Source of the DNA: Aporhodopirellula aestuarii
Lineage (GTDB): Bacteria > Planctomycetota > Planctomycetia > Pirellulales > Pirellulaceae
Reading direction: 5' to 3'
Length of the DNA stretch: 64,000 nt
Assembly: GCF_023701485.1 (NCBI RefSeq)
Contig: NZ_JAMQBK010000028.1
Span: 1-64,000, forward strand
In this document: positions 1 through 64,000 of the stretch, one piece after another
How the letters are laid out: every line of letters begins with the position of its first letter
Position numbering within the stretch: the stretch's first letter is position 1
The notes under the pieces: generated by a model
The model's input: only the letters and a program-made list of their open reading frames with translations
Databases searched by the model: none
What the model was told of the DNA's origin: nothing
Made by a program: the position numbers and the translations under genes

Positions 1-330
1 CGATCCCACGTCGCCTCGACCTCGAATCCACCGTCCGCCCACGCGGAAGGCCCAGGTAAGCAGGTACATAGAAGTGATTCGGTATAACGACAATTCAGCT
101 GATCGTGATCGGTTCGGCGTAGGCCGGACCCAGGAGCTTAAGCGACGCAGTTCCGGCACGACTGAGCAAGCGAATGCCGGAACTCGCAAAGCCTCGGTCC
201 GGCCTACAGTTCGCGGCAGTTTAGCCAGATGATTCCTGCAGACCTGCTTACCAGCGTTCGAAGCTGTGGAGAGACTCAGCTACTTGATAGGCGAAACATG
301 ATACATCTGCCAGAAAGTGACTCCGTCAAA
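1..330. other. Left-edge region without an assigned gene
   Basis: No convincing gene could be assigned. Short open stretches run off the left edge in more than one frame on both strands, so the first ~90 bases could hold the end or start of a neighbouring gene. The remainder carries a nested inverted repeat, listed separately. The sigma/FecR operon reads leftward into this region, so it also contains the 3' untranslated part of the FecR gene. Confidence 0.4.
119..207. repeat. Nested inverted repeat (intergenic palindromic element)
   Basis: The outer arms are a perfect 12-base inverted repeat, GTAGGCCGGACC at 119-130 and its complement at 196-207. Inside are perfect 9-base arms, GTTCCGGCA at 150-158 and its complement at 175-183. 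The whole can fold into a two-tier hairpin. It lies just downstream of the leftward sigma/FecR operon. The outer-arm sequence recurs at 53754, which points to a dispersed repeat family rather than a simple terminator. There is no T-tract. Confidence 0.6.
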
Positions 331-1596
331 TTATGGCAAACGGTTGAGGATCAGTACGGGAGGCGTTTCGCTTTCTCGTGCACCGAACCAAATGTCGTCT
401 TCGCCGGATTTGTCGAGGGTGACCACAATGGTAAGGGGGCCTGGTTCTTGGATCGCATCGGTCACGTCGACCTCGACGATTTGGCCGCGGGCGACAATCC
501 CGCGATGCCGTGCGACTTCGGTCGTTGGTATCGGAGCGGTCGCTTGGGTGAGGTCTGCTTCGGTCCAATCGCTATGATCGCCAACAAAAAATTGAAGCGT
601 GCCGCTGCCAGAATCGATGGCTTGGGTGAGTCGCAGCTTTGCCGATCGGATTTGATTCAGTTCCGGAATCATGAATCGCAAGTAGGCGACGCGGCGACCT
701 CCTTCGACTTTGAGGAGCTGAAATTTCTTTTCACGTTCTCCGCGGTCGAGGGTCAGGTCGTCGGTTGGTAGCAGCCTTTCGGATTCGATTGACGGCGATT
801 CCAGGTCCTGAACGGTGAGGTCGTCCGAGGTAACCATTTGCTGCGAGTCGACGGTAACGGCGGCGTGATCACTGTTGCGGGTGAGCGTTACGCTGCCTTC
901 GTACACTTTGATTTCGGTTCGTTTGGACGCGACGAGCGAGAACACGGTTCCCATTACCGCAACCGTGGAGTTTCCGGTCAAAACCTCGAAGGCGGGCATG
1001 CCGGACTGTCGAGGTGCGATCTCGAAGAAGGCCTCGCCTTGTTGAAGTTTGACTTGCGTGGAATCTTCACCGAGTTTGAGTTCAGCATCGGGTTCCATGG
1101 AGACGATGGACCCATCGGAAAGCCGAAGCATCGCTTGCGTTTGCGAATCACAGATCACCTCATCGTGTTGGTGAAGTTGAAAGCCCGATGTCACGCGATG
1201 GTCGCGTTCGCTTCGCCGGACCAGCAGTTCGGAGTTTCCAGAAATGCTCATGCAAACTCCCATCACGGGTGAGCGAGGGCGTTCGGATTGATACGCAAAA
1301 AATCCGATGCTGATCGCGCCGATGAGTGCCGCAGCGGTGGCAGCGACCACGAGCGGTCGCATGAACTGCGGTTGACTGGCCACGAGGTTCGTCGCGGTCG
1401 ACGTGAGGGACTGCAGTTCTCTGTGTTCGACAAGCGTTTCACGAAGCAGCACGTTCATGCGTGTTTCGTCTTGGAACCTGCGGCGATGATCGGGGGACTT
1501 GGTCACCGATGCGTGGAGTTCTATCAGTTCGTTGTCGGAGATCTCGCCTTCGAGATACGCGATCAGTAGATTTTGAAAACGCTTGTCATCCATCAT
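331..1596 (-). CDS. FecR-domain anti-sigma factor with C-terminal DNRLRE/CBM96-like domain
   Basis: Likely inner-membrane regulator of the sigma factor encoded just upstream. The start is the ATG at 1596, whose ATGA overlaps the sigma-factor stop; AGAGGTGAA lies upstream as a ribosome binding site. About 421 residues. The N-terminal ~75 residues are cytoplasmic and helical, of the type seen in planctomycete anti-sigma factors. One hydrophobic segment lies near residues 80-100. A FecR beta domain follows (about 120-280), with the characteristic stretch from 'DEVICDS' to 'VMGTVFSL'. The last ~130 residues resemble the DNRLRE/CBM96 jelly-roll found on secreted proteins ('RVAYLRFMIPEL', 'EVDVTDAI', 'PPVLILNRLP'). 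This suggests that an external ligand, perhaps a glycan, is sensed; that is inference. The family assignment is firm for FecR and moderate for the C-terminal domain. Confidence 0.85.
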   Translation of the reverse strand: MMDDKRFQNLLIAYLEGEISDNELIELHASVTKSPDHRRRFQDETRMNVLLRETLVEHRELQSLTSTATNLVASQPQFMRPLVVAATAAALIGAISIGFFAYQSERPRSPVMGVCMSISGNSELLVRRSERDHRVTSGFQLHQHDEVICDSQTQAMLRLSDGSIVSMEPDAELKLGEDSTQVKLQQGEAFFEIAPRQSGMPAFEVLTGNSTVAVMGTVFSLVASKRTEIKVYEGSVTLTRNSDHAAVTVDSQQMVTSDDLTVQDLESPSIESERLLPTDDLTLDRGEREKKFQLLKVEGGRRVAYLRFMIPELNQIRSAKLRLTQAIDSGSGTLQFFVGDHSDWTEADLTQATAPIPTTEVARHRGIVARGQIVEVDVTDAIQEPGPLTIVVTLDKSGEDDIWFGARESETPPVLILNRLP

Positions 1597-2126
1597 GCGT
1601 TCACCTCTGGGCTGGGTTGCGTCACTTTGGAGTCGATGCATACTCGCAATTGCACACGCAGTCGCGAAAGGGTTGTGCGGATCGAGCCTTGGCGAAATGA
1701 GGCCGAATCAGCGAGTGCTTTTCCTTTGACGTTGTGCCCGTATCGCAGCATTAGGAGCTTTTGCATTCGTTCGGGCAATCGTTGGAAGCAGCGTCGCAAT
1801 GCGTTCCGTTCCCGCCGCCAGGTATCGTCGTCGCCATCGGCCGCGATCATCGCGAGTTCCGCAATCATTTCGCTGAGTCCATTAGACGGGACTTGAGATT
1901 GGCGTCGCCAGTATTGCAGGACCACGTTTCGGGCGATTCCACACGCCCAGGGGACGAAACTCCGGGTCGGGTCGAATCGCTCTTCGTTCTTCAATATTTC
2001 GATAACCGTTTCCTGGAAGAGGTCCTCGGCAACTTCAAAATCTCTCACCATCGAAACGATCACCGCGAGGATGCGTGAACGATTTTCGCTGATGGTCAAA
2101 AATGTCGAAATCGAACATTCGTCCAT
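1593..2126 (-). CDS. ECF-type RNA polymerase sigma factor (Rhodopirellula/Verrucomicrobium type)
   Basis: Sigma-70 family factor with region 2 ('DFEVAEDLFQETVIEIL', then 'FVPWACGIARNVVLQYWRR') and region 4 ('LPERMQKLLMLRYGHNVKGKALAD' in part, with a helix-turn-helix ending 'IRTTLSRLR'). About 177 residues from the ATG at 2126. An in-frame TTG at 2180 would add a Pro/Ser-rich 18-residue tail and is less likely; neither start has a strong ribosome binding site. Its stop overlaps the start of the FecR gene by four bases, so the two are probably translated together. It should direct transcription of an envelope-related regulon under control of the FecR protein, by analogy with FecI/FecR systems; no target is visible here. 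Confidence 0.9.
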   Translation of the reverse strand: MDECSISTFLTISENRSRILAVIVSMVRDFEVAEDLFQETVIEILKNEERFDPTRSFVPWACGIARNVVLQYWRRQSQVPSNGLSEMIAELAMIAADGDDDTWRRERNALRRCFQRLPERMQKLLMLRYGHNVKGKALADSASFRQGSIRTTLSRLRVQLRVCIDSKVTQPSPEVNA

Positions 2127-2621
2127 AGGATTGGCTGTGGAGGTGGAAATTGCGGGTGGTGGGGACGAGGGGATTGGCAATTCTAGCTAACTAATTATTC
2201 GCCGCGGTGGGGCAAATCGTGCACAAAGAAACACGCCATTTGTCGCAAATCGCTTTTTCTGTGCACGGTTCTCGAGTCCTGGTCAGCGGCACCTGAGCGG
2301 ATTGGAAGCGGGTGTGCCTTCTCACGTGGTCGCTGGCAACCGGTCGCGATTGTTCCGAACGGTTCTGTGGCAACGCACTCGATTTAGCACGCCGGTATAC
2401 CCTCGCAGGTGCGACGCCCGTGATAGAGATGGCATTTCAAGTCCCAGGCCCATTCCAATTGTTGGGTGGGCCAGCGGGGCGGCCGGTTTTGCGAGCAGGT
2501 CGCCCGGCATCCCTGTCGTTGGCATGCTAACCATCCTGTCCACATGGTGAACTTTGTAGTGAAAATCGGTTAAAACGGCGATTTGCTGAACAACCTGAAT
2601 TTTCAACCTCTTGGACGAGAC
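2127..2621. other. Intergenic region between sigma gene and nitroreductase
   Basis: This divergent intergenic stretch should hold the promoters of the leftward sigma/FecR operon and the rightward nitroreductase. Short open frames occur on both strands, but none has family-like sequence. The long antisense frame across the nitroreductase is a shadow. No repeat, RNA gene or clear operator was seen. Confidence 0.4.
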
Positions 2622-3197
2622 ATGCTTTCTGCCAGTCAACTGATTCGCAACCGGCGGACAATCAAACCAAAACTCTATTCCGATCGACCGGTGGATGACG
2701 CGATTGTGTGGGAGTTGCTCGAAAATGCGAATTGGGCGCCGACGCACGGGATGACCGAACCGTGGCGGTTTACCGTCTACACGGGTGATGCTCGCATCCA
2801 GCTGGCGGAGTTTATGTCCGAGACCTACCAAAAGTTGACGACGGCAGAGACGTTTAAACAGATCAAGCTCGACGGGATTCGGGAGAGTGTCATGGGCGCC
2901 CCCGTCGCGATCGCGATCGGGATGAAACGACAACCGAGCGAAAAAATTGCCTTGCTCGATGAGTTGTTGGCGGTAGGTTGCGCGGTGCAAAACATGCATC
3001 TCACCGCGGCCGCCCATGGCCTCGGTGGGTTCTGGTCTACCAATTTGGTCACGGTCAGTGCCGAGATGCGAGACTACATCGATCTCGAAGAACGCGATCA
3101 AGCTCTCGGCATCTTTTACATCGGCTATCCCGACGGTGATTGGCCCGATAGCTCGCGAGGTCCAATCCAAGAGAAAGTTCGCTGGCTACGCGATTAG
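2622..3197 (+). CDS. Nitroreductase-family flavoprotein (YdjA-like)
   Basis: FMN-dependent NAD(P)H oxidoreductase of the nitroreductase fold, 191 residues, likely cytoplasmic. The N-terminal 'LIRNRRTIKPKLY' is the usual FMN-phosphate-binding Arg-Arg region. 'NWAPTHGMTEPWRFTVY' is the second FMN-contacting segment, and 'HGLGGFWSTN' plus 'GIFYIGYPDG' complete the fold. The order and short length fit the YdjA branch. The ATG at 2622 is chosen because the family starts just before the RNRR motif; an upstream TTG at 2583 would add 13 residues. It stands alone, and its end faces the end of the giant surface-protein gene 83 bases away. The natural substrate is unknown. Confidence 0.88.
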   Translation: MLSASQLIRNRRTIKPKLYSDRPVDDAIVWELLENANWAPTHGMTEPWRFTVYTGDARIQLAEFMSETYQKLTTAETFKQIKLDGIRESVMGAPVAIAIGMKRQPSEKIALLDELLAVGCAVQNMHLTAAAHGLGGFWSTNLVTVSAEMRDYIDLEERDQALGIFYIGYPDGDWPDSSRGPIQEKVRWLRD

Positions 3198-3280
3198 TTC
3201 TTTGGCAGCATTCAAACTTGGGCGGGATTGGACCGCTCGCTGGTTTACCGAGATGGTTGATTTGGTCGGTCGAAATCGGC

Positions 3281-6200
3281 CTACATCAGGTCGTTGTTGA
3301 GTTCCCAAAATGGGATGTCGGAGTCTTCGCTGGCGTCGTCCTCTTGTTCAAACAATTGATCGACCGCTTGGCCCCACTGGTCCGCCGATACTGGGGCGGA
3401 AACCATTTTGGTGTCCATCGAGTCGGAAGCGGTTGTCGTTGAGACAAATGGATTGGAAGTTGTCTCCTCATCGGCAACGGTGCTGAGATCTGACGGCGAA
3501 GGAGGCAAAACAAACAGCGTTTCGGCGTTCGGCTCCGCAGATTGGGAGTTGTCCAGCGAGTTGAGCAAATTGATGATCATCAACGCATCAAGGGCGGTCA
3601 CGTATCCATCGGCGTTGACATCCGCGTAGTCGAGATGCGAGATGTATTTCCGCGTTTGGCTGTCTTGGTCGCTAGTCGGTTCGCCGCTCTGATTGTCTTG
3701 CGAATTGAGTTTGTTAATCACTTGCAGCGGATCAACCGCGGTGATGAATCCGTCACCGTTGACGTCAAAGACGATCTCGCCTTCGCCCCGTTGCGGTACA
3801 ATCTCGCCGTTCAGGCGACCAAAGAGAAGGTTCTCGCCAGAGCCGGCGTTAAGGACGTCGACGGCGAATCCACCCAAGATGATATCGTCCCCGTCGCCAC
3901 CGTTGAGGTTCGCGAGGGTGGGCAAGCGATTGGAGAGTTGATCGTTTCCGTCATTGCCATCGACGGTCACGGTTTCGACGTTGTCAACTTCGATCGGTTC
4001 GAGCGTGCTGTCGCCGGTGATCGCGCCGATCGTGATCCGGTCTGCTTGATCGGTACCGACGACGGTCAGGTGATCGTTCTCTCCATCGCCAGCATCGAAT
4101 GCGATGGCTTGCCGTGACGATTCGATACCAAACGCGATGTTGCTCTCGATGGTGAGCGAATCATTGCCACTGCCGCTGTGGATGCGGAGCGTTTCAACGC
4201 CGAGAGAATCGAACACCTCGTTGGTGCCGGTGGAAAGGATGCCCTCTCCCGGTCCGACGATGAGGTATTGCAAGTCGAGTGCTGTGGTGGCACTGCTGGC
4301 ATCCACGACGACGGTGTCGCCGGTCTGTTGGTTGCGAACTTGCGGTTCGTTCTTCTCACCTGCGGCACTCACCACGATGCCCTCGTGGAACGTGCGGATT
4401 TCGTTTCCGTTTCCGCCGCCGTCGATTAGCAACTGACGTGCGTTTGCGGCATCGTTGAGTCGGCCGAGTGTTCCGTTGGCGTTAGAGCCATCGGCGGTTA
4501 GCAGGAAGCTGTCGTTGCCGCCGTTGCCGTTTAGCTCAACAACGGACGCCGCGAAGACTTCGTTGATGCTAAACGTGTCGTTGTTCGCACCGCCATCGAT
4601 GAAGATGGTTGCAGGTAGCCCTGTGTCCACGGTCGCAGGCGTTACAGAATCGCCGAGGTTGATGACATCATTGCCCGCTTGCGTGCGAACGTCGATTCCG
4701 GAAGACGCACCTCGACCGGAAATCGATACGCTGTCATCTTGATTGCCCGTGTCGACCAAGAGAACGCTGAACGCGCCGGTCGACTGGATGTTGACCGAAT
4801 CACTGCCGCCCTGAGTGGCTACTCGCAAAATGCTATCGTCACCAGTGGTCGCGACGAACACGTTGTCATCACCACCGCCGGTACGAAGCGTCGTTTGGCT
4901 GTCGATAGCTGAGTCCGAGACGTTGATGCTGTCATCGCCATTGCCCGTGGTGATGTCTAGCGTTTCGACCGTTCCGAACGTGATCGTGCCGTAGCCTGAT
5001 CGCGTGAACGTCGTGGACGTCAACGTGTACGCGTTATTTGTTGACGAGGACGAGTCGCTAATGAAGAGTTGATCACCGATCAGGGCGTTGGCGTTGATGG
5101 TTTGGGAACCTGCGACGGCGATACGTGCGGTGACAGATTCGGTCGTCGTGGCAGTTGACGATTGGGAGCCGCCGATGATCGTGATATCGCCGTTGATGCT
5201 GTTCAGCGTTCCGCCATTGGCGGGTGCGTCGGAGGAGATGTAGATTAAATCGTCGCCCGCACCGGCATCGATTGTGATCGGGCTGCCTGACGCGGTGGAA
5301 CGAATTTCGATGACATCGTTGCCGTCGCCGGACTGGATTGAGATTGGCCCCATCGTACCGTCATAGTTCAATGTCGCCCCGTTGATGCTGATCGTTGTCG
5401 AGGTGACGAGAATCGTATCGTTGCCGGTGGTGCCAACCAGCCCCGTGACTCCTCCACCGCCATTACCCGAGACGTTGTTTTCGGCCAAGATGCCGGCGAT
5501 GTTTCGGTAGGTGAGTCCTGTCGAATTGTTGCCGGCAATTTGCGAACCACGAACGTTCAGCGTGCCTAGGTCATTGAACGCACCGGCTCCTTGGTCGGCA
5601 ACGTTGTTGCTGAGTTGCACGTTGGTCAGCGAGACGACGCCGGAACTGTTGAAGACGCCTCCTCCGCCCTGATCGACACCGGTTCCATCGGCTCGGTTGC
5701 CGTCGATTTGGGTGCCGGACACAATCAGAGTGCCTCCCCCGTTCCAAAGACCACCGCCTTCTTCGGAAGCCCTGTTGCCGTTGACGGTTCCGCCAGTAAT
5801 CGTGACATCGGCATCACCGGTGACGTGTAGTCCCCCGCCGTTGCCAGGATTGCTGATCGCAGGAAGTTGGCCCGCGTTGTTGAGATCGAGATTAACGTTG
5901 GTGAGAGTGTTGGTTGTTCCTGGCGTCGTTTCAATCCCGCCGCCGGCTCGGTTGGCTCGGTTGGATTGGACCGTCGAGTTCGTCACGCTGAGTGATCCAA
6001 ACGCGTCGTTCAAAATGCCGCCACCGCTTCCTGACGTGCCGTTGGCTACGTTTGCGATGATCGACGCATTGGTAACATCGAGCACACCGCCGGCGTTGAA
6101 GATCCCGCCGCCGCCCTGGTCGCTGTCGGGGCCGCTCGCGGTGTTGTCTCGGATGGTCGTTCCGGTAATCGTCATTGTTCCTTGGCTGCTGTTCCACAAG

Positions 6201-9200
6201 CCACCGCCCTCTTGTGCGGCGGTGTTGTTTTGGAACAGTCCGTCGTTGACGTGAATCGTCGCTTGGCCGCTGACATGGAGTCCGCCGCCATTGATGCCCG
6301 CCGAATTCCCGTCGACCAGATTGGGTCCGCCAAATGTGGCCGCGTTGAGCACGATGACACCGCCGATCGTTTCGAGGCCGCCACCGGCACGTGCGGCTTG
6401 GTTGCCCGCAACCGTTGCGTTTTCGATCAGGATTTCGCCGCCGAGGTTGAGGATGCCGCCCCCGTTTCCGGATCCATCGATCGCGAGATTGCCACGGATT
6501 TCGGTGCCAGCATCGGCGATGCTGACGACGCCACCGTTGTTGAAGATGCCCCCACCGCCGTCGTCTTGCGACGCAGGCCCGTCCGGATCGAGGGCGATGT
6601 TGTTGGAAATCACGACGCCTTGCCGGATGGTCAATTGGCCACCGTCATTGAAGATCCCGCCGCCACCTTGTGCTGTGTTGGTCGCATCGGTTGAACGCGC
6701 GAGGTTCGCATCGACAACCACGCCGCTGAGCGTCAACGTGCCGTCGGCACTATTCCAAATCCCACCGCCTTCTTGGTCGGCGATGTTGTTTTGCACCAAC
6801 CCGTTGAAGATCGTGGTCACCGCAGAGCCACTCAGGTGGATCCCACCACCGTTGATACCAGCGGTGTTGCCATCGGTAGGCGTAGGGCCGCCAACAGACA
6901 CACCTGACAGCGACACGGATCCATTGTTGTTTTCGATGCCGCCGCCCGCACGAGCGGCGCGGTTGCCTTGAATCACTCCACCGCTGATTGTGACGCCGCC
7001 GCCGACTGTCATCACCCCACCTCCGTTGCCGTTATTGGCAGTGGCGAGGTTGCCCGTGATGGTGGCGTCTGCGATATCGAGTGTTCCGCCGTTGTTGAAG
7101 ATTCCGCCGCCACCCTGGTCATTGCCAGCGTTGTCTAAGGAGTCGGCGGTGTTCTCAGTGATGGTGGTGCCGTTGATGTTTAACCGTCCTTCGCCGTTCC
7201 AGAGTCCACCGCCCTCTTGAGGTGCGGTGTTGGATTGGAACGTGCCGCCGTTAATCGTCACATCGCTCGTGCTACTGGCGTGCAATCCACCGCCGTCGCG
7301 GCCGGTTAGGTTCGATCCCACGAACGCATTATTGACCGTGACGATGCCGCCGACGGTCATCACACCGCCACCGTTTCCGTTGTTCGACGTTGCAAGGTTA
7401 TTCGTAATGCTGGCGTTATCGATGTTGAGTGTTCCACCGATATTGAACACCCCGCCACCACCTTGATCGTTGCCACCGTTGTTAGCCGAGTTGGCAGTGT
7501 TCTGTGTGATGGTCGTGTTGTTGCGAATGGTCATTGTTCCCGGTCCATTCCACAAACCACCGCCCTCTTCCTGGGCGATGTTGTTTTGGATCGATCCACC
7601 ATCGACGATCGTCACGCTCCCCGCGCCACTGGCGTGCAGGCCTCCACCGTTAATGCCAGCTGTGTTGCCATCGGCCACATTGGGCCCGCCAAGGGTGACC
7701 CCTGTGAGCGTGACGTTGCCGTTGTTGTTTTCTACCCCACCGCCTGCTCGAGCCGCTTGGTTGGACTGGATGAGCGTGTCATCAATCGTGACGGTGCCAC
7801 CGACAGTCATCACGCCCCCGCCGTTGCCGTTGTTCGCGGTGGCAAGGTTGCCTGAGATCGTGGCGTTAAGGATGCTGAGCGTGCCATCAACGTTGAACAC
7901 GCCACCGCCGCCTTGGTCATTGTTTGTGTTCGCAGATGAGCTCGCGGTATTGTTGAGGATTTGAGTTCCGTTAATCGTCATCATGCCGGAACCGTTCCAT
8001 AGTCCACCGCCTTCTTCTCCAGCGATGTTGTTCTGGAACAGCCCGCCGTTGACGGTCGTGACGCTGTTAGCGCCGCTGGCGTGCAGACCGCCGCCGTTAA
8101 TTCCGGCGATGTTGCCGACTGCGGCAGCGGGGCCACCCACGGTTTCGTTGGTGACGGTCACGTTGCCGTCGTTGTTTTCGATGCCGCCGCCAGCACGCGT
8201 CGCCTCATTGGACTGGATCGAGCTGTCGTCGATCGTGACGATACCGCCGACCGTCATCACGCCGCCACCGTTGCCGTTGTTAGCAGTCGCGAGGTTTTTG
8301 GTAATCAACGCATTGTCGATGTCGAGTGTGCCGCCGATGTTGAAGACACCGCCACCGCCCTGGTCGTTGCCACCGTTGTTAAGGGAGTTGGCGGTGTTCT
8401 GCGTGAGGGTGGTGTTGTTGCGGATGGTCATCGTGCCAGGTCCATTCCACAGCCCGCCGCCTTCTTCCGCGGCCACGTTGTTTTGGAACAACCCACCGTC
8501 AACGATCGTGATGCTGGCACCACTGGCGTGTAATCCACCACCGTTGATTGCCGCCGTGTTACCGTCGGGCGCGTTCACACCACCGACGGTAACATTCGTC
8601 AGCGTCACGTCGCCGCCATTGTTCTCGATCCCACCACCGGCCCGAGCCGCTAGGTTGCCGGTCAACGTGGTGTTATCCAACGTCACGACACCACCCACCG
8701 TCATCACACCGCCGCCGTTGCCAAGTTTTTCGTTGGCGAGGTTGTTTGTGATGATCGTGTTGTTGCGAATCGTCAGATTTCCGCCAGCATTGAAGATGCC
8801 GCCGCCGCCTTGGTCTGTGCCGCCATCGGCAGCCCTGGCGATGTTGGCGTCGATCATCACGTCATCGATGATCATCGTGCCCGTACTGCTGTTCCACAGA
8901 CCACCGCCTTCTTCGCTGGCGATGTTGCCTTGAACCAAACCGCCCGCGACCGTGACGTTCGCGGTTGCCGTCACATGCAGGCCACCACCGTTTCCGGGAT
9001 TCGGGGCCGTGGCGGTGGTGCCAAGTCCATCGACATCGTTGGTCAGCAGGTTCACATCGGTAAGCGTCACCGTCCCAACGACCACTTCGATACCGCCCCC
9101 GGCACGGTTGGCCGAGTTGCTTTCGATCGTTGTATTGTCAATGGTGACGGTTCCGGCCAACGAGAAAATACCGCCGCCGCTGCCGGAGGTGCCATCGGCT

Positions 9201-12200
9201 TCGTTATCGCTGATGGTCGCGTTGTCGATGTCCAGGATTCCGGAATCGTTGAAGATCCCACCACCGCCGTTATCGGCTCCGTTGCCGCTGGCCGTGTTGC
9301 CGGTGATCGATGTGCCGTTGATGGTCATGGTGCCGCCGCCATTCCACAGTCCACCGCCTTCGGAGGCGGCAGTGTTGCCGGTCACTGTGCCGCGCACCAT
9401 TTCGACATTGCCAGTGCCACTAACATGCAATCCACCACCGTTGCCCGGTCCCGCCAGAGCATGGTTGAGTGACAAGGTCACGTCCGTCAGCGTGGTCGGG
9501 CCGGACCCGTTGGCGATTTCAATTCCGCCGCCAGCCCGATTGGCATCGTTGCCCGTGATCGTCGAGCCGGTGATTGTGAGTGTTCCGGTGCTGAGAATGC
9601 CGCCGCCGCTGGCATTGCCCGTGACCGCCATGTTGCCCGAGATCATGCTCCCACCGAGGATGTTGAGCACGCCGCCGTTGTTGTAGATCCCGCCGCCGCC
9701 ATCCAACGGCGCTGTGCCGCCCGTCGCGGTGTTTCCTGTGACCGATACACCAGACAGGGTCGCCGTTGTCAGTGCCGTCGTCGAGTTGTCGATCAGCAGC
9801 CCACCACCGATGGACGCCGTGTTGCCGGAAATCGTACCGCCGGTGATCGAAACCGTTTCCAACTCCTGCAACCACAAACCGCGGCCGGGTGTGTTGATCA
9901 AGTCAACGTTGGTGAGCGTCACCAAGTCGGTGGACGCGTCGTTGCCCCCGTCGACGATCAACGACGCGGCATACAGAGCATCCAGTGTCGTAACGATGAC
10001 GGCGTCTGCGCCGGTGCCCGCATTCACCGTGACCGAGTTCGTCGGATGAGTGAAGACCACGCTTTCGCCTAGCGTGGAAACGATTTGACTTTGGTTGTCG
10101 CCCGCATCTCCATCATCGGACAGCGTGATCGTCTCATCTCCGCCTGTATACGTGAAAACTCGATCCGTCGCATCGAGATTGTCGATGATCGGTTCCAGCC
10201 CCGTGTAGGTGATCACGGAACCATCAATATCGATCGTGCCGTCATTTTGGTTGGCAAAGGTGTGAACGATGGTCGTGACCGTCCCGTTGTCCAAGACGAC
10301 TGAATCACCGCCGCTGGCGTTTTGGCCGTTGCCGTTGAAAAATAAACCTTCCGGAGGAATTGGTGTGCCATTGGAATAGTCCACCGTGAATGTGTCATTC
10401 CCGTCGTTGCCATTGATTGTCAGCTTAGGAATGTTTGCTGTCGGTTGTGACAGCACCGTAACCCCATCGATGATGACGTCGGTGTTTCCGCCATTAATGA
10501 CGACGCGGATGTCATTGTTATTGCCGTCCGCTTCGATGGTGAATTCGGATACGTTGGCAAACAGGAACGTCTCAAAATTGACATGACTGATTGGCTGCAT
10601 CCCGTCCACGGTCAACACATTGCCATTGAGATTCAGACCACTGTTCATGGCGTCCAGGTTCAACGTGTCTCCAGGCAGGTTCGTCGGGTCGCCGCCATCA
10701 AGATGGATCGTCGTTGCTCCGCTGGCCGTTATATTCACGGTGTCATTGCCCAGACCACCCTCGACACTCAGGTCTTCCAGTGTGGTGCTGAATTGAACAA
10801 TTTCACCGAGCGTGGTGTTGTCAACAAATCCGTTTGCACCATCAATCGTGAGCGTCTCGTTCGCATCAGTAGCCACGAGCGTGGCGTTGTCCATTCCGCC
10901 GATCGTATCATCGATCTCGACGCCGCCGATTAACCGCCCGAAGAAGATTTGATACTCATCGCTGCCGTCACGACCATCCAGTTTGATCGCATCGACGGTT
11001 TGTCCCACACCAGGATTCAAGATCAAAAGGTCTTCATCGCTGCCCATGGCATCGGCGGTCGCGATATCGCCCGTGCTGACGATCGTGCCCAGCAATGAAA
11101 TCACGGTCCCAACGCCGACGTCCGCGTCGCCGAAATCGCTCATCAATTGGACCGTGTCCCCCGAAACCGTCGATCCATCTTCCAGCAAGAGATCGTCGCC
11201 CGCCCGCAGCGTGACCGAACTGGCGTCCGCCCGCACCGTCACGCCGGAATGCACCGTTAGGTCGTCGCCGGTTGTCGTTGAATCCGTTGCCGTTAATGAG
11301 ATCAATCCCAATGCGGAAATCGTATCCGCGCTGACCGTCAGCGGACTGAGTGCGGTGACGACGATGTTGCCACCTGCCAAAATGCCACTGCCCGCTGGGA
11401 AGGGAGCCGCCAATGCGGGTAGGTCGCTGATCGTCAGATCGCCGGTGTTGGACACCCAAACTCCATCATCGACGTTCGGTCCCGTGGTCGCGGATAACGC
11501 GGCAACGCTCGTGTCCAGGAAGTTGCTTCCGGCAGCGATGAATGAGCCTGACTGCAGGGTCAATTCTGCGGCCGTGACGTCGTTGTCATCGGGGCCGGCA
11601 TCGCCATCCGTGATCGCGGCAGCCGACTGCAGATGCACGCGACCCATTGCCGATACATCAGCAACGATCAAGTCGCCCGCGGTCGTTGTCAGCGACGCGC
11701 CGCGGCCAGGCCCGCCTGCGGATACGTTCGTTGCCGTCAGCTGTCCACCCGATCGCAGCACAATCACCCCGTCAACTGTCGTCACATTCGAAGCGATGAC
11801 GTCATCCGAGTCGCTGATCCAGATCCCATGCATGCCCGGGTTCGGTGCCAACAATGTCGTCGCAGTCAGGTTGTCGACATCGACGTCCAGATCACCGGCC
11901 ATCGGCGCACCAATGTCGACCAGCGCCGTCAGCATGGCCGTCTGCGCAGTGATGTCGGGATTGGTATCCCCATTCTCAAGAATGCTACCGCTGAGTGATT
12001 CCACGATGACCATCGTGCCAATCAGTCCGGTCAACAGCACGTCATCCGTCGCGTCGAGATTCACGTTTCCTGTGCCCGCGTCCACTTGGACGCCATCATC
12101 GATGGTCAGCCCGCCACCATCTACCAAGTCGCTGTCGGCGGTAAGTAGAATGTTGCCCCCGATCGAAAGCACTTCGTCGCTGACGATCACGTGACCGGTC

Positions 12201-15200
12201 GACGAGATGGCGACTTGTCCTCCAAACGTTCGGACGCCAAAGTCGAGAGGGAAACCGAGTGGGCCAAGCACGTCGATCAGCGTGACGTCTCCCTGATTGT
12301 CGATAACCAAGTCGCCGCCTCCAGTGGAAGCGTCCGCTTGCAATTGACTGGCCTGCGTTTCAATCGGATCCGCCAACATACCGACTCCGGCAACACCGAG
12401 TAGGAAGGCTGACGCGGTTCCTGAACCACGATCGTCCACATCCAGCCCCGGTCCATCCACATCCAAGATCGCCCCGAGGTTCGATCCGACCAACACCTTG
12501 CTGCTCGAACGCAACAGACTGATCGAAATATCTTCGCTGGCTTCGATAAAGATATCCCCGTCCCAGGCGTCGACGAGCGATCCGTCTGCCATCATCACAC
12601 CGCCAACATTGTCCCCATCGCCGTCCGCTTTAATACTGATTTGGGGGGGGGCGGCTCCAAAGACACCGATCTGCACATTACTGCCCGCTTCGCTGTCGAT
12701 GACAGCGTTCGCGGTCAGCAGCACGTTGTTATCGGCGGCAATTTCGATCAACCCATTGCCGCTGAGCACCGACGCGTTGATCGTTATGTCGCCACCGGTG
12801 GGCAAGAAGATCAAACCGGTTTCAAGTTCGATGTCGCCGCCGCTTGAGTCGATCGTTTCATCGACGGTCAAATTGCCGCTGACACTGTACAGTTCAATGT
12901 CGCCGCCGGTCGTGCTGACGCCATCGATCCCGCTGATGCCGCCGACCGTCAAATCGCCTTGATTCCAAACCGCGAACCTGCCGCTGCCACCGACCCCTTC
13001 GAGTGCATTGACTTGCACGTTCAAGGGGTTTCCGCCCGCTGTTCCGACAAATCCGGGGGCGTTGAGAATCAGTTCGTTCGCTGTGATATCGACAAGATTC
13101 GATCCGGCCGTTTCAATTGCCGATGATAACGCAGTGAGGGTTGCATTTCCGGTTGTCAGCAAACCGGCCGAGTTGAAAACCACTGCTCCTGAGGTGATGT
13201 CCGCGTTGCCGCTTCCCAAATCCGTAGGGGCGTTTTGAAAGGCAACAAAATCATCGCCGTCAGAGCGTATGGTCAGGTCAGCATCAAACAATGCATCCAG
13301 CCCCTGGACCAGTACAGCATCAGTCCCTGCACCGGTGCCGAAATTGGTCGTGATCGTCAGCGACACGTTGGGCGTTGCAAAATCGAGCAGCTCGCCTTCC
13401 GTGGAATCGATCCGGGAAAAATTGTCACCTACCGCAAGGACATCGGACAAGGTGATGATCTCGGAGTTTGCCGAGACGAAATTGAGCACGAGGTTATCGA
13501 TATCGGTTCCCGTGAAGTCGATCGGTTCCAATCCGGTATAGGTGATTACCGAACCATCCAGGTTGATCGAGCCGTCATTCGGGTTCTCGAAATCAAGCGT
13601 CCCGTCCGTAAACGTCCCGCCCGTTACCACCAAATCATCACTGTCGTCGCCGCCATGGAACACGATTGGGCTCTGGATGATGCCACCATTGTGGTCGATG
13701 TTCAGCACGTCGTCGCCACCACGTGTCGTCACCCGGATCTCGCCGGTGACATCGGTGATGGGCACCAGAATGGAATTCGGACCGTCCTGGGTTGTTCCGG
13801 GGCCTGCCGACATGCCGTTGACCGGATCGGTTAGTCGATAGTTGTCGCCATCCACCACGATGGTTACCGCATCGTCTTGAGAACCATCGGGATCATCGAT
13901 GATCAAGTTGCCATTTACATCAATCTGCGCATCGAAATCGTCGTTAATGATCGTGCCGACACCCTGAGTGCCCAACGTCACATCGCGGCCAAAGGCAAAC
14001 AAATTGCTTAACAGCAAATTGATCGTCTCATTCGGTTCCACCTTATCGTCCGCGATTGTGGGAATGTTCACGGTGATCACTGGGTTTGTGTCACCGGGGG
14101 ACGATAGAGTGATTGTACCCACCAAACCTTGGTAGTCATTGTCGAGCAACGTCGCCGAACCATCCGAGAGGTCAATGTCAACAAACACGGAGACATCAAT
14201 CGGATTGCTGAAGGTGACCACAAACTGTAGTGGTCCCGCATCTTCGAAATCGGATGGGCTGGAGACGTCGATAGTCGCAGAGTCATCGTTCGAGATTGTT
14301 CCTTCGGCTGTGCCGGGCGTCCCCAACACGTAGCCCGTTCCGGCATCAATCGTCATCACGACTTTTTCGTCCAGTTCGACGGTCGAATCGACTGACGGAT
14401 CGATCGTCACCATGGCGGTATCCATGCCGTCAAAAATCGTCACCGTACCGGAATTACCTGTCATGGTCGCGCCGCTGACCGTGTAATCGTCATCGATCAC
14501 CGCATCGCCGCTGAGCGTGAAGTTCACCGTCAAGTCGCCAGTCGTGTTGTCGCGAGTGAAGGTGTAAACCAAATTGTCAGGGCCGTCTTCGAAGACACTG
14601 TCCGGCGAGACCGCCACACTGACCGCACCCCCAACGGTCAAAACCACATCGTTGCCATCGCCGCCGACGTAGCTAATCGAGGCCGGTAAGCCGCTACCGA
14701 GGAAGTCGGCAATTGTTGCACCTTCAGCTAGTCCACTAAACGATCCGGTGACCGCATCGGCGCCGTCATTGCGGATTATGATCAATTCGTCGCCAGCACT
14801 GGGGGTATTCGCTCCTGTCGTAGTGGAAACGAAGGCGACATTCGTTCCAATCGTCACGGTACCCGTGACGTCGATTTGGTCATGAAAGCCCGGCCCAGTT
14901 CCCGCCGCAGTTCCATCGAACTCGAACGTGTAGGTGTCGTTATCGGCAAACGTAAAATTGCCGGTCACCGTCAAAACTCCAGGTGACTGGCCGGGCGAGA
15001 CATTGCCGTCGAGCGTAACGGAGTTCGTGCCTGCGTCGATGTCCGTGCCAGCGTTGTCGTTGATCGTACCGCCAGCGATCGTGATCGGGTCGGTGAACGT
15101 CACCGTGTCGATATCGACTGTTCCCGTACCGGCGGCCGTATCGCCGATGGTGATCGAGTTGAAGCCGTCAACAAGAAAGCCGAGTTCTGTGTCGTCAAGA

Positions 15201-18200
15201 TTGAGGTCACCGGTGCCGCCGCCAAGGCCGATAGTCGTGCCGGGTGTGCGTGGCTGAATGACCAGATCGCCGGTGGACTGAACAGTTAGGTTTTCCCATT
15301 CGATCGAGTCCGCATTGATCGTGACGTTACCGGTCGACAACGAACCGCCAATCACGTTGTCGATGTTCTCGACCTTCATGCCCGACCCCGTGCTCGTTCC
15401 GCTTGCCTCGGCAATGATCTCCACCACGCCGTCGCCGATTGATCGGATCTCGCCTTCAAACAACCGCACTCCTGCCGCGGCCCCGCCGTTGCTGATTCCA
15501 TCGATCAGTAAATTACCTGCGTCGATCTGAACCGTCGACCGAAGTACCGATACGCCGGCGCTGGCAACGGATGTTGGGTCGGCCGTGCCGCCAGCTCCGG
15601 TCAGGCTGATGTCGCCTTCTGCGCTGATGATATTACCGCTGGAGATCCGCAGCCCCGCGTTATCAAAGACTCCGTTTCCGGCCGTTCCGTTGAGCGTGAT
15701 CGTTGCTGCGTCGGCGCCGGTCCCGGTGGATTCAATGCGGTCGATGTCGTCGATTTCGATGCCATAGTTGCTGCTGCCACCATCCGTCCCTACACCGGTG
15801 ATCATGATGTTACCATCGACGCTGGTGATGAACGCGTTGGAATCGGTGAGCGTGACGCCGCGGCTGCCGGACGCACCGCCGCCGGCCTGCCCGTCTATCG
15901 TGACCGTGCCCGCGGTCGGACCTGTGCCCGTCATGCTGACCCGGCCCTGGAACAGAACGCCCGCGCCGCCCAACTGTCCGCCGCGGCCGGTGACCGTCAC
16001 ATTGCCTGTGCCGGTGACGTTGACCGTGGCGCCGAGTGCCGCCGCCGTTCCGGCGGTTGAGCCGGCAAACGTTCCCGACGCGTTACCCTCGACCGTTAGG
16101 TTGCCGTTGACAAAGCTGAACGGCCCGGCGCCCGAAACACTGGCCTGGCGGGTTGCAGTGACGGTTAGATCGGCATTGCCCATGTTCACCGGTAGGGCGC
16201 CACTGAACGACATGCTATCACTGCCTGTGCCGCCGTCGATCATCACACCGCCGACAGAATAGTCCGCAGCCGCGGCATTGATCCACAACAGCATGTCGTC
16301 GCCGCCCAGCGTGCGGACGTCGAGGCCCGTCACACCGGCGGCGGGAACGGTTACCGAGGTCGTCCCCGATCCGGTCGACCCGGGAATCGACGACGCGTCG
16401 ATGATGTTTCCGTTGACTTCCGTAAACTGGTAGGTCGTGCCAAGCAAAAATACCTGCAGATTGTCGTCGCTGGTGCCGCCGTTGACGTCGACGACCGTCA
16501 GTGTGTCGCCGACTAGGGTGATCTCCGTTTCGACGGGTGCGGAGGTTAGCACGACGACATCATCGCCGTCGCCACCGGCGTAGGAGATAGTTCCGTTTAA
16601 ACCGGAGCCGAGGAAGTTTGGGAGCGTTGCGCCTTCGGGCAGGCCAGCGAACGTTCCGAATCCGCCGTCGCGGTTGATGATTTCAATCGTCTCGCCGCCG
16701 GTGAGCGTGGCTCCGAAACCGCCGAAGTCAACCGCTGACAGCGTTACTCCGGTTCCGATGGACACCGAGCCCGCCGCATTGATTTGATCGTGGAAACCCG
16801 CGCCGCTGCCAGCCGTCGCACCGCCGATGTCGACGGCAAAGCTGCTGTTGTCGGCAAACACGACGTTGCCTGCGGTCGCCGTCAGGATACCGGGCACACC
16901 GGGCCCGGGACCAACGTTGCCGGTTATCAAGATCGTGCCCGGAACGTTCGGTGGATCGGTTTGGGCGGATGCGGTGACATTTACAGCGCGGACAAAATCG
17001 CCGCCGTTGTTGCTGAAACTGCCAAGGGTCACGACTCCAGGGCCAGTTGTCAGCGAATTGGCTGTAACGATCAAGTCAAAGCCCGCCGCCGATGCCGAGA
17101 TCGTGGCATCGCCCAAATCGACGGCGCCCGGATTGACGAAGAACGAATTGGAGGTCAGCGTTACCGAAGCACCAAGCTGAACGTCTCCGGCGATTTGAAA
17201 TGTGTCGGCGCTGAAGTCTCGAGTGGAGGTGATGTCACCGTTCAGACTGACGATTCCGTCCGTGGCGGAACCCGTTGCATCCACGATGACGATACCAGCT
17301 TCGACCTGCTGTAACGAGACGTCACCACCCACTCCACCGCCCGTCGACGTGTCGATGAAGAATTGGTGCTGCGTACTGCCCGAAACGTTGCCGGTGATAG
17401 TCACCGATCCAGCGTCACCGTTGTCGCCATCTTCGGTATCAATGCTGATGTCGGACATGTGATCAACGGTCCCGTTGAGCCACACATCTCCACCATCGGT
17501 CTGCAGCGTCCAAACACCGGTGAGCAGATCGATCGTTTCCGTGCTGATAGTCAGGTTGCCTGTGCCGAGCTTGATCGTGCCCGTGGGCCGGAAGGTATCT
17601 GCGTCCGCTTCCCCGTCGATGATCAGGTCGGCATTCCAGGCCGCGTCGAGGCTGGATAGGACGATGGTGTCGTCGCCGCTGCCCGCGTTGATCGTCAGCG
17701 ATCCACTGGGAACGGACATGTCAAGCAGTTCGCCAGCCGAGGAGTTCACGCGAATCACGCCGTCACCGGGCGTCTCGTCGGTAATGTCAATCGTCTCCAT
17801 GCCACCGTTGAACGTGAGGATCACGTCGGAGAAGGTGCCGCCGAATGAGATCGGCTCCAATCCCGTATAGGTCAGATTCAAATCACCTTGTGTGATGTTT
17901 CCATCGTTGACATTGTCGAACGTGAACGCGGCGGGCAGATTTGGTGCGTTGAGCAAAGTGATCGCGTCGTTGCCTCCGGCACCACCGTTAAAGGTGGTGG
18001 GAATACCGAGAATCGGGTTGCCGCTCGCAAAATCAATTTGCAGTGTGTCATCATCTGCGTCGTTGCCATTGATTACTAACGAGGTCGCGTTGGAAGCGTC
18101 GACTCGTGCGATTTCGACACCTCCCCGGGTGATCACAAATTCGTTCCCGTCACGGGTTAATATCGATGTGCCGCTGCCGGCGGGCAAGTCGATCGTGAGG

Positions 18201-21109
18201 GGACCGACATCCGCCGCGATAGCGATCTTGTAGTCCTCCACCTCACCGTCGACGGCCACGCCGGTCGGACCGGACGTGCCTGCCGAACTTAAGCGGAAAC
18301 GCGCAAACGTATCGCCAACGGACGCACCCGTTGGGATGTCAAAGCTCAGCGACTTCGTTCCAGCGGTTGGGCCAAGGTCGCGACCGCTTGCGATTTCTTC
18401 CGATGCTTCAAACAGGCCGTTTTGATCAAAGTCGATCCATGCGTCGAGCAAATTAGTTGCGCCGGGATCTTGTAACTCGACGAGAATGGTTGCTTGCTGT
18501 CCCTGGACCAACGTACTGGGGAAGGTGACGCCGTCTTCATCATCGGTCACGTGGTTGTCATCGCCATCGGCGTCCGCCGTGAAGAAAGTAGAGGCCTCAA
18601 TGTCGCGCGCAGGACCCAAGTGGGCTCCGAGGCCGACATGAAAAACCTCGCCATAGCTGGCGGGCGCATCGCCGAAGTCGAGTTCAGCGGGCAGCGTGAT
18701 TGGATGCGTGTGGCTGGGGATCTGAGTGATATTGAGTGTGTTCGTTTGCGTGCCCGACTTCTGGCCAAGCCGGAAGTTGCTCAGACCAGGGCCCTGGCCT
18801 TCACCCATCACGACGCGGCCGCGGAAATCGGGTAGGCCAAAGGTTGTGCGACCATCGCCGCCATAGGTCGTGCCGACGAGCGAGAAGAGTGCATCGTTCG
18901 AGCTAATGGCAAGCAGTTGTCCATCCGTCAGGGCCCAGCCGCGCGGGTTGAAATTGCCTGCGAACATCCCGACCTCGGCATAGGCGGGTGTCACATCCAA
19001 GTAACTCGTTACTTCCTCATGATCCGCGTCCGAGTGCTCGCTTCCCAGGTTCGCCAATAGGGTCGCATCGGGATCAACCCGACTACCGACGCTGAGCCCT
19101 CCATACATCAACCCTCCGGGCAAAAACGTGTGTTCGATTCCCAGCAAGTGACCTTGCTCGTGCATGATCGCGGTCAACAGGTCGTAGTGCCGGTACGATT
19201 CGTCTGTCGTACCAACCCATTCACCGGTGCGGGGATCGACGTCGCCAAATTCCATGTCATCTCCAGGCGTGGCGTCGACGAACCAGCCGCGACCCGACGC
19301 ATCGCGATCGAGCGTAATCAATCCTGCGTCGGCCGCTGCCAAGCGACCTGGGGCCAGATCGCGAAGCCGCAACTCGACCGACTCCAGTGCAACGACCTGT
19401 TCGGACGTGATCCCGGCGGCTTCCCACCGCTCGATCCCCTCGGCAAACAGAGCCTCGATGAGCGGTAGCGCTGCCGACTCTTCCAACTGGGTCGTGCCGC
19501 TGATAAAGCCCACACCCTCGGTATCTTCATTGGCAGAATCGTCCGAGCCACCTGCGTCCAAACTGCGTGATGGAAAGACTCCAAATAGCGAAATATTGTA
19601 ATTGAGCGCCAGGTAGGGCATGTGGTTTTCGATGCTCTGACTGGCACCCACACGTCCCGTTGGGTTTGTTAAACCGTCAACAAGGTGATTGTGAGACGGC
19701 AATTGACTCTCGCTCAACGTCACGTACTCCGTGCCACCCTTCTCGCCGAGCCGTACGGGGGACAGTCCTGGCCCGTTACCAGCATGAATGGGCGTGCGGC
19801 CACGTAGGTCGGGCAGGCCAAACGTGGTACGTCCGTCGCCGCCGTACGTGGTCCCCAGTATCGAGAACAAGGCGGTGTTTTGCGAGATTGGGAGTATCGC
19901 GCCGTTCGCTTGGGAAAAACCACGTGGCACAAAATTCCCTGCGAACCAACTCACGCTGCCCAAGAGCGGGTCGCTTGCCAAATCGAGATCAGGGAAGTCG
20001 CCAGCAGCCGAAACCACGGGGGTCATGACCAGGAATGGCTGACGATTGTCAAACTGCGCGTCACCCGTTGCACCCGTATTATCAAGGCCGGCAACGGTGT
20101 GGCTATGCCCTGCCAGTTGGTTCTCAGTGAGCGAGACCCGCTCGATGCCACCTTTCTGACCGAGGGTATAGTTTTCTAGCTCCGGTCCTTGCCCCACACC
20201 CACTGGCACGCGCCCACGCAAATCCGGCAGCGCAAAGTTGTCTACTCCGTCGCCACCATAGGTTGTGCCCAGGATCGAATAGAGAGATTGATACTGATTG
20301 ATGGGCAGGACTTGACCGTGTGCTAGCGCATAGCCCCTAGGTGCGAAGGTAGCCGCAATCATCTGCACGCCGCCCAGGAGAGGTTGACCGCCCAAATTTC
20401 TCGATGGGAAATCACCTTGCAATGCGATCACATAATTGGTCGTCGCATACGGCTGCAGGTTGTTGAAGTCTTGCCCGCCACCGCTCGGATTGGATGTCAG
20501 GAACTCTTCGTCTGTCAGTGAACCCGCAATCGAACCATCGGCTTGTCCGTCAATCGGCAAACGTCTGATGCCAGCACCAAGAGCTTCCGACATCACGTTG
20601 CCGCCAGTAACCACTACGCCATCAAGGCCCAACGCATGACCTTGCTCGTGCAATAACGCGGTCAGCAAATCGATCTTTGCATCGGCAAGCGTCGCCGTAT
20701 CGGCGATCAGCGTGCCATCCAGTTCGAGGAACTCTTCGTTGACCAGCGGCGTCTGATCCACAAACCACAGATTCCCCGCCGCGTTGTCATCGATCGTGAT
20801 TTGGCCCGGTTGATACAACGCCAGCTTGTTGCCGCCTAAGTCGGCGACCTGATAATCCAGATCCTGTAGAGCAGCGAGTTGGTCGCTGGAGATGCCTGCT
20901 GACTCCCACAGTCCGGTTGCATGCTCGGCGAGCTGACGGGTTTCCTCGATACTGACCATGCCAGAGTCGGCGGCGAGCAAGCGGCGATCTTCGAGTGACT
21001 CGACGTGACGTTGTAGGGTTCGCCGGCGATCGGATCGCAGCCGTTCCCTTTTGGCTTGATTCCGTGTTTGAGTTCGGGTATTCCAAGCGGTTCTCAGCCA
21101 GTCAGTCAT
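3281..21109 (-). CDS. Giant multidomain surface protein: metzincin-like motifs, tail-collar domains, GEVED, Calx-beta, Pmp-like repeats, dockerin
   Basis: 5,942 residues, presumably exported. The basic N-terminus ends in VESLEDRRLLAA (about 36-47), the planctomycete extracellular-protein signature. Order: metzincin-like motif HEQGHALGLDG at 154-164; tail-collar (microcystin-dependent-protein-like) domain about 233-345; second collar about 385-475; second metzincin-like motif HEQGHLLGIEH at 650-660; third collar about 709-805; GEVED domain about 837-965; long Gly/Asp/Thr-rich beta repeats to about 2160; two Calx-beta domains about 2164-2390; further repeats with a poly-C tract near residue 2820; Pmp-like parallel beta-helix repeats about 3730-5230 with nine 'GGGLWN/GGGIWN' units; and dockerin-like calcium loops near 5774-5800 and 5824-5852 (DVNGDGFITAVD, DVNADGYVTALD). 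The likely role is adhesion or surface display; protease activity is plausible only for the second motif. No internal stop is seen. The gene is single-copy in the window and has no coupled neighbour. Confidence 0.9.
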   Translation of the reverse strand: MTDWLRTAWNTRTQTRNQAKRERLRSDRRRTLQRHVESLEDRRLLAADSGMVSIEETRQLAEHATGLWESAGISSDQLAALQDLDYQVADLGGNKLALYQPGQITIDDNAAGNLWFVDQTPLVNEEFLELDGTLIADTATLADAKIDLLTALLHEQGHALGLDGVVVTGGNVMSEALGAGIRRLPIDGQADGSIAGSLTDEEFLTSNPSGGGQDFNNLQPYATTNYVIALQGDFPSRNLGGQPLLGGVQMIAATFAPRGYALAHGQVLPINQYQSLYSILGTTYGGDGVDNFALPDLRGRVPVGVGQGPELENYTLGQKGGIERVSLTENQLAGHSHTVAGLDNTGATGDAQFDNRQPFLVMTPVVSAAGDFPDLDLASDPLLGSVSWFAGNFVPRGFSQANGAILPISQNTALFSILGTTYGGDGRTTFGLPDLRGRTPIHAGNGPGLSPVRLGEKGGTEYVTLSESQLPSHNHLVDGLTNPTGRVGASQSIENHMPYLALNYNISLFGVFPSRSLDAGGSDDSANEDTEGVGFISGTTQLEESAALPLIEALFAEGIERWEAAGITSEQVVALESVELRLRDLAPGRLAAADAGLITLDRDASGRGWFVDATPGDDMEFGDVDPRTGEWVGTTDESYRHYDLLTAIMHEQGHLLGIEHTFLPGGLMYGGLSVGSRVDPDATLLANLGSEHSDADHEEVTSYLDVTPAYAEVGMFAGNFNPRGWALTDGQLLAISSNDALFSLVGTTYGGDGRTTFGLPDFRGRVVMGEGQGPGLSNFRLGQKSGTQTNTLNITQIPSHTHPITLPAELDFGDAPASYGEVFHVGLGAHLGPARDIEASTFFTADADGDDNHVTDDEDGVTFPSTLVQGQQATILVELQDPGATNLLDAWIDFDQNGLFEASEEIASGRDLGPTAGTKSLSFDIPTGASVGDTFARFRLSSAGTSGPTGVAVDGEVEDYKIAIAADVGPLTIDLPAGSGTSILTRDGNEFVITRGGVEIARVDASNATSLVINGNDADDDTLQIDFASGNPILGIPTTFNGGAGGNDAITLLNAPNLPAAFTFDNVNDGNITQGDLNLTYTGLEPISFGGTFSDVILTFNGGMETIDITDETPGDGVIRVNSSAGELLDMSVPSGSLTINAGSGDDTIVLSSLDAAWNADLIIDGEADADTFRPTGTIKLGTGNLTISTETIDLLTGVWTLQTDGGDVWLNGTVDHMSDISIDTEDGDNGDAGSVTITGNVSGSTQHQFFIDTSTGGGVGGDVSLQQVEAGIVIVDATGSATDGIVSLNGDITSTRDFSADTFQIAGDVQLGASVTLTSNSFFVNPGAVDLGDATISASAAGFDLIVTANSLTTGPGVVTLGSFSNNGGDFVRAVNVTASAQTDPPNVPGTILITGNVGPGPGVPGILTATAGNVVFADNSSFAVDIGGATAGSGAGFHDQINAAGSVSIGTGVTLSAVDFGGFGATLTGGETIEIINRDGGFGTFAGLPEGATLPNFLGSGLNGTISYAGGDGDDVVVLTSAPVETEITLVGDTLTVVDVNGGTSDDNLQVFLLGTTYQFTEVNGNIIDASSIPGSTGSGTTSVTVPAAGVTGLDVRTLGGDDMLLWINAAAADYSVGGVMIDGGTGSDSMSFSGALPVNMGNADLTVTATRQASVSGAGPFSFVNGNLTVEGNASGTFAGSTAGTAAALGATVNVTGTGNVTVTGRGGQLGGAGVLFQGRVSMTGTGPTAGTVTIDGQAGGGASGSRGVTLTDSNAFITSVDGNIMITGVGTDGGSSNYGIEIDDIDRIESTGTGADAATITLNGTAGNGVFDNAGLRISSGNIISAEGDISLTGAGGTADPTSVASAGVSVLRSTVQIDAGNLLIDGISNGGAAAGVRLFEGEIRSIGDGVVEIIAEASGTSTGSGMKVENIDNVIGGSLSTGNVTINADSIEWENLTVQSTGDLVIQPRTPGTTIGLGGGTGDLNLDDTELGFLVDGFNSITIGDTAAGTGTVDIDTVTFTDPITIAGGTINDNAGTDIDAGTNSVTLDGNVSPGQSPGVLTVTGNFTFADNDTYTFEFDGTAAGTGPGFHDQIDVTGTVTIGTNVAFVSTTTGANTPSAGDELIIIRNDGADAVTGSFSGLAEGATIADFLGSGLPASISYVGGDGNDVVLTVGGAVSVAVSPDSVFEDGPDNLVYTFTRDNTTGDLTVNFTLSGDAVIDDDYTVSGATMTGNSGTVTIFDGMDTAMVTIDPSVDSTVELDEKVVMTIDAGTGYVLGTPGTAEGTISNDDSATIDVSSPSDFEDAGPLQFVVTFSNPIDVSVFVDIDLSDGSATLLDNDYQGLVGTITLSSPGDTNPVITVNIPTIADDKVEPNETINLLLSNLFAFGRDVTLGTQGVGTIINDDFDAQIDVNGNLIIDDPDGSQDDAVTIVVDGDNYRLTDPVNGMSAGPGTTQDGPNSILVPITDVTGEIRVTTRGGDDVLNIDHNGGIIQSPIVFHGGDDSDDLVVTGGTFTDGTLDFENPNDGSINLDGSVITYTGLEPIDFTGTDIDNLVLNFVSANSEIITLSDVLAVGDNFSRIDSTEGELLDFATPNVSLTITTNFGTGAGTDAVLVQGLDALFDADLTIRSDGDDFVAFQNAPTDLGSGNADITSGAVVFNSAGLLTTGNATLTALSSAIETAGSNLVDITANELILNAPGFVGTAGGNPLNVQVNALEGVGGSGRFAVWNQGDLTVGGISGIDGVSTTGGDIELYSVSGNLTVDETIDSSGGDIELETGLIFLPTGGDITINASVLSGNGLIEIAADNNVLLTANAVIDSEAGSNVQIGVFGAAPPQISIKADGDGDNVGGVMMADGSLVDAWDGDIFIEASEDISISLLRSSSKVLVGSNLGAILDVDGPGLDVDDRGSGTASAFLLGVAGVGMLADPIETQASQLQADASTGGGDLVIDNQGDVTLIDVLGPLGFPLDFGVRTFGGQVAISSTGHVIVSDEVLSIGGNILLTADSDLVDGGGLTIDDGVQVDAGTGNVNLDATDDVLLTGLIGTMVIVESLSGSILENGDTNPDITAQTAMLTALVDIGAPMAGDLDVDVDNLTATTLLAPNPGMHGIWISDSDDVIASNVTTVDGVIVLRSGGQLTATNVSAGGPGRGASLTTTAGDLIVADVSAMGRVHLQSAAAITDGDAGPDDNDVTAAELTLQSGSFIAAGSNFLDTSVAALSATTGPNVDDGVWVSNTGDLTISDLPALAAPFPAGSGILAGGNIVVTALSPLTVSADTISALGLISLTATDSTTTGDDLTVHSGVTVRADASSVTLRAGDDLLLEDGSTVSGDTVQLMSDFGDADVGVGTVISLLGTIVSTGDIATADAMGSDEDLLILNPGVGQTVDAIKLDGRDGSDEYQIFFGRLIGGVEIDDTIGGMDNATLVATDANETLTIDGANGFVDNTTLGEIVQFSTTLEDLSVEGGLGNDTVNITASGATTIHLDGGDPTNLPGDTLNLDAMNSGLNLNGNVLTVDGMQPISHVNFETFLFANVSEFTIEADGNNNDIRVVINGGNTDVIIDGVTVLSQPTANIPKLTINGNDGNDTFTVDYSNGTPIPPEGLFFNGNGQNASGGDSVVLDNGTVTTIVHTFANQNDGTIDIDGSVITYTGLEPIIDNLDATDRVFTYTGGDETITLSDDGDAGDNQSQIVSTLGESVVFTHPTNSVTVNAGTGADAVIVTTLDALYAASLIVDGGNDASTDLVTLTNVDLINTPGRGLWLQELETVSITGGTISGNTASIGGGLLIDNSTTALTTATLSGVSVTGNTATGGTAPLDGGGGIYNNGGVLNILGGSMISGNMAVTGNASGGGILSTGTLTITGSTITGNDANRAGGGIEIANGSGPTTLTDVTLSLNHALAGPGNGGGLHVSGTGNVEMVRGTVTGNTAASEGGGLWNGGGTMTINGTSITGNTASGNGADNGGGGIFNDSGILDIDNATISDNEADGTSGSGGGIFSLAGTVTIDNTTIESNSANRAGGGIEVVVGTVTLTDVNLLTNDVDGLGTTATAPNPGNGGGLHVTATANVTVAGGLVQGNIASEEGGGLWNSSTGTMIIDDVMIDANIARAADGGTDQGGGGIFNAGGNLTIRNNTIITNNLANEKLGNGGGVMTVGGVVTLDNTTLTGNLAARAGGGIENNGGDVTLTNVTVGGVNAPDGNTAAINGGGLHASGASITIVDGGLFQNNVAAEEGGGLWNGPGTMTIRNNTTLTQNTANSLNNGGNDQGGGGVFNIGGTLDIDNALITKNLATANNGNGGGVMTVGGIVTIDDSSIQSNEATRAGGGIENNDGNVTVTNETVGGPAAAVGNIAGINGGGLHASGANSVTTVNGGLFQNNIAGEEGGGLWNGSGMMTINGTQILNNTASSSANTNNDQGGGGVFNVDGTLSILNATISGNLATANNGNGGGVMTVGGTVTIDDTLIQSNQAARAGGGVENNNGNVTLTGVTLGGPNVADGNTAGINGGGLHASGAGSVTIVDGGSIQNNIAQEEGGGLWNGPGTMTIRNNTTITQNTANSANNGGNDQGGGGVFNIGGTLNIDNASITNNLATSNNGNGGGVMTVGGIVTVNNAFVGSNLTGRDGGGLHASSTSDVTINGGTFQSNTAPQEGGGLWNGEGRLNINGTTITENTADSLDNAGNDQGGGGIFNNGGTLDIADATITGNLATANNGNGGGVMTVGGGVTISGGVIQGNRAARAGGGIENNNGSVSLSGVSVGGPTPTDGNTAGINGGGIHLSGSAVTTIFNGLVQNNIADQEGGGIWNSADGTLTLSGVVVDANLARSTDATNTAQGGGGIFNDGGQLTIRQGVVISNNIALDPDGPASQDDGGGGIFNNGGVVSIADAGTEIRGNLAIDGSGNGGGILNLGGEILIENATVAGNQAARAGGGLETIGGVIVLNAATFGGPNLVDGNSAGINGGGLHVSGQATIHVNDGLFQNNTAAQEGGGLWNSSQGTMTITGTTIRDNTASGPDSDQGGGGIFNAGGVLDVTNASIIANVANGTSGSGGGILNDAFGSLSVTNSTVQSNRANRAGGGIETTPGTTNTLTNVNLDLNNAGQLPAISNPGNGGGLHVTGDADVTITGGTVNGNRASEEGGGLWNGGGTLIVSGTQIDGNRADGTGVDQGGGGVFNSSGVVSLTNVQLSNNVADQGAGAFNDLGTLNVRGSQIAGNNSTGLTYRNIAGILAENNVSGNGGGGVTGLVGTTGNDTILVTSTTISINGATLNYDGTMGPISIQSGDGNDVIEIRSTASGSPITIDAGAGDDLIYISSDAPANGGTLNSINGDITIIGGSQSSTATTTESVTARIAVAGSQTINANALIGDQLFISDSSSSTNNAYTLTSTTFTRSGYGTITFGTVETLDITTGNGDDSINVSDSAIDSQTTLRTGGGDDNVFVATTGDDSILRVATQGGSDSVNIQSTGAFSVLLVDTGNQDDSVSISGRGASSGIDVRTQAGNDVINLGDSVTPATVDTGLPATIFIDGGANNDTFSINEVFAASVVELNGNGGNDSFLLTADGSNANGTLGRLNDAANARQLLIDGGGNGNEIRTFHEGIVVSAAGEKNEPQVRNQQTGDTVVVDASSATTALDLQYLIVGPGEGILSTGTNEVFDSLGVETLRIHSGSGNDSLTIESNIAFGIESSRQAIAFDAGDGENDHLTVVGTDQADRITIGAITGDSTLEPIEVDNVETVTVDGNDGNDQLSNRLPTLANLNGGDGDDIILGGFAVDVLNAGSGENLLFGRLNGEIVPQRGEGEIVFDVNGDGFITAVDPLQVINKLNSQDNQSGEPTSDQDSQTRKYISHLDYADVNADGYVTALDALMIINLLNSLDNSQSAEPNAETLFVLPPSPSDLSTVADEETTSNPFVSTTTASDSMDTKMVSAPVSADQWGQAVDQLFEQEDDASEDSDIPFWELNNDLM
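5430..9920 (-). repeat. Nine-copy ~450-bp higher-order repeat inside the giant gene
   Basis: The landmark 'attcca/gttcca..ccaccgcc', which encodes the GGGLWN motif on the minus strand, recurs at 5741, 6191, 6751, 7196, 7547, 7994, 8444, 8891 and 9341. Spacings are 450, 560, 445, 351, 447, 450, 447 and 450 bases. Six of eight are within 5 bases of 450, so the unit is ~150 residues. One unit is short by ~100 bases and one is long by ~110 bases. Each unit contains several shorter ~25-30-residue rungs of Asn/Gly-rich sequence such as 'QGGGGIFN', 'GNGGGVMTVGG' and 'RAGGGIENN'. Confidence 0.9.
12643..12651. repeat. Poly-G/C homopolymer of nine within the giant gene
   Basis: A run of nine G on the plus strand is nine C in the coding strand, around codon 2820, in the context Gly-Ala-Ala-Pro-Pro-Gln. 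The frame is intact at nine. A gain or loss of one base would truncate the protein before the Pmp-like repeats and dockerin region. Confidence 0.8.
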
Positions 21110-21585
21110 TGTCAGTTTCGCTTTCGTTCGTCGAAAGGTTGGGGATTGTGGGTGGTAAGTCCGCGCCCGAACCCCAAGGTTTTCTTAGGAAGACAACTTG
21201 TCGCAGGTTTCCCATCTTAACAGAACAGTGGGGGGGAAGGGCGCGTGCCCCTATTAATTTGGGGGGAGATGTCGGGCGATCGACCCCGCGAAATCGCCTG
21301 CGGTGGGGCAGCCAGCACCGCTTCTTGACCGCAGATAGCCGACCGCGGATCGCGGCGGCGTCTCGCATCCAATCCGTTTGTGGACGCGAGCCATTGTTGG
21401 GAAACGATTGTTGCCAATCGCACATTCGCGGGAGCGAACGGCCACGTGGCCGTTCGCTCCCGCGAACGAGCGTTCCACGGCATCCGCCACCTATGCGTTC
21501 AAACACGTCCGTCACCCACACGCCCGCAATCGGATACAATCATTGAACTCAATCCGTTTGTCCTGGACACACGAGAGCCCCACCG
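21110..21585. other. Upstream region of giant gene with one REP palindrome
   Basis: This stretch lies between the start of the leftward giant gene and the start of the rightward transposase. It should contain the giant gene's promoter, but no clear -35/-10 pair could be read. It carries the first of two long palindromes (21420-21474). The short open frames here run through the palindrome on several frames and look like shadows. Confidence 0.45.
21420..21474. repeat. REP-like palindrome, copy 1
   Basis: Bases 21425-21466 form a perfect 42-base palindrome centred on CCACGTGG, with arms starting TTCGCGGGAGCGAACGGCC. The extra flanks GCACA on the left and CGAGCGTT on the right are shared with copy 2, so the homologous unit is 55 bases. 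Confidence 0.85.
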
Positions 21586-22233
21586 ATGATTGGTGAGATC
21601 TTTGTTCCAAAAGCCGAATGGCAGATCGAAGAAACGTGCCGGCCGCACTGGTCGCAGGCGGGAGCGATCATCTTTGTAACCTTTCGCACCGCCGATTCGA
21701 TTCCATCGAGTGCACTCAAACTCTGGAATCGACAGAAACAAGACTGGCTTTCACGACGAGGGTACGGAGATCATCCCTGGCCCACGCTGCTCGACAAACT
21801 GTCAGACGAAGACCGCAAGCGATTTAACATCGAGTTCAATCGCAAACGAGAAGAGTTTCTAGATACCGGTCACGGCCGCTGTTTGCTCAGGCGACAAGAG
21901 TTGTCGAACATCGTCGCCAAATCGCTGCTGCATTTCGATGGAGAGCGATATCGAATGGGAGATTTCGTGGTAATGCCCAACCACGTGCATCTGCTTTGTG
22001 CGTTCGGCAGCGAGACCGCAATGAGGGAACAGTTTGATTCGTGGCAGCACTACACGGCATGTCGGATCAACCGACAGATTGGAGCACGCGGATCGTTTTG
22101 GCAGGGCGATCCGTTTGATCACTTGGTTCGCAGTCCCGAACAGTACGACTATTTAAGGCGGTATGTCCGCGACAATCCCAAACGCGCGGGATTGCAGGCG
22201 GGGCAATATCACCTACGTCGACTGCCTGATTGA
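21586..22233 (+). CDS. REP-associated tyrosine transposase (Y1_Tnp / IS200-like)
   Basis: Single-strand DNA transposase of the Y1 HUH family, 215 residues, in the usual range for RAYTs. The HUH metal motif is the His-Val-His of 'MPNHVHLL' (about residues 130-137). A candidate catalytic tyrosine sits in the helix 'WQHYTACRINR', followed by 'GSFWQGDPFDHLVRSPEQY' and 'YVRDNPKRAGL', which are characteristic of the RAYT branch. RAYTs are thought to cut and spread REP sequences and often serve as housekeeping genes rather than true insertion sequences. The flanking palindromes support that reading. The frame is intact and the ATG start is well placed, so it may be active. Confidence 0.92.
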   Translation: MIGEIFVPKAEWQIEETCRPHWSQAGAIIFVTFRTADSIPSSALKLWNRQKQDWLSRRGYGDHPWPTLLDKLSDEDRKRFNIEFNRKREEFLDTGHGRCLLRRQELSNIVAKSLLHFDGERYRMGDFVVMPNHVHLLCAFGSETAMREQFDSWQHYTACRINRQIGARGSFWQGDPFDHLVRSPEQYDYLRRYVRDNPKRAGLQAGQYHLRRLPD

Positions 22234-22260
22234 GAACCCCTGCAATGTGTCAATCGTGAC

Positions 22261-22313
22261 GCACATTCGCGGAGCGAATGGCCACGTGGCCGTTCGCTCT
22301 GCGAACGAGCGTT
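22261..22313. repeat. REP-like palindrome, copy 2
   Basis: Bases 22266-22305 form a 40-base near-palindrome centred on CCACGTGG. The two non-Watson-Crick positions are both G-T pairs, so the hairpin fold is kept in single-stranded DNA or RNA. It is nearly identical to copy 1, in the same orientation, but one base pair shorter in the stem. It ends 3 bases before the stop of the convergent esterase gene. Confidence 0.85.
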
Positions 22314-22316
22314 GAC

Positions 22317-24227
22317 TTAGGGGCGTTGCAATCTACGCTCGATGTCCTCTCGATCCTGTTTCAATAGCTCGGCGGTCGGCAATAACTCACGAACCGCATC
22401 GGGATCGGTGGCCAACCATCGTCTCAACAGGCGGGCGTTCACGGTCAACCGGTCGTGCTCATTTTGGATTTGTTTAGCCCATTGATACGCCGATTCGATA
22501 TCGGTGTGTGATTCCTCGCCGATGAAACCTTGCAGCACCGCGTCGCGTCGCGTGCCCGCTGGAAGTTCGTTCAACCACTGCACCAAGGCCTCTCGATCCA
22601 TCGGGTGCCACCACTGGGCAATGTTTTGGTAGTGGGCATCCGAACGAAGTCGCTCTGGCAGGCGAGTTTCCATCCATTCGAGGACTTGGGACGCGTTCGC
22701 GGGCTGCTGCTTCATCCAGGACGCAATGATCTGCCAACCTTGTCGAGGGTTCTGCTGAGCCTCGGGTAGGCCAGCGACATAGCTCAATGCTGCCTCGGTG
22801 TCCTCCAATGCCAGCTTCCAGACAACCGAACCGCTCTGCAAAAAGTTGCGCAAAAGAGCCGATTCGAAGGTCGCTACTTCTTTGGCCCAAGTCTGCGCAT
22901 CAAGCTCATAGTCCGGCATCTCTGCGTAGCCGATCAGATCGTCCGCTTCCTGATCAGTTAAATGTCCGAGGAGGTCAAGGCTGGCAGAAGGGTCTCGTTC
23001 AAAGACGGTCGCTAACAAAGCTTCGATACCGTGACCGCGACAATAATCGGATTCAATGGTACGCAGCCAATGCCGGGCCGCATCGGCGTCCTTGACCGCC
23101 CACATTTCAGCGACGGCGGCGACACGGTGTGCCAGCTCATCGCTCGCCTCGGACATGTCCACCAAACTCAATAAAGATACTTGCTCTTCGAGAGGGTAAC
23201 CCCTCAGGTTTTCGGCGACCCAATATTCAGGTTCGATGATGAGCTGGACCGCTTGTCGTCGCTCTTCCGGTGTCAACCACGCGTGGCACAACGACCATTT
23301 TTCCGCAACGTTTCCGCTGATCTTTTCTTGGGTGCGGAGATGTTCTCGGATCGTCGTTAACGCATCTTCGATCCGATCCGTTTTGACGCCAGGGACCGCA
23401 TTGCGAAGTCCGAGATAGGCGTCGTGATATCGATAACCAAATAGTACTGCCGAGAAACGGTTGAAGTGAATGAGGTCGGGATTGGAGGTAAGTCCATCCG
23501 ATGAAACAAACGCGGCATGCGGGAGTTTGAGAGCGACTTGCCGATGCGCCCAATTCACCATGCGGCGACCCTCGGTCCACGGACGCTCAGGAAATTGCCC
23601 CAGTTGGCCGATCATGATGGGAGGCTCGCCGCCGCATTCGGCTCGCAAGCGTTGCAGCACGCCGAGCAGCTTTTCTTGGTAGACCTCGGCACGGTTAGGG
23701 CTGGAGTCTCCTTCGCCCTGATGCCAGAGGATGCCTTGGATCGTGCCGTCATCAGACGCCGCTCGGATACGTTTGACCGCGTCGTCATATGGGTGCGTTT
23801 TTGTCGACGAGTGATAACCGCCCGGTAACCAACAATCGATTGGCGAACCGCCCACGGCGCACGGGATCAGACCGATGGAAATATCAGGGCGTGCGTTGGC
23901 GTGTGAGATCCCGAAGGTCCGACCCGGTCCGACACCGACAACTTTGGGTTTGTCAAAATGCACCGGATCCACAGCCGGTACCCACCGTCCGTCTTCGCTC
24001 CACATGTACAATCGCTCATGCGGTTGGCGATCGGCGTCGGTCACTTCGCCGCGTCCTGCCATGTTGGATTGACCCGCTAACACGAAGAGGTGAAACGATT
24101 CTTTGTTCGGTAGTTCGATGGTCGGTTGCGTGACGGTTTCGGTTTCGCCTTGTCCAAAAGCAGGGCACGACAACAAGGCTAGCAATATCCAACCCGGCGT
24201 GGTTGCTCGTGGTGAAAATCGGTTCAT
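22317..24227 (-). CDS. Sialate O-acetylesterase-like (SASA) secreted esterase with helical-repeat C-terminus
   Basis: Probably removes acetyl groups from sugars outside the cytoplasm. The N-terminus (1-25) is a signal peptide ('WILLALLSCPAFG'). An SGNH-type SASA/carbohydrate-esterase-6 domain follows: block I 'AGQSNMAGRG' with nucleophile Ser54, 'WHQGEGDS' at 169-175, and the acid/base pair in 'DLIHF' (Asp251, His254). From about residue 285 to 636 there is a helical region with recurring Trp-rich repeats such as 'AARHWLRTIES', 'VLEWMETRLP' and 'LVQWLNELPAGTRRDAV'. Similar repeats occur widely in planctomycete and verrucomicrobial proteins and may bind partners. At 636 residues it is about twice the length of a minimal SASA enzyme. 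The substrate is unknown. Confidence 0.85.
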   Translation of the reverse strand: MNRFSPRATTPGWILLALLSCPAFGQGETETVTQPTIELPNKESFHLFVLAGQSNMAGRGEVTDADRQPHERLYMWSEDGRWVPAVDPVHFDKPKVVGVGPGRTFGISHANARPDISIGLIPCAVGGSPIDCWLPGGYHSSTKTHPYDDAVKRIRAASDDGTIQGILWHQGEGDSSPNRAEVYQEKLLGVLQRLRAECGGEPPIMIGQLGQFPERPWTEGRRMVNWAHRQVALKLPHAAFVSSDGLTSNPDLIHFNRFSAVLFGYRYHDAYLGLRNAVPGVKTDRIEDALTTIREHLRTQEKISGNVAEKWSLCHAWLTPEERRQAVQLIIEPEYWVAENLRGYPLEEQVSLLSLVDMSEASDELAHRVAAVAEMWAVKDADAARHWLRTIESDYCRGHGIEALLATVFERDPSASLDLLGHLTDQEADDLIGYAEMPDYELDAQTWAKEVATFESALLRNFLQSGSVVWKLALEDTEAALSYVAGLPEAQQNPRQGWQIIASWMKQQPANASQVLEWMETRLPERLRSDAHYQNIAQWWHPMDREALVQWLNELPAGTRRDAVLQGFIGEESHTDIESAYQWAKQIQNEHDRLTVNARLLRRWLATDPDAVRELLPTAELLKQDREDIERRLQRP

Positions 24228-24365
24228 TTTCTGACTGAGTGTAATTGTGTGTGGAGCTGTTCATCAGGGTGTCATACCGCCAACCAAGATAACAGATACG
24301 TTGGAGGCGATCCGATTGGGGAGAGAACGCCGCGCAAGTGCCCTCGGTCAATCTGGGATGCTTGA

Positions 24366-24824
24366 TCAGAAGGCATTGTGAGTTGGAAGCTCTTTGCGCT
24401 GATGTGCGAAGTGACAACGGAGAATGCAAACGACCGCGTAGAACGCCCACGCCGACGAGAACAGCTGCAATGAAAAGACAGGCGAGAAACGCGAAGGCAC
24501 CCAGTTCCCAATATCGAGCGGGTCGTACTCAGCGAAGGCGGCGATCAATGCGATCGGGTAGACGAGGCACATCAACGCCGTCCAGGGAAGGCGTCTGAAG
24601 GCACTCGGTCGGACGCTCAATCCGTTCGATGCGATAAACAATGCCCAGATATCAATGGGCAATGAGTCTGTCCAGTAAGCGACAGCCAAGGGCCAGGTAA
24701 ATTGAAAAAGCCCAAATCGATAGACGACTTTGCTCGTGTGTGTTGCGAGAGGACGCGGCATTAGCGTGACGCCCCTTCGCGTGAAGTCGAGTGATTCGGC
24801 TTGCGGTGGTTCGTATGGGTTCAC
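24366..24824 (-). CDS. Small planctomycete membrane protein ('NPYEPP' N-terminus)
   Basis: 152 residues starting with GTG at 24824. The start GNPYEPP-type sequence (here 'MNPYEPPQAESLDF') is common among short planctomycete membrane proteins of unknown role. About three or four hydrophobic segments follow: 'GLFQFTWPLAVAYW', 'IWALFIASNGL', 'ALMCLVYPIALIAAFA' and 'LFSSAWAFYAVVCIL'. The GTGA start overlaps the stop of the DUF2695-like gene upstream, so the two are probably translated together. No enzymatic motif was recognised. Confidence 0.7.
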   Translation of the reverse strand: MNPYEPPQAESLDFTRRGVTLMPRPLATHTSKVVYRFGLFQFTWPLAVAYWTDSLPIDIWALFIASNGLSVRPSAFRRLPWTALMCLVYPIALIAAFAEYDPLDIGNWVPSRFSPVFSLQLFSSAWAFYAVVCILRCHFAHQRKELPTHNAF

Positions 24825-25429
24825 GTTTTTCGATGCGGATCGTGTGGCTCGATTCCCTCGGCCCGGGCCGTCCAGTACTCCGCTTTGAGTCGGCTCTCTT
24901 CCACCGCATTGTAAAGAATTTCGCAGTCACAGAATCCTCCCTGAAGCATCAGAACGTGAAAGACATCAAAGAGTTCGCTTTCGGTAATTCCACTGCTCAA
25001 CAAGAGGGGCCTTGAGTTGCGGAAGTCACCCCAACATCGCCCACGCTCGGCTGTCTTCTTGTGGGGACACATGATGTCATCGAGTTTCCGGAAGAAGCCG
25101 ATTGCCTTCAGGATTCGCATGACGTCAGGCGTGATGTCCGAGATCAGTTCCTCGTCGGGATAGCTCAAGTCCGCTGGCGATTCACCGGGCGCGAGTTCGA
25201 ACCAAACCGTCGTCTCCAAATATTGTTCTTGGTATTCCGACGGGATGAGGTGAGTCAGATAATGCCAACGTTGGTAGGGGTAGAGCGACGCGAACTTGGT
25301 ATCAGTAAAATAGATGGCAAGACGCCTCTCATCTTCTTCCCAAGGCCGAACGCGGATTTCGATGTCGGGATAAGAAGGCACGATGAAGTCCCGCAAGTCG
25401 TCGACGATTTGCTCAGCTTTGCGGCTCAT
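24821..25429 (-). CDS. DUF2695-like protein
   Basis: About 202 residues from the ATG at 25429; a longer frame to 25549 adds a basic, unlikely N-terminus. The C-terminal part, with 'GITESELFDVFHVLMLQGGFCDCEILYNAVEES' (in part) and 'KAEYWTARA', resembles the DUF2695 domain, which carries a Gly-x-Cys-Asp/Glu-x-x-Leu signature. The N-terminal half ('VDDLRDFIVPSYPDIEIRVRPW') resembles planctomycete proteins of unknown role. Its stop overlaps the next gene's GTG start. The function is not known; the coupling to a membrane protein suggests that they act together. Confidence 0.65.
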   Translation of the reverse strand: MSRKAEQIVDDLRDFIVPSYPDIEIRVRPWEEDERRLAIYFTDTKFASLYPYQRWHYLTHLIPSEYQEQYLETTVWFELAPGESPADLSYPDEELISDITPDVMRILKAIGFFRKLDDIMCPHKKTAERGRCWGDFRNSRPLLLSSGITESELFDVFHVLMLQGGFCDCEILYNAVEESRLKAEYWTARAEGIEPHDPHRKT

Positions 25430-25963
25430 CGTTGCCTCGGTTGCATCATCGCCGAGAATGCTCGTGTCGACGCGGCAGGTCCGGTGCAACGAGTGGTAAA
25501 CGCGTCTGCGCCGTCTCGGAGAAGCGGCCTGCCGGATCGTGACGTGCACGCCACGATTCCGCTGGGCCTACCGATTGCGAGTCCATCCAACGAACGCTGT
25601 TGACGCGCCGTCGAAGAAAGCAGCCACCGTTTGGTCAGGACACACATCGATCGGCCTTTGAACTGTCGGTAAAGTGCGACGCGTTCAAGGTGACAGACAC
25701 CGAGGGAGGACACTTGCGGCGCTAAATGGCGGCGAGTGACCCGGGACGGTGCTTGGTCCCCTGCGTCGCTACTACTTTATCCTGAGCAGTCGCTCCGTCG
25801 TTGGCAATCGTTTTCGCTGCGTTTTTCGGGCAGATTGGCCGTTTTGTCGGAGTGTCTCGGCGTGCGTGAAAGCACGGACGGACCATGTAAGTTCAACTGG
25901 CACTACTCCGTCGAACCCGCAGTCCCGCTGGACGGGACTGCGGACTGTTTTGCAAGGCAAGCT
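25430..25963. other. Gene-poor region
   Basis: No frame here looks like a real protein. It contains a strong hairpin near its right end (25917-25943) and the upstream region of the DUF2695-like gene. No RNA gene was identified. Confidence 0.4.
25917..25943 (-). terminator. Hairpin downstream of the aldehyde dehydrogenase gene
   Basis: Perfect 11-base arms, CCGCAGTCCCG at 25917-25927 and its complement at 25933-25943, with a 5-base loop. It starts 20 bases after the dehydrogenase stop. It lacks a T-tract on the minus strand, so it is a stable stem that could halt transcription or protect the 3' end rather than a textbook terminator. Confidence 0.5.
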
Positions 25964-27556
25964 TTAGACGGACCCGGTTCGCCATTGGCCGTCGATTAAC
26001 CGCATGGTTTCGTCGGTGGGGGCGTCGTCTTGTAGCAACGCCGGAAGACGATCTTGGCGAACATTGTCAAAACTGGTGAGCTTGCCGAAACGCAGTAACG
26101 AGGCGGGCACACCGACGGCGGTGAATCCGGGGTGACCGGTCGCGGGATAGGGGCCCCCGTGGTTCATTGCGGGACTCACCGCGACGCCGGTCGGCATTTT
26201 GTCGTTGAGGAGTCGGCCGACTTTGGGTTCGAGGGCGAATGAGATTTGCTCAACATCACGCTCTTCGCTGCCGTCCTCGGCGGAATAGATACAACCCGTC
26301 AGATTGCCTTCGAGTTGACCGATGACCTCGCACAACTGGGAAAGATCGTTCGCGACCACGACGACCGACGCGTTGCCGAACGCTTCGGTTTGGAAGCCCT
26401 CGGGGTCGGACAAGAACGTTGTCCCATCCACCCGCATCAAGGTGTTCGCCATCGCGCAGCGATCGGGTTCGGGATCACCACCCCCGGTCAACAGTTCAGC
26501 ACCGAGGCTTGCGAGGGTCTGAATGCTCTTGCCGAGCGATTTCGTGACCGCTGGCGAGAGCAGTGTCCCTGCTGCGGTGGATTCGAATTGCTCTTTGACT
26601 GCCGTGATGAAAGCTTCGGTGTCGTTGTTGGCGACCAGCAAAACCATTCCTGGGTTGGTGCAGAACTGGCCGGTGCCCATCAGCACGCTGGTGACGAAAT
26701 CTTTGACGATGGCGTCGCCTCGCTGTGCCAATGCACCCGGGGTGATGACGACCGGGTTGACGCTGGACAGTTCCAGGTAGATCGGTTTGCCGGCGCGATC
26801 GGCGGCGGCTTTGAGTGTCAGTCCGGCCGAGCGACTGCCGGTGTAACCGGTGGCGCCGACGCGAGGGTCTGACACCAAACGTTCGCCATCGGCGTGGTCG
26901 GTGCGATAGAGCAGTTGTACGGTCGCCTCGGGAAGACCGGTTTCTTGGACCGCTTCCAAAGCCAGTTCGGCGAACAGGCGTGTCGTTTCGGGATGCGAAC
27001 TGTTTGCTTTGCCGATGACCGGATTGCCCGCTGCGATCGCGGCCGCGAAATCGCCACCCGAAACACTGCCGAATGCAAATGGGAAATTGTTTGGTCCGAA
27101 GACGCAAACAGGACCGAGTGGACGATAGCACGAACGAATGCCGGCTTTGGTATCGATCGTGGGCAGTGCCCAGTTACCGGTCCGGCACGCTTCGGCAGCG
27201 GCCCGCAACTGGTTGCTCGTGCGAGGCAGTTCGACATCGGCGAGTCGGGGGGATCGAGCCAATCCGGTTTCGGCGAATGCCGCATCGACGAGAGAATCTT
27301 TGGCGGAGTCGATTTTATCCGCATAAAGACACAGAAAATTCGCAATTTTTTCCGCTGGTAATTTGCGAAGTTCCACTGCCGCGGCGGCGGCGGCATCGAG
27401 GGCGGCTTCACAGTCGTCCCAGGTGCTGACGGGGAACGTTTCAGGTAACGCGGAGTTTAGGTTGGGATCGGTGGCATGAAACGTGGATTGGGGCGAAGCG
27501 TTTCGCCATGAACCTGCGATCAGTACACGAGCGACGTCGGTGGAGACTGAGGACAT
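25964..27556 (-). CDS. Alpha-ketoglutarate semialdehyde dehydrogenase (2,5-dioxovalerate dehydrogenase)
   Basis: NAD(P)+-dependent aldehyde dehydrogenase of 530 residues, the length of the KGSADH branch. It oxidises 2,5-dioxovalerate to 2-oxoglutarate at the end of pentose, uronate or hydroxyproline breakdown. The cofactor region 'GPNNFPFAFGSVSGGDF', the substrate-site glutamate in 'LELSSVNP' (Glu262) and the catalytic cysteine in 'GQFCTNPG' (Cys299) are all present. The 'SGGDFAAAIAAGNPVI' stretch is typical of this branch. It is 81 bases downstream of a sigma-factor gene and could be co-transcribed with it. No sugar-acid dehydratase lies in the window, so the pathway around it is not shown. 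Confidence 0.88.
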   Translation of the reverse strand: MSSVSTDVARVLIAGSWRNASPQSTFHATDPNLNSALPETFPVSTWDDCEAALDAAAAAAVELRKLPAEKIANFLCLYADKIDSAKDSLVDAAFAETGLARSPRLADVELPRTSNQLRAAAEACRTGNWALPTIDTKAGIRSCYRPLGPVCVFGPNNFPFAFGSVSGGDFAAAIAAGNPVIGKANSSHPETTRLFAELALEAVQETGLPEATVQLLYRTDHADGERLVSDPRVGATGYTGSRSAGLTLKAAADRAGKPIYLELSSVNPVVITPGALAQRGDAIVKDFVTSVLMGTGQFCTNPGMVLLVANNDTEAFITAVKEQFESTAAGTLLSPAVTKSLGKSIQTLASLGAELLTGGGDPEPDRCAMANTLMRVDGTTFLSDPEGFQTEAFGNASVVVVANDLSQLCEVIGQLEGNLTGCIYSAEDGSEERDVEQISFALEPKVGRLLNDKMPTGVAVSPAMNHGGPYPATGHPGFTAVGVPASLLRFGKLTSFDNVRQDRLPALLQDDAPTDETMRLIDGQWRTGSV

Positions 27557-27637
27557 GATGGGAATATTGACTCAAAGGGAGTGATGGAGCGACACGGCTT
27601 CATCCTGGAATATTCCATAGAGTTTCTCAACCGGGCT

Positions 27638-28261
27638 TCACCGGCTCGGTCGCACATCGTCGAGTCGTTTTTCGAGTTCTCGCATGCTTCGCGAAAGCAG
27701 CACGCGGATGGCAACATCGGTCTTGCCGAGTTTCTCGGCGATGGATTTGGTCGGTAGGCCGTCGACGTAGCGCAGTCGAATCGCCGCTTGCTGTTCTTCG
27801 CTCAGGGAAGCGATTGCTTCGGACATCCGGTGCATCCGAATGTCTCGGCTAACCGCCGCACTGGGCGACGTCATGCTGGCGGCGAGCAACCTTTCGAGTC
27901 CCCCATCGGATTCGTCGTTGCCGCCCGGTGATGCTGCCGCGTGGATGGATTTTTGGCGGCCGAAGTCCCGGATCTTGGCGTCGAAGTGAAAGCGGTGGGC
28001 ATCGACGACGCGTCGCCGCGCGATCTGTTGCAGCCACTGCATCGGAGAGTATTGGTCCAACGGCGCCGTCGAGAGGCCTGAGATTGCCGTCGCGGATACC
28101 TCCTGTATCAGATCGTCGAGCTCGGTCACGGCCAGCAGGTGTTCGCCGGTGATGGAGCGGACGAAGCCGGACAGTTGATCGCGGTGCACGGCGATGTATT
28201 CGGCCAACGCCTCGACGTCTCGTGCCTGAATCTTTTCGATCAGCGATTCATCTTGTGTCAT
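27638..28261 (-). CDS. ECF-type RNA polymerase sigma factor
   Basis: 207 residues, with region 2 ('ELDDLIQEVSATAI', then 'WLQQIARRRVVDAHRFH') and region 4 ('LSEEQQAAIRLRYVDGLPTKS' in part, then 'KLGKTDVAIRVLLSRSMRELE'). No anti-sigma gene follows; the next gene downstream is the aldehyde dehydrogenase. The upstream region carries a ten-copy heptamer tandem repeat, about 90-160 bases before the start codon, that could affect promoter spacing. Targets are unknown. Confidence 0.9.
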   Translation of the reverse strand: MTQDESLIEKIQARDVEALAEYIAVHRDQLSGFVRSITGEHLLAVTELDDLIQEVSATAISGLSTAPLDQYSPMQWLQQIARRRVVDAHRFHFDAKIRDFGRQKSIHAAASPGGNDESDGGLERLLAASMTSPSAAVSRDIRMHRMSEAIASLSEEQQAAIRLRYVDGLPTKSIAEKLGKTDVAIRVLLSRSMRELEKRLDDVRPSR

Positions 28262-28351
28262 CAGTTGGTCTCCCGTTGGTAGGAAGGGTGATGAGGACGC
28301 CCCGGTTGGAGGATAGCAGATTGACGGGGCGGGTGCTGGGGATTGGGAGGT

Positions 28352-28421
28352 GGGAGCTGGGAGCTGGGAGCTGGGAGCTGGGAGCTAGAAGCTAGAAGCT
28401 AGAAGCTAGAAGCTAGAAGCT
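28352..28421. repeat. Two-part heptamer tandem repeat (5 + 5 units)
   Basis: Five tandem GGGAGCT units (28352-28386) pass directly, in register, into five tandem AGAAGCT units (28387-28421). The two types share the AGCT core and differ at the first two bases of the heptamer. The array is 70 bases and perfect by eye. It sits in the intergenic region 91-160 bases upstream of the sigma-factor start and 22 bases before the A-tract of the terminator of the Gly/Ser-rich gene. Confidence 0.9.
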
Positions 28422-28443
28422 AGAAATGCTTTGCGATGCTACG

Positions 28444-28477
28444 AAAAAAGCCGTGTTCAAGAATTCTTGAACACGGC
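28444..28477 (-). terminator. Rho-independent terminator of the Gly/Ser-rich gene
   Basis: Bases 28450-28477 are a perfect 28-base palindrome starting GCCGTGTTCAAGAA. On the minus strand it is followed by six T residues (A run at 28444-28449). It lies 55 bases after the stop of the Gly/Ser-rich gene. Confidence 0.9.
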
Positions 28478-28532
28478 CTCGTGATTGGGAATGGCGTGTC
28501 AGCCGGTGAAGGCTGGTCCGTTTCCGATGTTC

Positions 28533-29855
28533 TTAACGCATGGCCAACGTGTTTGCGTTGAAGTCGAACTCGAGTTCGACGGTGCTGCCAGCGGCGACGT
28601 CAATCGTGCGTTCGTTACGGATGTTACGTCCGTTGACACTGGCACTGACCACTACGGTGTAGTTTTCCCAGCTCTCACCAGCGGCGAGTTGGGTGGTGCG
28701 GAACGTGCGAACGCGTCCGAAACCGTTGGTTTCGTTACCGGCGAGGGAAACAACCGCGTTGGCAGGAACAAAGAGCTGAACGACGGTTTCGGTCGCGTCG
28801 GCTGCTTGTTGTCCCGCTTCGGCTTGCGTGTTTTCTTCGGCGGCTTCGCCAGCGGCTGGCTGCGAGTCGTCCGATGCGGCTTCGGCGTCTTGTTGGAAGA
28901 CCATTCGTTCCATGTCGCCGGGACGCAGTTTGATGGTCTTCGCGTCACGCTGCTCACGACCGTCGACTTCGTAGGTGACCACGACTTCGTAGGTGTAGAG
29001 GTAACCCTCTTTGAGTCCACGTGACATGAATTGACGAATCATTCCGTCGCTGGTCGTTTCGTGACCGTTGACGGTGACGCGTGCGGATTCCAAAGGAACC
29101 GCCACGGTCAACAATGCGGCGTCGTCATCCAGAGTCGGTTTGCGGGACTCGTAGCTCGCACCGCTATCGATGATGGTGCCGTCGATGACCGCGCCGCTCG
29201 ATGGGGCCGATTCATGATAAGCACTGCCATTGATGACGCTGCCTTCGACCGGGTAGCTGCCCGATTCGATGACCGTACCCGATGGGTACGATTGAGCTGG
29301 GTAGCTCGACTGGATCATAGGAGCGGAGTACGAGACGGGAGCGATGTAGCCACCCGAACTACCACCCGAGCTGCCGCCCGAGACGGAAACACTGCTCGAG
29401 TAATACCCACCGCTGCTGCCACCACTGCTGGCGCCGCCGCTCGAGTAAGACGAGACGTAACCACCTGACGAACCGCCACTCGATCCACGAGCTGCGTGTT
29501 TGGCCTGGATGCGAGCGCGGATACGACTGAACAGTCCGCCACCCGAAGAGCCACCGGATGATCCGGACGAAGCATAGCTCGCGACGTAGGTTCCGCCGGA
29601 CGAACCGCCTGAGGAACCACCCGAAGACGCGCCGTAACTGCCACCGGATGAACCGGCATGGCGAGCGGCGATGCGGGCACGCAAACCGGATAGCAATCCG
29701 CCACCGCTGCTGCCGTAGACAACTCCACCGGAGCTTCCGCCGGAGCTGCCGCCGCTGCCATAACTACCGTAGCTCCCGTAAGAGCCACCAGCCTCCGCCG
29801 ACACACTGACCGTCAGTGCTAGCGAGAGAGATACCAACAGGTGAAAACACCTCAT
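28533..29855 (-). CDS. Secreted Gly/Ser-rich protein with two TIGR03000-type domains
   Basis: 440 residues from the ATG at 29855, chosen for its GGAGG ribosome binding site and the signal peptide that follows ('MRCFHLLVSLSLALTVSVSA'). A longer frame to 29984 lacks these features. Residues about 24-200 are dominated by Gly-Ser-Ser-Gly-Gly repeats with interspersed Tyr, and contain two basic 'RARIAARHA / RARIQAKHA' segments. Two TIGR03000-type domains follow, about 242-320 ('TVAVPLESARVTVNGHETTS' and following) and 355-437 ('LFVPANAVVSLAGNET' and following). This domain is a planctomycete-specific beta domain of unknown role. The protein is probably exposed at the surface or periplasmic. A strong terminator follows. 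Confidence 0.85.
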   Translation of the reverse strand: MRCFHLLVSLSLALTVSVSAEAGGSYGSYGSYGSGGSSGGSSGGVVYGSSGGGLLSGLRARIAARHAGSSGGSYGASSGGSSGGSSGGTYVASYASSGSSGGSSGGGLFSRIRARIQAKHAARGSSGGSSGGYVSSYSSGGASSGGSSGGYYSSSVSVSGGSSGGSSGGYIAPVSYSAPMIQSSYPAQSYPSGTVIESGSYPVEGSVINGSAYHESAPSSGAVIDGTIIDSGASYESRKPTLDDDAALLTVAVPLESARVTVNGHETTSDGMIRQFMSRGLKEGYLYTYEVVVTYEVDGREQRDAKTIKLRPGDMERMVFQQDAEAASDDSQPAAGEAAEENTQAEAGQQAADATETVVQLFVPANAVVSLAGNETNGFGRVRTFRTTQLAAGESWENYTVVVSASVNGRNIRNERTIDVAAGSTVELEFDFNANTLAMR

Positions 29856-30079
29856 GTACGTTCCTCCATCCTTCGTTGTCTCGGTTGTAAAAGTGGATGC
29901 CACCGGCGCCCAGATGATTGAGAATTCTTGCGTCCGGGTCAGGCTCAGCCCTGTCAAGTGATGCGACTTTTTCGGCGACCCCACACATGTTGCTGTTGGT
30001 GGTACGGACCGAGATCGCCTACTGTGCCAGTCGTTAGGATAGCGAGGAAGGGGGGCCGATCAAGCAGTCTGGGTAAAAT

Positions 30080-31564
30080 TTAACGACCCATTTTTTCCAC
30101 TTTGACGTCATCAAAGTCGGCTCGTCCGGTGGCTCCGAACAGCCCGATGCGGATGATCGCTTCCTTCGCGGACGGCGGAACACGCAAGATTCGGCTGTCT
30201 TTTCGCCAATCACGGGTGCCGCGATAGGGGCCGAGCGAAACCATCCCGAGATCGCGACGATTGGCGTCGTAATAGCTGATCGCGAGCATCGGCCAAGAGT
30301 CCGGTTCGGGGCCTTTAACCACATTCTCCGTCCGGACTCGGGTGGACAGTCGGATTGTCGACACTTGGCTGCCGTCGATCGCGATCCCTTGCAAGAGATG
30401 CGAGCCGAGGCCGGCGGTTTGGTTCTCAAATCTCGCCATCGCTTGCCCGTTTTCGACGAATCGCTTGACCTGGCGTCCGTAATACCATCCGGCGATAAAA
30501 TCAGCCGGATTGGGCTGCGGTGCGTCCAACGGATGCAGTGCATCGGATGCGATGGCGTCGTTATTTGCGGGGGAACTCGCGCCGGTGGCCGCATGCTCAG
30601 GGCTGGATTGTTCGAAGTCCCCGTTGATGATGACGGGATTGGAGGGATCCGGTTTGTTTTTGCGGCCCGACTCGGCGGTTCCGGTCATCGGAACGAAGAG
30701 TGTCGGACGCAGCGGTTCGCGGACGAGCTTGCCATCGCGTTTGGTCATCCGATAAAGCGTTTGTTGATAACGTTCACCTACCGGAATGATCATCGAACCT
30801 CCTTCGCGGAGTTGTTCGACGAGCGGTACTGGGACCGATTCAGGGCTGCACGTGACGATGATTTTGTCAAACGGCGATTTATCGGGCCAACCCAAAAATC
30901 CGTCACCGATTTTGGTGTGGACATTTGTGTAACCGAGCCGATCAAGCACCTTTCGCGCGTTTAATCCGAGGGACTCGACGATTTCGATCGAATACACTTC
31001 CGAGACCAGCGGACTCAGCACCGCTGCCTGATAACCGCTGCCTGTTCCGATTTCGAGGACACGGTCTTCGGGTTGCGGGTCGAGTGTTTCGGTCATCGAA
31101 GCGACGATAAACGGGCTGCTGATCGTTTGCGCCGCACCGATCGGCAACGCCATGTCGAAATACGCTTTGTCACGAACGCTCGCGGGGACGAATTCATGCC
31201 GTGGCGTTTCGGCAATTGCCGAGAGCACACGCTCGTTGGTGACGCCGGCAGTTCGGATTCGCGTGTCGACCAGGCGTTGGCGCGCTACGGCGTAGGGATC
31301 CCGGGATTGATAGGGGCCCGTCTCACCACTGCCAGAATACTGCGCCAATACGATGCGGGTAGGGTCAGACACGATCGATGGGGCCTGGTGGGTTGGAGAT
31401 GGGTGAGTTGGAGACGGGTGGGGTGGAGTCAGGTGAGATGGAGACGGGGACGTCGCCGAAACAGGCGGCTGGGCGTGCAAGATGCCGACGTGCCCCACCA
31501 TCACTGCCAGCGCGATTGCGAGGGAATGCTGTGAGGGTGATGAGAAAAAGGGGAACCTTTTCAA
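30080..31564 (-). CDS. pcm: Exported protein-L-isoaspartate O-methyltransferase with extra C-terminal domain
   Basis: Repairs isoaspartyl residues using S-adenosylmethionine. The start is TTG at 31564, with GGAG eight bases upstream inside the end of the ppx gene. Residues 1-32 look like a signal peptide ('LAIALAVMVGHVGILHA'). A Pro/Ser/Thr/His-rich linker at 41-60 is encoded by a four-copy 15-base repeat. The methyltransferase domain (about 90-295) contains the family motif 'GAAQTISSPFI' and the SAM loop 'VLEIGTGSGYQ' (about 169-179). Residues 310-494 form an added domain ('NGDFEQ', 'FIAGWYYG', 'SRILRVPPSA', 'GRADFDDVKVE') resembling carbohydrate-binding jelly rolls. It is last in a tight HAD-ppx-pcm operon. 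Export of a SAM-dependent enzyme is odd; the location is inferred. Confidence 0.85.
   Translation of the reverse strand: MKRFPFFSSPSQHSLAIALAVMVGHVGILHAQPPVSATSPSPSHLTPPHPSPTHPSPTHQAPSIVSDPTRIVLAQYSGSGETGPYQSRDPYAVARQRLVDTRIRTAGVTNERVLSAIAETPRHEFVPASVRDKAYFDMALPIGAAQTISSPFIVASMTETLDPQPEDRVLEIGTGSGYQAAVLSPLVSEVYSIEIVESLGLNARKVLDRLGYTNVHTKIGDGFLGWPDKSPFDKIIVTCSPESVPVPLVEQLREGGSMIIPVGERYQQTLYRMTKRDGKLVREPLRPTLFVPMTGTAESGRKNKPDPSNPVIINGDFEQSSPEHAATGASSPANNDAIASDALHPLDAPQPNPADFIAGWYYGRQVKRFVENGQAMARFENQTAGLGSHLLQGIAIDGSQVSTIRLSTRVRTENVVKGPEPDSWPMLAISYYDANRRDLGMVSLGPYRGTRDWRKDSRILRVPPSAKEAIIRIGLFGATGRADFDDVKVEKMGR
31391..31450. repeat. 15-bp minisatellite in the pcm linker
   Basis: Four tandem 15-base units (31391-31405, 31406-31420, 31421-31435, 31436-31450) of the type GGTTGGAGATGGGTG. 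On the coding strand they give four five-residue units: SPSHL, TPPHP, SPTHP and SPTHQ. The period is a multiple of three, so copy-number change would alter linker length without a frameshift. Confidence 0.85.
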
Positions 31565-31567
31565 GGT

Positions 31568-33163
31568 CTATTCTCCGGCTCGCAGTAAAACGGGGACACC
31601 AAAAATATCTCGAAACAGAGAACTGTTCACACGGAGCGCGAGTTGTTCAAGAGAAACGTCTTCCACCCCGGGGACCGCAATCACCATTTGCTTCTCTTCC
31701 CGCGTGCACACGACTTCGCGAATCCGGCCGCTGCGTGTGTCGTCGAGTGCGATCGCAATTCGCAGCAACGCGGCCATTTTGGTCACCGCGACGCGGTCTT
31801 TCCGATCCAGCGAGCTGTAACCTTCGTGACTCGCTTGTGGTGAGGCGCGGCGATGATAACGTGCGACCAAAGCAACGAGTTGCAGTTCTTGCCGACTGAG
31901 ACCAAACAGTTCGCTGTTTCGAATCAAATAGTACGCATGTTTGTGATTGCTGTGCAGGTTCACATATAAACCGACTTCGTGCAAAAGCGCGGCGACGTAT
32001 AACAGCACTTCGTGACGAGCGTCGAGTTGGTGGTCGGCGGTGAGCTGTTCGAACAGACCACGAGCCAATTCCGCGACGGAACGGGCGTGCGCTAGGTCGA
32101 CGTCATATTGTTGTCCCAGAGACATCGCTGAGCGGATAATCTGCTGCCGAAATTCGCTGGTCCAGTTTCCGCCTTGCTCGATATCGGCGAGCAATCCGTC
32201 ACGCAGGTTCGCGCCGCTGACGAAGAGATGTGACAGTTCGAAATGCTTGGCAAACAACGTGTAGGCGAGCAGCGAGACGGACAAGGTTTCCGCCTCAACA
32301 AAGGTGGCGCCCATTTGATCAACGATGGCATCTTCGCTCATCGAAAGGATTTGGCTGGAGAGCTTTTCGAGTTTGTTGGTGGGCAGTTTGGCGAGCGTTT
32401 GTTCGTCCCAATCGTCGATCAATTGGTGCGCCGCGAAGCGGATATCGCCTCCCATGACCACGAGTTGCAACGGGGCATCGGCTTTGAGTTCTTCGGCGAT
32501 GCGGATGACAAAACGGCGGACGTGTGTCTCGAGCAGATGACGAAACTTTGCCCCACGCAGTCCCGAGGCGTCGAGTTCTTGGATCAAACGCAGTGATCCC
32601 AGTCGGAAGGAATCCGAGTGCAGCACGTTGCCACCTCGGATCATCAGCAACTCGGTGCTGCCGCTGCCGACTTCGATGACCACCGATTTGGATTCGGCGG
32701 TTTCGGCTCGCGCCATCAACATCGGTGTGATGCCCATGTACGTGATCCGGTTGACTTCGGCCTCGTCGATCGGTTCAACGTCGAGCCCCGTGGCGACATA
32801 GACGCGATCGATGAACGCGATCCGGTTGACCGCTTCGCGTACCGCGCTGGTGGCGACGACGCGGATGTCTTTGGTGTCCGTCACGCCATACTCATTGAGC
32901 ACGCGTCGAAATCGTCTGAGCACGGTCGCGGCCCTTTCGATTCCTTTGCGTCCCAAACGGCGGGACTCGAACGCATCGCGTCCCAGATCAACGGGCTGGA
33001 TCAGCGATTCGAGTGTGCGGATTTGTCCGTCGGCGTGGATCTCCGCAATCGCCATGCGGATACTGATCGCCCCGATGTCGATCACCGCCACGGTCCGAGG
33101 AGAGGTCGACGAGGAACTTAATTCAGCGTGGATGGTCGATGGGGTAATGGTCGGTGAGTTCAT
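31568..33163 (-). CDS. ppx: Exopolyphosphatase / Ppx-GppA phosphatase with HD domain
   Basis: Cleaves polyphosphate or pppGpp. The N-terminal ASKHA-fold domain starts 'VAVIDIGAISIRMAIAEI' and includes 'VVATSAVREA', 'DEAEVNRI' and the phosphate loop 'VIEVGSGSTEL'. The C-terminal part (about 330-531) carries an HD-type helical domain with 'LHEVGLYVNLHSNHKHAYYL' and 'LVALVARYHRR', as in full-length Ppx/GppA proteins; 531 residues is typical. ATG at 33163 overlaps the HAD stop, and pcm starts 3 bases after its stop. The first conserved glycine loop reads DIGAIS rather than the more usual DIGSNS, a small change in the nucleotide-binding region. Confidence 0.88.
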   Translation of the reverse strand: MNSPTITPSTIHAELSSSSTSPRTVAVIDIGAISIRMAIAEIHADGQIRTLESLIQPVDLGRDAFESRRLGRKGIERAATVLRRFRRVLNEYGVTDTKDIRVVATSAVREAVNRIAFIDRVYVATGLDVEPIDEAEVNRITYMGITPMLMARAETAESKSVVIEVGSGSTELLMIRGGNVLHSDSFRLGSLRLIQELDASGLRGAKFRHLLETHVRRFVIRIAEELKADAPLQLVVMGGDIRFAAHQLIDDWDEQTLAKLPTNKLEKLSSQILSMSEDAIVDQMGATFVEAETLSVSLLAYTLFAKHFELSHLFVSGANLRDGLLADIEQGGNWTSEFRQQIIRSAMSLGQQYDVDLAHARSVAELARGLFEQLTADHQLDARHEVLLYVAALLHEVGLYVNLHSNHKHAYYLIRNSELFGLSRQELQLVALVARYHRRASPQASHEGYSSLDRKDRVAVTKMAALLRIAIALDDTRSGRIREVVCTREEKQMVIAVPGVEDVSLEQLALRVNSSLFRDIFGVPVLLRAGE

Positions 33164-33885
33164 GATCGGGGGGCAGCCTCCAAGCCGGTTTCACATCGTG
33201 TAACTTTGTTTGCCAAAACGCCGTAATCCAATAAGACTTGTTCGGCCTCTTCGCCGCCAAAACAGACTTCGGCCCGCCATCCGTGGTCACGCGCGGCGAG
33301 CACATTTTCTTCTTTGTCGTCGAGGAACAGAATTTCCTCGGGCACAACGTTTGCGAATTCGGAGACGCGCCGGGTCGCGGTTTCATAGATCAACCGATCC
33401 GGTTTCATCGCACCCACTTCATGGCTCACGACGCACACGTCGAAGGGGCCTTCGAGGACCGGGTAAGATTGCGAGTGCACCCAGCTCCAATGTGCGTTGC
33501 AGGTGTTGCTCAAGATCCCGACGGGAATTCCGCTTTGGCGAATCGATCGAAGCAACTCTCGCATCGATTCGATCGGAGAGAACATGTCACTGATTGCGGT
33601 CAGGATGGCTTGGTCGGCGATTTGAGCGATCGTTGCCGAGAGGTTTTCGTCGCTCGCGGCCGCCAACATTTTGGCGCGGACGGTCGCGGCGAACTCCTGT
33701 TCGCTGATTCGTCCGCATTCGAGTTCGTTTTGCAGGCCATGAATATGCAAGAATTCATCGACGTGCTCGACATCACCGGCGAATAAATTGGCCACGTTCT
33801 GACAGGCGAGTTGCCTGTCAAAGGCGACCAAAACGTTTCCGAGGTCAAAATAAACGAAACGGATGACGGCTGGCGATGATGGCAT
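33160..33885 (-). CDS. HAD-superfamily hydrolase (YihX-like)
   Basis: Phosphatase-type HAD protein of 241 residues. Motif I is 'FDLGNVLVAFD' with nucleophile Asp14; the usual second Asp is Gly, as in the YihX (alpha-glucose-1-phosphatase) branch. Motif II is 'GILSNTCNAHW', motif III the Lys in 'GAMKPDRLIYE', and motif IV 'ILFLDDKEENVLAA'. First gene of the HAD-ppx-pcm cluster, overlapping ppx by four bases. It may also follow clpP2, 187 bases upstream. The substrate is uncertain; a sugar phosphate is plausible. Confidence 0.85.
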   Translation of the reverse strand: MPSSPAVIRFVYFDLGNVLVAFDRQLACQNVANLFAGDVEHVDEFLHIHGLQNELECGRISEQEFAATVRAKMLAAASDENLSATIAQIADQAILTAISDMFSPIESMRELLRSIRQSGIPVGILSNTCNAHWSWVHSQSYPVLEGPFDVCVVSHEVGAMKPDRLIYETATRRVSEFANVVPEEILFLDDKEENVLAARDHGWRAEVCFGGEEAEQVLLDYGVLANKVTRCETGLEAAPRS

Positions 33886-33973
33886 TGGGGCGATCGATTG
33901 ACGATGGGAGAGCAGAGTTGCTTCCCATCATAGCCACGGTGGTCACGATTCGCCAAACACCCCCTGCCCGATT

Positions 33974-33985
33974 CGAACGAGCGTT
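33974..33985. repeat. Short match to the REP-element tail
   Basis: CGAACGAGCGTT here is identical to the 3' tail of both REP palindromes (21463-21474, 22302-22313). The long palindrome itself is absent, so this may be a remnant or chance. It is followed by TCCGGCCGGA, a short palindrome. Confidence 0.3.
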
Positions 33986-34072
33986 TCCGGCCGGATAAGC
34001 CGACGTCCTGGGCCGCTAGACGAAGGGGGAATGGGAAACTCCCGAAGGAGTCGTCCTATCGAAATCACGCCG

Positions 34073-34669
34073 TTACTTGTTGGCTTCGGCGACCTTGCTG
34101 ACGACTTTGTCGATCAAACCGTACTGGCAGGCTTCATCGGCCGACATGAAACGGTCGCGATCGGTGTCTTCTTCGATCTTTTCGAGCGAGTGACCGGTGT
34201 GTTCGATCATGATTTCGTTCATCCGCGTCTTGATCCGGCGCAATTCGCCGACGTGAATTTCGACTTCACGAGCGGTTCCCTGCATCCCGGCGAGCGGTTG
34301 GTGGATCATGATCCGGGCGTTTGGTAGCGAGAAACGTTTCCCTTTGGCGCCGGCGGTCAGCAAGACCGCACCCATCGAGGCGGCCTGACCCATGCAGTAC
34401 GTCGCCACGTCGCAACTGACGAATTGCATCGTGTCGTAGATCGCCATGCCCGCCGTGATGCTGCCGCCGGGCGAGTTGATATACATATGGATGTCCGCTT
34501 TGGGGTCATCCGACTGCAGAAACAGCATTTGGGCGACCAACGCGTTGCTGATTTGGTCGTCGACCTGTTGGCCGAGGAAAATGATGCGGTCTTTGAGCAA
34601 CCGGCTGTAGATATCGTAGGTACGTTCTTCGCGGCCGTTGCTTTCGACTACGTAAGGGATGACTGGCAT
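34073..34669 (-). CDS. clpP: ClpP protease subunit (second copy)
   Basis: Serine peptidase subunit of the Clp chamber, 198 residues. The catalytic triad is Ser98 ('[11 protein letters not shown]'), His123 ('MIHQP') and Asp172 ('[10 protein letters not shown]'). The family length and the '[18 protein letters not shown]' oligomer region are standard. It lies 71 bases downstream of the clpP1 gene in the same direction, so they are likely one operon. No ClpX or ClpA gene is in the window. The start 'MPVIPYVVE' is typical of ClpP with a short propeptide. Confidence 0.95.
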
Positions 34670-34740
34670 ATTAGTAACTTTGTCTGGTGATTCTGGTAAT
34701 TGGATAGGAAGCGGTTGGGGTCAGCAAAAGCTGAGAACGA

Positions 34741-35412
34741 CTAGATGTCGTCTTCTTCCGCCTCGACTTCTTGTTTCTTGAGCAAATCGTCGACCAAGCC
34801 GTATTCTTTGGCCTCTTCTGCGGAGAGGAAGAAGTCACGGTCGGTGTCTTTGGCGATCTGTTCGACCGATTTGCCGCTGTGTTCGCTGATGATTTGGTTC
34901 AGTTTGTCGCGATAGCGGAACATTTCCGAAGCTTGGATTTCGATATCGCTGACCTGGCCGGACACGCCACCCATCGGTTGGTGCATCATGACGCGGCTGT
35001 TGGGCAAGCAGAAGCGTTTGCCTTTGGCACCGCCGACGAGCAAAACCGCCGCTCCGCTGCACGCTTCGCCGACGCAGTAAGTTGCGACGGGGCACGAGAC
35101 CATTTGCATGGTGTCGTAGATCGCGAGGGTCGCGGTCACGCTGCCGCCGGGCGAGTTGATATAGAAATGGATGTCTTTACGACGATTTTCGCTTTGCAGA
35201 TACAACAGCTTCATCACGATTTCGTTTGCGTTGGCGTAGTGAATCTCGCCTTGCAAGAAAACGATGCGATTTTCCAGCAACAGATCGCCCAACGTCATCT
35301 GACGCTGACGCTGGTAACCCTGACTGGCATGGCTGCTGGCCATGCGATGATCGGAGATCGAGTTGAAGCCACCGGCCTGCAGTGGCGATAGAGAACCAAA
35401 CGGATCGGACAT
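34741..35412 (-). CDS. clpP: ClpP protease subunit (first copy, variant serine loop)
   Basis: 223 residues with a longer N-terminus (~40 residues before 'MTLGDLLLENRIVFL'). The triad is Ser119, His144 ('MMHQP') and Asp193 ('DTDRDFFLSA'). The serine loop reads 'VGEACSGAAVLL' instead of the usual GxAASMGxxLL: Cys precedes the Ser and Gly-Ala replaces Met-Gly. The two ClpPs could form mixed rings, as known for other bacteria with two copies; that is inference. The ATG at 35412 has AAGG upstream; an internal Met24 is an alternative start. The gene is divergent from the SGNH hydrolase. Confidence 0.93.
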   Translation of the reverse strand: MSDPFGSLSPLQAGGFNSISDHRMASSHASQGYQRQRQMTLGDLLLENRIVFLQGEIHYANANEIVMKLLYLQSENRRKDIHFYINSPGGSVTATLAIYDTMQMVSCPVATYCVGEACSGAAVLLVGGAKGKRFCLPNSRVMMHQPMGGVSGQVSDIEIQASEMFRYRDKLNQIISEHSGKSVEQIAKDTDRDFFLSAEEAKEYGLVDDLLKKQEVEAEEDDI

Positions 35413-35566
35413 TCGAAAATTACCTTCAGGGGTACATAGTGAGTTTCTTCAGCCGTCAGTGTTCGCGATTGGCAATCAGGTGACAAGACCGGTTCACGTT
35501 CGAGTAAGCTGTCTGCAGCATTTTCGATCACGATGTGCCTACGAATCCCGCCTTGGAACCCCTCCG

Positions 35567-36526
35567 ATGAAGCTGTTTTTTGTTGAGTTAAACGTCTCCA
35601 AACTCTCCGCCCGCCCTCCGTTTTACCCAGCTTTCCGCCGTCTTTGGGCGAGTTTGCGTGTTCGACCAAGCAGCCCGCGTCGTGCTTTTGGCGTAGTAGG
35701 AGCACTCGCCGCGATCGCGGCGGCCGTGATTTTTGGCAGCCCGGCGGCTTTTGCTCAGCAGACGGCCGCTCCCGCGTCTGAAAATGCGATCGAAACCCAG
35801 CAACCGACGCTTGTCGACTCACCTCTCAATGCCACTGAAGAAGAACTCGACGGCATTCTGTCGCCAAAAGACAGAATCAAGGCGATCCGACGTTGGGACG
35901 CCGATATCACTCGCTTCGAAAAACTCGATCAAACCGAACCCGATCCTGAAAACGCAATCCTGTTGCTCGGCAGTAGCAGCATTCGGCTGTGGACCGACGC
36001 CGCCGAGATGCTCGCGCCTTACCCCATCATTCGTCGTGGCTACGGTGGTGCCCGGCACAGCGATTTTGTTGTGTTCGCACGGCGATTGATCTCGCCGCAC
36101 CAATATCGAGCGATGGTCCTGTTTGTCGCCAACGATATCACTGGATCCAGCGAAGACCGTTCGGTAGACGAAGTCCGCAAGATGGTGATGCATGTGATCG
36201 GGGTGTCGCGGAAATACCAACCCGATGCTCCCATTCTCCTCATCGAAGTCACGCCGACGCCTTCGCGTTGGAAGGTTTGGCCTGAGATCCGCAGTTTGAA
36301 CGCGATGTTTCGTGAAGTCGCTCTGACGGAGCCGAACGTGTTTTGTTTGAACACGGCGGAGTATTATCTCAACGCCGACGACACGCCTCGCCCTGAACTT
36401 TTTCGTGGCGACAAGTTGCACCAGAACGAGGAAGGCTATCGCATCTGGGCGGATCTGATCCGTCGGCGTCTCGATGAAATTTTATCGGAAGAGACCGTGC
36501 AAGCGAAAAGTGTTCGCGCAAGCTGA
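35567..36526 (+). CDS. Exported SGNH/GDSL-family hydrolase
   Basis: 319 residues from the ATG at 35567; the frame is open further upstream but overlaps the clpP1 promoter and start. A long basic N-terminus precedes a hydrophobic export segment, 'RRAFGVVGALAAIAAAVIFG', ending near 'AAFAQQ'. Block I is 'LLGSSSIRLW' with nucleophile probably Ser137, block III is 'FVANDIT' and the His/Asp block is 'GDKLHQNEEGY'. This is an esterase or lipase of the GDSL type in the periplasm or cell wall; the substrate is unknown. It ends facing the third sigma gene, with a large hairpin between them. Confidence 0.82.
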   Translation: MKLFFVELNVSKLSARPPFYPAFRRLWASLRVRPSSPRRAFGVVGALAAIAAAVIFGSPAAFAQQTAAPASENAIETQQPTLVDSPLNATEEELDGILSPKDRIKAIRRWDADITRFEKLDQTEPDPENAILLLGSSSIRLWTDAAEMLAPYPIIRRGYGGARHSDFVVFARRLISPHQYRAMVLFVANDITGSSEDRSVDEVRKMVMHVIGVSRKYQPDAPILLIEVTPTPSRWKVWPEIRSLNAMFREVALTEPNVFCLNTAEYYLNADDTPRPELFRGDKLHQNEEGYRIWADLIRRRLDEILSEETVQAKSVRAS

Positions 36527-36619
36527 GGGGTGGTTGTTCTTGCATTTCGCCGTCCTTATCGCGACGGCATCCAACGCAGGCAGGCGGCGACGGGACGTCG
36601 ATTGTTTTAGTGCTCTTTT

Positions 36620-36679
36620 TAGCGGTACGGCGCGAGCCGTCCGGTCCCGCGTTACCGGATGGCTCGCGCCGTTCTGCTA
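36620..36679. terminator. 60-nt hairpin between convergent genes
   Basis: Left arm 36620-36645 and right arm 36654-36679, 26 base pairs with one T-T mismatch and two G-T pairs, and an 8-base loop (CCCGCGTT). The inner stem is CGGCGCGAGCC paired to GGCTCGCGCCG. It sits 93 bases after the SGNH stop and 70 bases beyond the sigma-factor stop, so it could end both transcripts. There is no strong T-tract, so it may instead be a dispersed palindromic element. Confidence 0.6.
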
Positions 36680-36749
36680 CTCTTGAAATCCCGCAGTAAT
36701 TAAATCGACGTCCCACACGCATCGCTGCCGATCGAACCACGGGCCCGAC

Positions 36750-37400
36750 TCAGGAAAACGATTCGTCTTCCTGTTCGAGCATGGTCCGCAATCGCCGCAT
36801 CGCGCGGAGGTATCGCATGCTCGCCGCAGGCGGTTGAAGACCGAGCACCTCGGCGATCTCGAGATTAGTCAGATGCTCGTAGTGACGCATCATGATGACT
36901 TCGCGATCGGCGTCGTCGAGCCTTTCGATGGCGGTCTCAACGCGAGTGGCGATCTCTCGTTGTGTCGCCACGGCGGCGGGGGTCATGGCGGGATCGCAGA
37001 GTTGAATGGCGAGGTCGACCGACGATTCGTCGACACCACCGTTGCCGCCGGCATGCATGGGCTGCTCGCGATCCATGTTGCGTTTGGCGCTCACGCGGTG
37101 CCGACGATACGTGTCGATGATCTGATCCCATGCGATCTGACGCAGCCACAGATGGAACGCCATGACGGGATCGTCCAGGTACTTGGCCATCCGACCGCTG
37201 GCCTCGACGAGCACCTCTTGGACAACATCGCTGACGTCGATCCGCTGCTGAACCTTGCGGTCAAGTCGCATCTCGACCAACCGTCGGATGCCTTCGCGGT
37301 GCCGGTCCAACAATTGGTTGACCGCATCAGGATCGCCTTTTTGGGCAGCCTGAATCAGGACGTCGGTATTATCGCCACGGGGCCAGATGGATTTTCTCAT
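36750..37400 (-). CDS. ECF-type RNA polymerase sigma factor
   Basis: 216 residues. Region 2 is 'IDVSDVVQEVLVEAS' followed by 'FHLWLRQIAWDQIIDTYRRH'; region 4 is 'LDDADREVIMMRHYEHLTN' followed by 'EIAEVLGLQPPAASMRYLRAM'. The N-terminus has a 'GDPDAVNQLLDRHREGIRRL' helix typical of the planctomycete ECF group. No anti-sigma factor adjoins it. Targets are unknown. Confidence 0.9.
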   Translation of the reverse strand: MRKSIWPRGDNTDVLIQAAQKGDPDAVNQLLDRHREGIRRLVEMRLDRKVQQRIDVSDVVQEVLVEASGRMAKYLDDPVMAFHLWLRQIAWDQIIDTYRRHRVSAKRNMDREQPMHAGGNGGVDESSVDLAIQLCDPAMTPAAVATQREIATRVETAIERLDDADREVIMMRHYEHLTNLEIAEVLGLQPPAASMRYLRAMRRLRTMLEQEDESFS

Positions 37401-37457
37401 CAGATTGCAAGTTCTCCTGGCTGCATCTTAGTCATTTGTCCACTGACCGGGGGAAAT

Positions 37458-37512
37458 CGGTCGGTTTGTTGGGCTTCGTACCGTGCGGAGCGAAGCCTTC
37501 CCAATCCGACCG
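37458..37512. repeat. Imperfect inverted repeat upstream of the third sigma gene
   Basis: CGGTCGG...GGGCTTCG at 37458-37478 pairs with CGAAGCC...TCCGACCG at 37491-37512, with mismatches in the middle and a 12-base loop. It lies 58 bases before the sigma start and 70 bases past the DJ-1/PfpI stop, so it could end that transcript or affect the sigma promoter. Confidence 0.45.
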
Positions 37513-37582
37513 CATCACCGAAGGCAGGCCCAATAGGATCGCAATGATTCGGTCTAGATAGCGAGGCAGACACGAGTCGTGA

Positions 37583-38149
37583 TCAAGCCGTTTGTTCGGC
37601 GTGTTTGCCCTCTGCGAATTCTTCGATCGCTTTCTTGCAGAAGGCGGGTAGGTCGTCAGGGCGGCGACTGGTCACGAGACCTTCGTCGCAGACGCATTCT
37701 TCGTCGACCCAGTTCGCACCCGCGTTGATGAGATCGGTTTTCAAGCTCGGCCACGATGTGACGCGGCGACCTTCCACCACACCGGCTTCGATCAGCGTCC
37801 ACGGGCCATGGCAGATCGCGGCGACAGGTTTGTGTTGTTTGAAGAAGTCGCGGACGAAATCGACAGCCTCGTCATTGAGTCGCAGTGCGTCCGGATTAAA
37901 AACGCCTCCGGGCAGGACCAACCCGTCGTAATCGGACGCGCTGACATCGCCGACGACTTTATCGACGTCGAATTGGTCGCCTTGCTTCTCGTGGTGGACG
38001 CCTTGCACCTTGCCCGATTTGATCGAGACCAAGTGCACGGTCGCGCCCGCTTTCTTGATCTCTTCCCATGGCTGGGTCAATTCGACTTGTTCAAACCCGT
38101 CGGTAACGAGAAATGCGATTGTTTTCTTTTCGAGTGTGCTCTTAGCCAT
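37583..38149 (-). CDS. DJ-1/PfpI-family protein (type 1 glutamine amidotransferase-like)
   Basis: 188 residues, of the stress-protein branch (YraA/YfkM-like) of DJ-1/PfpI. The reactive cysteine is Cys113 in 'AAICHGPW', followed by His114. 'LPGGVFNPDALR' carries the second conserved strand, and 'VTSWPSLKTDLINAGANW' the C-terminal signature. Members act as deglycases, chaperones or proteases in stress; which one applies cannot be told from sequence. It stands alone, with its own promoter region. Confidence 0.88.
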   Translation of the reverse strand: MAKSTLEKKTIAFLVTDGFEQVELTQPWEEIKKAGATVHLVSIKSGKVQGVHHEKQGDQFDVDKVVGDVSASDYDGLVLPGGVFNPDALRLNDEAVDFVRDFFKQHKPVAAICHGPWTLIEAGVVEGRRVTSWPSLKTDLINAGANWVDEECVCDEGLVTSRRPDDLPAFCKKAIEEFAEGKHAEQTA

Positions 38150-38318
38150 CTTATTTTCCTTTTGTCGTTTGATCGGCTGCCAACGTGATCCGTCAGCGTT
38201 CAGAAACGGTTCGTACGTAACGCCTCGGTCGTGATCGTGGGGGGCACGACCGCCGGGTTAACACGATGAAGGAAGAAGCGATTGCTATGCCAAACACTGG
38301 CCGAGCACGCTGAGATGG

Positions 38319-39722
38319 TCAGATTCGCCCCATCTCTTGCCAGAGCGCGGCGGAGGCTTGGATGCCGCGTTGGAAATCGGTCAACGAAAACTTCTCATTG
38401 GGGCTGTGTGCGGCGTCGTCATTCTGGCCCCATCCGAGTAGCAGAACGTCGCAATCAAGAACTTCTTGGAAGCGTGCCAGAATCGGAATCGAACCACCTT
38501 CGCGGATCATCACCGGTGGCACACCAAACGAGGACTCCACCGCAATCGAGGCGGCTTTGGTGTACGGGCTGGAGGCATCGGCCAACATCGCACCGGCCCC
38601 GTGATCGGGTTTCAATTTAAATTTCACGCCAGCGGGGCAATGTTGCGTGAAGTGTTCTTGGAGCTTTTGCGTAATCGTCTTGGGATCTTGGCCTGGGACC
38701 AATCGGTGGCTGAATTTTGCGGATGCTTTTGCGGGAAGAACCGTTTTCACGCCTTCGCCCTGATGACCTGATGTCAGGCCGTTGATGTCGAACGAGGGTC
38801 TCGCCCATCGGCGTTCGTCGGTAGTGAAACCGGGTTCGCCGGCGAGTGTGTCGACACCGACGCTGCGAGCGAACTCCGCGTCGTCGCTGCCAAGTCGTTT
38901 CCAGGCTTCACGTTCGATTTCGGGGATTGGCAACACGTCGTCGTAGAAGCCGGCGACAGCGATGCGGCCGTCTTTGTCGATCATGCTCGAGAGCATGTGA
39001 CAAAGCGCGATTGCCGGATTCATCACGGCACCTCCGAACGATCCGCTGTGCAGGTCATGGCTCGGCCCATCGACGAACAACTCATACGTCGCGATACCAC
39101 GCAATCCGCAGGTGATGGCCGGACGTCCGGGCCCGTATTGACTGCTGTCGCTAACAACGACGACGTCGCAGGCGAGGGTCTCGGCGAGTCGCGGCAGGTG
39201 TTCTTCCAAGTTCGCGCTGCCGACTTCTTCTTCACCCTCGATCAAGAATTTGACCTGGATCGGGAGCGTCCGACCGCTGGCGAGCCACTCGCAGACCGCG
39301 ATCACGTGCGTCAGGACTTGACCTTTATCGTCCGTCGCCCCGCGGGCGTAGATCTGATTGTCGCGCACGACAGGCTCAAATGGCGGGCTGTTCCACAACT
39401 CCAATGGCTCCGGCGGCTGCACGTCATAGTGTCCATAAACGAGGGCGACGGGAGGCTTTTTTTCGCCCTCCGTGGCGGGCAGCGGCGTTTCGGCATAAAT
39501 CAGCGGGAAACCGGCGGTTTCGAACGATTCCGTTTTCAGACCGGCCGCCTCAAACTTATTCTTGACCCACTCGGCGGCGAGGTGAACATTCTGTCGGGCG
39601 GAGGAATCGCTGCTGATGCTGGCGATCCGCAGCCACTGCATCAATTCCTCCTGGAAACGCGTCGCGTTGTGGGTCAAAAAGTCGAGGAATTCGGTGGGCA
39701 GCGGGGAGGCGGGTTGGGGCAT
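38319..39722 (-). CDS. M20-family dipeptidase/peptidase
   Basis: Zinc-dependent dipeptidase of 467 residues. Metal ligands and catalytic residues are visible: 'YGHYDVQP' (His98, Asp100), the bridging Asp131 in 'ARGATDDKGQ', and 'IEGEEEVGS' (Glu164/165). A dimerisation lid lies between about 200 and 310. A late conserved segment, 'REGGSIPI', is also present. The length and motif order fit the cytosolic nonspecific dipeptidase (CNDP/DapE-like) branch. It is divergent from clpS, which lies on the other strand. Role: peptide turnover. Confidence 0.9.
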   Translation of the reverse strand: MPQPASPLPTEFLDFLTHNATRFQEELMQWLRIASISSDSSARQNVHLAAEWVKNKFEAAGLKTESFETAGFPLIYAETPLPATEGEKKPPVALVYGHYDVQPPEPLELWNSPPFEPVVRDNQIYARGATDDKGQVLTHVIAVCEWLASGRTLPIQVKFLIEGEEEVGSANLEEHLPRLAETLACDVVVVSDSSQYGPGRPAITCGLRGIATYELFVDGPSHDLHSGSFGGAVMNPAIALCHMLSSMIDKDGRIAVAGFYDDVLPIPEIEREAWKRLGSDDAEFARSVGVDTLAGEPGFTTDERRWARPSFDINGLTSGHQGEGVKTVLPAKASAKFSHRLVPGQDPKTITQKLQEHFTQHCPAGVKFKLKPDHGAGAMLADASSPYTKAASIAVESSFGVPPVMIREGGSIPILARFQEVLDCDVLLLGWGQNDDAAHSPNEKFSLTDFQRGIQASAALWQEMGRI

Positions 39723-40006
39723 CGGGCTGTTTCAGTTTGGGCGGAGTGAGTGTCGAGATTGAGCGTAAAAACGGTTGCGCCGGAGAGGGAGTTTGTGACG
39801 CCGTTAACCCTTGCGGTTTGGGCGAAACGTGCCTCGCGCGGATGTGCAACCTTCGTAAAAATCAGTACTTCAGGTCTAACAGGTGCAATCGTCTCGCGGC
39901 TACAATAGCGTTTTTGCGGAACGATCGTGAACCGCATTAAAATAGGAAGCCGTTCGTTGCTGAAATTTCTCAGGTACGCGAACCGTTTAGGAGAACTCTG
40001 AATACC

Positions 40007-40375
40007 ATGTCCCAAGAAGAAAGCATGTTTGACGAAGTCGTCACCGTTGCCGTTGCCGAGCCTGAATCGCAGCAGGAGCAACGTTCCAGCAACAAACCGA
40101 AACGCCAACCTCCCTATCACGTTATCCTGTGGGACGACACCGATCACAGTTTCGATTACGTGATCACGATGATGAAGCGGCTGTTCCGGATGCCGATCGA
40201 GAAGGGCTACCAGGTCGCCAAAGAAGTCGATTCGAGCGGCCGGGCGATTTGCATGACGACGACGCTCGAACTTGCCGAACTCAAACGAGATCAAATCCAC
40301 GCGTTCGGAAAAGACGAACTGTTGCCACGTTGCAAAGGTAGCATGTCCGCTACGATCGAACCGGCCGAAGGTTAA
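40007..40375 (+). CDS. clpS: ClpS-family adaptor with altered N-degron pocket
   Basis: 122 residues. The fold signature 'YHVILWDDTDHSFDYV' (37-52) and 'SGRAICMTT' match ClpS. ClpS delivers substrates to ClpA/ClpC with ClpP. Aligned without gaps to E. coli ClpS from memory, the alpha-amino-contacting residues Asn34 and His66 are Asp43 and Asp75 here; Asp35 is kept as Asp44. The N-terminal ~35 residues are acidic and unstructured, as is usual. First gene of a three-gene run, 10 bases before the next. The role in N-degron recognition may thus differ from E. coli. Confidence 0.9.
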   Translation: MSQEESMFDEVVTVAVAEPESQQEQRSSNKPKRQPPYHVILWDDTDHSFDYVITMMKRLFRMPIEKGYQVAKEVDSSGRAICMTTTLELAELKRDQIHAFGKDELLPRCKGSMSATIEPAEG

Positions 40376-40385
40376 TTGGCACCCT

Positions 40386-40697
40386 ATGAAACCACGCAGC
40401 TCAGAAACCATTTTGGATCAATCGTATTTGGAAACTCGAGCCAAGTTGCTCGAGATTGCCGCGATCCTCGACCGTATCGATCGGGCGAAAGGTTCTCAGC
40501 GGAAACTCTCCGGTGACGCTGCGAATCGCCGTGAACAACTCACCGAGGCGATCAACCTGTTGCTCGGCGAGTCGCCCGATCGGGCCGAACAGATTCAAAA
40601 GCTGTTTTCGCGTCAGTACGATCCCGATTGGCGAGCGGCATTCGACTTGATGCCCGAACACGCCTCGACCTCCGCATCCGAATCCCGAGAAAGCTGA
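40386..40697 (+). CDS. Small conserved-looking helical protein
   Basis: 103 residues from the ATG at 40386. Not recognised. It is mostly helical and charged ('ETRAKLLEIAAILDRIDRA'), with 'LFSRQYDPDWRAAFDLMPEH' near the end. It lies between clpS (10 bases before) and the TatD/EboC-like gene (4 bases after) and is probably co-transcribed with both. The spacing and codon use suggest a true gene. Confidence 0.65.
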   Translation: MKPRSSETILDQSYLETRAKLLEIAAILDRIDRAKGSQRKLSGDAANRREQLTEAINLLLGESPDRAEQIQKLFSRQYDPDWRAAFDLMPEHASTSASESRES

Positions 40698-40701
40698 CGC
40701 G

Positions 40702-41511
40702 ATGGATTTCATTGACCCGCACCTCCACATGGTCAGCCGCACGACGGATGACTATGAGACGCTGGCGAAAATGGGCTGCGTCGCGATCAGTGAACCCGCG
40801 TTCTGGGCAGGTTTTGATCGCGGCAGCGTTGACGGTTTTCGAGACTATTTCGAGCAGCTCACCGCTGTCGAAGCTCGCCGCGCCGCTCAGTTCGGCATCC
40901 AACATTATTGTTGGTTGTGCATCAACGCCAAGGAAGCCGAGAACGTTTCGTTATCACGCGAGGTGATCGCGATGATTCCCGAGTTTCTCGATCGGCCCGG
41001 TGTGCTCGGCATCGGCGAAATCGGGCTCAATAAAAACACCAAGAACGAGGCGACGGTTTTTCTCGAACACCTCGACTTAGCGATCGAGCATGATCAGTTG
41101 ATTCTGATTCATACCCCGCACCTGGAAGACAAGTACCAGGGGACGCGGATGATTCTCGACATGTTGTGCGACGACTCGCGAATCAATCCGGATCGCGTGC
41201 TCGTTGATCACGTGGAAGAGCACACGATCAGCGAAGTGCTTGATCGTGGTTTTTGGGCCGGGATGACGCTGTATCCCGTTACCAAGTGCACACCTGACCG
41301 GGCCGCCGACATGATCGAGCGGTTTGGAGGTGAACGTCTGCTCGCGAATTCGGCGGGCGATTGGGGCGTGAGCAAACCGACCGCCATTCCGGACTTGATT
41401 TTTCAAATGCGTCGTCGCGGCTATGAGGAATCGCTGATCCGCAAAGTGGTTCACGACAATCCGAGCGAGTTTTTTGCCAAAAGCGGAAAATTCGCCGAGC
41501 CGGTTCGGTAG
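40702..41511 (+). CDS. TatD-type metal-dependent hydrolase (EboC-like)
   Basis: 269 residues of the amidohydrolase/TatD fold. Metal-binding 'DPHLHM' (His7, His9) near the start, 'VGIGEIGL'-like segment ('LGIGEIGLNKNT'), 'LILIHTPH' and 'VLVDHVEE' follow the TatD order. The opening 'FIDPHLHMVSRTTDDYETLA' and 'ISEPAFWAGF' resemble the EboC subgroup, which is linked in other bacteria to export of metabolite precursors. The other ebo genes (UbiA-like, eboA) are not in this window. Cytoplasmic; the substrate is unknown. Last of the clpS run. Confidence 0.75.
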   Translation: MDFIDPHLHMVSRTTDDYETLAKMGCVAISEPAFWAGFDRGSVDGFRDYFEQLTAVEARRAAQFGIQHYCWLCINAKEAENVSLSREVIAMIPEFLDRPGVLGIGEIGLNKNTKNEATVFLEHLDLAIEHDQLILIHTPHLEDKYQGTRMILDMLCDDSRINPDRVLVDHVEEHTISEVLDRGFWAGMTLYPVTKCTPDRAADMIERFGGERLLANSAGDWGVSKPTAIPDLIFQMRRRGYEESLIRKVVHDNPSEFFAKSGKFAEPVR

Positions 41512-41640
41512 ATCGTCTTCGGGTGCGTCCCCTCCGGGGGCGGCGTTTAGGGAGCCGGGTGGCTTTGCCGGGTGATATGATGCCGTGAGCGGTCATTCGG
41601 AATCGCACTCGAGTTTTTCAACCACCAAGTAGAACCGCTG

Positions 41641-43344
41641 ATGTCCTCCCATCGGATCGGTGGCGTGATTCACGCCTACCAAAAGTACGACCCCACCGCG
41701 TTTCCGCCGCCAACGCAGACGCCGCCGGACCTCGTCTCGCCGGCGTTCGAGCAAGCGTTGATGTACGGGAGCTTTCGTCAGCTCACCGATGAAGAACTCG
41801 CCAACGCCGTCCGGCTTGACCCGTCGCAAATCGCCGGGCTCGGGCCGAGCATCGATTTTCTACGTGCGTTGTTGGAAGAGCGCAAACGCAAAATCCTCAA
41901 GACGTACGAAACTCGCGTCGTTAACAAGAAGGCTCGCAAGGCGTTTCATAAAGCTGCCGGTCGGGTGCGCCCGCCGGCCAGGATGGAGAAACTGTTTCGG
42001 ACCGCCATCAATCAAGAACAGCCGTTCATGATTGAGCGGTTGTGGTATCAGACCGGAGACGACAATAGCGACCTGGCACGCGATCTCCTCGCGACCGGGG
42101 CGGCGATGACCGACAAGCACAACATCGAAGAGCTCTCCACGAAATACGACTTCACCGGCAACGAACCGATGACGGTTCCGCAAGCCCTTGAGATTAAGGA
42201 AGAGCTCGAGAAGATTGACGAATTGCTCGAGCAACTCGACAAAGCTGAGAAGACAGCCCAAATCGGGATCATCGACATGGAGCTGCTCGCCGAGTTTGCT
42301 CAGCCTGGAGACATGCAGCAACTCGAAGAAATGCGGACGCAAGTCGAGAACTTGATGCGTGAGCAAGCCGAACGACAAGGCCTCGAAAAGCGAGCCGATG
42401 GCAAAGGCTTCAATCTCACACCGCAAGCGTACAAAATCTTTCAAGGCCGATTGTTGCAGCGCATCTTCAGCGAACTGGCGCCGTCACGCAGCGGTCGGCA
42501 TGAGGGAGACATTGTCGGTGAGGGCGCCGTCGAGTTGCAGCAAACGAAACCGTATGAGTTTGGTGACAGCGTCGCGAACCTCGACTTGCCGCAAACGATC
42601 ATCAACGCGTTGATTCGCCACGGCGATGAGCGGCCGTTACGACTGCACGGCGACGACATCGTTGTGCACAAGACACGCAACCATCCCAAGTGCGCCACCG
42701 CGGTCATTATGGATATGAGCGGGTCGATGCGGTACGACGGCCAATACATCAACGTCAAACGCATGGCGTTGGCGTTGCAGGGGCTGATTAACAGCGAGTA
42801 CCCGGGTGATTTTCTCCGGTTCATCGAGATGTATACGTTTGCCAAGTTGCGATCGCCGGGTGAGATCATCGAATGCATGCCTAAGCCGGTGACGATTCAT
42901 GATCCGTGGGTCCGTTTGAAGTGCGACATGAGCGACCCGGAGATCAGCGAACATCAGATTCATCCGCACTTCACCAACATCCAGCACGCGTTGCAGCTCG
43001 CTCGGAAGAACCTGATCCACTGCGACACGCCCAACCGGCAAATCGTCTTGATCACCGATGGGTTGCCGACGGCTCACTTCGAAGAAGAGACGCTGTACAT
43101 GCTTTATCCGCCTGACCCGCAAACGGAAGCGGCGACGATGCGTGAGGCGGCGATGTGTCAGAAAGAAGGGATCACGATCAATATCTTTTTGATCCCGAGT
43201 TGGTCGCAGAGCGAAGAAGACATTCGGTTTGCATATCGAATGGCGCAGGCGACGCGCGGCCGGGTGTTCTTTACCAGTGGGAAGGATCTCGACCGGTTCG
43301 TTCTCTGGGACTATGTCCAAAACCGTCGCGATATCATCACGTAG
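41641..43344 (+). CDS. VWA-domain protein
   Basis: 567 residues. The C-terminal ~220 residues are a von Willebrand factor A domain with a complete MIDAS start, 'IMDMSGSMRYDG' (Asp358, Ser360, Ser362), and later 'LITDGLPTAH'. The N-terminal part is helical, with a coiled-coil-like stretch 'ELEKIDELLEQLDKAEK'. Proteins of this kind are commonly partners of MoxR-type AAA ATPases, but none is adjacent here. The C-terminal 'FFTSGKDLDRFVLWDYVQ' is typical of bacterial VWA proteins of this group. Likely cytoplasmic, since no signal peptide is seen. Confidence 0.82.
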   Translation: MSSHRIGGVIHAYQKYDPTAFPPPTQTPPDLVSPAFEQALMYGSFRQLTDEELANAVRLDPSQIAGLGPSIDFLRALLEERKRKILKTYETRVVNKKARKAFHKAAGRVRPPARMEKLFRTAINQEQPFMIERLWYQTGDDNSDLARDLLATGAAMTDKHNIEELSTKYDFTGNEPMTVPQALEIKEELEKIDELLEQLDKAEKTAQIGIIDMELLAEFAQPGDMQQLEEMRTQVENLMREQAERQGLEKRADGKGFNLTPQAYKIFQGRLLQRIFSELAPSRSGRHEGDIVGEGAVELQQTKPYEFGDSVANLDLPQTIINALIRHGDERPLRLHGDDIVVHKTRNHPKCATAVIMDMSGSMRYDGQYINVKRMALALQGLINSEYPGDFLRFIEMYTFAKLRSPGEIIECMPKPVTIHDPWVRLKCDMSDPEISEHQIHPHFTNIQHALQLARKNLIHCDTPNRQIVLITDGLPTAHFEEETLYMLYPPDPQTEAATMREAAMCQKEGITINIFLIPSWSQSEEDIRFAYRMAQATRGRVFFTSGKDLDRFVLWDYVQNRRDIIT

Positions 43345-43473
43345 CAGTCAACCGACTTCGTAATGGATATCGCCAGAGCTGCTTGCCCTGAGGTTTCCCG
43401 GCGAAATCTGCTGCGTCGTAATTGCTCGAGTCTAAGCGAGAAGAGGGATTCGCATGACTCGCCGGGAATACAC

Positions 43474-43507
43474 AAAAAAACGCGAGCATCCAACGATGCT
43501 CGCGTTT
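43474..43507 (-). terminator. Terminator between VWA and L,D-transpeptidase genes
   Basis: A 12-base stem, AAACGCGAGCAT at 43478-43489 and its complement at 43496-43507, with a 6-base loop. On the minus strand it is followed by a run of seven T (A run at 43474-43480). It lies 27 bases past the transpeptidase stop. A T-rich stretch on the plus-strand side could also serve the VWA gene. Confidence 0.85.
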
Positions 43508-43533
43508 CCGTTTCTTTGTCGTGACGAAAGGTT

Positions 43534-44871
43534 TTAGCGGATCGTGACCGACGAGCCTTCGGAGAGGATTCCGAAAACGTCTCTCGAGTAGTTACCCGCG
43601 ATGCTGATACAACCCTCGTTGGTGGCGCTGTCCGATTTGGGACTGCCGTGCAGGCTGATGCCTTGGCCGAGGTCGATCCACATCGATCCATACGGGTTGC
43701 GTGGACTGCCTGGTGGGATCGGGGTTCCCGCCATGTCGTAGTAGGTCTTGGCCGATTTCTTTTCTTGGATCGTGTACGTTCCTGGACGCGGTTCGGGATC
43801 GTTACCGATTCCAACCGGAAAACGCCCCGCGTACAGATCGCCTAAGAATAGCGTGAGTTCTTTGTTGTCCAAGTCGACATCGGCGCGAAACGGTCCACGA
43901 ACGACTTTCAAGTCGGTCCCGGGCAACACCGTCACGGGGTCGCTGACTCCGTTGATGTTAGCGAGCAATTGCCATGGAACATCGTATTTCTGGGCGATGT
44001 CCATCAGCGTTTCGTTAGGGCCAACCCGGTGAGGTTGTTCCAGCAGGTGTTCGGCTGAGTAGATCACGTCGCGGGCGAGCGGGTCGAGGCGGACCAGCAA
44101 CTGTTCTCGCTGTTCGCTGGTAAGGTTGGGGGTTTCGTAGAACAGACTCAACGTGGCGAGCGCTTCGCGTCGGCGATCTTCGGCAAACTGACGATCTGCC
44201 GTCGCGATCGCATTTGCGAGTCCGGCGGCGGCAACTTCAGAAGCGGCCGAGTTTGCCCCTGGCATCTCACGGGATCGGTCAGGGCCACCGGGCAGTTCGA
44301 ACGAACCGAGCGAATCGGTCGCGGTGGTCATTGGCGATGAGAGACTGTGGTCGGCCATCCGGATCGCTACGTTGGGATCCGGCAGGTTGAAGTCGGCACC
44401 GGTCGAGGGATATTCTCGACCCGGTTCGGGCGAGATTGCGATTCCCATGGAGGAGTCGTCGACTTCGGGCAAGCGACCACCATTTCGCGTTGAAGTCGCA
44501 GGGGGATCGAGGTCCGACATTTGAAAGGACTCGGTCTGATAATCGGCGGCTGCAGGATCAAGGTTCGATTCGAGATCGGCGTAGGTTTGATCGATCGAAT
44601 TAAAGTCCATCGAGGGACCGCTCGCACTCGCCAGACTGGTGTCTGCTTGATCGGCTTGGCCCGGCATGTCGAAATCTTCGAAGCCCGTGGGGGTCCCGTC
44701 GTCGATACCGAAACTGCCAAAATCGTCCGGCAGGCTATCCATGCCGGATTCGACCAACAATGACTCAACTCCTTGAGGCAAAGGGTCTGGCGGAGTCGTC
44801 ATCGAGACGTACGCGCCATACAGCACGGTCATCATGAGAACAACAATTGCGGATGTCTTCAGCGTTTGCAC
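43534..44871 (-). CDS. L,D-transpeptidase (YkuD) with LysM domain
   Basis: Cross-links or modifies peptidoglycan. The GTG at 44871 is chosen because AGGGAGAG lies just upstream; a TTG at 44904 is the longer alternative. About 445 residues. A membrane anchor lies near the start ('SAIVVLMMTVLYGAYV'), then a long acidic, Pro-rich linker. A LysM-type domain follows ('HRVGPNETLMDIAQKYDV'), then the YkuD domain: 'FPVGIGND', 'HGSPKSDSATNEGCISIAG' with His408 and Cys421. Cys is followed by Ile-Ser instead of the usual Ile-Arg, and the His-Gly before it is Glu-Gly. It should act in the periplasm. A strong terminator follows. Confidence 0.87.
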   Translation of the reverse strand: MQTLKTSAIVVLMMTVLYGAYVSMTTPPDPLPQGVESLLVESGMDSLPDDFGSFGIDDGTPTGFEDFDMPGQADQADTSLASASGPSMDFNSIDQTYADLESNLDPAAADYQTESFQMSDLDPPATSTRNGGRLPEVDDSSMGIAISPEPGREYPSTGADFNLPDPNVAIRMADHSLSSPMTTATDSLGSFELPGGPDRSREMPGANSAASEVAAAGLANAIATADRQFAEDRRREALATLSLFYETPNLTSEQREQLLVRLDPLARDVIYSAEHLLEQPHRVGPNETLMDIAQKYDVPWQLLANINGVSDPVTVLPGTDLKVVRGPFRADVDLDNKELTLFLGDLYAGRFPVGIGNDPEPRPGTYTIQEKKSAKTYYDMAGTPIPPGSPRNPYGSMWIDLGQGISLHGSPKSDSATNEGCISIAGNYSRDVFGILSEGSSVTIR

Positions 44872-45364
44872 GGCGGTCTCTCCCTGCCGGTGGCTGTCTG
44901 TCAATCATCACGGTCGCCAGACTCGGCGAAGCGTTAAGATAGGCAAACAGGTGTGCGTGGAAACGAATGAGCGGCAGCACCACAATCCTTGTGGCCCCAC
45001 TTCTGCCCCAGGCATAGTCGAACGCCCACTCTCGAATCCAGATCAAATCGTTCATTTTCATCGGAACACTGGTTCATCGGAACGCAGGTCCACGGGAACG
45101 CCGGTCCACAGGAGTACGGAGCCACAGGAGTACGGAGCCACAGGATCGCTGGGGGGAGATTGCTGAGGCGACCACTCCGGCCGCTCTTCGTATCGGAGCG
45201 TGTCTCGCGGGAGCAGGTCGGAAGAATGTTTCAAAATCGCTGTAAGCATTGCGGTCGGGAGCGGTAATCTCTCTCAGACGACGCATACGCGGACGCAGTT
45301 AGTGACGCTGACGCGGATGGCGAATACGAAACACAGCTCTTTACAACCGTTCGGAGATAGAAAC
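44872..45364. other. Intergenic region between L,D-transpeptidase and SDR genes
   Basis: A divergent intergenic stretch, which should hold both promoters. It contains a 16-base tandem repeat (45062-45141). Several short frames cross the repeat but look like low-complexity shadows. No RNA gene or clear promoter motif was recognised. Confidence 0.45.
45062..45141. repeat. 16-bp tandem repeat, five units
   Basis: Units at 45062-45077, 45078-45093, 45094-45109, 45110-45125 and 45126-45141, with consensus close to CGGAACGCCGGTCCAC. The last two units are identical (AGGAGTACGGAGCCAC). The first three diverge at two to four positions. It lies ~220 bases before the SDR start and ~190 bases before the transpeptidase start. 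Confidence 0.85.
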
Positions 45365-46114
45365 ATGGGTATCCCTATTCAAAATAAGACCGTTTTGGTG
45401 ACCGGGGCCAATCGTGGCATCGGACGAGCGATCGTCGAGGAGGCGATTCACCGTGGAGCGGCCAAGGTTTACGCCGCGGTCCGCAAGCTCGAGTCGGCCA
45501 ATTCGCTAGTCGAGGAATTTGGCGAACGCGTCGTGCCGATTCGTGTGGATCTGGAAGACCCTGCTTCGATCACGACGGCGGCACAGGAAGCGACTGATGT
45601 GGACGTCGTGATCAACAACGCGGGCGTTTTGAAAACGGCATCGGCGGTGGACGAGCACGCGATCGAATCACTCCAATACGAATTTGAGGTAAACGTCCTC
45701 GGGTTGGTTCGAATCGCTCAGGCGTTTGCACCTGTTTTGAAAGCAAATGGTGGCGGGGCGTTGGCGCAGCTCAACAGCGTCGCGTCGATCAAATCGTTTG
45801 CCGACGTGGCGACCTATTCAGCGTCCAAAGCGGCGAGTTATTCGCTCACCCAAGGGCTGCGGGATTCGCTTCGGGCTCAGGGGACGCTCGTTGTCAGTGT
45901 TCACCCCGGGCCGATCCAAACGGACATGGCCGACCATGCCGGCTTCACAGAGATCGCCGAGCCGCCCGCGTTGGTCGCTACGGCGGTTTTCGATGCCATT
46001 GCTGATGGTGAGTTCCATGTGTGGCCGGATTCGATGGCCAAACAATTCGGCGGGGCGTACCAGAGTTTTGCTGAAAACGTCGTGAATGCCGAAATGAATG
46101 AAAACCCTGTTTAG
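45365..46114 (+). CDS. Short-chain dehydrogenase/reductase
   Basis: 249 residues from the ATG at 45365 (GGAGA upstream), NAD(P)-dependent. The nucleotide motif is 'VTGANRGIGRAI' and the structural motif 'NNAG' is present in 'VVINNAGVL'. The catalytic Ser is in 'LAQLNSVASIKS' and the Tyr/Lys pair in 'YSASKAA'. 'HPGPIQTDMADHAG' is the usual C-terminal loop. The sequence is typical of SDRs acting on small carbonyl compounds; the substrate cannot be told. The upstream 55-residue extension of the open frame is not part of the gene. Confidence 0.9.
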   Translation: MGIPIQNKTVLVTGANRGIGRAIVEEAIHRGAAKVYAAVRKLESANSLVEEFGERVVPIRVDLEDPASITTAAQEATDVDVVINNAGVLKTASAVDEHAIESLQYEFEVNVLGLVRIAQAFAPVLKANGGGALAQLNSVASIKSFADVATYSASKAASYSLTQGLRDSLRAQGTLVVSVHPGPIQTDMADHAGFTEIAEPPALVATAVFDAIADGEFHVWPDSMAKQFGGAYQSFAENVVNAEMNENPV

Positions 46115-46187
46115 GCCATGCGGCGTAGGGGGTGATGACACGATGGTACAATGCCGCGTCAAATCATTCCCCCCACCGAGGCATCCC

Positions 46188-46808
46188 ATGACCGAGAGTC
46201 CGCTGACACGAGCAACGTTATTGCTCAGGTTACGTGATCCGGGAGATTCCGACGCATGGGGTGATTTTCTACGCGACTACGGACCGATGATCTATCGATT
46301 CGTTCGTAGTCGCGGCCTGCAGGACGCTGATGCTGCCGACGTGGTGCAGGATGTTCTGCGAAGTGTCGGAAATGCGATCGACCGGTTCGATTACGCCAAA
46401 GAGAAAGGCGGGTTTCGGGCGTGGTTATTCACGATCACCCGCAACAAGCTCGCGACGTATTTTGAAAAGCGAAAGCGGACGAGTCCGACGGCGAACGACA
46501 CAACGCAGTTCGAACTGCTCAAACAAGCGACCGGCGGAAAGAACGAACTGGATGAACGCTGGGAGCTTGAGCATCAGCGTCTGGTTGCTGCCAAGGCAAT
46601 GGAAATATTGAAACCGACGATCGAACCGAACACTTGGAAAGCCTTTGAACTGACCGCGATCGATGGATTGGCGGCCGAGGAAGCGGGGGCGAGTTTGGGG
46701 ATGTCAAAAGGGGCTGTCTATGTCGCGCGGAGTCGCGTGACGGCCAAACTCCGAGACGAAGTCACTCGGATTCTTGCGGAAGAAGATGTCGTAGGAGAAT
46801 TGCGGTGA
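46188..46808 (+). CDS. ECF-type RNA polymerase sigma factor linked to Ser/Thr kinase
   Basis: 206 residues from the ATG at 46188. Region 2 is 'ADAADVVQDVLRSVGNAI' followed by 'FRAWLFTITRNKLATYF'; region 4 is 'LTAIDGLAAEEAGASLGMSK' and 'AVYVARSRVTAKLRDEV'. The sigma stop (TGA) overlaps the kinase GTG start by four bases (GTGA), so the two are co-translated. The opening 'TRATLLLRLRDPGDSDAWGDFL' is typical of the planctomycete ECF group found with kinases. An upstream ATG at 46143 is an alternative start. Confidence 0.92.
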   Translation: MTESPLTRATLLLRLRDPGDSDAWGDFLRDYGPMIYRFVRSRGLQDADAADVVQDVLRSVGNAIDRFDYAKEKGGFRAWLFTITRNKLATYFEKRKRTSPTANDTTQFELLKQATGGKNELDERWELEHQRLVAAKAMEILKPTIEPNTWKAFELTAIDGLAAEEAGASLGMSKGAVYVARSRVTAKLRDEVTRILAEEDVVGELR

Positions 46809-49060
46809 AAGTGGTTAGTGAATGTCCCAATCCGGTTGAGCTGAACGAGCTCATCGAAGACGAATTGTCCGCAGCCGACACGGACCGTGTCACCGAACAC
46901 CTGCAAGATTGTACGACCTGTCAAGAAAAGTTGCAGACGATCGCGAGCGGCGATCTCCCCATCGATCAAATCGTCCATGGCCTCAACGAGCAGAATCCCG
47001 GTTGCGAATCGGCGTTATGGCCGGCGATCGAACAGCTCTCTCACGAGATCAGTGCCCAACCGACGATTGGTTTGGCTGGCGGCAGTAACGTGACGGGGGA
47101 ATCGGTGGTCAGCGAAGAAGTCGTGCGGACACCGCCTCCCGAACTTGATTTCCTCGAACCGTCCGATGATCCGGCCTACGTGGGAAAGCTGCATCACTTT
47201 CAGATCGCACGTGTGATCGGCCGGGGCGGGATGGGCGTCGTGCTCGAAGCGTTCGATACGCATCTGCACCGCAACGTTGCGATCAAAGTTTTGAGTCCTC
47301 AATACCAGTCCAACGATTTGGCGCGACAACGGTTCTGCCGCGAAGGCCGTGCGGCGGCTGCGATCTCGCACGAACATGTCGTGCCGATGTATCAGGTTGC
47401 CAAAGCGAACGAAGGTGAGGTCGCTTTTTTGGTGATGCAGTTGATCGAAGGTGAAACGCTCGAGCAGCGATTGCGCGGCGGTCAACCTTTGCCTCCCAAC
47501 GAAGTGGCGCGGATCGCCATGCAAACGGCCGCGGGGCTTTCGGCCGCCCACAGTCGCGAGATGGCGCACCGGGACATCAAGCCCGCCAACATCATGATCG
47601 AAGCGGAAACGCAGCGTGTGAAGTTGACCGACTTTGGTCTCGCCCGCACGACCGATGATGTGAAGTTGACGAAGACCGGCATGGTCACGGGCACGCCGTT
47701 GTACATGTCACCCGAACAATCGCTCGGGGAGGACGCAGATGAACGGAGCGATTTGTTTTCGCTCGGCGCCGTCATGTACGAGATGGCTACCGGTTTCGCG
47801 CCGTTCCAAGCGCCCTCGGCGCTCGGCGTGATGCAACGCATCGTGAACTTCACTCCTGAACCTCCGCACAAAGTCAATCCGGCGATTTCGCGACCGTTGT
47901 CGGATCTGATCATGTCGTTGCTCGAAAAGGCACCCGCCGACCGGCCCGAGTCTGCTGCCGAAGTGGCGACGGCGCTGGCGGCGATCGTCAGCGAGTATGG
48001 GCCGATCTCGCCGCTGCAAGTACCGAGTATTGCCGCCAGCGAAGTGAAGAAGCTGTCGGGGAGTTATCGGCGTGGAGAACGTCGGTGGGCGATCGCAGCT
48101 TGGCTCACCGCTGCGATCGCGATCATGGTGGCGGTCGCGAGCTTCGTGATATTACGTCCCGACGTCGGTGACGATTTCCCTTCGGTTGTTTTGCCTGATA
48201 ATCCGGGGACGGTGTGGGCGTCCGATTTCTCGCCCGACGGCAAGACGCTTGCCGCAGCGGTGGAAGACGGGAGCATTCGCATTTGGGATGTCGCCTCGCA
48301 AACGTTGGAGAAAAGCTTCAACGCGCATCGCGGCCTCGCTTGGACGGTGGCCTACCATCCGAGCCGTCCAATGCTGATGACGAGCGGCGACGACTCGACG
48401 ATCAAACTATGGGATACCGATGAATACGAAGTCATCTGGGAATGGAAGGCTGAGAGTTCGGTGCGTGGCGTTGCGTTCTCTCCCGATGGTAATCGGATCG
48501 TTGCCGGTGATCGCGATGGAGTGCTGTACATATACGACATCGATAGTGGGGCCGAGGTCGCATCGGCGACCACCCCCGGTTCGATCCTCAGCGTGGACTA
48601 CTCGAATGACGGCAAGTTGATCGCGAGCGTCGGCAGTGACAAAGTTCTCAGATTGTTCGATGCCGAGACGCTGGTGGAACGCCGAACGATGAACGGGCAC
48701 GATGGGGCGATCTACAACGTCAAGTTTGCACCGCAGGGACCGTTGATCGCGACTGTCGGTTGGAACAAAAACGTGCGAGTGTGGAACAGCGAAAACGGCA
48801 AGGAAGTCTTGAACCTGACAGGCAGCGAGGGGGATGTTTGGAGCGTGTCGTTCTGTTCAGACGCCTCTCACTTGATTACCGGCGAACAGATGGGGGCCGC
48901 TCGCGTGTGGGATCTGGCGAGCGGCAAGCCCGTCACGACGCTTCGCGGGCACTCCTCGGCGGTTTACAACGTGGCACTGGATCGGACGGCGCATCGGATT
49001 GCCACGAGCAGTCGTGACGGAACGATCCGCGTTTGGGACATGAGCAGCGTCGCAAATTAG
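46805..49060 (+). CDS. Membrane Ser/Thr protein kinase with N-terminal zinc-finger and C-terminal WD40 repeats
   Basis: 751 residues, GTG start. An N-terminal anti-sigma-type zinc finger (His32, Cys36, Cys39 in 'HLQDCTTCQEKL') probably binds the coupled sigma factor. Kinase domain about 132-400: glycine loop 'IGRGGMGVV', Lys161, 'HRDIKPAN' (Asp257), DFG at 276-278, and 'SPEQ' at 302-305. One membrane segment lies at about 428-450. Then about seven WD40-like blades (465-750) follow, with 'FSPDGKTLAAAVEDGSIRIWD' in part. The kinase and zinc finger face the cytoplasm, and the WD40 propeller the other side of the membrane. It may sense an outside partner and release or modify the sigma factor; that is inference. 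Confidence 0.9.
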   Translation: MKVVSECPNPVELNELIEDELSAADTDRVTEHLQDCTTCQEKLQTIASGDLPIDQIVHGLNEQNPGCESALWPAIEQLSHEISAQPTIGLAGGSNVTGESVVSEEVVRTPPPELDFLEPSDDPAYVGKLHHFQIARVIGRGGMGVVLEAFDTHLHRNVAIKVLSPQYQSNDLARQRFCREGRAAAAISHEHVVPMYQVAKANEGEVAFLVMQLIEGETLEQRLRGGQPLPPNEVARIAMQTAAGLSAAHSREMAHRDIKPANIMIEAETQRVKLTDFGLARTTDDVKLTKTGMVTGTPLYMSPEQSLGEDADERSDLFSLGAVMYEMATGFAPFQAPSALGVMQRIVNFTPEPPHKVNPAISRPLSDLIMSLLEKAPADRPESAAEVATALAAIVSEYGPISPLQVPSIAASEVKKLSGSYRRGERRWAIAAWLTAAIAIMVAVASFVILRPDVGDDFPSVVLPDNPGTVWASDFSPDGKTLAAAVEDGSIRIWDVASQTLEKSFNAHRGLAWTVAYHPSRPMLMTSGDDSTIKLWDTDEYEVIWEWKAESSVRGVAFSPDGNRIVAGDRDGVLYIYDIDSGAEVASATTPGSILSVDYSNDGKLIASVGSDKVLRLFDAETLVERRTMNGHDGAIYNVKFAPQGPLIATVGWNKNVRVWNSENGKEVLNLTGSEGDVWSVSFCSDASHLITGEQMGAARVWDLASGKPVTTLRGHSSAVYNVALDRTAHRIATSSRDGTIRVWDMSSVAN

Positions 49061-49554
49061 TGCTTCGTCTCACCGCAGTTTGAGGGTTGCTCGAACCGGA
49101 GAGTTCGCTCCCTCTGATGAAAAGCGTGGTGGAACGGCGGGAGCGGTCCGCTCCCGCCCCAGGATTCGCATGCTGACAAAGCACTCGTGCGTTGCCTTTG
49201 GGGCCCTCCTGCCGCGGAGGTCTTGATGACTTTCGGCAACCCGCGGAACGGTGGGTGACTGCCGCCCGAACGGTGAGGAAGCTCCCGTTCAATCTGGTGT
49301 GTCAGCGGAGTCCTGGACACGACTGCTTGGTGGTGCTCACGGTGTGACGGCGCGCCTTTTTGTCATCGATGAGCGTAGAAGTCAGCAACCGGTGTGCGAT
49401 TGAGATAGAATCGTCGCTGAGCACTCGAAGGAAAAAGGGCCAAAAAATGTGTATTGGTCGGTTAGGCCCATGGTGCCGATGCCGGTTTGCGTATTCGGGC
49501 ACGGATGATGCCCACGTGACGAGGGCAATTCGGCAATCACAATTTTTAAGAGAG
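49061..49554. other. Intergenic region between kinase and tRNA-His
   Basis: No convincing gene; frames here are short and cross the tRNA or the hairpin. It contains a 23-base near-palindrome (49136-49158). Part of the region follows the kinase gene and part follows the leftward tRNA-His gene. Confidence 0.4.
49136..49158. repeat. Near-palindrome downstream of the WD40 kinase gene
   Basis: GGCGGGAGCGG at 49136-49146 and its complement at 49148-49158, around a single central T. It shares the CGGGAGCG core with the REP palindromes but not their flanks. It may be a stem that ends transcription or a relative of the REP family. There is no T-tract. Confidence 0.45.
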
Positions 49555-49629
49555 GGTGGCTGAAGGGACTCGAACCCTCGACCTTCGGAATCACAATCCG
49601 ACGTTCTAACCAACTGAACTACAACCACC
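49555..49629 (-). tRNA. tRNA-His (anticodon GTG)
   Basis: The minus strand reads as a complete cloverleaf. The anticodon loop is TTGTGAT between TCGGA and TCCGA, giving anticodon GTG (His). The T-arm is GAGGG-TTCGAGT-CCCTT, with a wobble at its outer pair. The acceptor stem GTGGTTG pairs with CAGCCAC. The extra 5' G (-1), here at 49629, can pair with C73 at 49555, a feature specific to tRNA-His. CCA is not encoded. Confidence 0.97.
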
Positions 49630-49840
49630 GCATGTTTCGGACACAAACAGCAACCACGGTTGCCGATCCCCGATGGCAGAAACGATATCTTTCCTGTTCC
49701 TGCCGGTCAATGGCCGACAGGCCAGAAGTATTTGCAAAAAATAGCGATTTTGTTGATTTCTCAACTATGACGAAAGATGTTCCCACGCAAACATATCTGG
49801 ACAACGAGATGTATTTTGACGAAGGGGCTATTTTTCGATC

Positions 49841-52800
49841 ATGAATCATTGGGACGATTACTCCGGCGATGAGTGGATGCGTCCGAGCAGTTCTCGCGAG
49901 ACGCAAGTAAAGGTTGACCAGGGGCGAGCGACACGCGGTTTCTCCAAGCGACCTAGAATGGAAAAACCGCCTTGGAATCCGGGGGATTTGATCGCGGGAT
50001 TTGAACTGCAACGGGCGATCGGGTCGGGATCACACGGTTGGGTTTACGAAGCTCGGGAAATTGCGACCGACAAAATCGTGGCACTGAAACTGTTCCCGCA
50101 TGTCGATCCGAAGGAGGCGGTGCGAGCGAAAACCGGTTTCCGCCGGATGAGCAAGTTGCGGCACAGGGGATTGGTGCGGCTGCATCGAATCCACCATGAG
50201 GAGGATTTGCTGGCGTTTTCGATGGAGCGGATCGATGGTGAAAACTTGGTCCAAGTGCTCCGTGGCTGGAAGAAGCTACCCCTCGAAGAGGCGTGTGACA
50301 GTCTGCTCGAGATGCTCCGCCAAGTCGGTGCGGCTCTTGCCTGGACACATGCTCATCAGCTCGTTCACCGGGACATCAAGCCGACGAACCTGATGCTGAC
50401 GTCCGACGGCAAGCGGTTCGTCATCATCGACTGTGATTTGACCGGTGAATTCGAAGCCGAGAGTGACCCGGAGAATATTCGCAGTTACTTGATTTGGACT
50501 CCGATGTACGTGGCGCCGGAGGTTTTGTTTCGACAATCTTATTGCCCGGCCAGCGATATTTTTAGCCTGGGAATGGTTGCGCTCGAGGCGCTGCGAATCT
50601 TTTCGTCGGTGCAGCGTCGACGCGACCCGCAGACAAATGGGGCGTGTCCCGCGGTTGAAGTCAATCAGGATTCTCAAGAGGTCTTCGTTCCTCGTGATGA
50701 AGGAAGTCGCGAAACCGACCAGGCCCACATCGCCTCGGCAATCGTGGGGCTGCACAAAGCGATACCCGAAGCGTTGATCGATATCGTTAACGAAATGTTG
50801 TCACCCGACGTTTCGGATCGCCCGACGGCGTTGTCTTTGTCACGCTTGGGGCGATCGACCTCCATCGGCAGTCCCGTATCGAACCATCAGAACTCGTCTG
50901 CTCGGGCACATCGACTCACCGAGTTAGCCCGTGAGCCTGAGTTAAACGCGTTCCGCCGATGGTATCATCTGGTCCTCGGTGGCCAGACGCAGCGATTGCA
51001 CATCGACGGCACATCGGGCATCGGCAAGTCGACGTTCTTGCAGTTGGCTCTGGAAGAATTACGTTCGCAATCCTGGCCGCTGATCTTTGTCGCCCGCTGT
51101 CAACGTTTCGAGCAGCGTCCACTCCAGGCGTTTAGCCAGATCGCAGACGAAATCGTGATGCGTTATCGTCGCGGTGGGATGGAGAAGATTTTCGTCGACT
51201 CGGTCAGTGAATCGATTCTTCAACGCGCGTTGCCAGGTTTTGAGGAAATCCTCGAAGTCGATTATGCGGAACCACCCATCGTCACTTCACCGACTCGTCC
51301 GGGCGGGCTCGAGGCGGCGATGAAAGTGCTCAACCAGTTGCGTCAAATGGCGCCTGTGTTTTTTGTCATCGACGACGTCCAATGGGCGGACCCGGATACG
51401 GTGAACGTGCTCGATCATCTCCAAGCGAATGTGGGGCATCGATTCGGGCCGCCGGAGTATCAAGGGTTCGGGGTGATCACCGTCTCTCGCGCCGACGGCG
51501 ATCGGCAGCAACAGCCGCCGCATCGGTCCATTACGATCGGGCCCATCGCCCGCGAGTTAACCTCGGTAGCAATCCATAATGAAGCAGCCCAATACGGTCT
51601 GGAGTTAAGCTCGGCACAGTTGGAATCGCTCAATGATCAAATTGAAGGGCAGCCCTACCGTCTCGAAACATACCTGAGTGAATTGTCACCCTCGGGTTTG
51701 CTGTATCAATCCTTGGTGGAAGCCTCAGTGCAAAACGTCGACGGCGCGGCCGATCAGCGTGTCGAGGTGGCTCCTTCGATTGAGGAGGTATGGCAGCGAC
51801 GCAAAGAACAGTTGGCACCGACTGTTGCCGAGTTACTCAACGTCATCGTGATTGCTGGGCGGCAGGTCACGTTCGATGAATTGAGTCTGATTCATCGAAA
51901 CACGGCGTTGCTCGAAACCGAATTGGACGAGCTCGCTGAAAACGGATTGATCTTTCGTGACGGTCGGGACCTGCAACATATTCGAATCTGGCACGATCGA
52001 CTGGCGCAGCAACTACTGACTCAAATTTCGGCCGAGCGTCGTCGGGAATTACACCGCCGTTGGGCGGAGGGATTAGCGGGCGAGGGGCTTTCGGCCGGAC
52101 GGATCGCCGAGCACTACGATAAGGCCGGGGATCTTCAACAGTTTGTTGCCTGGGCGAAACAGGCGGCCGTGCAGTCGCAGCAGCACTATGCACATATCGA
52201 GACGGCACGCTGGCACGCGGCGGTGGCGTCTCACACGCATGGCGATGAACGCATCGAGTCGTTACGTCAGGCGGCTGAATCGATGCAGCGCGGCGGCCGG
52301 CTTTTCGAAGCCGCAATGCACTACCGGGAACTCGCCGCTTCGTTTACCGGACAGGCGCGACTCGAAATGGAACTCGAGGAGGTGTTGTGCTTTATCCGGT
52401 CGGGACGGTTCGCCGAATCGATCGATCATCTGGATCCGATGTTGAAGCGGCTGAAATTGCCGCGAAGAAAGCCGGTCTGGCAAACAAAACTCTCGATCGC
52501 CTGGGCCCTGATTCGCCAGTCTTTCTCTCGGACGAACCTGCAATTGCGGGAAACGCACTCACTCCCCGAACGGCCCTCGCTGATTGCCAATCAGATTGCG
52601 GTGTGCCGATCATTGGTCCGCCCGTTGTCTCTAATCGATAACTGGCTCGCCGCCGAGCTCAATGTTTTTAACCGGGAAGCGGTTGCCCGATACGGTTCGC
52701 GAAATGAGCAGATCGCGGTGCTCATCGGAAACGCGGTTTTCAATGCCTATTACTCGGGCAAACGCGGCCTTCGAGCGGCCGGTTCGTTGTCGGAACTCAA

Positions 52801-53743
52801 CGCGCTGCTCAGCGAAGCTGACTCACCGGCGGCGCATGGTGACGTGCGGTCCGGGATGGCCTGGGTTGCCGCGTTGAACGGTCGATGGACCGAGGCGATC
52901 GAAAAGGCAAGACAAAGCCGTGAGTTTTATGCCAGCAGTGAACTCCATCGCGGGTTCGAGATTGCTCACACGAGTTTTTGCGAATCGGTTGCGTTCTTCC
53001 AAATCGGAGATCTGAAAAGTCTCGCGGATATGGTCGATGACATGCAGGCCGAAGGGAGCACATCGAACGACTATTTTATTCTCGCAATGGGCTCGTTCGG
53101 TTACAGTTCCGTGGGGCACATGATGCGAGATGACATTCAAGTCCTGGACGCAAGCTACGAATTGCTGCGACCGAGTATGGCCAAAATCGGTGACGACGCG
53201 TTTGCATTGATCGTCCAGTTTGAAAAACTATTGAACGCCATTTATCGCAATTGTCCGCAAACGATCGCAACAACGATTGACGAGGTGCTCAACTCCTGTC
53301 GTCGGTCGGCGGTCTATCGCATTCAATTGATGAAAATGCTGGTGGCTGAATTGACCGCGATGGCGAGTCTTCGATTGCTCGCCGAAGGTGGCACCAAGAC
53401 GATGAAGCAGTTCAAACGGTCTGTCAGATCGCTGCGTCAATTCGATCTTGATTCGGCCAAGATCAAGGCGAATTTGGTCGAAGGAATCGCTCTGTCGCGA
53501 TTGCCGGAAAAGTTCTCAGGCAACAAAGAAACGACGCTTTCGAAAGCGAAAGCGTTGTTGAAGGCTGCCATGGTTTCGGCGGACATTCTCCATATGCGAC
53601 CATCGGTGCTCGCCGCCCGCGACGAGCTCGCCCGTATCGCTGACGGGGTCCCCACAACCGAACTCGAAGATTTCCTGAGGGATCAAGGCGTGGTCGACCC
53701 GGTTGCGTTAGCAAGGCTTTACCGAGGTGGCATCTGCGGCTAG
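49841..53743 (+). CDS. Large Ser/Thr kinase fused to AAA/STAND-type ATPase, DFG replaced
   Basis: 1,300 residues. The kinase domain spans about 50-335: glycine loop 'IGSGSHGWVYEA', Lys83, 'HRDIKPTN' (Asp178, Asn183). The metal-binding DFG is replaced by Asp197-Cys198-Asp199 in 'IIDCDL', so catalysis is uncertain. An ATPase domain follows, with P-loop 'GTSGIGKST' (390-398) and a Walker B-like 'FFVIDDVQWADPD' (507-519). The C-terminal ~700 residues are mostly helical repeats of the TPR type. The layout matches fused kinase-AAA sensory proteins found in planctomycetes and other bacteria with complex signalling. The ATG at 49841 is preceded by an AT-rich region; no strong ribosome binding site was seen. 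No signal peptide or obvious membrane segment was seen. Confidence 0.85.
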   Translation: MNHWDDYSGDEWMRPSSSRETQVKVDQGRATRGFSKRPRMEKPPWNPGDLIAGFELQRAIGSGSHGWVYEAREIATDKIVALKLFPHVDPKEAVRAKTGFRRMSKLRHRGLVRLHRIHHEEDLLAFSMERIDGENLVQVLRGWKKLPLEEACDSLLEMLRQVGAALAWTHAHQLVHRDIKPTNLMLTSDGKRFVIIDCDLTGEFEAESDPENIRSYLIWTPMYVAPEVLFRQSYCPASDIFSLGMVALEALRIFSSVQRRRDPQTNGACPAVEVNQDSQEVFVPRDEGSRETDQAHIASAIVGLHKAIPEALIDIVNEMLSPDVSDRPTALSLSRLGRSTSIGSPVSNHQNSSARAHRLTELAREPELNAFRRWYHLVLGGQTQRLHIDGTSGIGKSTFLQLALEELRSQSWPLIFVARCQRFEQRPLQAFSQIADEIVMRYRRGGMEKIFVDSVSESILQRALPGFEEILEVDYAEPPIVTSPTRPGGLEAAMKVLNQLRQMAPVFFVIDDVQWADPDTVNVLDHLQANVGHRFGPPEYQGFGVITVSRADGDRQQQPPHRSITIGPIARELTSVAIHNEAAQYGLELSSAQLESLNDQIEGQPYRLETYLSELSPSGLLYQSLVEASVQNVDGAADQRVEVAPSIEEVWQRRKEQLAPTVAELLNVIVIAGRQVTFDELSLIHRNTALLETELDELAENGLIFRDGRDLQHIRIWHDRLAQQLLTQISAERRRELHRRWAEGLAGEGLSAGRIAEHYDKAGDLQQFVAWAKQAAVQSQQHYAHIETARWHAAVASHTHGDERIESLRQAAESMQRGGRLFEAAMHYRELAASFTGQARLEMELEEVLCFIRSGRFAESIDHLDPMLKRLKLPRRKPVWQTKLSIAWALIRQSFSRTNLQLRETHSLPERPSLIANQIAVCRSLVRPLSLIDNWLAAELNVFNREAVARYGSRNEQIAVLIGNAVFNAYYSGKRGLRAAGSLSELNALLSEADSPAAHGDVRSGMAWVAALNGRWTEAIEKARQSREFYASSELHRGFEIAHTSFCESVAFFQIGDLKSLADMVDDMQAEGSTSNDYFILAMGSFGYSSVGHMMRDDIQVLDASYELLRPSMAKIGDDAFALIVQFEKLLNAIYRNCPQTIATTIDEVLNSCRRSAVYRIQLMKMLVAELTAMASLRLLAEGGTKTMKQFKRSVRSLRQFDLDSAKIKANLVEGIALSRLPEKFSGNKETTLSKAKALLKAAMVSADILHMRPSVLAARDELARIADGVPTTELEDFLRDQGVVDPVALARLYRGGICG

Positions 53744-53753
53744 CCCGGATATT

Positions 53754-53776
53754 GCGTAGGCCGGACCGAGGTCGCG
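53754..53776. repeat. Copy of the GTAGGCCGGACC repeat arm
   Basis: GCGTAGGCCGGACCGAGG here is identical over 14 bases to the outer arm at 117-130, and its extension matches the right arm at 192-207 in reverse complement. It begins 11 bases after the kinase/ATPase stop. The paired arm was not found nearby, so this is a half element. Confidence 0.6.
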
Positions 53777-53928
53777 ACAACCCTGCCGTATCCGCATAAA
53801 CCTGATTTGCTCGAAATACATTCTGTTATTTTCAAAATCAATCGATTTGCGACTGTCGTTCCGGCTTGGCAATGATTTATGCGATACGGCCTGCGAATCG
53901 CGTGCGATATCCGGGCTAGACCGCTTGC

Positions 53929-54888
53929 TCAGGCAGCTCGGCGATAGGTGCCGGGTGAGGCAACCGGAATGCGAATCGCTTCGACCTGTTCGTCACAACG
54001 CTGCACCGAGTCGCCGCGAACGCTTGTCGCGATACCACTTTGCGCCAAAGGCGCGGTGGCACGACGAAGGGCCGACCCGAGTCCGTAGGAAAACGTCGTC
54101 GCGAGAAATCGTCCGAAGCTCTTCCCCCAGCCGCCGGTGCCGAAGTGATCAGCGATCGCTTGCAACCGACGGTGATTCTCGTTGACTTGCGACTGGTAGT
54201 CGCCCAGGGGTGAATCGCTGTCGCCGAGACGGATCGTGCAGTCAGGGCTAACGATACACCGCCAGCCGGCCTTGCGGGCCAGCAGGCTGTAGACCATCGA
54301 TGCTTCGACAACATCATCGCTATTGCGAAGCGATCCGGTTAGGCTGCGGAGCAAATCTCGACGCCAGAAACTCGCGGTCAAGAATCCACCTTCGGCCCGT
54401 AACGCGGCACGCTGTTCGACGTGATCGCTGCCCGCCGCGACCATTTCACACGCGGTTGCACCCGAACGGCGCCATCCGGCGTGAGCGATCTCGTCGCAGT
54501 CAGAGTGGCGGACCACGGGGACAACGAGTCCCGCTTCGTGATGTTCGAACTGCAAGAGTGCCCGATCCGCCCAATCCGGGGTGACGACGTGACCGTCGGC
54601 GACGACATGAACGAATCGTCCACGCGCAATCGCCGCGGCTTGGCCGATCTGTTGGGTCAGTGAAACACTTCCTGCATCGACGAATTTGACTTCGTCACAG
54701 AGGTCGAATGGGTCATCGTAGTCACCCGCATGCGGTACAATCACCTCACACGCATCAGGACAATGCTGCAGCACGCTAACGAGGGAACTTTCAAATGATG
54801 CTGTGTCTCCGCCGTGAGGAACGACAATGGTCAAACGCGGGATCGTGGGGAACTTTGGCACCGCTGCACCTGCATGGGTCAAATTCAA
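53929..54888 (-). CDS. Family-2-like glycosyltransferase
   Basis: 319 residues from TTG at 54888, chosen for GAGG eight bases before it. The nucleotide-sugar fold begins 'PRLTIVVPHGGDTASFESSL' and contains 'IARGRFVHVVADGHVVTPDW', where a DxD metal motif is usual; here it reads Asp-Gly-His. Later 'RKAGWRCIVSPDCTIRLGDS' is typical of GT2. The C-terminus contains a basic region. It stands alone between the kinase and the transglutaminase/DUF58 pair. Target: cell-surface sugars, by inference. Catalysis is possible without a full DxD, as GT2 members vary. Confidence 0.72.
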   Translation of the reverse strand: MNLTHAGAAVPKFPTIPRLTIVVPHGGDTASFESSLVSVLQHCPDACEVIVPHAGDYDDPFDLCDEVKFVDAGSVSLTQQIGQAAAIARGRFVHVVADGHVVTPDWADRALLQFEHHEAGLVVPVVRHSDCDEIAHAGWRRSGATACEMVAAGSDHVEQRAALRAEGGFLTASFWRRDLLRSLTGSLRNSDDVVEASMVYSLLARKAGWRCIVSPDCTIRLGDSDSPLGDYQSQVNENHRRLQAIADHFGTGGWGKSFGRFLATTFSYGLGSALRRATAPLAQSGIATSVRGDSVQRCDEQVEAIRIPVASPGTYRRAA

Positions 54889-55107
54889 AGAAATAGCCTC
54901 GGATCACTCTAGATCGAGAGACTCCGCCGGCGTCAGCGACGAGCCTTGTGATGAGGCCGGCACCGACACTGCCTATGGGTTTCGGAATGGATTGGTCATG
55001 TGGTTGAGTCGATTGTCAGGTGACCCGTTGAAATGCAGCAAGTCGCACGGGGCCGACTTTGCATGAATCCGCTAACCGTTAGTGTTTACCAGATTCGAAG
55101 GGGGGTT

Positions 55108-57405
55108 TTAGGAACACCGGTAAAGTTTAACGGCATGTTCACGATACCATTGCGCCGCTTCGGCTAGCTGGTCTCGTTGCCGCATGTCCTTGACCGAAAC
55201 AGGTTGCTCGGGGCAGGCGTCGATGCGGTTGGCGAACTGATGTAACGTTTCGCTTTCTCCACGCACCCAACCGAGTCGCCGCAGTCGTCGGTCCATGGCA
55301 CGACGTGCGATTGCCAAAGCGGCTGTTTGAGCATCGCCCTTTCCAGATCTGCGACGCCACCACAGCCAACCGATGAGGAAAATCAACAGCGGCAGTTGAA
55401 ACAGATGGAATATCAGCGACAGCGCGTCGGTGATCCGCAACGACATCAGTTCGGCCCATATTGCCCGTACCCAAGTGGTGGCTGCCGAGTCGTTGTTACT
55501 CAGTAATCTCTCTGTGTCGACCTGCGTCAGGTCCTGTGTCGCTTGGTCGAGAGTCGAATATTCGCGTCCAGGCGTCGATTCGAGCGATTGCCAGCGTTGT
55601 TCGCGGTCGTCGTAATACTCAACCCACGCGTGAGCATCACGATTTCGGGCAACGTAATAGTCTTCGTTATCGTTAAGCTCGTCCATCACGTAGCCGGTCA
55701 CGTACCGTGCCGGGACCCCTTGGCTGCGAAGCATCAGCGTGGACGCCGAAGCGAACAGTTCACAGTGCGCCGGGTGCCGCGTGCGTAAGAAGTAGGTGAT
55801 CGGATCGATCCCCGAGGGGGCGTCTTCGGTTTGCAAAGTGTATTGGTAGTTGTTTTGGAAATAGGACGCGATTCGATCTGCCTTGCCTCGCGCCGAGGCG
55901 GCTCCTCGGCAAACCTTCGATGCGATCGGTTCGATCACATCTAGAAGCGACGGTTCGACACTCAGTAACAGTTCGCGGGCATCCTCAGTCAGCCATTCGC
56001 GTTCCGGGTAGATTGCCACGCCGGCCACCCAGGGTTCTGTGGCGTCGATGCCTCGGTCGATCAGCCTGTGAGCGGTGATTCCGACGCGCTCGCCACGTGC
56101 TTCGATCCACATCGACGCCGAAGGTAGGAACACCATCCCGCCTCGGTTGGGCTGTCCGTGGATCTCAACCGTTCCGGCGAGTATCGGTTCGCCAATTTGG
56201 GAGGCGTTGTTTCTCGACGCGGTGCCGTCTGACGAGTCGTTCTGAGTGCGGTAGAAGTTGGGGGGCGGCGATGTGGGCTGCGTCGAGCGTCGACTCGGTT
56301 CGGAGATTCTGTTTGCGGGGCCCGAGTTGCCTGACACGCTCATCGAATATCGCGAGCGATACGAGCTGTTGCCTTTGTTCAAAGAGAAGTGGGCGTCGGA
56401 GATCCGCATGGCCAGTTGGGCACGAAAGATTCGACGTACACTGCCGTCGGAATTCGTCTGAAACCATCGACGCTGGCTCCTCCAAGAACGATCCTGGTAT
56501 TCATCGAAGACGTTGCCGCGGAGGTATCCGGGTGACGCATTGCAGTAGCCGAGCAACGCAATTCCTTCCGGGTCCGTCAGTATGCTCTGTCGAACGCTTC
56601 CCAAGCGATGGCCTGACACGTATCCGCCGCTTGAGATCGGGATGCCAGAATCGGCATCTTCAAAACGGTCTTTCAATTGTGCGAAAACTTCGGCTTGCAC
56701 ATCCGGTAGGACCAAGTTGGTTAATTGCGTGATTGCCGAAGCGACGATCAGTGCCGCGGACAGGGCGAGTAGCGAGTATGGCCACGTTTCGGTGCGAAAT
56801 CCGTGATAACGCCTTTCGGTCGATGACGTCTGGGTTTTCAAGCGAGACAAGATAATCTGGGCCGCGATGACAAACCCGACCATGCTCGCTAAACCCACTG
56901 CGGTTTGGGCGGGGAGGGAGCGACTCACGCCGCCGCCCGCGACCGTGCCCATGATCGAGATCAAGCCGAAGAACAACATCGCGACGTGTCCTCGATGAGG
57001 CCAAACCGCCCACAGGATGCAGAGCACCGCGAGGCAGTAGTGAGAGATCATGTCGACGGCGAGCAACAGCACATTCGAAGTCTCCGTCAAACGGTCAGCC
57101 ATCCGCCACAAAAAAGTCATGACGAGTGCGATCGCGGTGGCCCCGAGCAACATCAGCCGCAGCCCCACCGATTGCCAGCGAATCTTTGACGTCGAGCCGA
57201 GTTGGGTATTGAGAAGCTGTTGGCGTTGGAATCTGATTTCACCGACGATGCCGATGAGAAACGCCACGAGCACATAAGTCGCGCACGCCGGTATCGTGGC
57301 AAAGGTTTGTCCGACAAACAGGGCCAACGAGGTGATCACAATTCCCAGCAGGATTCGATTGTCGATCCACCACAAGTCGAAGCGATTGGTTTGGGGTGTG
57401 CTCAT
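55108..57405 (-). CDS. Membrane transglutaminase-like protein (TgpA-type)
   Basis: 765 residues from the ATG at 57405, which overlaps the DUF58 stop (ATGA). An N-terminal block of hydrophobic segments (about 15-210) resembles DUF3488. A transglutaminase-like core follows, with a catalytic Cys near 548 in 'HPAHCELFASAS', His in 'RDAHAWVEYY' and 'SLESTPG' after it. One more membrane segment lies near the end ('LPLLIFLIGWLWW'). The catalytic core sits between membrane segments, probably facing the periplasm. It is co-translated with the DUF58 gene upstream, as in MoxR-DUF58-transglutaminase operons. No MoxR ATPase is adjacent. Confidence 0.85.
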   Translation of the reverse strand: MSTPQTNRFDLWWIDNRILLGIVITSLALFVGQTFATIPACATYVLVAFLIGIVGEIRFQRQQLLNTQLGSTSKIRWQSVGLRLMLLGATAIALVMTFLWRMADRLTETSNVLLLAVDMISHYCLAVLCILWAVWPHRGHVAMLFFGLISIMGTVAGGGVSRSLPAQTAVGLASMVGFVIAAQIILSRLKTQTSSTERRYHGFRTETWPYSLLALSAALIVASAITQLTNLVLPDVQAEVFAQLKDRFEDADSGIPISSGGYVSGHRLGSVRQSILTDPEGIALLGYCNASPGYLRGNVFDEYQDRSWRSQRRWFQTNSDGSVRRIFRAQLAMRISDAHFSLNKGNSSYRSRYSMSVSGNSGPANRISEPSRRSTQPTSPPPNFYRTQNDSSDGTASRNNASQIGEPILAGTVEIHGQPNRGGMVFLPSASMWIEARGERVGITAHRLIDRGIDATEPWVAGVAIYPEREWLTEDARELLLSVEPSLLDVIEPIASKVCRGAASARGKADRIASYFQNNYQYTLQTEDAPSGIDPITYFLRTRHPAHCELFASASTLMLRSQGVPARYVTGYVMDELNDNEDYYVARNRDAHAWVEYYDDREQRWQSLESTPGREYSTLDQATQDLTQVDTERLLSNNDSAATTWVRAIWAELMSLRITDALSLIFHLFQLPLLIFLIGWLWWRRRSGKGDAQTAALAIARRAMDRRLRRLGWVRGESETLHQFANRIDACPEQPVSVKDMRQRDQLAEAAQWYREHAVKLYRCS

Positions 57406-58634
57406 CCGATCGCCTCTGGGACTCTTCGCGAGTCTGTCTTGGCGGACGGTTTGACGGGGGATTCGGGGCCTTCGATCCGGCGGATTTCCCGGTGCGTCAC
57501 CCACCGCGTGCCGGGCGGCAAAGCCACGGGAACCTCGTCGCGAGTTTGGCATGACAGCACCAACAGCGAATCACCGCTTTGCGAATACAGATCGCGTGAC
57601 CATTCTTCGCTGAGATAATCGTGCGATTCGGTTGATGACGCCCGTTCGAGGCTCGCCAACGCGACCAGCAATTCACTCGGGTCGCCGCCAGCTTCGCAGC
57701 GGAGTGTTTTCAGGACACCGTCCTGAGAAAACCATAGCGTCACCGCGGCGCCGTTTCGGGTGAGCGTTTCGATCGATGAGGCGGCAATCGAAAGGATCCG
57801 TTCGAACGGTTCGTGGGAGCTGGTTTCCGGGCGATTCCAGCCAAGAATGCTTTGGAACCAGTTGCGTCGAGGGTGAGCGACGTCGGCACATACATGATTA
57901 ATCCAGATGGTGACTGACCGTGCCGCCGGCGTGCTGAATTCACGCACAATCGGTTTGCCCAGTCGCGCCCACGACGAAAAGTCCCATCGACGGACCGGAA
58001 CGCCTTCGCGGTATTCGCAACTGCCAACGTAGTTCATTTGCGCGCCCTGAGAGATCTGGCTCGCGATGCTTCGCAGCGTCGTTTGCACCATCCGCCAGAG
58101 GTCATCATCGTCGGTTGACAACGGTTGAGGTGTGACCGCGATGGTAGTCGAGGTGTCGATCTTCAGATGCGTGCGAAATAGGTAGAACGGGAAATAGGAG
58201 TCCACCTCGATGGGGCGAAGTGATTGCAAGCCACGCTTGTGAAAGCTCACATCGACAACGGCTGCGGTTTCTCCTTCGGGTTGTAACCAGTCGCATCGTT
58301 GGTTGCCTTCGATCCACAGATCCATGCCGGGCCAACGACCCGTATTACGCACCCGGGCGGGGATCTGCAGAGACGTCCCCAGCGGGACCCATCGTGGCGC
58401 ATTGACCGAGATAGAAAGGTGCGGCGTCGCAAAATAGTTCACCAGTCGACCCATCACGAATAGCGACGCACACGCTGCAAACATGCCCGTCCAAGGATAA
58501 CCCCAGACGATGTTCAGTGAGACAATCCCGATCAATAGTAGCGATACCGACGCACCGGTCATGGATCGCCTCAAGCTCATGATCCAACGCCATGGGTTGA
58601 GGAGCGATGCCAATCTCGCGAACACGTTTATCAT
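57402..58634 (-). CDS. DUF58 protein
   Basis: About 410 residues from the ATG at 58634 (AGGAAC 11 bases upstream); an open frame extends to 58700. Two membrane segments lie near the start ('GASVSLLLIGIVSLNIVW', 'GMFAACASLFVMGRLV'). The DUF58 signature is 'YREGVPVRRWDFSSWARLGK'. The role is unknown; members with MoxR ATPases and transglutaminase partners are thought to act on the envelope. Coupled by ATGA to the transglutaminase gene. The 5' end is divergent from nothing nearby; the next gene upstream (58779) lies on the same strand. Confidence 0.85.
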   Translation of the reverse strand: MINVFARLASLLNPWRWIMSLRRSMTGASVSLLLIGIVSLNIVWGYPWTGMFAACASLFVMGRLVNYFATPHLSISVNAPRWVPLGTSLQIPARVRNTGRWPGMDLWIEGNQRCDWLQPEGETAAVVDVSFHKRGLQSLRPIEVDSYFPFYLFRTHLKIDTSTTIAVTPQPLSTDDDDLWRMVQTTLRSIASQISQGAQMNYVGSCEYREGVPVRRWDFSSWARLGKPIVREFSTPAARSVTIWINHVCADVAHPRRNWFQSILGWNRPETSSHEPFERILSIAASSIETLTRNGAAVTLWFSQDGVLKTLRCEAGGDPSELLVALASLERASSTESHDYLSEEWSRDLYSQSGDSLLVLSCQTRDEVPVALPPGTRWVTHREIRRIEGPESPVKPSAKTDSRRVPEAIG

Positions 58635-58778
58635 GAGATCATTGTTCCTGATCTGCAACCAAGCGATGACGTACGTGAACGTTCCAAAGCGTCTGACCAA
58701 AAAACGTCATGACGCATTGGAGGAATCCAAGGCTGCTGTTAGCAGAGTCGTCTGCCTCGGCGAGCCTCTCGTTTCGTC

Positions 58779-61316
58779 TTACTTCGTTGAGATCGATTCC
58801 GTGTAAATTCGGTGATCTGGGTTTCCGCCCGACCGCAGATAGGCGATCAAGTCGACAATTTCTTCCGAGGTGAGGGTGTCGAGCAATCCGGTCGGCATCA
58901 TGCTGATTTTTGCTTCGAATGTTTCTTCGATGCTGTCACGATCCACTACCGTCAAACTGGACGGATCGAGCATGTTGGTCAGTACGAGTAGCTCATTGCG
59001 TCGCATGTTGATCACGCGGCCCGTGATCGCTTCCCCGTCCTCGGTGAGGAACTGAGTCGCGCCGTATTGATCGCTGATCACCTTGCTCGGCTCGATGATT
59101 GAAACCAACAGGTCGTGTACGTTGAACTTGCCGCCCGCACTCGTCAGGTCCGGACCTAGGATACCACCTTGTAAACCCATCCGGTGGCATTTGTAGCACT
59201 GAGCGACGGCAAACATTTCCTTGCCGTTTTCGAAATCCGCCGGTCGAGGCGAATCGCTAACGAGAGATTCGAGTTCCCCGACGGTCCATTGTTTCACTAA
59301 CGGGCGGGCTTCAGACGTGATGGCGTCTTCAATCGGTGTCGGTGGATTAATCGCCGAAGCGAGTCGTTCTTGCTCGGATTCAGACATACCATCGACGAAA
59401 ACTCTCTTAATATTCTCCAAAAATCCACCAAACGACATGCCTCCGCGAGCCGTTGCCATTTCGTGGAACCAGCCGAGTAGTTCTTTGCGTTGGGCATCGT
59501 TCATGGCGTCGGCGACCCCACGCAATGTCATCGCGTAGTGGATCTGGCTCTCTTGGCTGGGGGAATCGAGCAGCTTTGAAAGCACCGCATTCGTCGCGTC
59601 GGGAGCGCGGAGGTAAACGAGCATCATCGCGAGTTCTCGGTCGACCGAATCGATTCCGGAGGGAAATGAGCCGTCGAGTTTCTCAATCAATGCGGTCCGC
59701 TGTTGCTCATCGAGTTCGCCCAACCGCATGGCGACTAAGCCGGCGGCACGCAAATACGCGATTCGATTTTCAGTGCTCAGCGTGTTGAAGGGGAGTTCCA
59801 GCAAACTTTCCATCGCGGCGGATTGATCTGCGGCAACGCCACAGCGGGCCAACGCGATCACCCCGAGTGTGCGAGTGCGTGGTGACTCGGCGTCGAGCAC
59901 GTTTGCTTTCCAATGTTCCGCATCGCGATGCTCGAGCGCGACGCGAGCGGCGTAGCGAATCGCACGGTCGTCGTGATCGAGATACTCGATCGCCATCGAG
60001 ACGGCTTCGTCGACACTGCTCGGCAGTTCCGCATCAGCGACGTGGAGCGATTCCAGTTGGCCGCGCAGCACTCGCAAGGTAGCCGCATCAAGGTTTTGTT
60101 CCATGTTTGCTGCATCGGGCGTTTCATCGGAAACGCCTTCGCCGGTGTAGTGAATCCGATACAGACCGCTCTGTGTTTCGCGGCCGCCAATCGTGAGGTA
60201 CATCGCACCGTTGTGAATCACCATGTCCGTTACCGGTAACGGCGCTGCGGTCGCAAACGTTTCGTAGGTGCCGGAATAAGACGCACCGTCTTCGCTGAGT
60301 GAAACGGCGTGGATGATGCCGTAGCTCCAGTCGGCGATGAATAACGCGTCGCGATATTTTGCGGGAAAGTCGGAGTCGTAACCGAAGCAGATACCCGTGG
60401 GTGAGCCGGGGCCGATGTCGACGGCGGCGCCGAAGGAATCGGGATAATAGGCTGGCCATTTGCCGGTGCCGTTGCGCCATCCGAACTCGCCACCGCTGAT
60501 CACATGGTTGACGCGTGTGGGCCGATACCATGGCGTGCCGACGTCCCATTCCATGTCAGCATCGTACGTAAAGAGTTCACCGTCGTGGTTGAGGGCGATG
60601 TCGTAGGGATTGCGGAATCCGGTTGCGATCAACTCTCGATTACTCCCGTCGGGATCGAGTGACATGATGAAACCGCCTGGTGCCATACGGTTCGCGTTGT
60701 GTCCACGAGCATCGGGCATCCGGCCGAGCAGGTGATCTTCGTTCCAGTTGCGAGGGACGCGGCTGTGTTGGATCGTTTCGGGTAGTGTCGTGTTGTTGCC
60801 TGCAACCATGATGATGCGTTTACCATCAGGAGTCAGAATCAATGCGTGCGGACCGTGTTCGGAGCCGCCGTTGAGTGGCACGATGTGTTCTTTCGTGTCG
60901 TATTGATCGTCGCCATCGGTGTCGGTCAAACGCCACAACCCAGAAGGTTGCTGGCGTGAGTTGACGTTTGCGTATAGCGAGCCGAAGGCGCACAGCAAAC
61001 CTTGTGCACCGACAAAGTCGATGTTGAGTTTCTCTACCGTCGCATTCGGTTTTGAGACGTCGATTCGGAACAAGCCGCCCAATTGATCGCAGGCGATCAG
61101 GCGACCTTTGGGGTCAACGGTCAGGCTGACCCACGATCCTTCAGTCTTGCTGTCCACCTGGTGAACCAGTTCGACCGCGAAGCCGCCGGGCACCTTGAAT
61201 TGCTCCGGCGGTGTGACGCCGAGACCACCGGCGTCGAGGGAATTCGAACTGAAAACGAATAAGCAAATACTGAGGGTGATGAAGAGGTCTCGTGGACGTA
61301 GTAAATACATCGGCAT
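58779..61316 (-). CDS. Piru_Ver-type membrane-bound dehydrogenase with HEAT-like region and cytochrome c domain
   Basis: About 845 residues from ATG 61316, chosen for its signal-peptide-like start ('YLLRPRDLFITLSICLFVFS'); longer frames reach 61382. The N-terminal ~400 residues resemble the TIGR02604-type beta-propeller of glucose/sorbosone dehydrogenase-like planctomycete proteins ('GFRNPYDIALNHDGELFTYDAD' in part, 'FGYDSDFPAKYRDALFIADW' in part). A helical, HEAT-like region spans about 430-650. The C-terminal domain carries one haem-binding CYKCH motif (Cys707, Cys710, His711) and 'GPDLTSAGGKF', as in TIGR02603. This is a periplasmic electron-transfer/dehydrogenase protein; the sugar or alcohol substrate is unknown. 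The gene is alone, preceded by a 286-base gap. Confidence 0.87.
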   Translation of the reverse strand: MPMYLLRPRDLFITLSICLFVFSSNSLDAGGLGVTPPEQFKVPGGFAVELVHQVDSKTEGSWVSLTVDPKGRLIACDQLGGLFRIDVSKPNATVEKLNIDFVGAQGLLCAFGSLYANVNSRQQPSGLWRLTDTDGDDQYDTKEHIVPLNGGSEHGPHALILTPDGKRIIMVAGNNTTLPETIQHSRVPRNWNEDHLLGRMPDARGHNANRMAPGGFIMSLDPDGSNRELIATGFRNPYDIALNHDGELFTYDADMEWDVGTPWYRPTRVNHVISGGEFGWRNGTGKWPAYYPDSFGAAVDIGPGSPTGICFGYDSDFPAKYRDALFIADWSYGIIHAVSLSEDGASYSGTYETFATAAPLPVTDMVIHNGAMYLTIGGRETQSGLYRIHYTGEGVSDETPDAANMEQNLDAATLRVLRGQLESLHVADAELPSSVDEAVSMAIEYLDHDDRAIRYAARVALEHRDAEHWKANVLDAESPRTRTLGVIALARCGVAADQSAAMESLLELPFNTLSTENRIAYLRAAGLVAMRLGELDEQQRTALIEKLDGSFPSGIDSVDRELAMMLVYLRAPDATNAVLSKLLDSPSQESQIHYAMTLRGVADAMNDAQRKELLGWFHEMATARGGMSFGGFLENIKRVFVDGMSESEQERLASAINPPTPIEDAITSEARPLVKQWTVGELESLVSDSPRPADFENGKEMFAVAQCYKCHRMGLQGGILGPDLTSAGGKFNVHDLLVSIIEPSKVISDQYGATQFLTEDGEAITGRVINMRRNELLVLTNMLDPSSLTVVDRDSIEETFEAKISMMPTGLLDTLTSEEIVDLIAYLRSGGNPDHRIYTESISTK

Positions 61317-61602
61317 GGATCGGCAGCTCGGCTGGCATGGAGGGAGGGGGGTGGGAGCGGGATGCTCCAGTCTAACCATCACTGCGGTAGAAGACTAACC
61401 ATTGGCCGAGTTTGGACGGCATTGCCTGTTGCGAAATGACGCAGATACCTCGTTGTAAAAGATCGTAAAAAATTGTCACTGGAGGCCGAAGAACCCGGAA
61501 AAACACTTGCGAGGAGCAGCGAGAGAGAATTACGATGGAGCTGACGCGTGAGGTTTTGCCGTCTACTTTTCTTCCTTCTGTATTGATGAGAGCACTGCTC
61601 AA

Positions 61603-62019
61603 ATGATTCATTACACATGCGATCGTTGCCATCGTTCGATCGATACCGACGAAGGGCCGCGTTATATCGTCCACATCGATGTGGAAGTTGTCGCCGTCGA
61701 ACCCGATTTCGATGTTGAAGAAGAAGTGGTCGACTATTTGTCAGACCTGAATGAAATGCTCGAGCAGGAATCAATGGCCGCTGCGATTTGCGAAAAAGCC
61801 GACGAACCGCTCGATTATCTGCACGAGGCGTTATCACGTGGTGACGATATTGATCACCTCGATTCCGCCTTTGCCCCTTCGAGTCCGGGCGGGATGCTCA
61901 ACGAGAACGCGGAACCGATTCCGCCTAGTTTTGATCTCTGCCCCGAGTGTTACGCACGGTATCTCAAGAACCCACTCGGCAGAGAACGGTCGCTGAAGTT
62001 GCATTTCAGCAACAATTAG
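61603..62019 (+). CDS. Small zinc-ribbon-like protein
   Basis: 138 residues. Not recognised as a known family. Two Cys pairs, 'CDRC' (6-9) near the start and 'CPEC' (about 113-116) near the end, could bind one zinc ion. The middle is strongly acidic ('EPDFDVEEEVVDYLSDLNEML' in part). Similar small proteins occur in planctomycetes, to my knowledge, without assigned function. It is a single gene between the dehydrogenase and the small genes to its right. Confidence 0.65.
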   Translation: MIHYTCDRCHRSIDTDEGPRYIVHIDVEVVAVEPDFDVEEEVVDYLSDLNEMLEQESMAAAICEKADEPLDYLHEALSRGDDIDHLDSAFAPSSPGGMLNENAEPIPPSFDLCPECYARYLKNPLGRERSLKLHFSNN

Positions 62020-62068
62020 ACCCTTGTCGGGTGATCTTTTAAGTGAATCGCGATCGGAGGTCTGACGA

Positions 62069-62293
62069 TCAAGTCTTGCGCCGACGCTTGAACGTAGGAT
62101 CACGCGGCGCCTGTTGCTTACGCACCCAACAGCTCGGGGGGTACGGGCTGTCGGTGAAGTCTTGAGGAGCGGCTGATCCGCGTGCGGCGAAACGGTCGAC
62201 TTTCGCCTCAGTACAAATCGCCATACACCGCGGCAACTCCGGCGGTACGTCGCCGGCTCCGGTTAAACGTTTCTGCTCACGCCGACAGGGCAC
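62069..62293 (-). CDS. Possible small basic protein (uncertain)
   Basis: An open frame of 74 residues from GTG, or about 51 from ATG 62224, ending 'CWVRKQQAPRDPTFKRRRKT'. The lysine/arginine-rich end looks less random than most shadows here, and its GTG start overlaps the end of the next gene upstream. No family was recognised, and no ribosome binding site is clear. Confidence 0.25.
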   Translation of the reverse strand: MPCRREQKRLTGAGDVPPELPRCMAICTEAKVDRFAARGSAAPQDFTDSPYPPSCWVRKQQAPRDPTFKRRRKT

Positions 62294-62657
62294 TGTTGGG
62301 GCCGTTGTTGGCGGAGTTCATTTGGGTGAGCGATTTGGGGGTGAGCCCGGCCGAGCGGAACAGTCGGCTCAACGCCACCATGGTTTGGTGCCACTTCAGC
62401 AAGACTTCGGGGGTGCCCAACGCGATCGCGTCGTTGCGGTCCATTCCCCGTTCGCTGATCCGGACTTCCGGTGCCAGGGTGAGTAGGGCTTCGATGGCCA
62501 GATGGGCGTGCCGGTCGCCATCGCTCAAATCAGCGTCATCGTAGATCCAAACGTGCGATTGCATTGCCGAGTCGATCAGGTGCATGGCTGCGGCCTCGCT
62601 ATCGATGGCTTCGACGATGACGTTGCGGCTACCACATTGAACGTAAAACTTTGCCAT
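62277..62657 (-). CDS. Small protein of unknown function
   Basis: 126 residues. 'MAKFYVQCGSRNVIVEAIDS' and 'WIYDDADLSDGDRHAHLAIEAL' (in part) are not recognised as a known domain, but the codon use and Met start look real. The second half, from about residue 75, is charged and then polar ('RISERGMDRNDAIALGTPEV'). Divergent from ffh; a gene-poor stretch separates them. No membrane segments or metal motif were seen. Confidence 0.6.
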   Translation of the reverse strand: MAKFYVQCGSRNVIVEAIDSEAAAMHLIDSAMQSHVWIYDDADLSDGDRHAHLAIEALLTLAPEVRISERGMDRNDAIALGTPEVLLKWHQTMVALSRLFRSAGLTPKSLTQMNSANNGPNSALSA

Positions 62658-63098
62658 GGCGTTTTCTCTTCCGTGAATTTGCGAAGGGGGGAGTTTTGAT
62701 GGCGGACGTCACCGCGTTGGTTTTGGGGTGCCGTCTGCTCGACAGGAATTAAGATCGCAGGTGCCCGGACACGTTTGGTCCCAGGGCCGATTTCCCAACG
62801 TTTGAAGGGCTTTTGGAATCGCGATCGCCTCCCGAATTCCGCCAGGCAGGGATATTCGCTGTTCCGCATGTGGGGGGCGGGGCGTTGCGAGGAGGCCGTC
62901 TCGATGTGGGGGCTTCAAGCCGCGGGAGCGGCTCACAAGGTGTTCCCGGTCACCCGCCGGAACCTCATTCCTCCAATCCCACCCTCTCGGGAAAAGTTTT
63001 CAGGGCCGGGCCGGACGCTCTCCATTTACAAAACTGCACAGCGATGCGTAAACTGTCGGGCTTTCCGCTGTCTCCTGTCGTCTATTTACACGCCGCCC
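62658..63098. other. Region upstream of ffh
   Basis: A divergent intergenic stretch of 441 bases that should hold the promoters of ffh and the small gene to the left. Short frames here are low quality. No RNA gene, repeat or clear promoter was identified. A GTTCGATTCC stretch near the ffh start resembles a tRNA T-loop by chance only. Confidence 0.4.
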
Positions 63099-64000
63099 GT
63101 GTTCGATTCCCTCTCCGAAGGACTGCAATCTGCTTTTAAAAGTTTGTCTGGCAAAGGCAAACTGACTGAGAGCAATATGCGCGACGGTCTCAAGATCGTC
63201 GAAGAATCGCTGTTGGAATCCGACGTCAGCTACAGCGTCGTGAAGGAGTTCATGACGCATGTCAGCGAAAAAGCCCTCGGAAAGCGAGTTTTGCTGAGCC
63301 TCCGGCCTCAGGAAGAGCTCGTCCGGATCGTCCACGAAGAATTGATCGAGACGCTCGGCCCCGTCGACCCGTCGCTGCATTTGCACGCCGATCGCCCGAC
63401 GGTGTTGATGCTGTGCGGCCTGCAAGGTAGCGGGAAAACGACGACTTGCGGCAAGCTGACCCAAATGCTCCGCGAGCAAAATATTGAGCCATTGCTGGTG
63501 GCCGCTGACCTCCAGCGTCCCGCGGCTATCGAACAACTCAAGGTGATCGGCGAACAGCTCGGTGTGCCCGTTCACACCGAAACCGACCACCAAGATCCCG
63601 TTAAAGTCTGTCAAAACGGCGTCGCACGGGCAAAACGCGACGGCAATCGCGTCGTCATCCTCGACACGGCCGGTCGCCTCGCGATTGACGCCGAGTTGAT
63701 GGATCAACTCAAAAAGATTGACCGCAAAGTCGGTCCTGATCAGGTGTACCTCGTCGTCGACGGGATGACCGGTCAAGACGCCGTCAATAGCGCCGGCGCG
63801 TTTAACGACGCCCTCGAGCTCGACGGCGTGATTATGACCAAGCTCGATGGCGACGCCCGCGGCGGTGCGTTGTTGTCGGTCAAACAGGTCACTGGCGTCC
63901 CGATCAAGTTCATCGGTACCGGCGAACGTTTCGACGCCCTTGAGCCTTTCCGGCCCGAAGGCATGGCGAGCCGTATTTTGCAGATGGGCGACATCGTCGC
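63099..64000 (+). CDS. ffh: Signal recognition particle protein Ffh, 5' part (runs off the window)
   Basis: GTPase that targets nascent membrane proteins to the membrane with SRP RNA and FtsY. Reading starts at GTG 63099, giving '[20 protein letters not shown]', the usual Ffh start; no ATG is suitably placed. The first 300 codons are present and the frame is open to the edge. N domain about 1-95. G domain motifs: P-loop 'GSGKT' (110-114), DTAGR at 189-193 and '[10 protein letters not shown]' at 247-256. '[11 protein letters not shown]' is the SRP-specific insertion region. The M domain lies beyond the window. Confidence 0.95.

Follow-up and report, generated by a model that had tools for sequence, protein, structure and literature searches.

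A giant planctomycete protein with a fused, permuted triple-collar module and two metzincin-like domains

The giant gene and its surroundings

The stretch of DNA analyzed here (the window, 64,000 nucleotides) carries, on its minus strand, a single open frame without stops for the protein of 5,942 residues that had been predicted from the sequence (Table 1). The order proposed at that stage (metzincin-like, collar, collar, metzincin-like, collar, GEVED and so on to a dockerin) holds by Pfam, and the collar and protease segments, which could have failed to match their families, both exceeded the cut-offs. The Collar family (PF07484) matched three stretches, with 242 bits (E 2.9e-73, cut-off 24) for the whole protein and 86-93 bits for each stretch. 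Matrixin (M10) matched two stretches, with 35 bits (cut-off 24), and the second domain, M10b, reached 25.0 bits (cut-off 24) when searched alone. Among the later domains, GEVED and the dockerin scored above their cut-offs, but Calx-beta fell below. The GGG[ILV] array is real (46 units in residues 3501-5100, against a mean of 3.1 and a maximum of 8 in 200 shuffles), but its description as Pmp-like found no counterpart in Pfam, where no Pmp family was listed at E<=1 for the repeat-bearing piece. Searching the giant protein against NCBIfam gave only matches below the cut-off.

Table 1. Features of the giant protein and two neighbouring genes, with positions in the window
Feature	Residues	Position	Strand	Basis or remark
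Giant protein	5942 aa	3281..21109	-	Single open frame
Planctomycete extracellular (LEPxxR-like) motif, VESLEDRRLLAAD	36-48	20966..21004	-	PF07595 19.6 bits, below cut-off 25.5
Metzincin-like domain 1 (M10a), HEQGHALGLDG	53-188	20546..20953	-	Without third Zn ligand
Permuted strand 0, DFNNLQPYATTNYVIALQGDFPSR	214-237	20399..20470	-	Model strand at 221-229
Collar 1, HSH at 335-337	245-339	20093..20377	-	Pfam
Strand 1, NRQPFLVMTPVVSAAGDFP	355-373	19991..20047	-	Alignment and model
Collar 2, HNH at 473-475	383-477	19679..19963	-	Pfam
Strand 2, IENHMPYLALNYNISLFGVFPSR	493-515	19565..19633	-	Alignment and model
Metzincin-like domain 2 (M10b), between strand 2 and collar 3	540-690	19040..19492	-	Pfam M10
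Collar 3, HTH at 800-802	711-804	18698..18979	-	Pfam
GEVED domain	889-962	18224..18445	-	Pfam E 4.8e-15
Calx-beta-like stretch	2288-2377	13979..14248	-	24.8 bits, below cut-off 27
GGG[ILV] repeat array (Pmp-like by eye)	3768-5153	5651..9808	-	47 units, at 3768-5149
Dockerin type I (Dockerin_1)	5781-5850	3560..3769	-	Pfam 52.1 bits, two stretches
Neighbour, SASA-family esterase-like protein		22317..24227	-	Also adjoins the remnant in R. rubra
Neighbour, FecR + CBM96 protein		331..1641	-	Pfam

The ten neighbouring ORFs were assigned by Pfam to FecR/CBM96, SASA, DUF2695, ALDH, sigma-70 regions, PCMT, Ppx/GppA and HAD, with two lacking a family. This Pfam scan found no phage family among them, and none of the adjacent tail or structural genes that mark a prophage. 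Elsewhere in the window, ARAGORN identified a tRNA-Asp gene with the anticodon ATC (33957-34031); the usual tRNA-Asp anticodon is GTC.

An origin as a prophage or tail-fibre remnant, or as a recently captured phage gene, would fit the matches of the giant protein to PHROG and Pfam tail families and those of residues 201-815 to 284 phage records. All of these records are below 60% identity (33-40% in the rows listed), and none of the 284 covers 80% of the query at one place. In 80 viral loci, taken from at least 576 relatives, one collar was found in 66 cases, two in eight, three in five and six in one; the collar ORFs comprised 101 with a single collar and one with two, and none with three. 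The motif HExxHxxGxx[HD] occurred in no collar ORF of these 80 loci, its sole match being a non-collar ORF of L114. In the source genome (9.07 Mb) collar matches are confined to one place. Given the neighbourhood and the lack of a viral three-collar ORF in this set, we rejected the prophage explanation, which appears extremely improbable. The label "phage tail collar" used in the original prediction is only a Pfam name: the segments that flank the collars resemble those of bacterial collar proteins that stand alone, and the neighbours scanned include no phage family. Three loci labelled viral (L099, L100 and L101) contain three or six adjacent collar genes of ~180 aa, as in triads of bacteria, and are possibly bacterial DNA that was binned wrongly.

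The dockerin, with its two matched stretches, has potential partners in the same genome, which yielded 28 dockerin matches and three cohesin matches, the latter at one locus on contig C57 (L206 8427-9593 and 9796-10398; G000:C57:56214-56567). When the ORFs were examined with Pfam, cohesin was found in two of the three; for the third, which is the large cadherin ORF, Pfam did not list it. Both confirmed cohesin ORFs are small and start with an RRLLA-type leader like that of the giant protein, and a giant ORF with 12 cadherin stretches adjoins the locus. Because of the three cohesin matches at one locus and the 28 dockerin matches, this looks like an extracellular cohesin-dockerin system, and it is plausible from the sequence that the C-terminus of the giant protein is held by a cohesin.

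Residues 1-810 were compared with 60 relatives, 20 of which matched, most of them to the metzincin alone. A search for the same order in planctomycetes, suggested together with the original prediction, found it in one other genus: a 1,564-aa ORF of G020 (same family) contains the whole order, with 56% identity over residues 1-815. An N-terminus produced by chance or by an assembly chimera was rejected on this ground. The C-terminal half of the G020 protein differs, comprising DUF11, two galactose-binding-like stretches and a third metzincin (Pfam). Genome G050 encodes a triple without metzincin, followed by a dockerin-like repeat pair and a PEP-CTERM-like end, both recognized by eye and neither listed by Pfam. 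In Rhodopirellula rubra, taken to be the same-genus genome G003, an N-terminal remnant in two frames lies beside the SASA gene (L034 9958-11018, NZ_JACHXU010000004.1) and runs directly into a segment that shares 45% identity with the final 71 codons, the locus being ~17 kb shorter than in the window; this copy of the giant gene is internally deleted and decayed. It was the one relative recovered by the search of genome contigs, and apart from G003 no same-genus genome of the family search contained collars.

The three collars constitute one permuted module

Residues ~214-804 form one fused triple-collar module with a permuted arrangement, strand-collar repeated three times instead of collar-strand repeated three times. 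The linker ahead of collar 3 holds M10b, the degenerate M10a precedes the module, and the long repeat region and the dockerin follow it. The comparison on which this is based comprised 14 fused ORFs (the giant protein, G020, L036 and L079-L089) and 28 split proteins (L037 and L091-L098). L090/G382, whose triple is divided between two ORFs, was dropped from the fused set. L188/G826 (two plus one) and the incompletely covered L094 and L098 were dropped from the triad set, and L195 had no collar by the collar profile.

An HxH motif follows the collar in all 70 units compared (42 in the 14 fused ORFs and 28 split), including all three of the giant protein, and the six histidines are invariant in a 12-row alignment of fused ORFs. 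Reading of the alignments revealed that each of the 28 split proteins ends with a segment like NMQPYLALNYIIALxGxFPSR, and that in 14 of 14 fused ORFs a strand segment precedes each collar. No such segment directly follows collar 3 in the fused ORFs, five of which have 24-32 residues left there. Relative to the split proteins, the fused ORFs are therefore circularly permuted by one strand. The giant protein lacks the order of split bacterial (Mdp-like) collars, in which the collar is followed by a C-terminal QPY...FPSR strand; it is a permuted relative of these proteins and no plain member.

The linker that connects the third strand segment to collar 3 varies in length, and holds a metzincin in the giant protein and in G020. 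The alternation of collars and proteases noted in the original prediction is better read as one fused triple with metzincin 2 in the linker, because 12 other fused triple-collar ORFs exist in which no metzincin was detected; for the same reason the metzincin is dispensable for the module.

Collars were found in 38 of 392 genomes sampled across the phylum, 23 of 396 in the order and 18 of 241 in the family, the three samples overlapping. Three collars at one locus, encoded either by three adjacent genes of ~180 aa or by one ORF, were present in 9/38, 14/23 and 8/18 of the collar-bearing genomes, respectively. More than one collar per locus occurred in 28 genomes, 27 of which have three (G544 twice three) and one of which (G162) has two; G691, with weak matches more than 1 kb apart in long ORFs, was left out of this count.

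The collars might nevertheless be three independent beads, each acting alone or trimerizing with the collars of other chains, so that their number would reflect copy number only. Single-collar genes are common (the only match in 25/38, 7/23 and 8/18 collar-bearing genomes), and three collars are thus not obligatory. In a collar tree, split triads L091, L093, L095 and L097 are not sorted by gene position, but the first, second and third genes of L037, L092 and L096 fall into separate groups, with weak support. This tree, built on 96 columns, has one starred branch of 67, for which reason few of its pairings were used. The predominance of three collars in multi-collar genomes and the permuted strand order also speak against independent beads, as does the AF2 model of a metzincin-free triple. 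This model (L079, 433 residues) has a pLDDT of 73.9 and a pTM of 0.76, although 106 residues have pLDDT <50, and the N-terminal strand is among its ordered parts. On the side of the beads, Foldseek found nothing in the PDB for L079 at E<=1e-3. On balance we regard them as less likely than a single-chain pseudo-trimer.

A structure prediction of the N-terminal region had been proposed earlier. The AF2 model of the giant protein (pLDDT 62.8, pTM 0.55) shows collar blocks at ~80-98 with three ordered strands, and pLDDT values of <50 for most of both M10 domains, the alignment there consisting of two rows; an alignment with isolated M10 rows, badly split by MAFFT, was left out of folding. A Foldseek search of BFVD gave 64 matches, four of them at E<=1e-3, with low TM-scores (0.09-0.25); one row is named MdpB.

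In the T4 short tail fibre gp12, according to the parts of PMC3004832 consulted, three chains contribute His445 and His447 to the binding of a metal that lies on the three-fold axis. The fused-collar profile matched gp12 with E 2e-6, and cyanophage fibre 8kec with E 2e-9, across the HxH of the latter. As the gp12 alignment stops before the HxH, we infer the equivalence to His445/447. Taken with the pTM value and the six histidines, gp12 suggests that the three collars may pack with three-fold symmetry.

Metzincin-like domains

M10b possesses the full metzincin signature HExxHxxGxxH (HEQGHLLGIEH at residue 650), followed by a Met (LMYGG). The corresponding motif of M10a (HEQGHALGLDG at residue 154) has G at the position of the third ligand and thus departs from HExxHxxGxxH/D; this ligand is absent from M10a of R. 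rubra too, while M10a of G020 reads HEQGHALGLSH. Judging by the motif, M10a is probably no active enzyme. An Asp replaces His as third ligand (HExxHxxGxxD) in the M10 relatives L009, L011, L015, L027, L028 and L033. All 14 members of the M10 alignment matched PF00413 at E<=0.01, and the best solved relative of the M10 profile is karilysin (E 8e-7, active-site half only).

The planctomycete-type M10 profile has two strong matches in the source genome, both in the giant protein, and one weak match elsewhere, at a place that strongly matches the Pfam matrixin model. As background, this profile gave two matches in G025 (8.9 Mb), one in G359 (5.0 Mb), four in G863 and 32 in G789, and PF00413 gave six in G025 and three in G359. 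The 32 matches of G789 (9.2 Mb, several contigs) lie in many cases in giant ORFs.

That one chain contains two metzincins as well as three collars could be explained by a recent internal duplication of a metzincin-collar block, and residues ~100-480 and ~600-805 had been described as such a duplication. M10a shares 36% identity with M10b, a lower value than with the separate domain loc013 (45%). In the M10 tree, M10a pairs with M10a of G020 (100/98) and M10b with M10b of G020 (100/99). In the collar tree, collars 1 and 3 pair with collars 1 and 3 of G020 (SH-aLRT 82 and 91), and collar 2 groups with its G020 counterpart and one more row (86). These trees and the low M10a/M10b identity, together with the existence of fused triples without metzincin, led us to reject a recent duplication as very unlikely.

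Ten complete split-triad loci of planctomycetes were available (L037, L091 with two triads, L092, L093, L095, L096, L097, L186, L187 and L189), not all of them independent. In four of these ten an M10-bearing ORF lies ~0.2-1.1 kb away, as found with a profile that included the L037 domain: upstream on the same strand in L037 and L186 (same genus), facing in L187 and downstream in L095. These ORFs have 1,030-2,234 codons, three being cut by the end of the stretch. No M10-bearing ORF was found in the compared stretches, some of them short, of five single-collar loci (L190-L194) and 12 metzincin-free fused loci.

It is possible, though we think it the less probable option, that the metzincins serve in maturation or structure rather than as effectors, with M10b processing the giant protein itself or both domains inert. 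The missing third ligand of M10a, in the giant protein as in R. rubra, and the scatter of M10-like domains among giant planctomycete ORFs would suit such a role, but M10b, like that of G020, retains HExxHxxGxxH and the following Met.

Collar triads, a proposed function and known systems

Among the records examined, collar triads annotated as tail fiber proteins were present in four or more bacterial phyla. In a plasmid collection 70 records matched the triple. Seven plasmid loci (Aminobacter, D. ficus, Ruegeria, Ensifer, Deinococcus QL22, Phyllobacterium and Paenibacillus), chosen by hand and not at random, each contain three separate collar ORFs and, within three genes of these, an open frame of at least 920 codons. 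No M10 domain was found in the seven loci, whose large genes were mostly covered in part; the large Aminobacter protein, covered whole (4,158 aa), had no Pfam match. A GNAT-like ORF, identified with a profile built from L037 and five of the seven plasmid loci, lies near eight of the ten planctomycete triads (L037, L091-L093, L095, L096, L186 and L187), six of the seven chosen plasmid triads (L196-L198, L200, L202 and L203) and three of five single-collar loci (L190, L192 and L194), and near none of the 14 fused triples within the stretches compared. In L037, the collar triad and the GNAT gene are separated by a gene (8390-8866) for a DUF6916 protein with a twin-arginine-like leader, recognized by eye.

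What other bacteria often encode as three neighbouring genes is thus present in the giant protein in fused form. Since similar parts are separate genes elsewhere, the giant gene joins a multi-gene module into one chain, and this fusion, with the adjacency of triads to genes for large proteins, ties collar triads to the cell surface. The giant protein itself is probably surface-exposed.

We lean, with modest confidence, towards a secreted adhesin-like giant with a single-chain pseudo-trimeric collar tip, a stalk and a dockerin anchor. The three collars would fold together into a tip with three-fold symmetry, resembling the C-terminal head of T4 gp12. The N-terminal strand would close this tip, and a single metal ion, bound by six histidines (335/337, 473/475 and 800/802), would pin it. 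This N-terminal tip could serve as a receptor-binding head of the phage-fibre type and bind a surface ligand, probably a glycan. The remaining ~5,000 residues, the repeat stalk, would present the tip, and the dockerin, by binding a cohesin on the cell surface, would anchor the opposite end. From its place on the tip, M10b might cut a bound or a neighbouring protein.

More tentatively, we hypothesize that phage-type fibre tips have been domesticated in several bacterial phyla into a so far undescribed cell-surface system of three collar genes, a large surface protein and often an acetyltransferase. In some planctomycetes the three subunits would have been fused and circularly permuted into a single-chain pseudo-trimer whose six histidines bind a metal, and here the tip would also have acquired a metzincin, giving a "bind and cut" surface machine made of one polypeptide. 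No description of the giant-protein architecture or of a role for collar triads was found among the papers listed from the CC-licensed PMC literature, the body of work searched.

The closest known proteins are the stand-alone bacterial collar proteins annotated as "tail fiber protein", which we take to be Mdp (microcystin-dependent protein). They share with the giant protein the collar unit of ~96 residues, the HxH and the QPY...FPSR strand, and are often encoded by three adjacent genes; the giant protein differs in being fused and permuted, with an inserted metzincin, in a chain of 5,942 aa. The planctomycete fused ORFs L036 and L079-L089 have the same permuted strand-collar triple and six histidines, but 10 of these 12 are only 480-617 aa long and no metzincin was detected in them. 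Their ends vary: Pfam placed a dockerin above the cut-off in L082 and PEP-CTERM below it in L084 and L088, and the end of L036 resembles dockerin and PEP-CTERM by eye.

With the head of gp12 the giant protein shares collar sequence and the logic of the HxH; gp12, however, consists of three chains with a C-terminal head, whereas here the collars are near the N-terminus of one chain in a bacterial gene context. Karilysin and other M10 matrixins have the same HExxHxxGxxH and Met region, but the M10 domains of the giant protein belong to a planctomycete group found in giant proteins, and the match covers the active-site half only. Huge dockerin-bearing extracellular proteins of Planctomycetota are comparable in size class and dockerin, but the passages of PMC11573180 compared contain no collar/metzincin architecture. 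The MAT fibres of Bdellovibrio, as described in the parts of PMC10769870 consulted, are likewise bacterial surface proteins related to phage fibres, with trimeric tips for recognition; they are made of three chains with S74 or other tips, and the word collar does not occur in that paper. The MAT superfamily is characterized by a conserved N-terminal domain of ~130 aa and a trimeric beta-helix. A single-chain circularly permuted trimer, if true, would be an unusual way to assemble the trimeric tip of a fibre.
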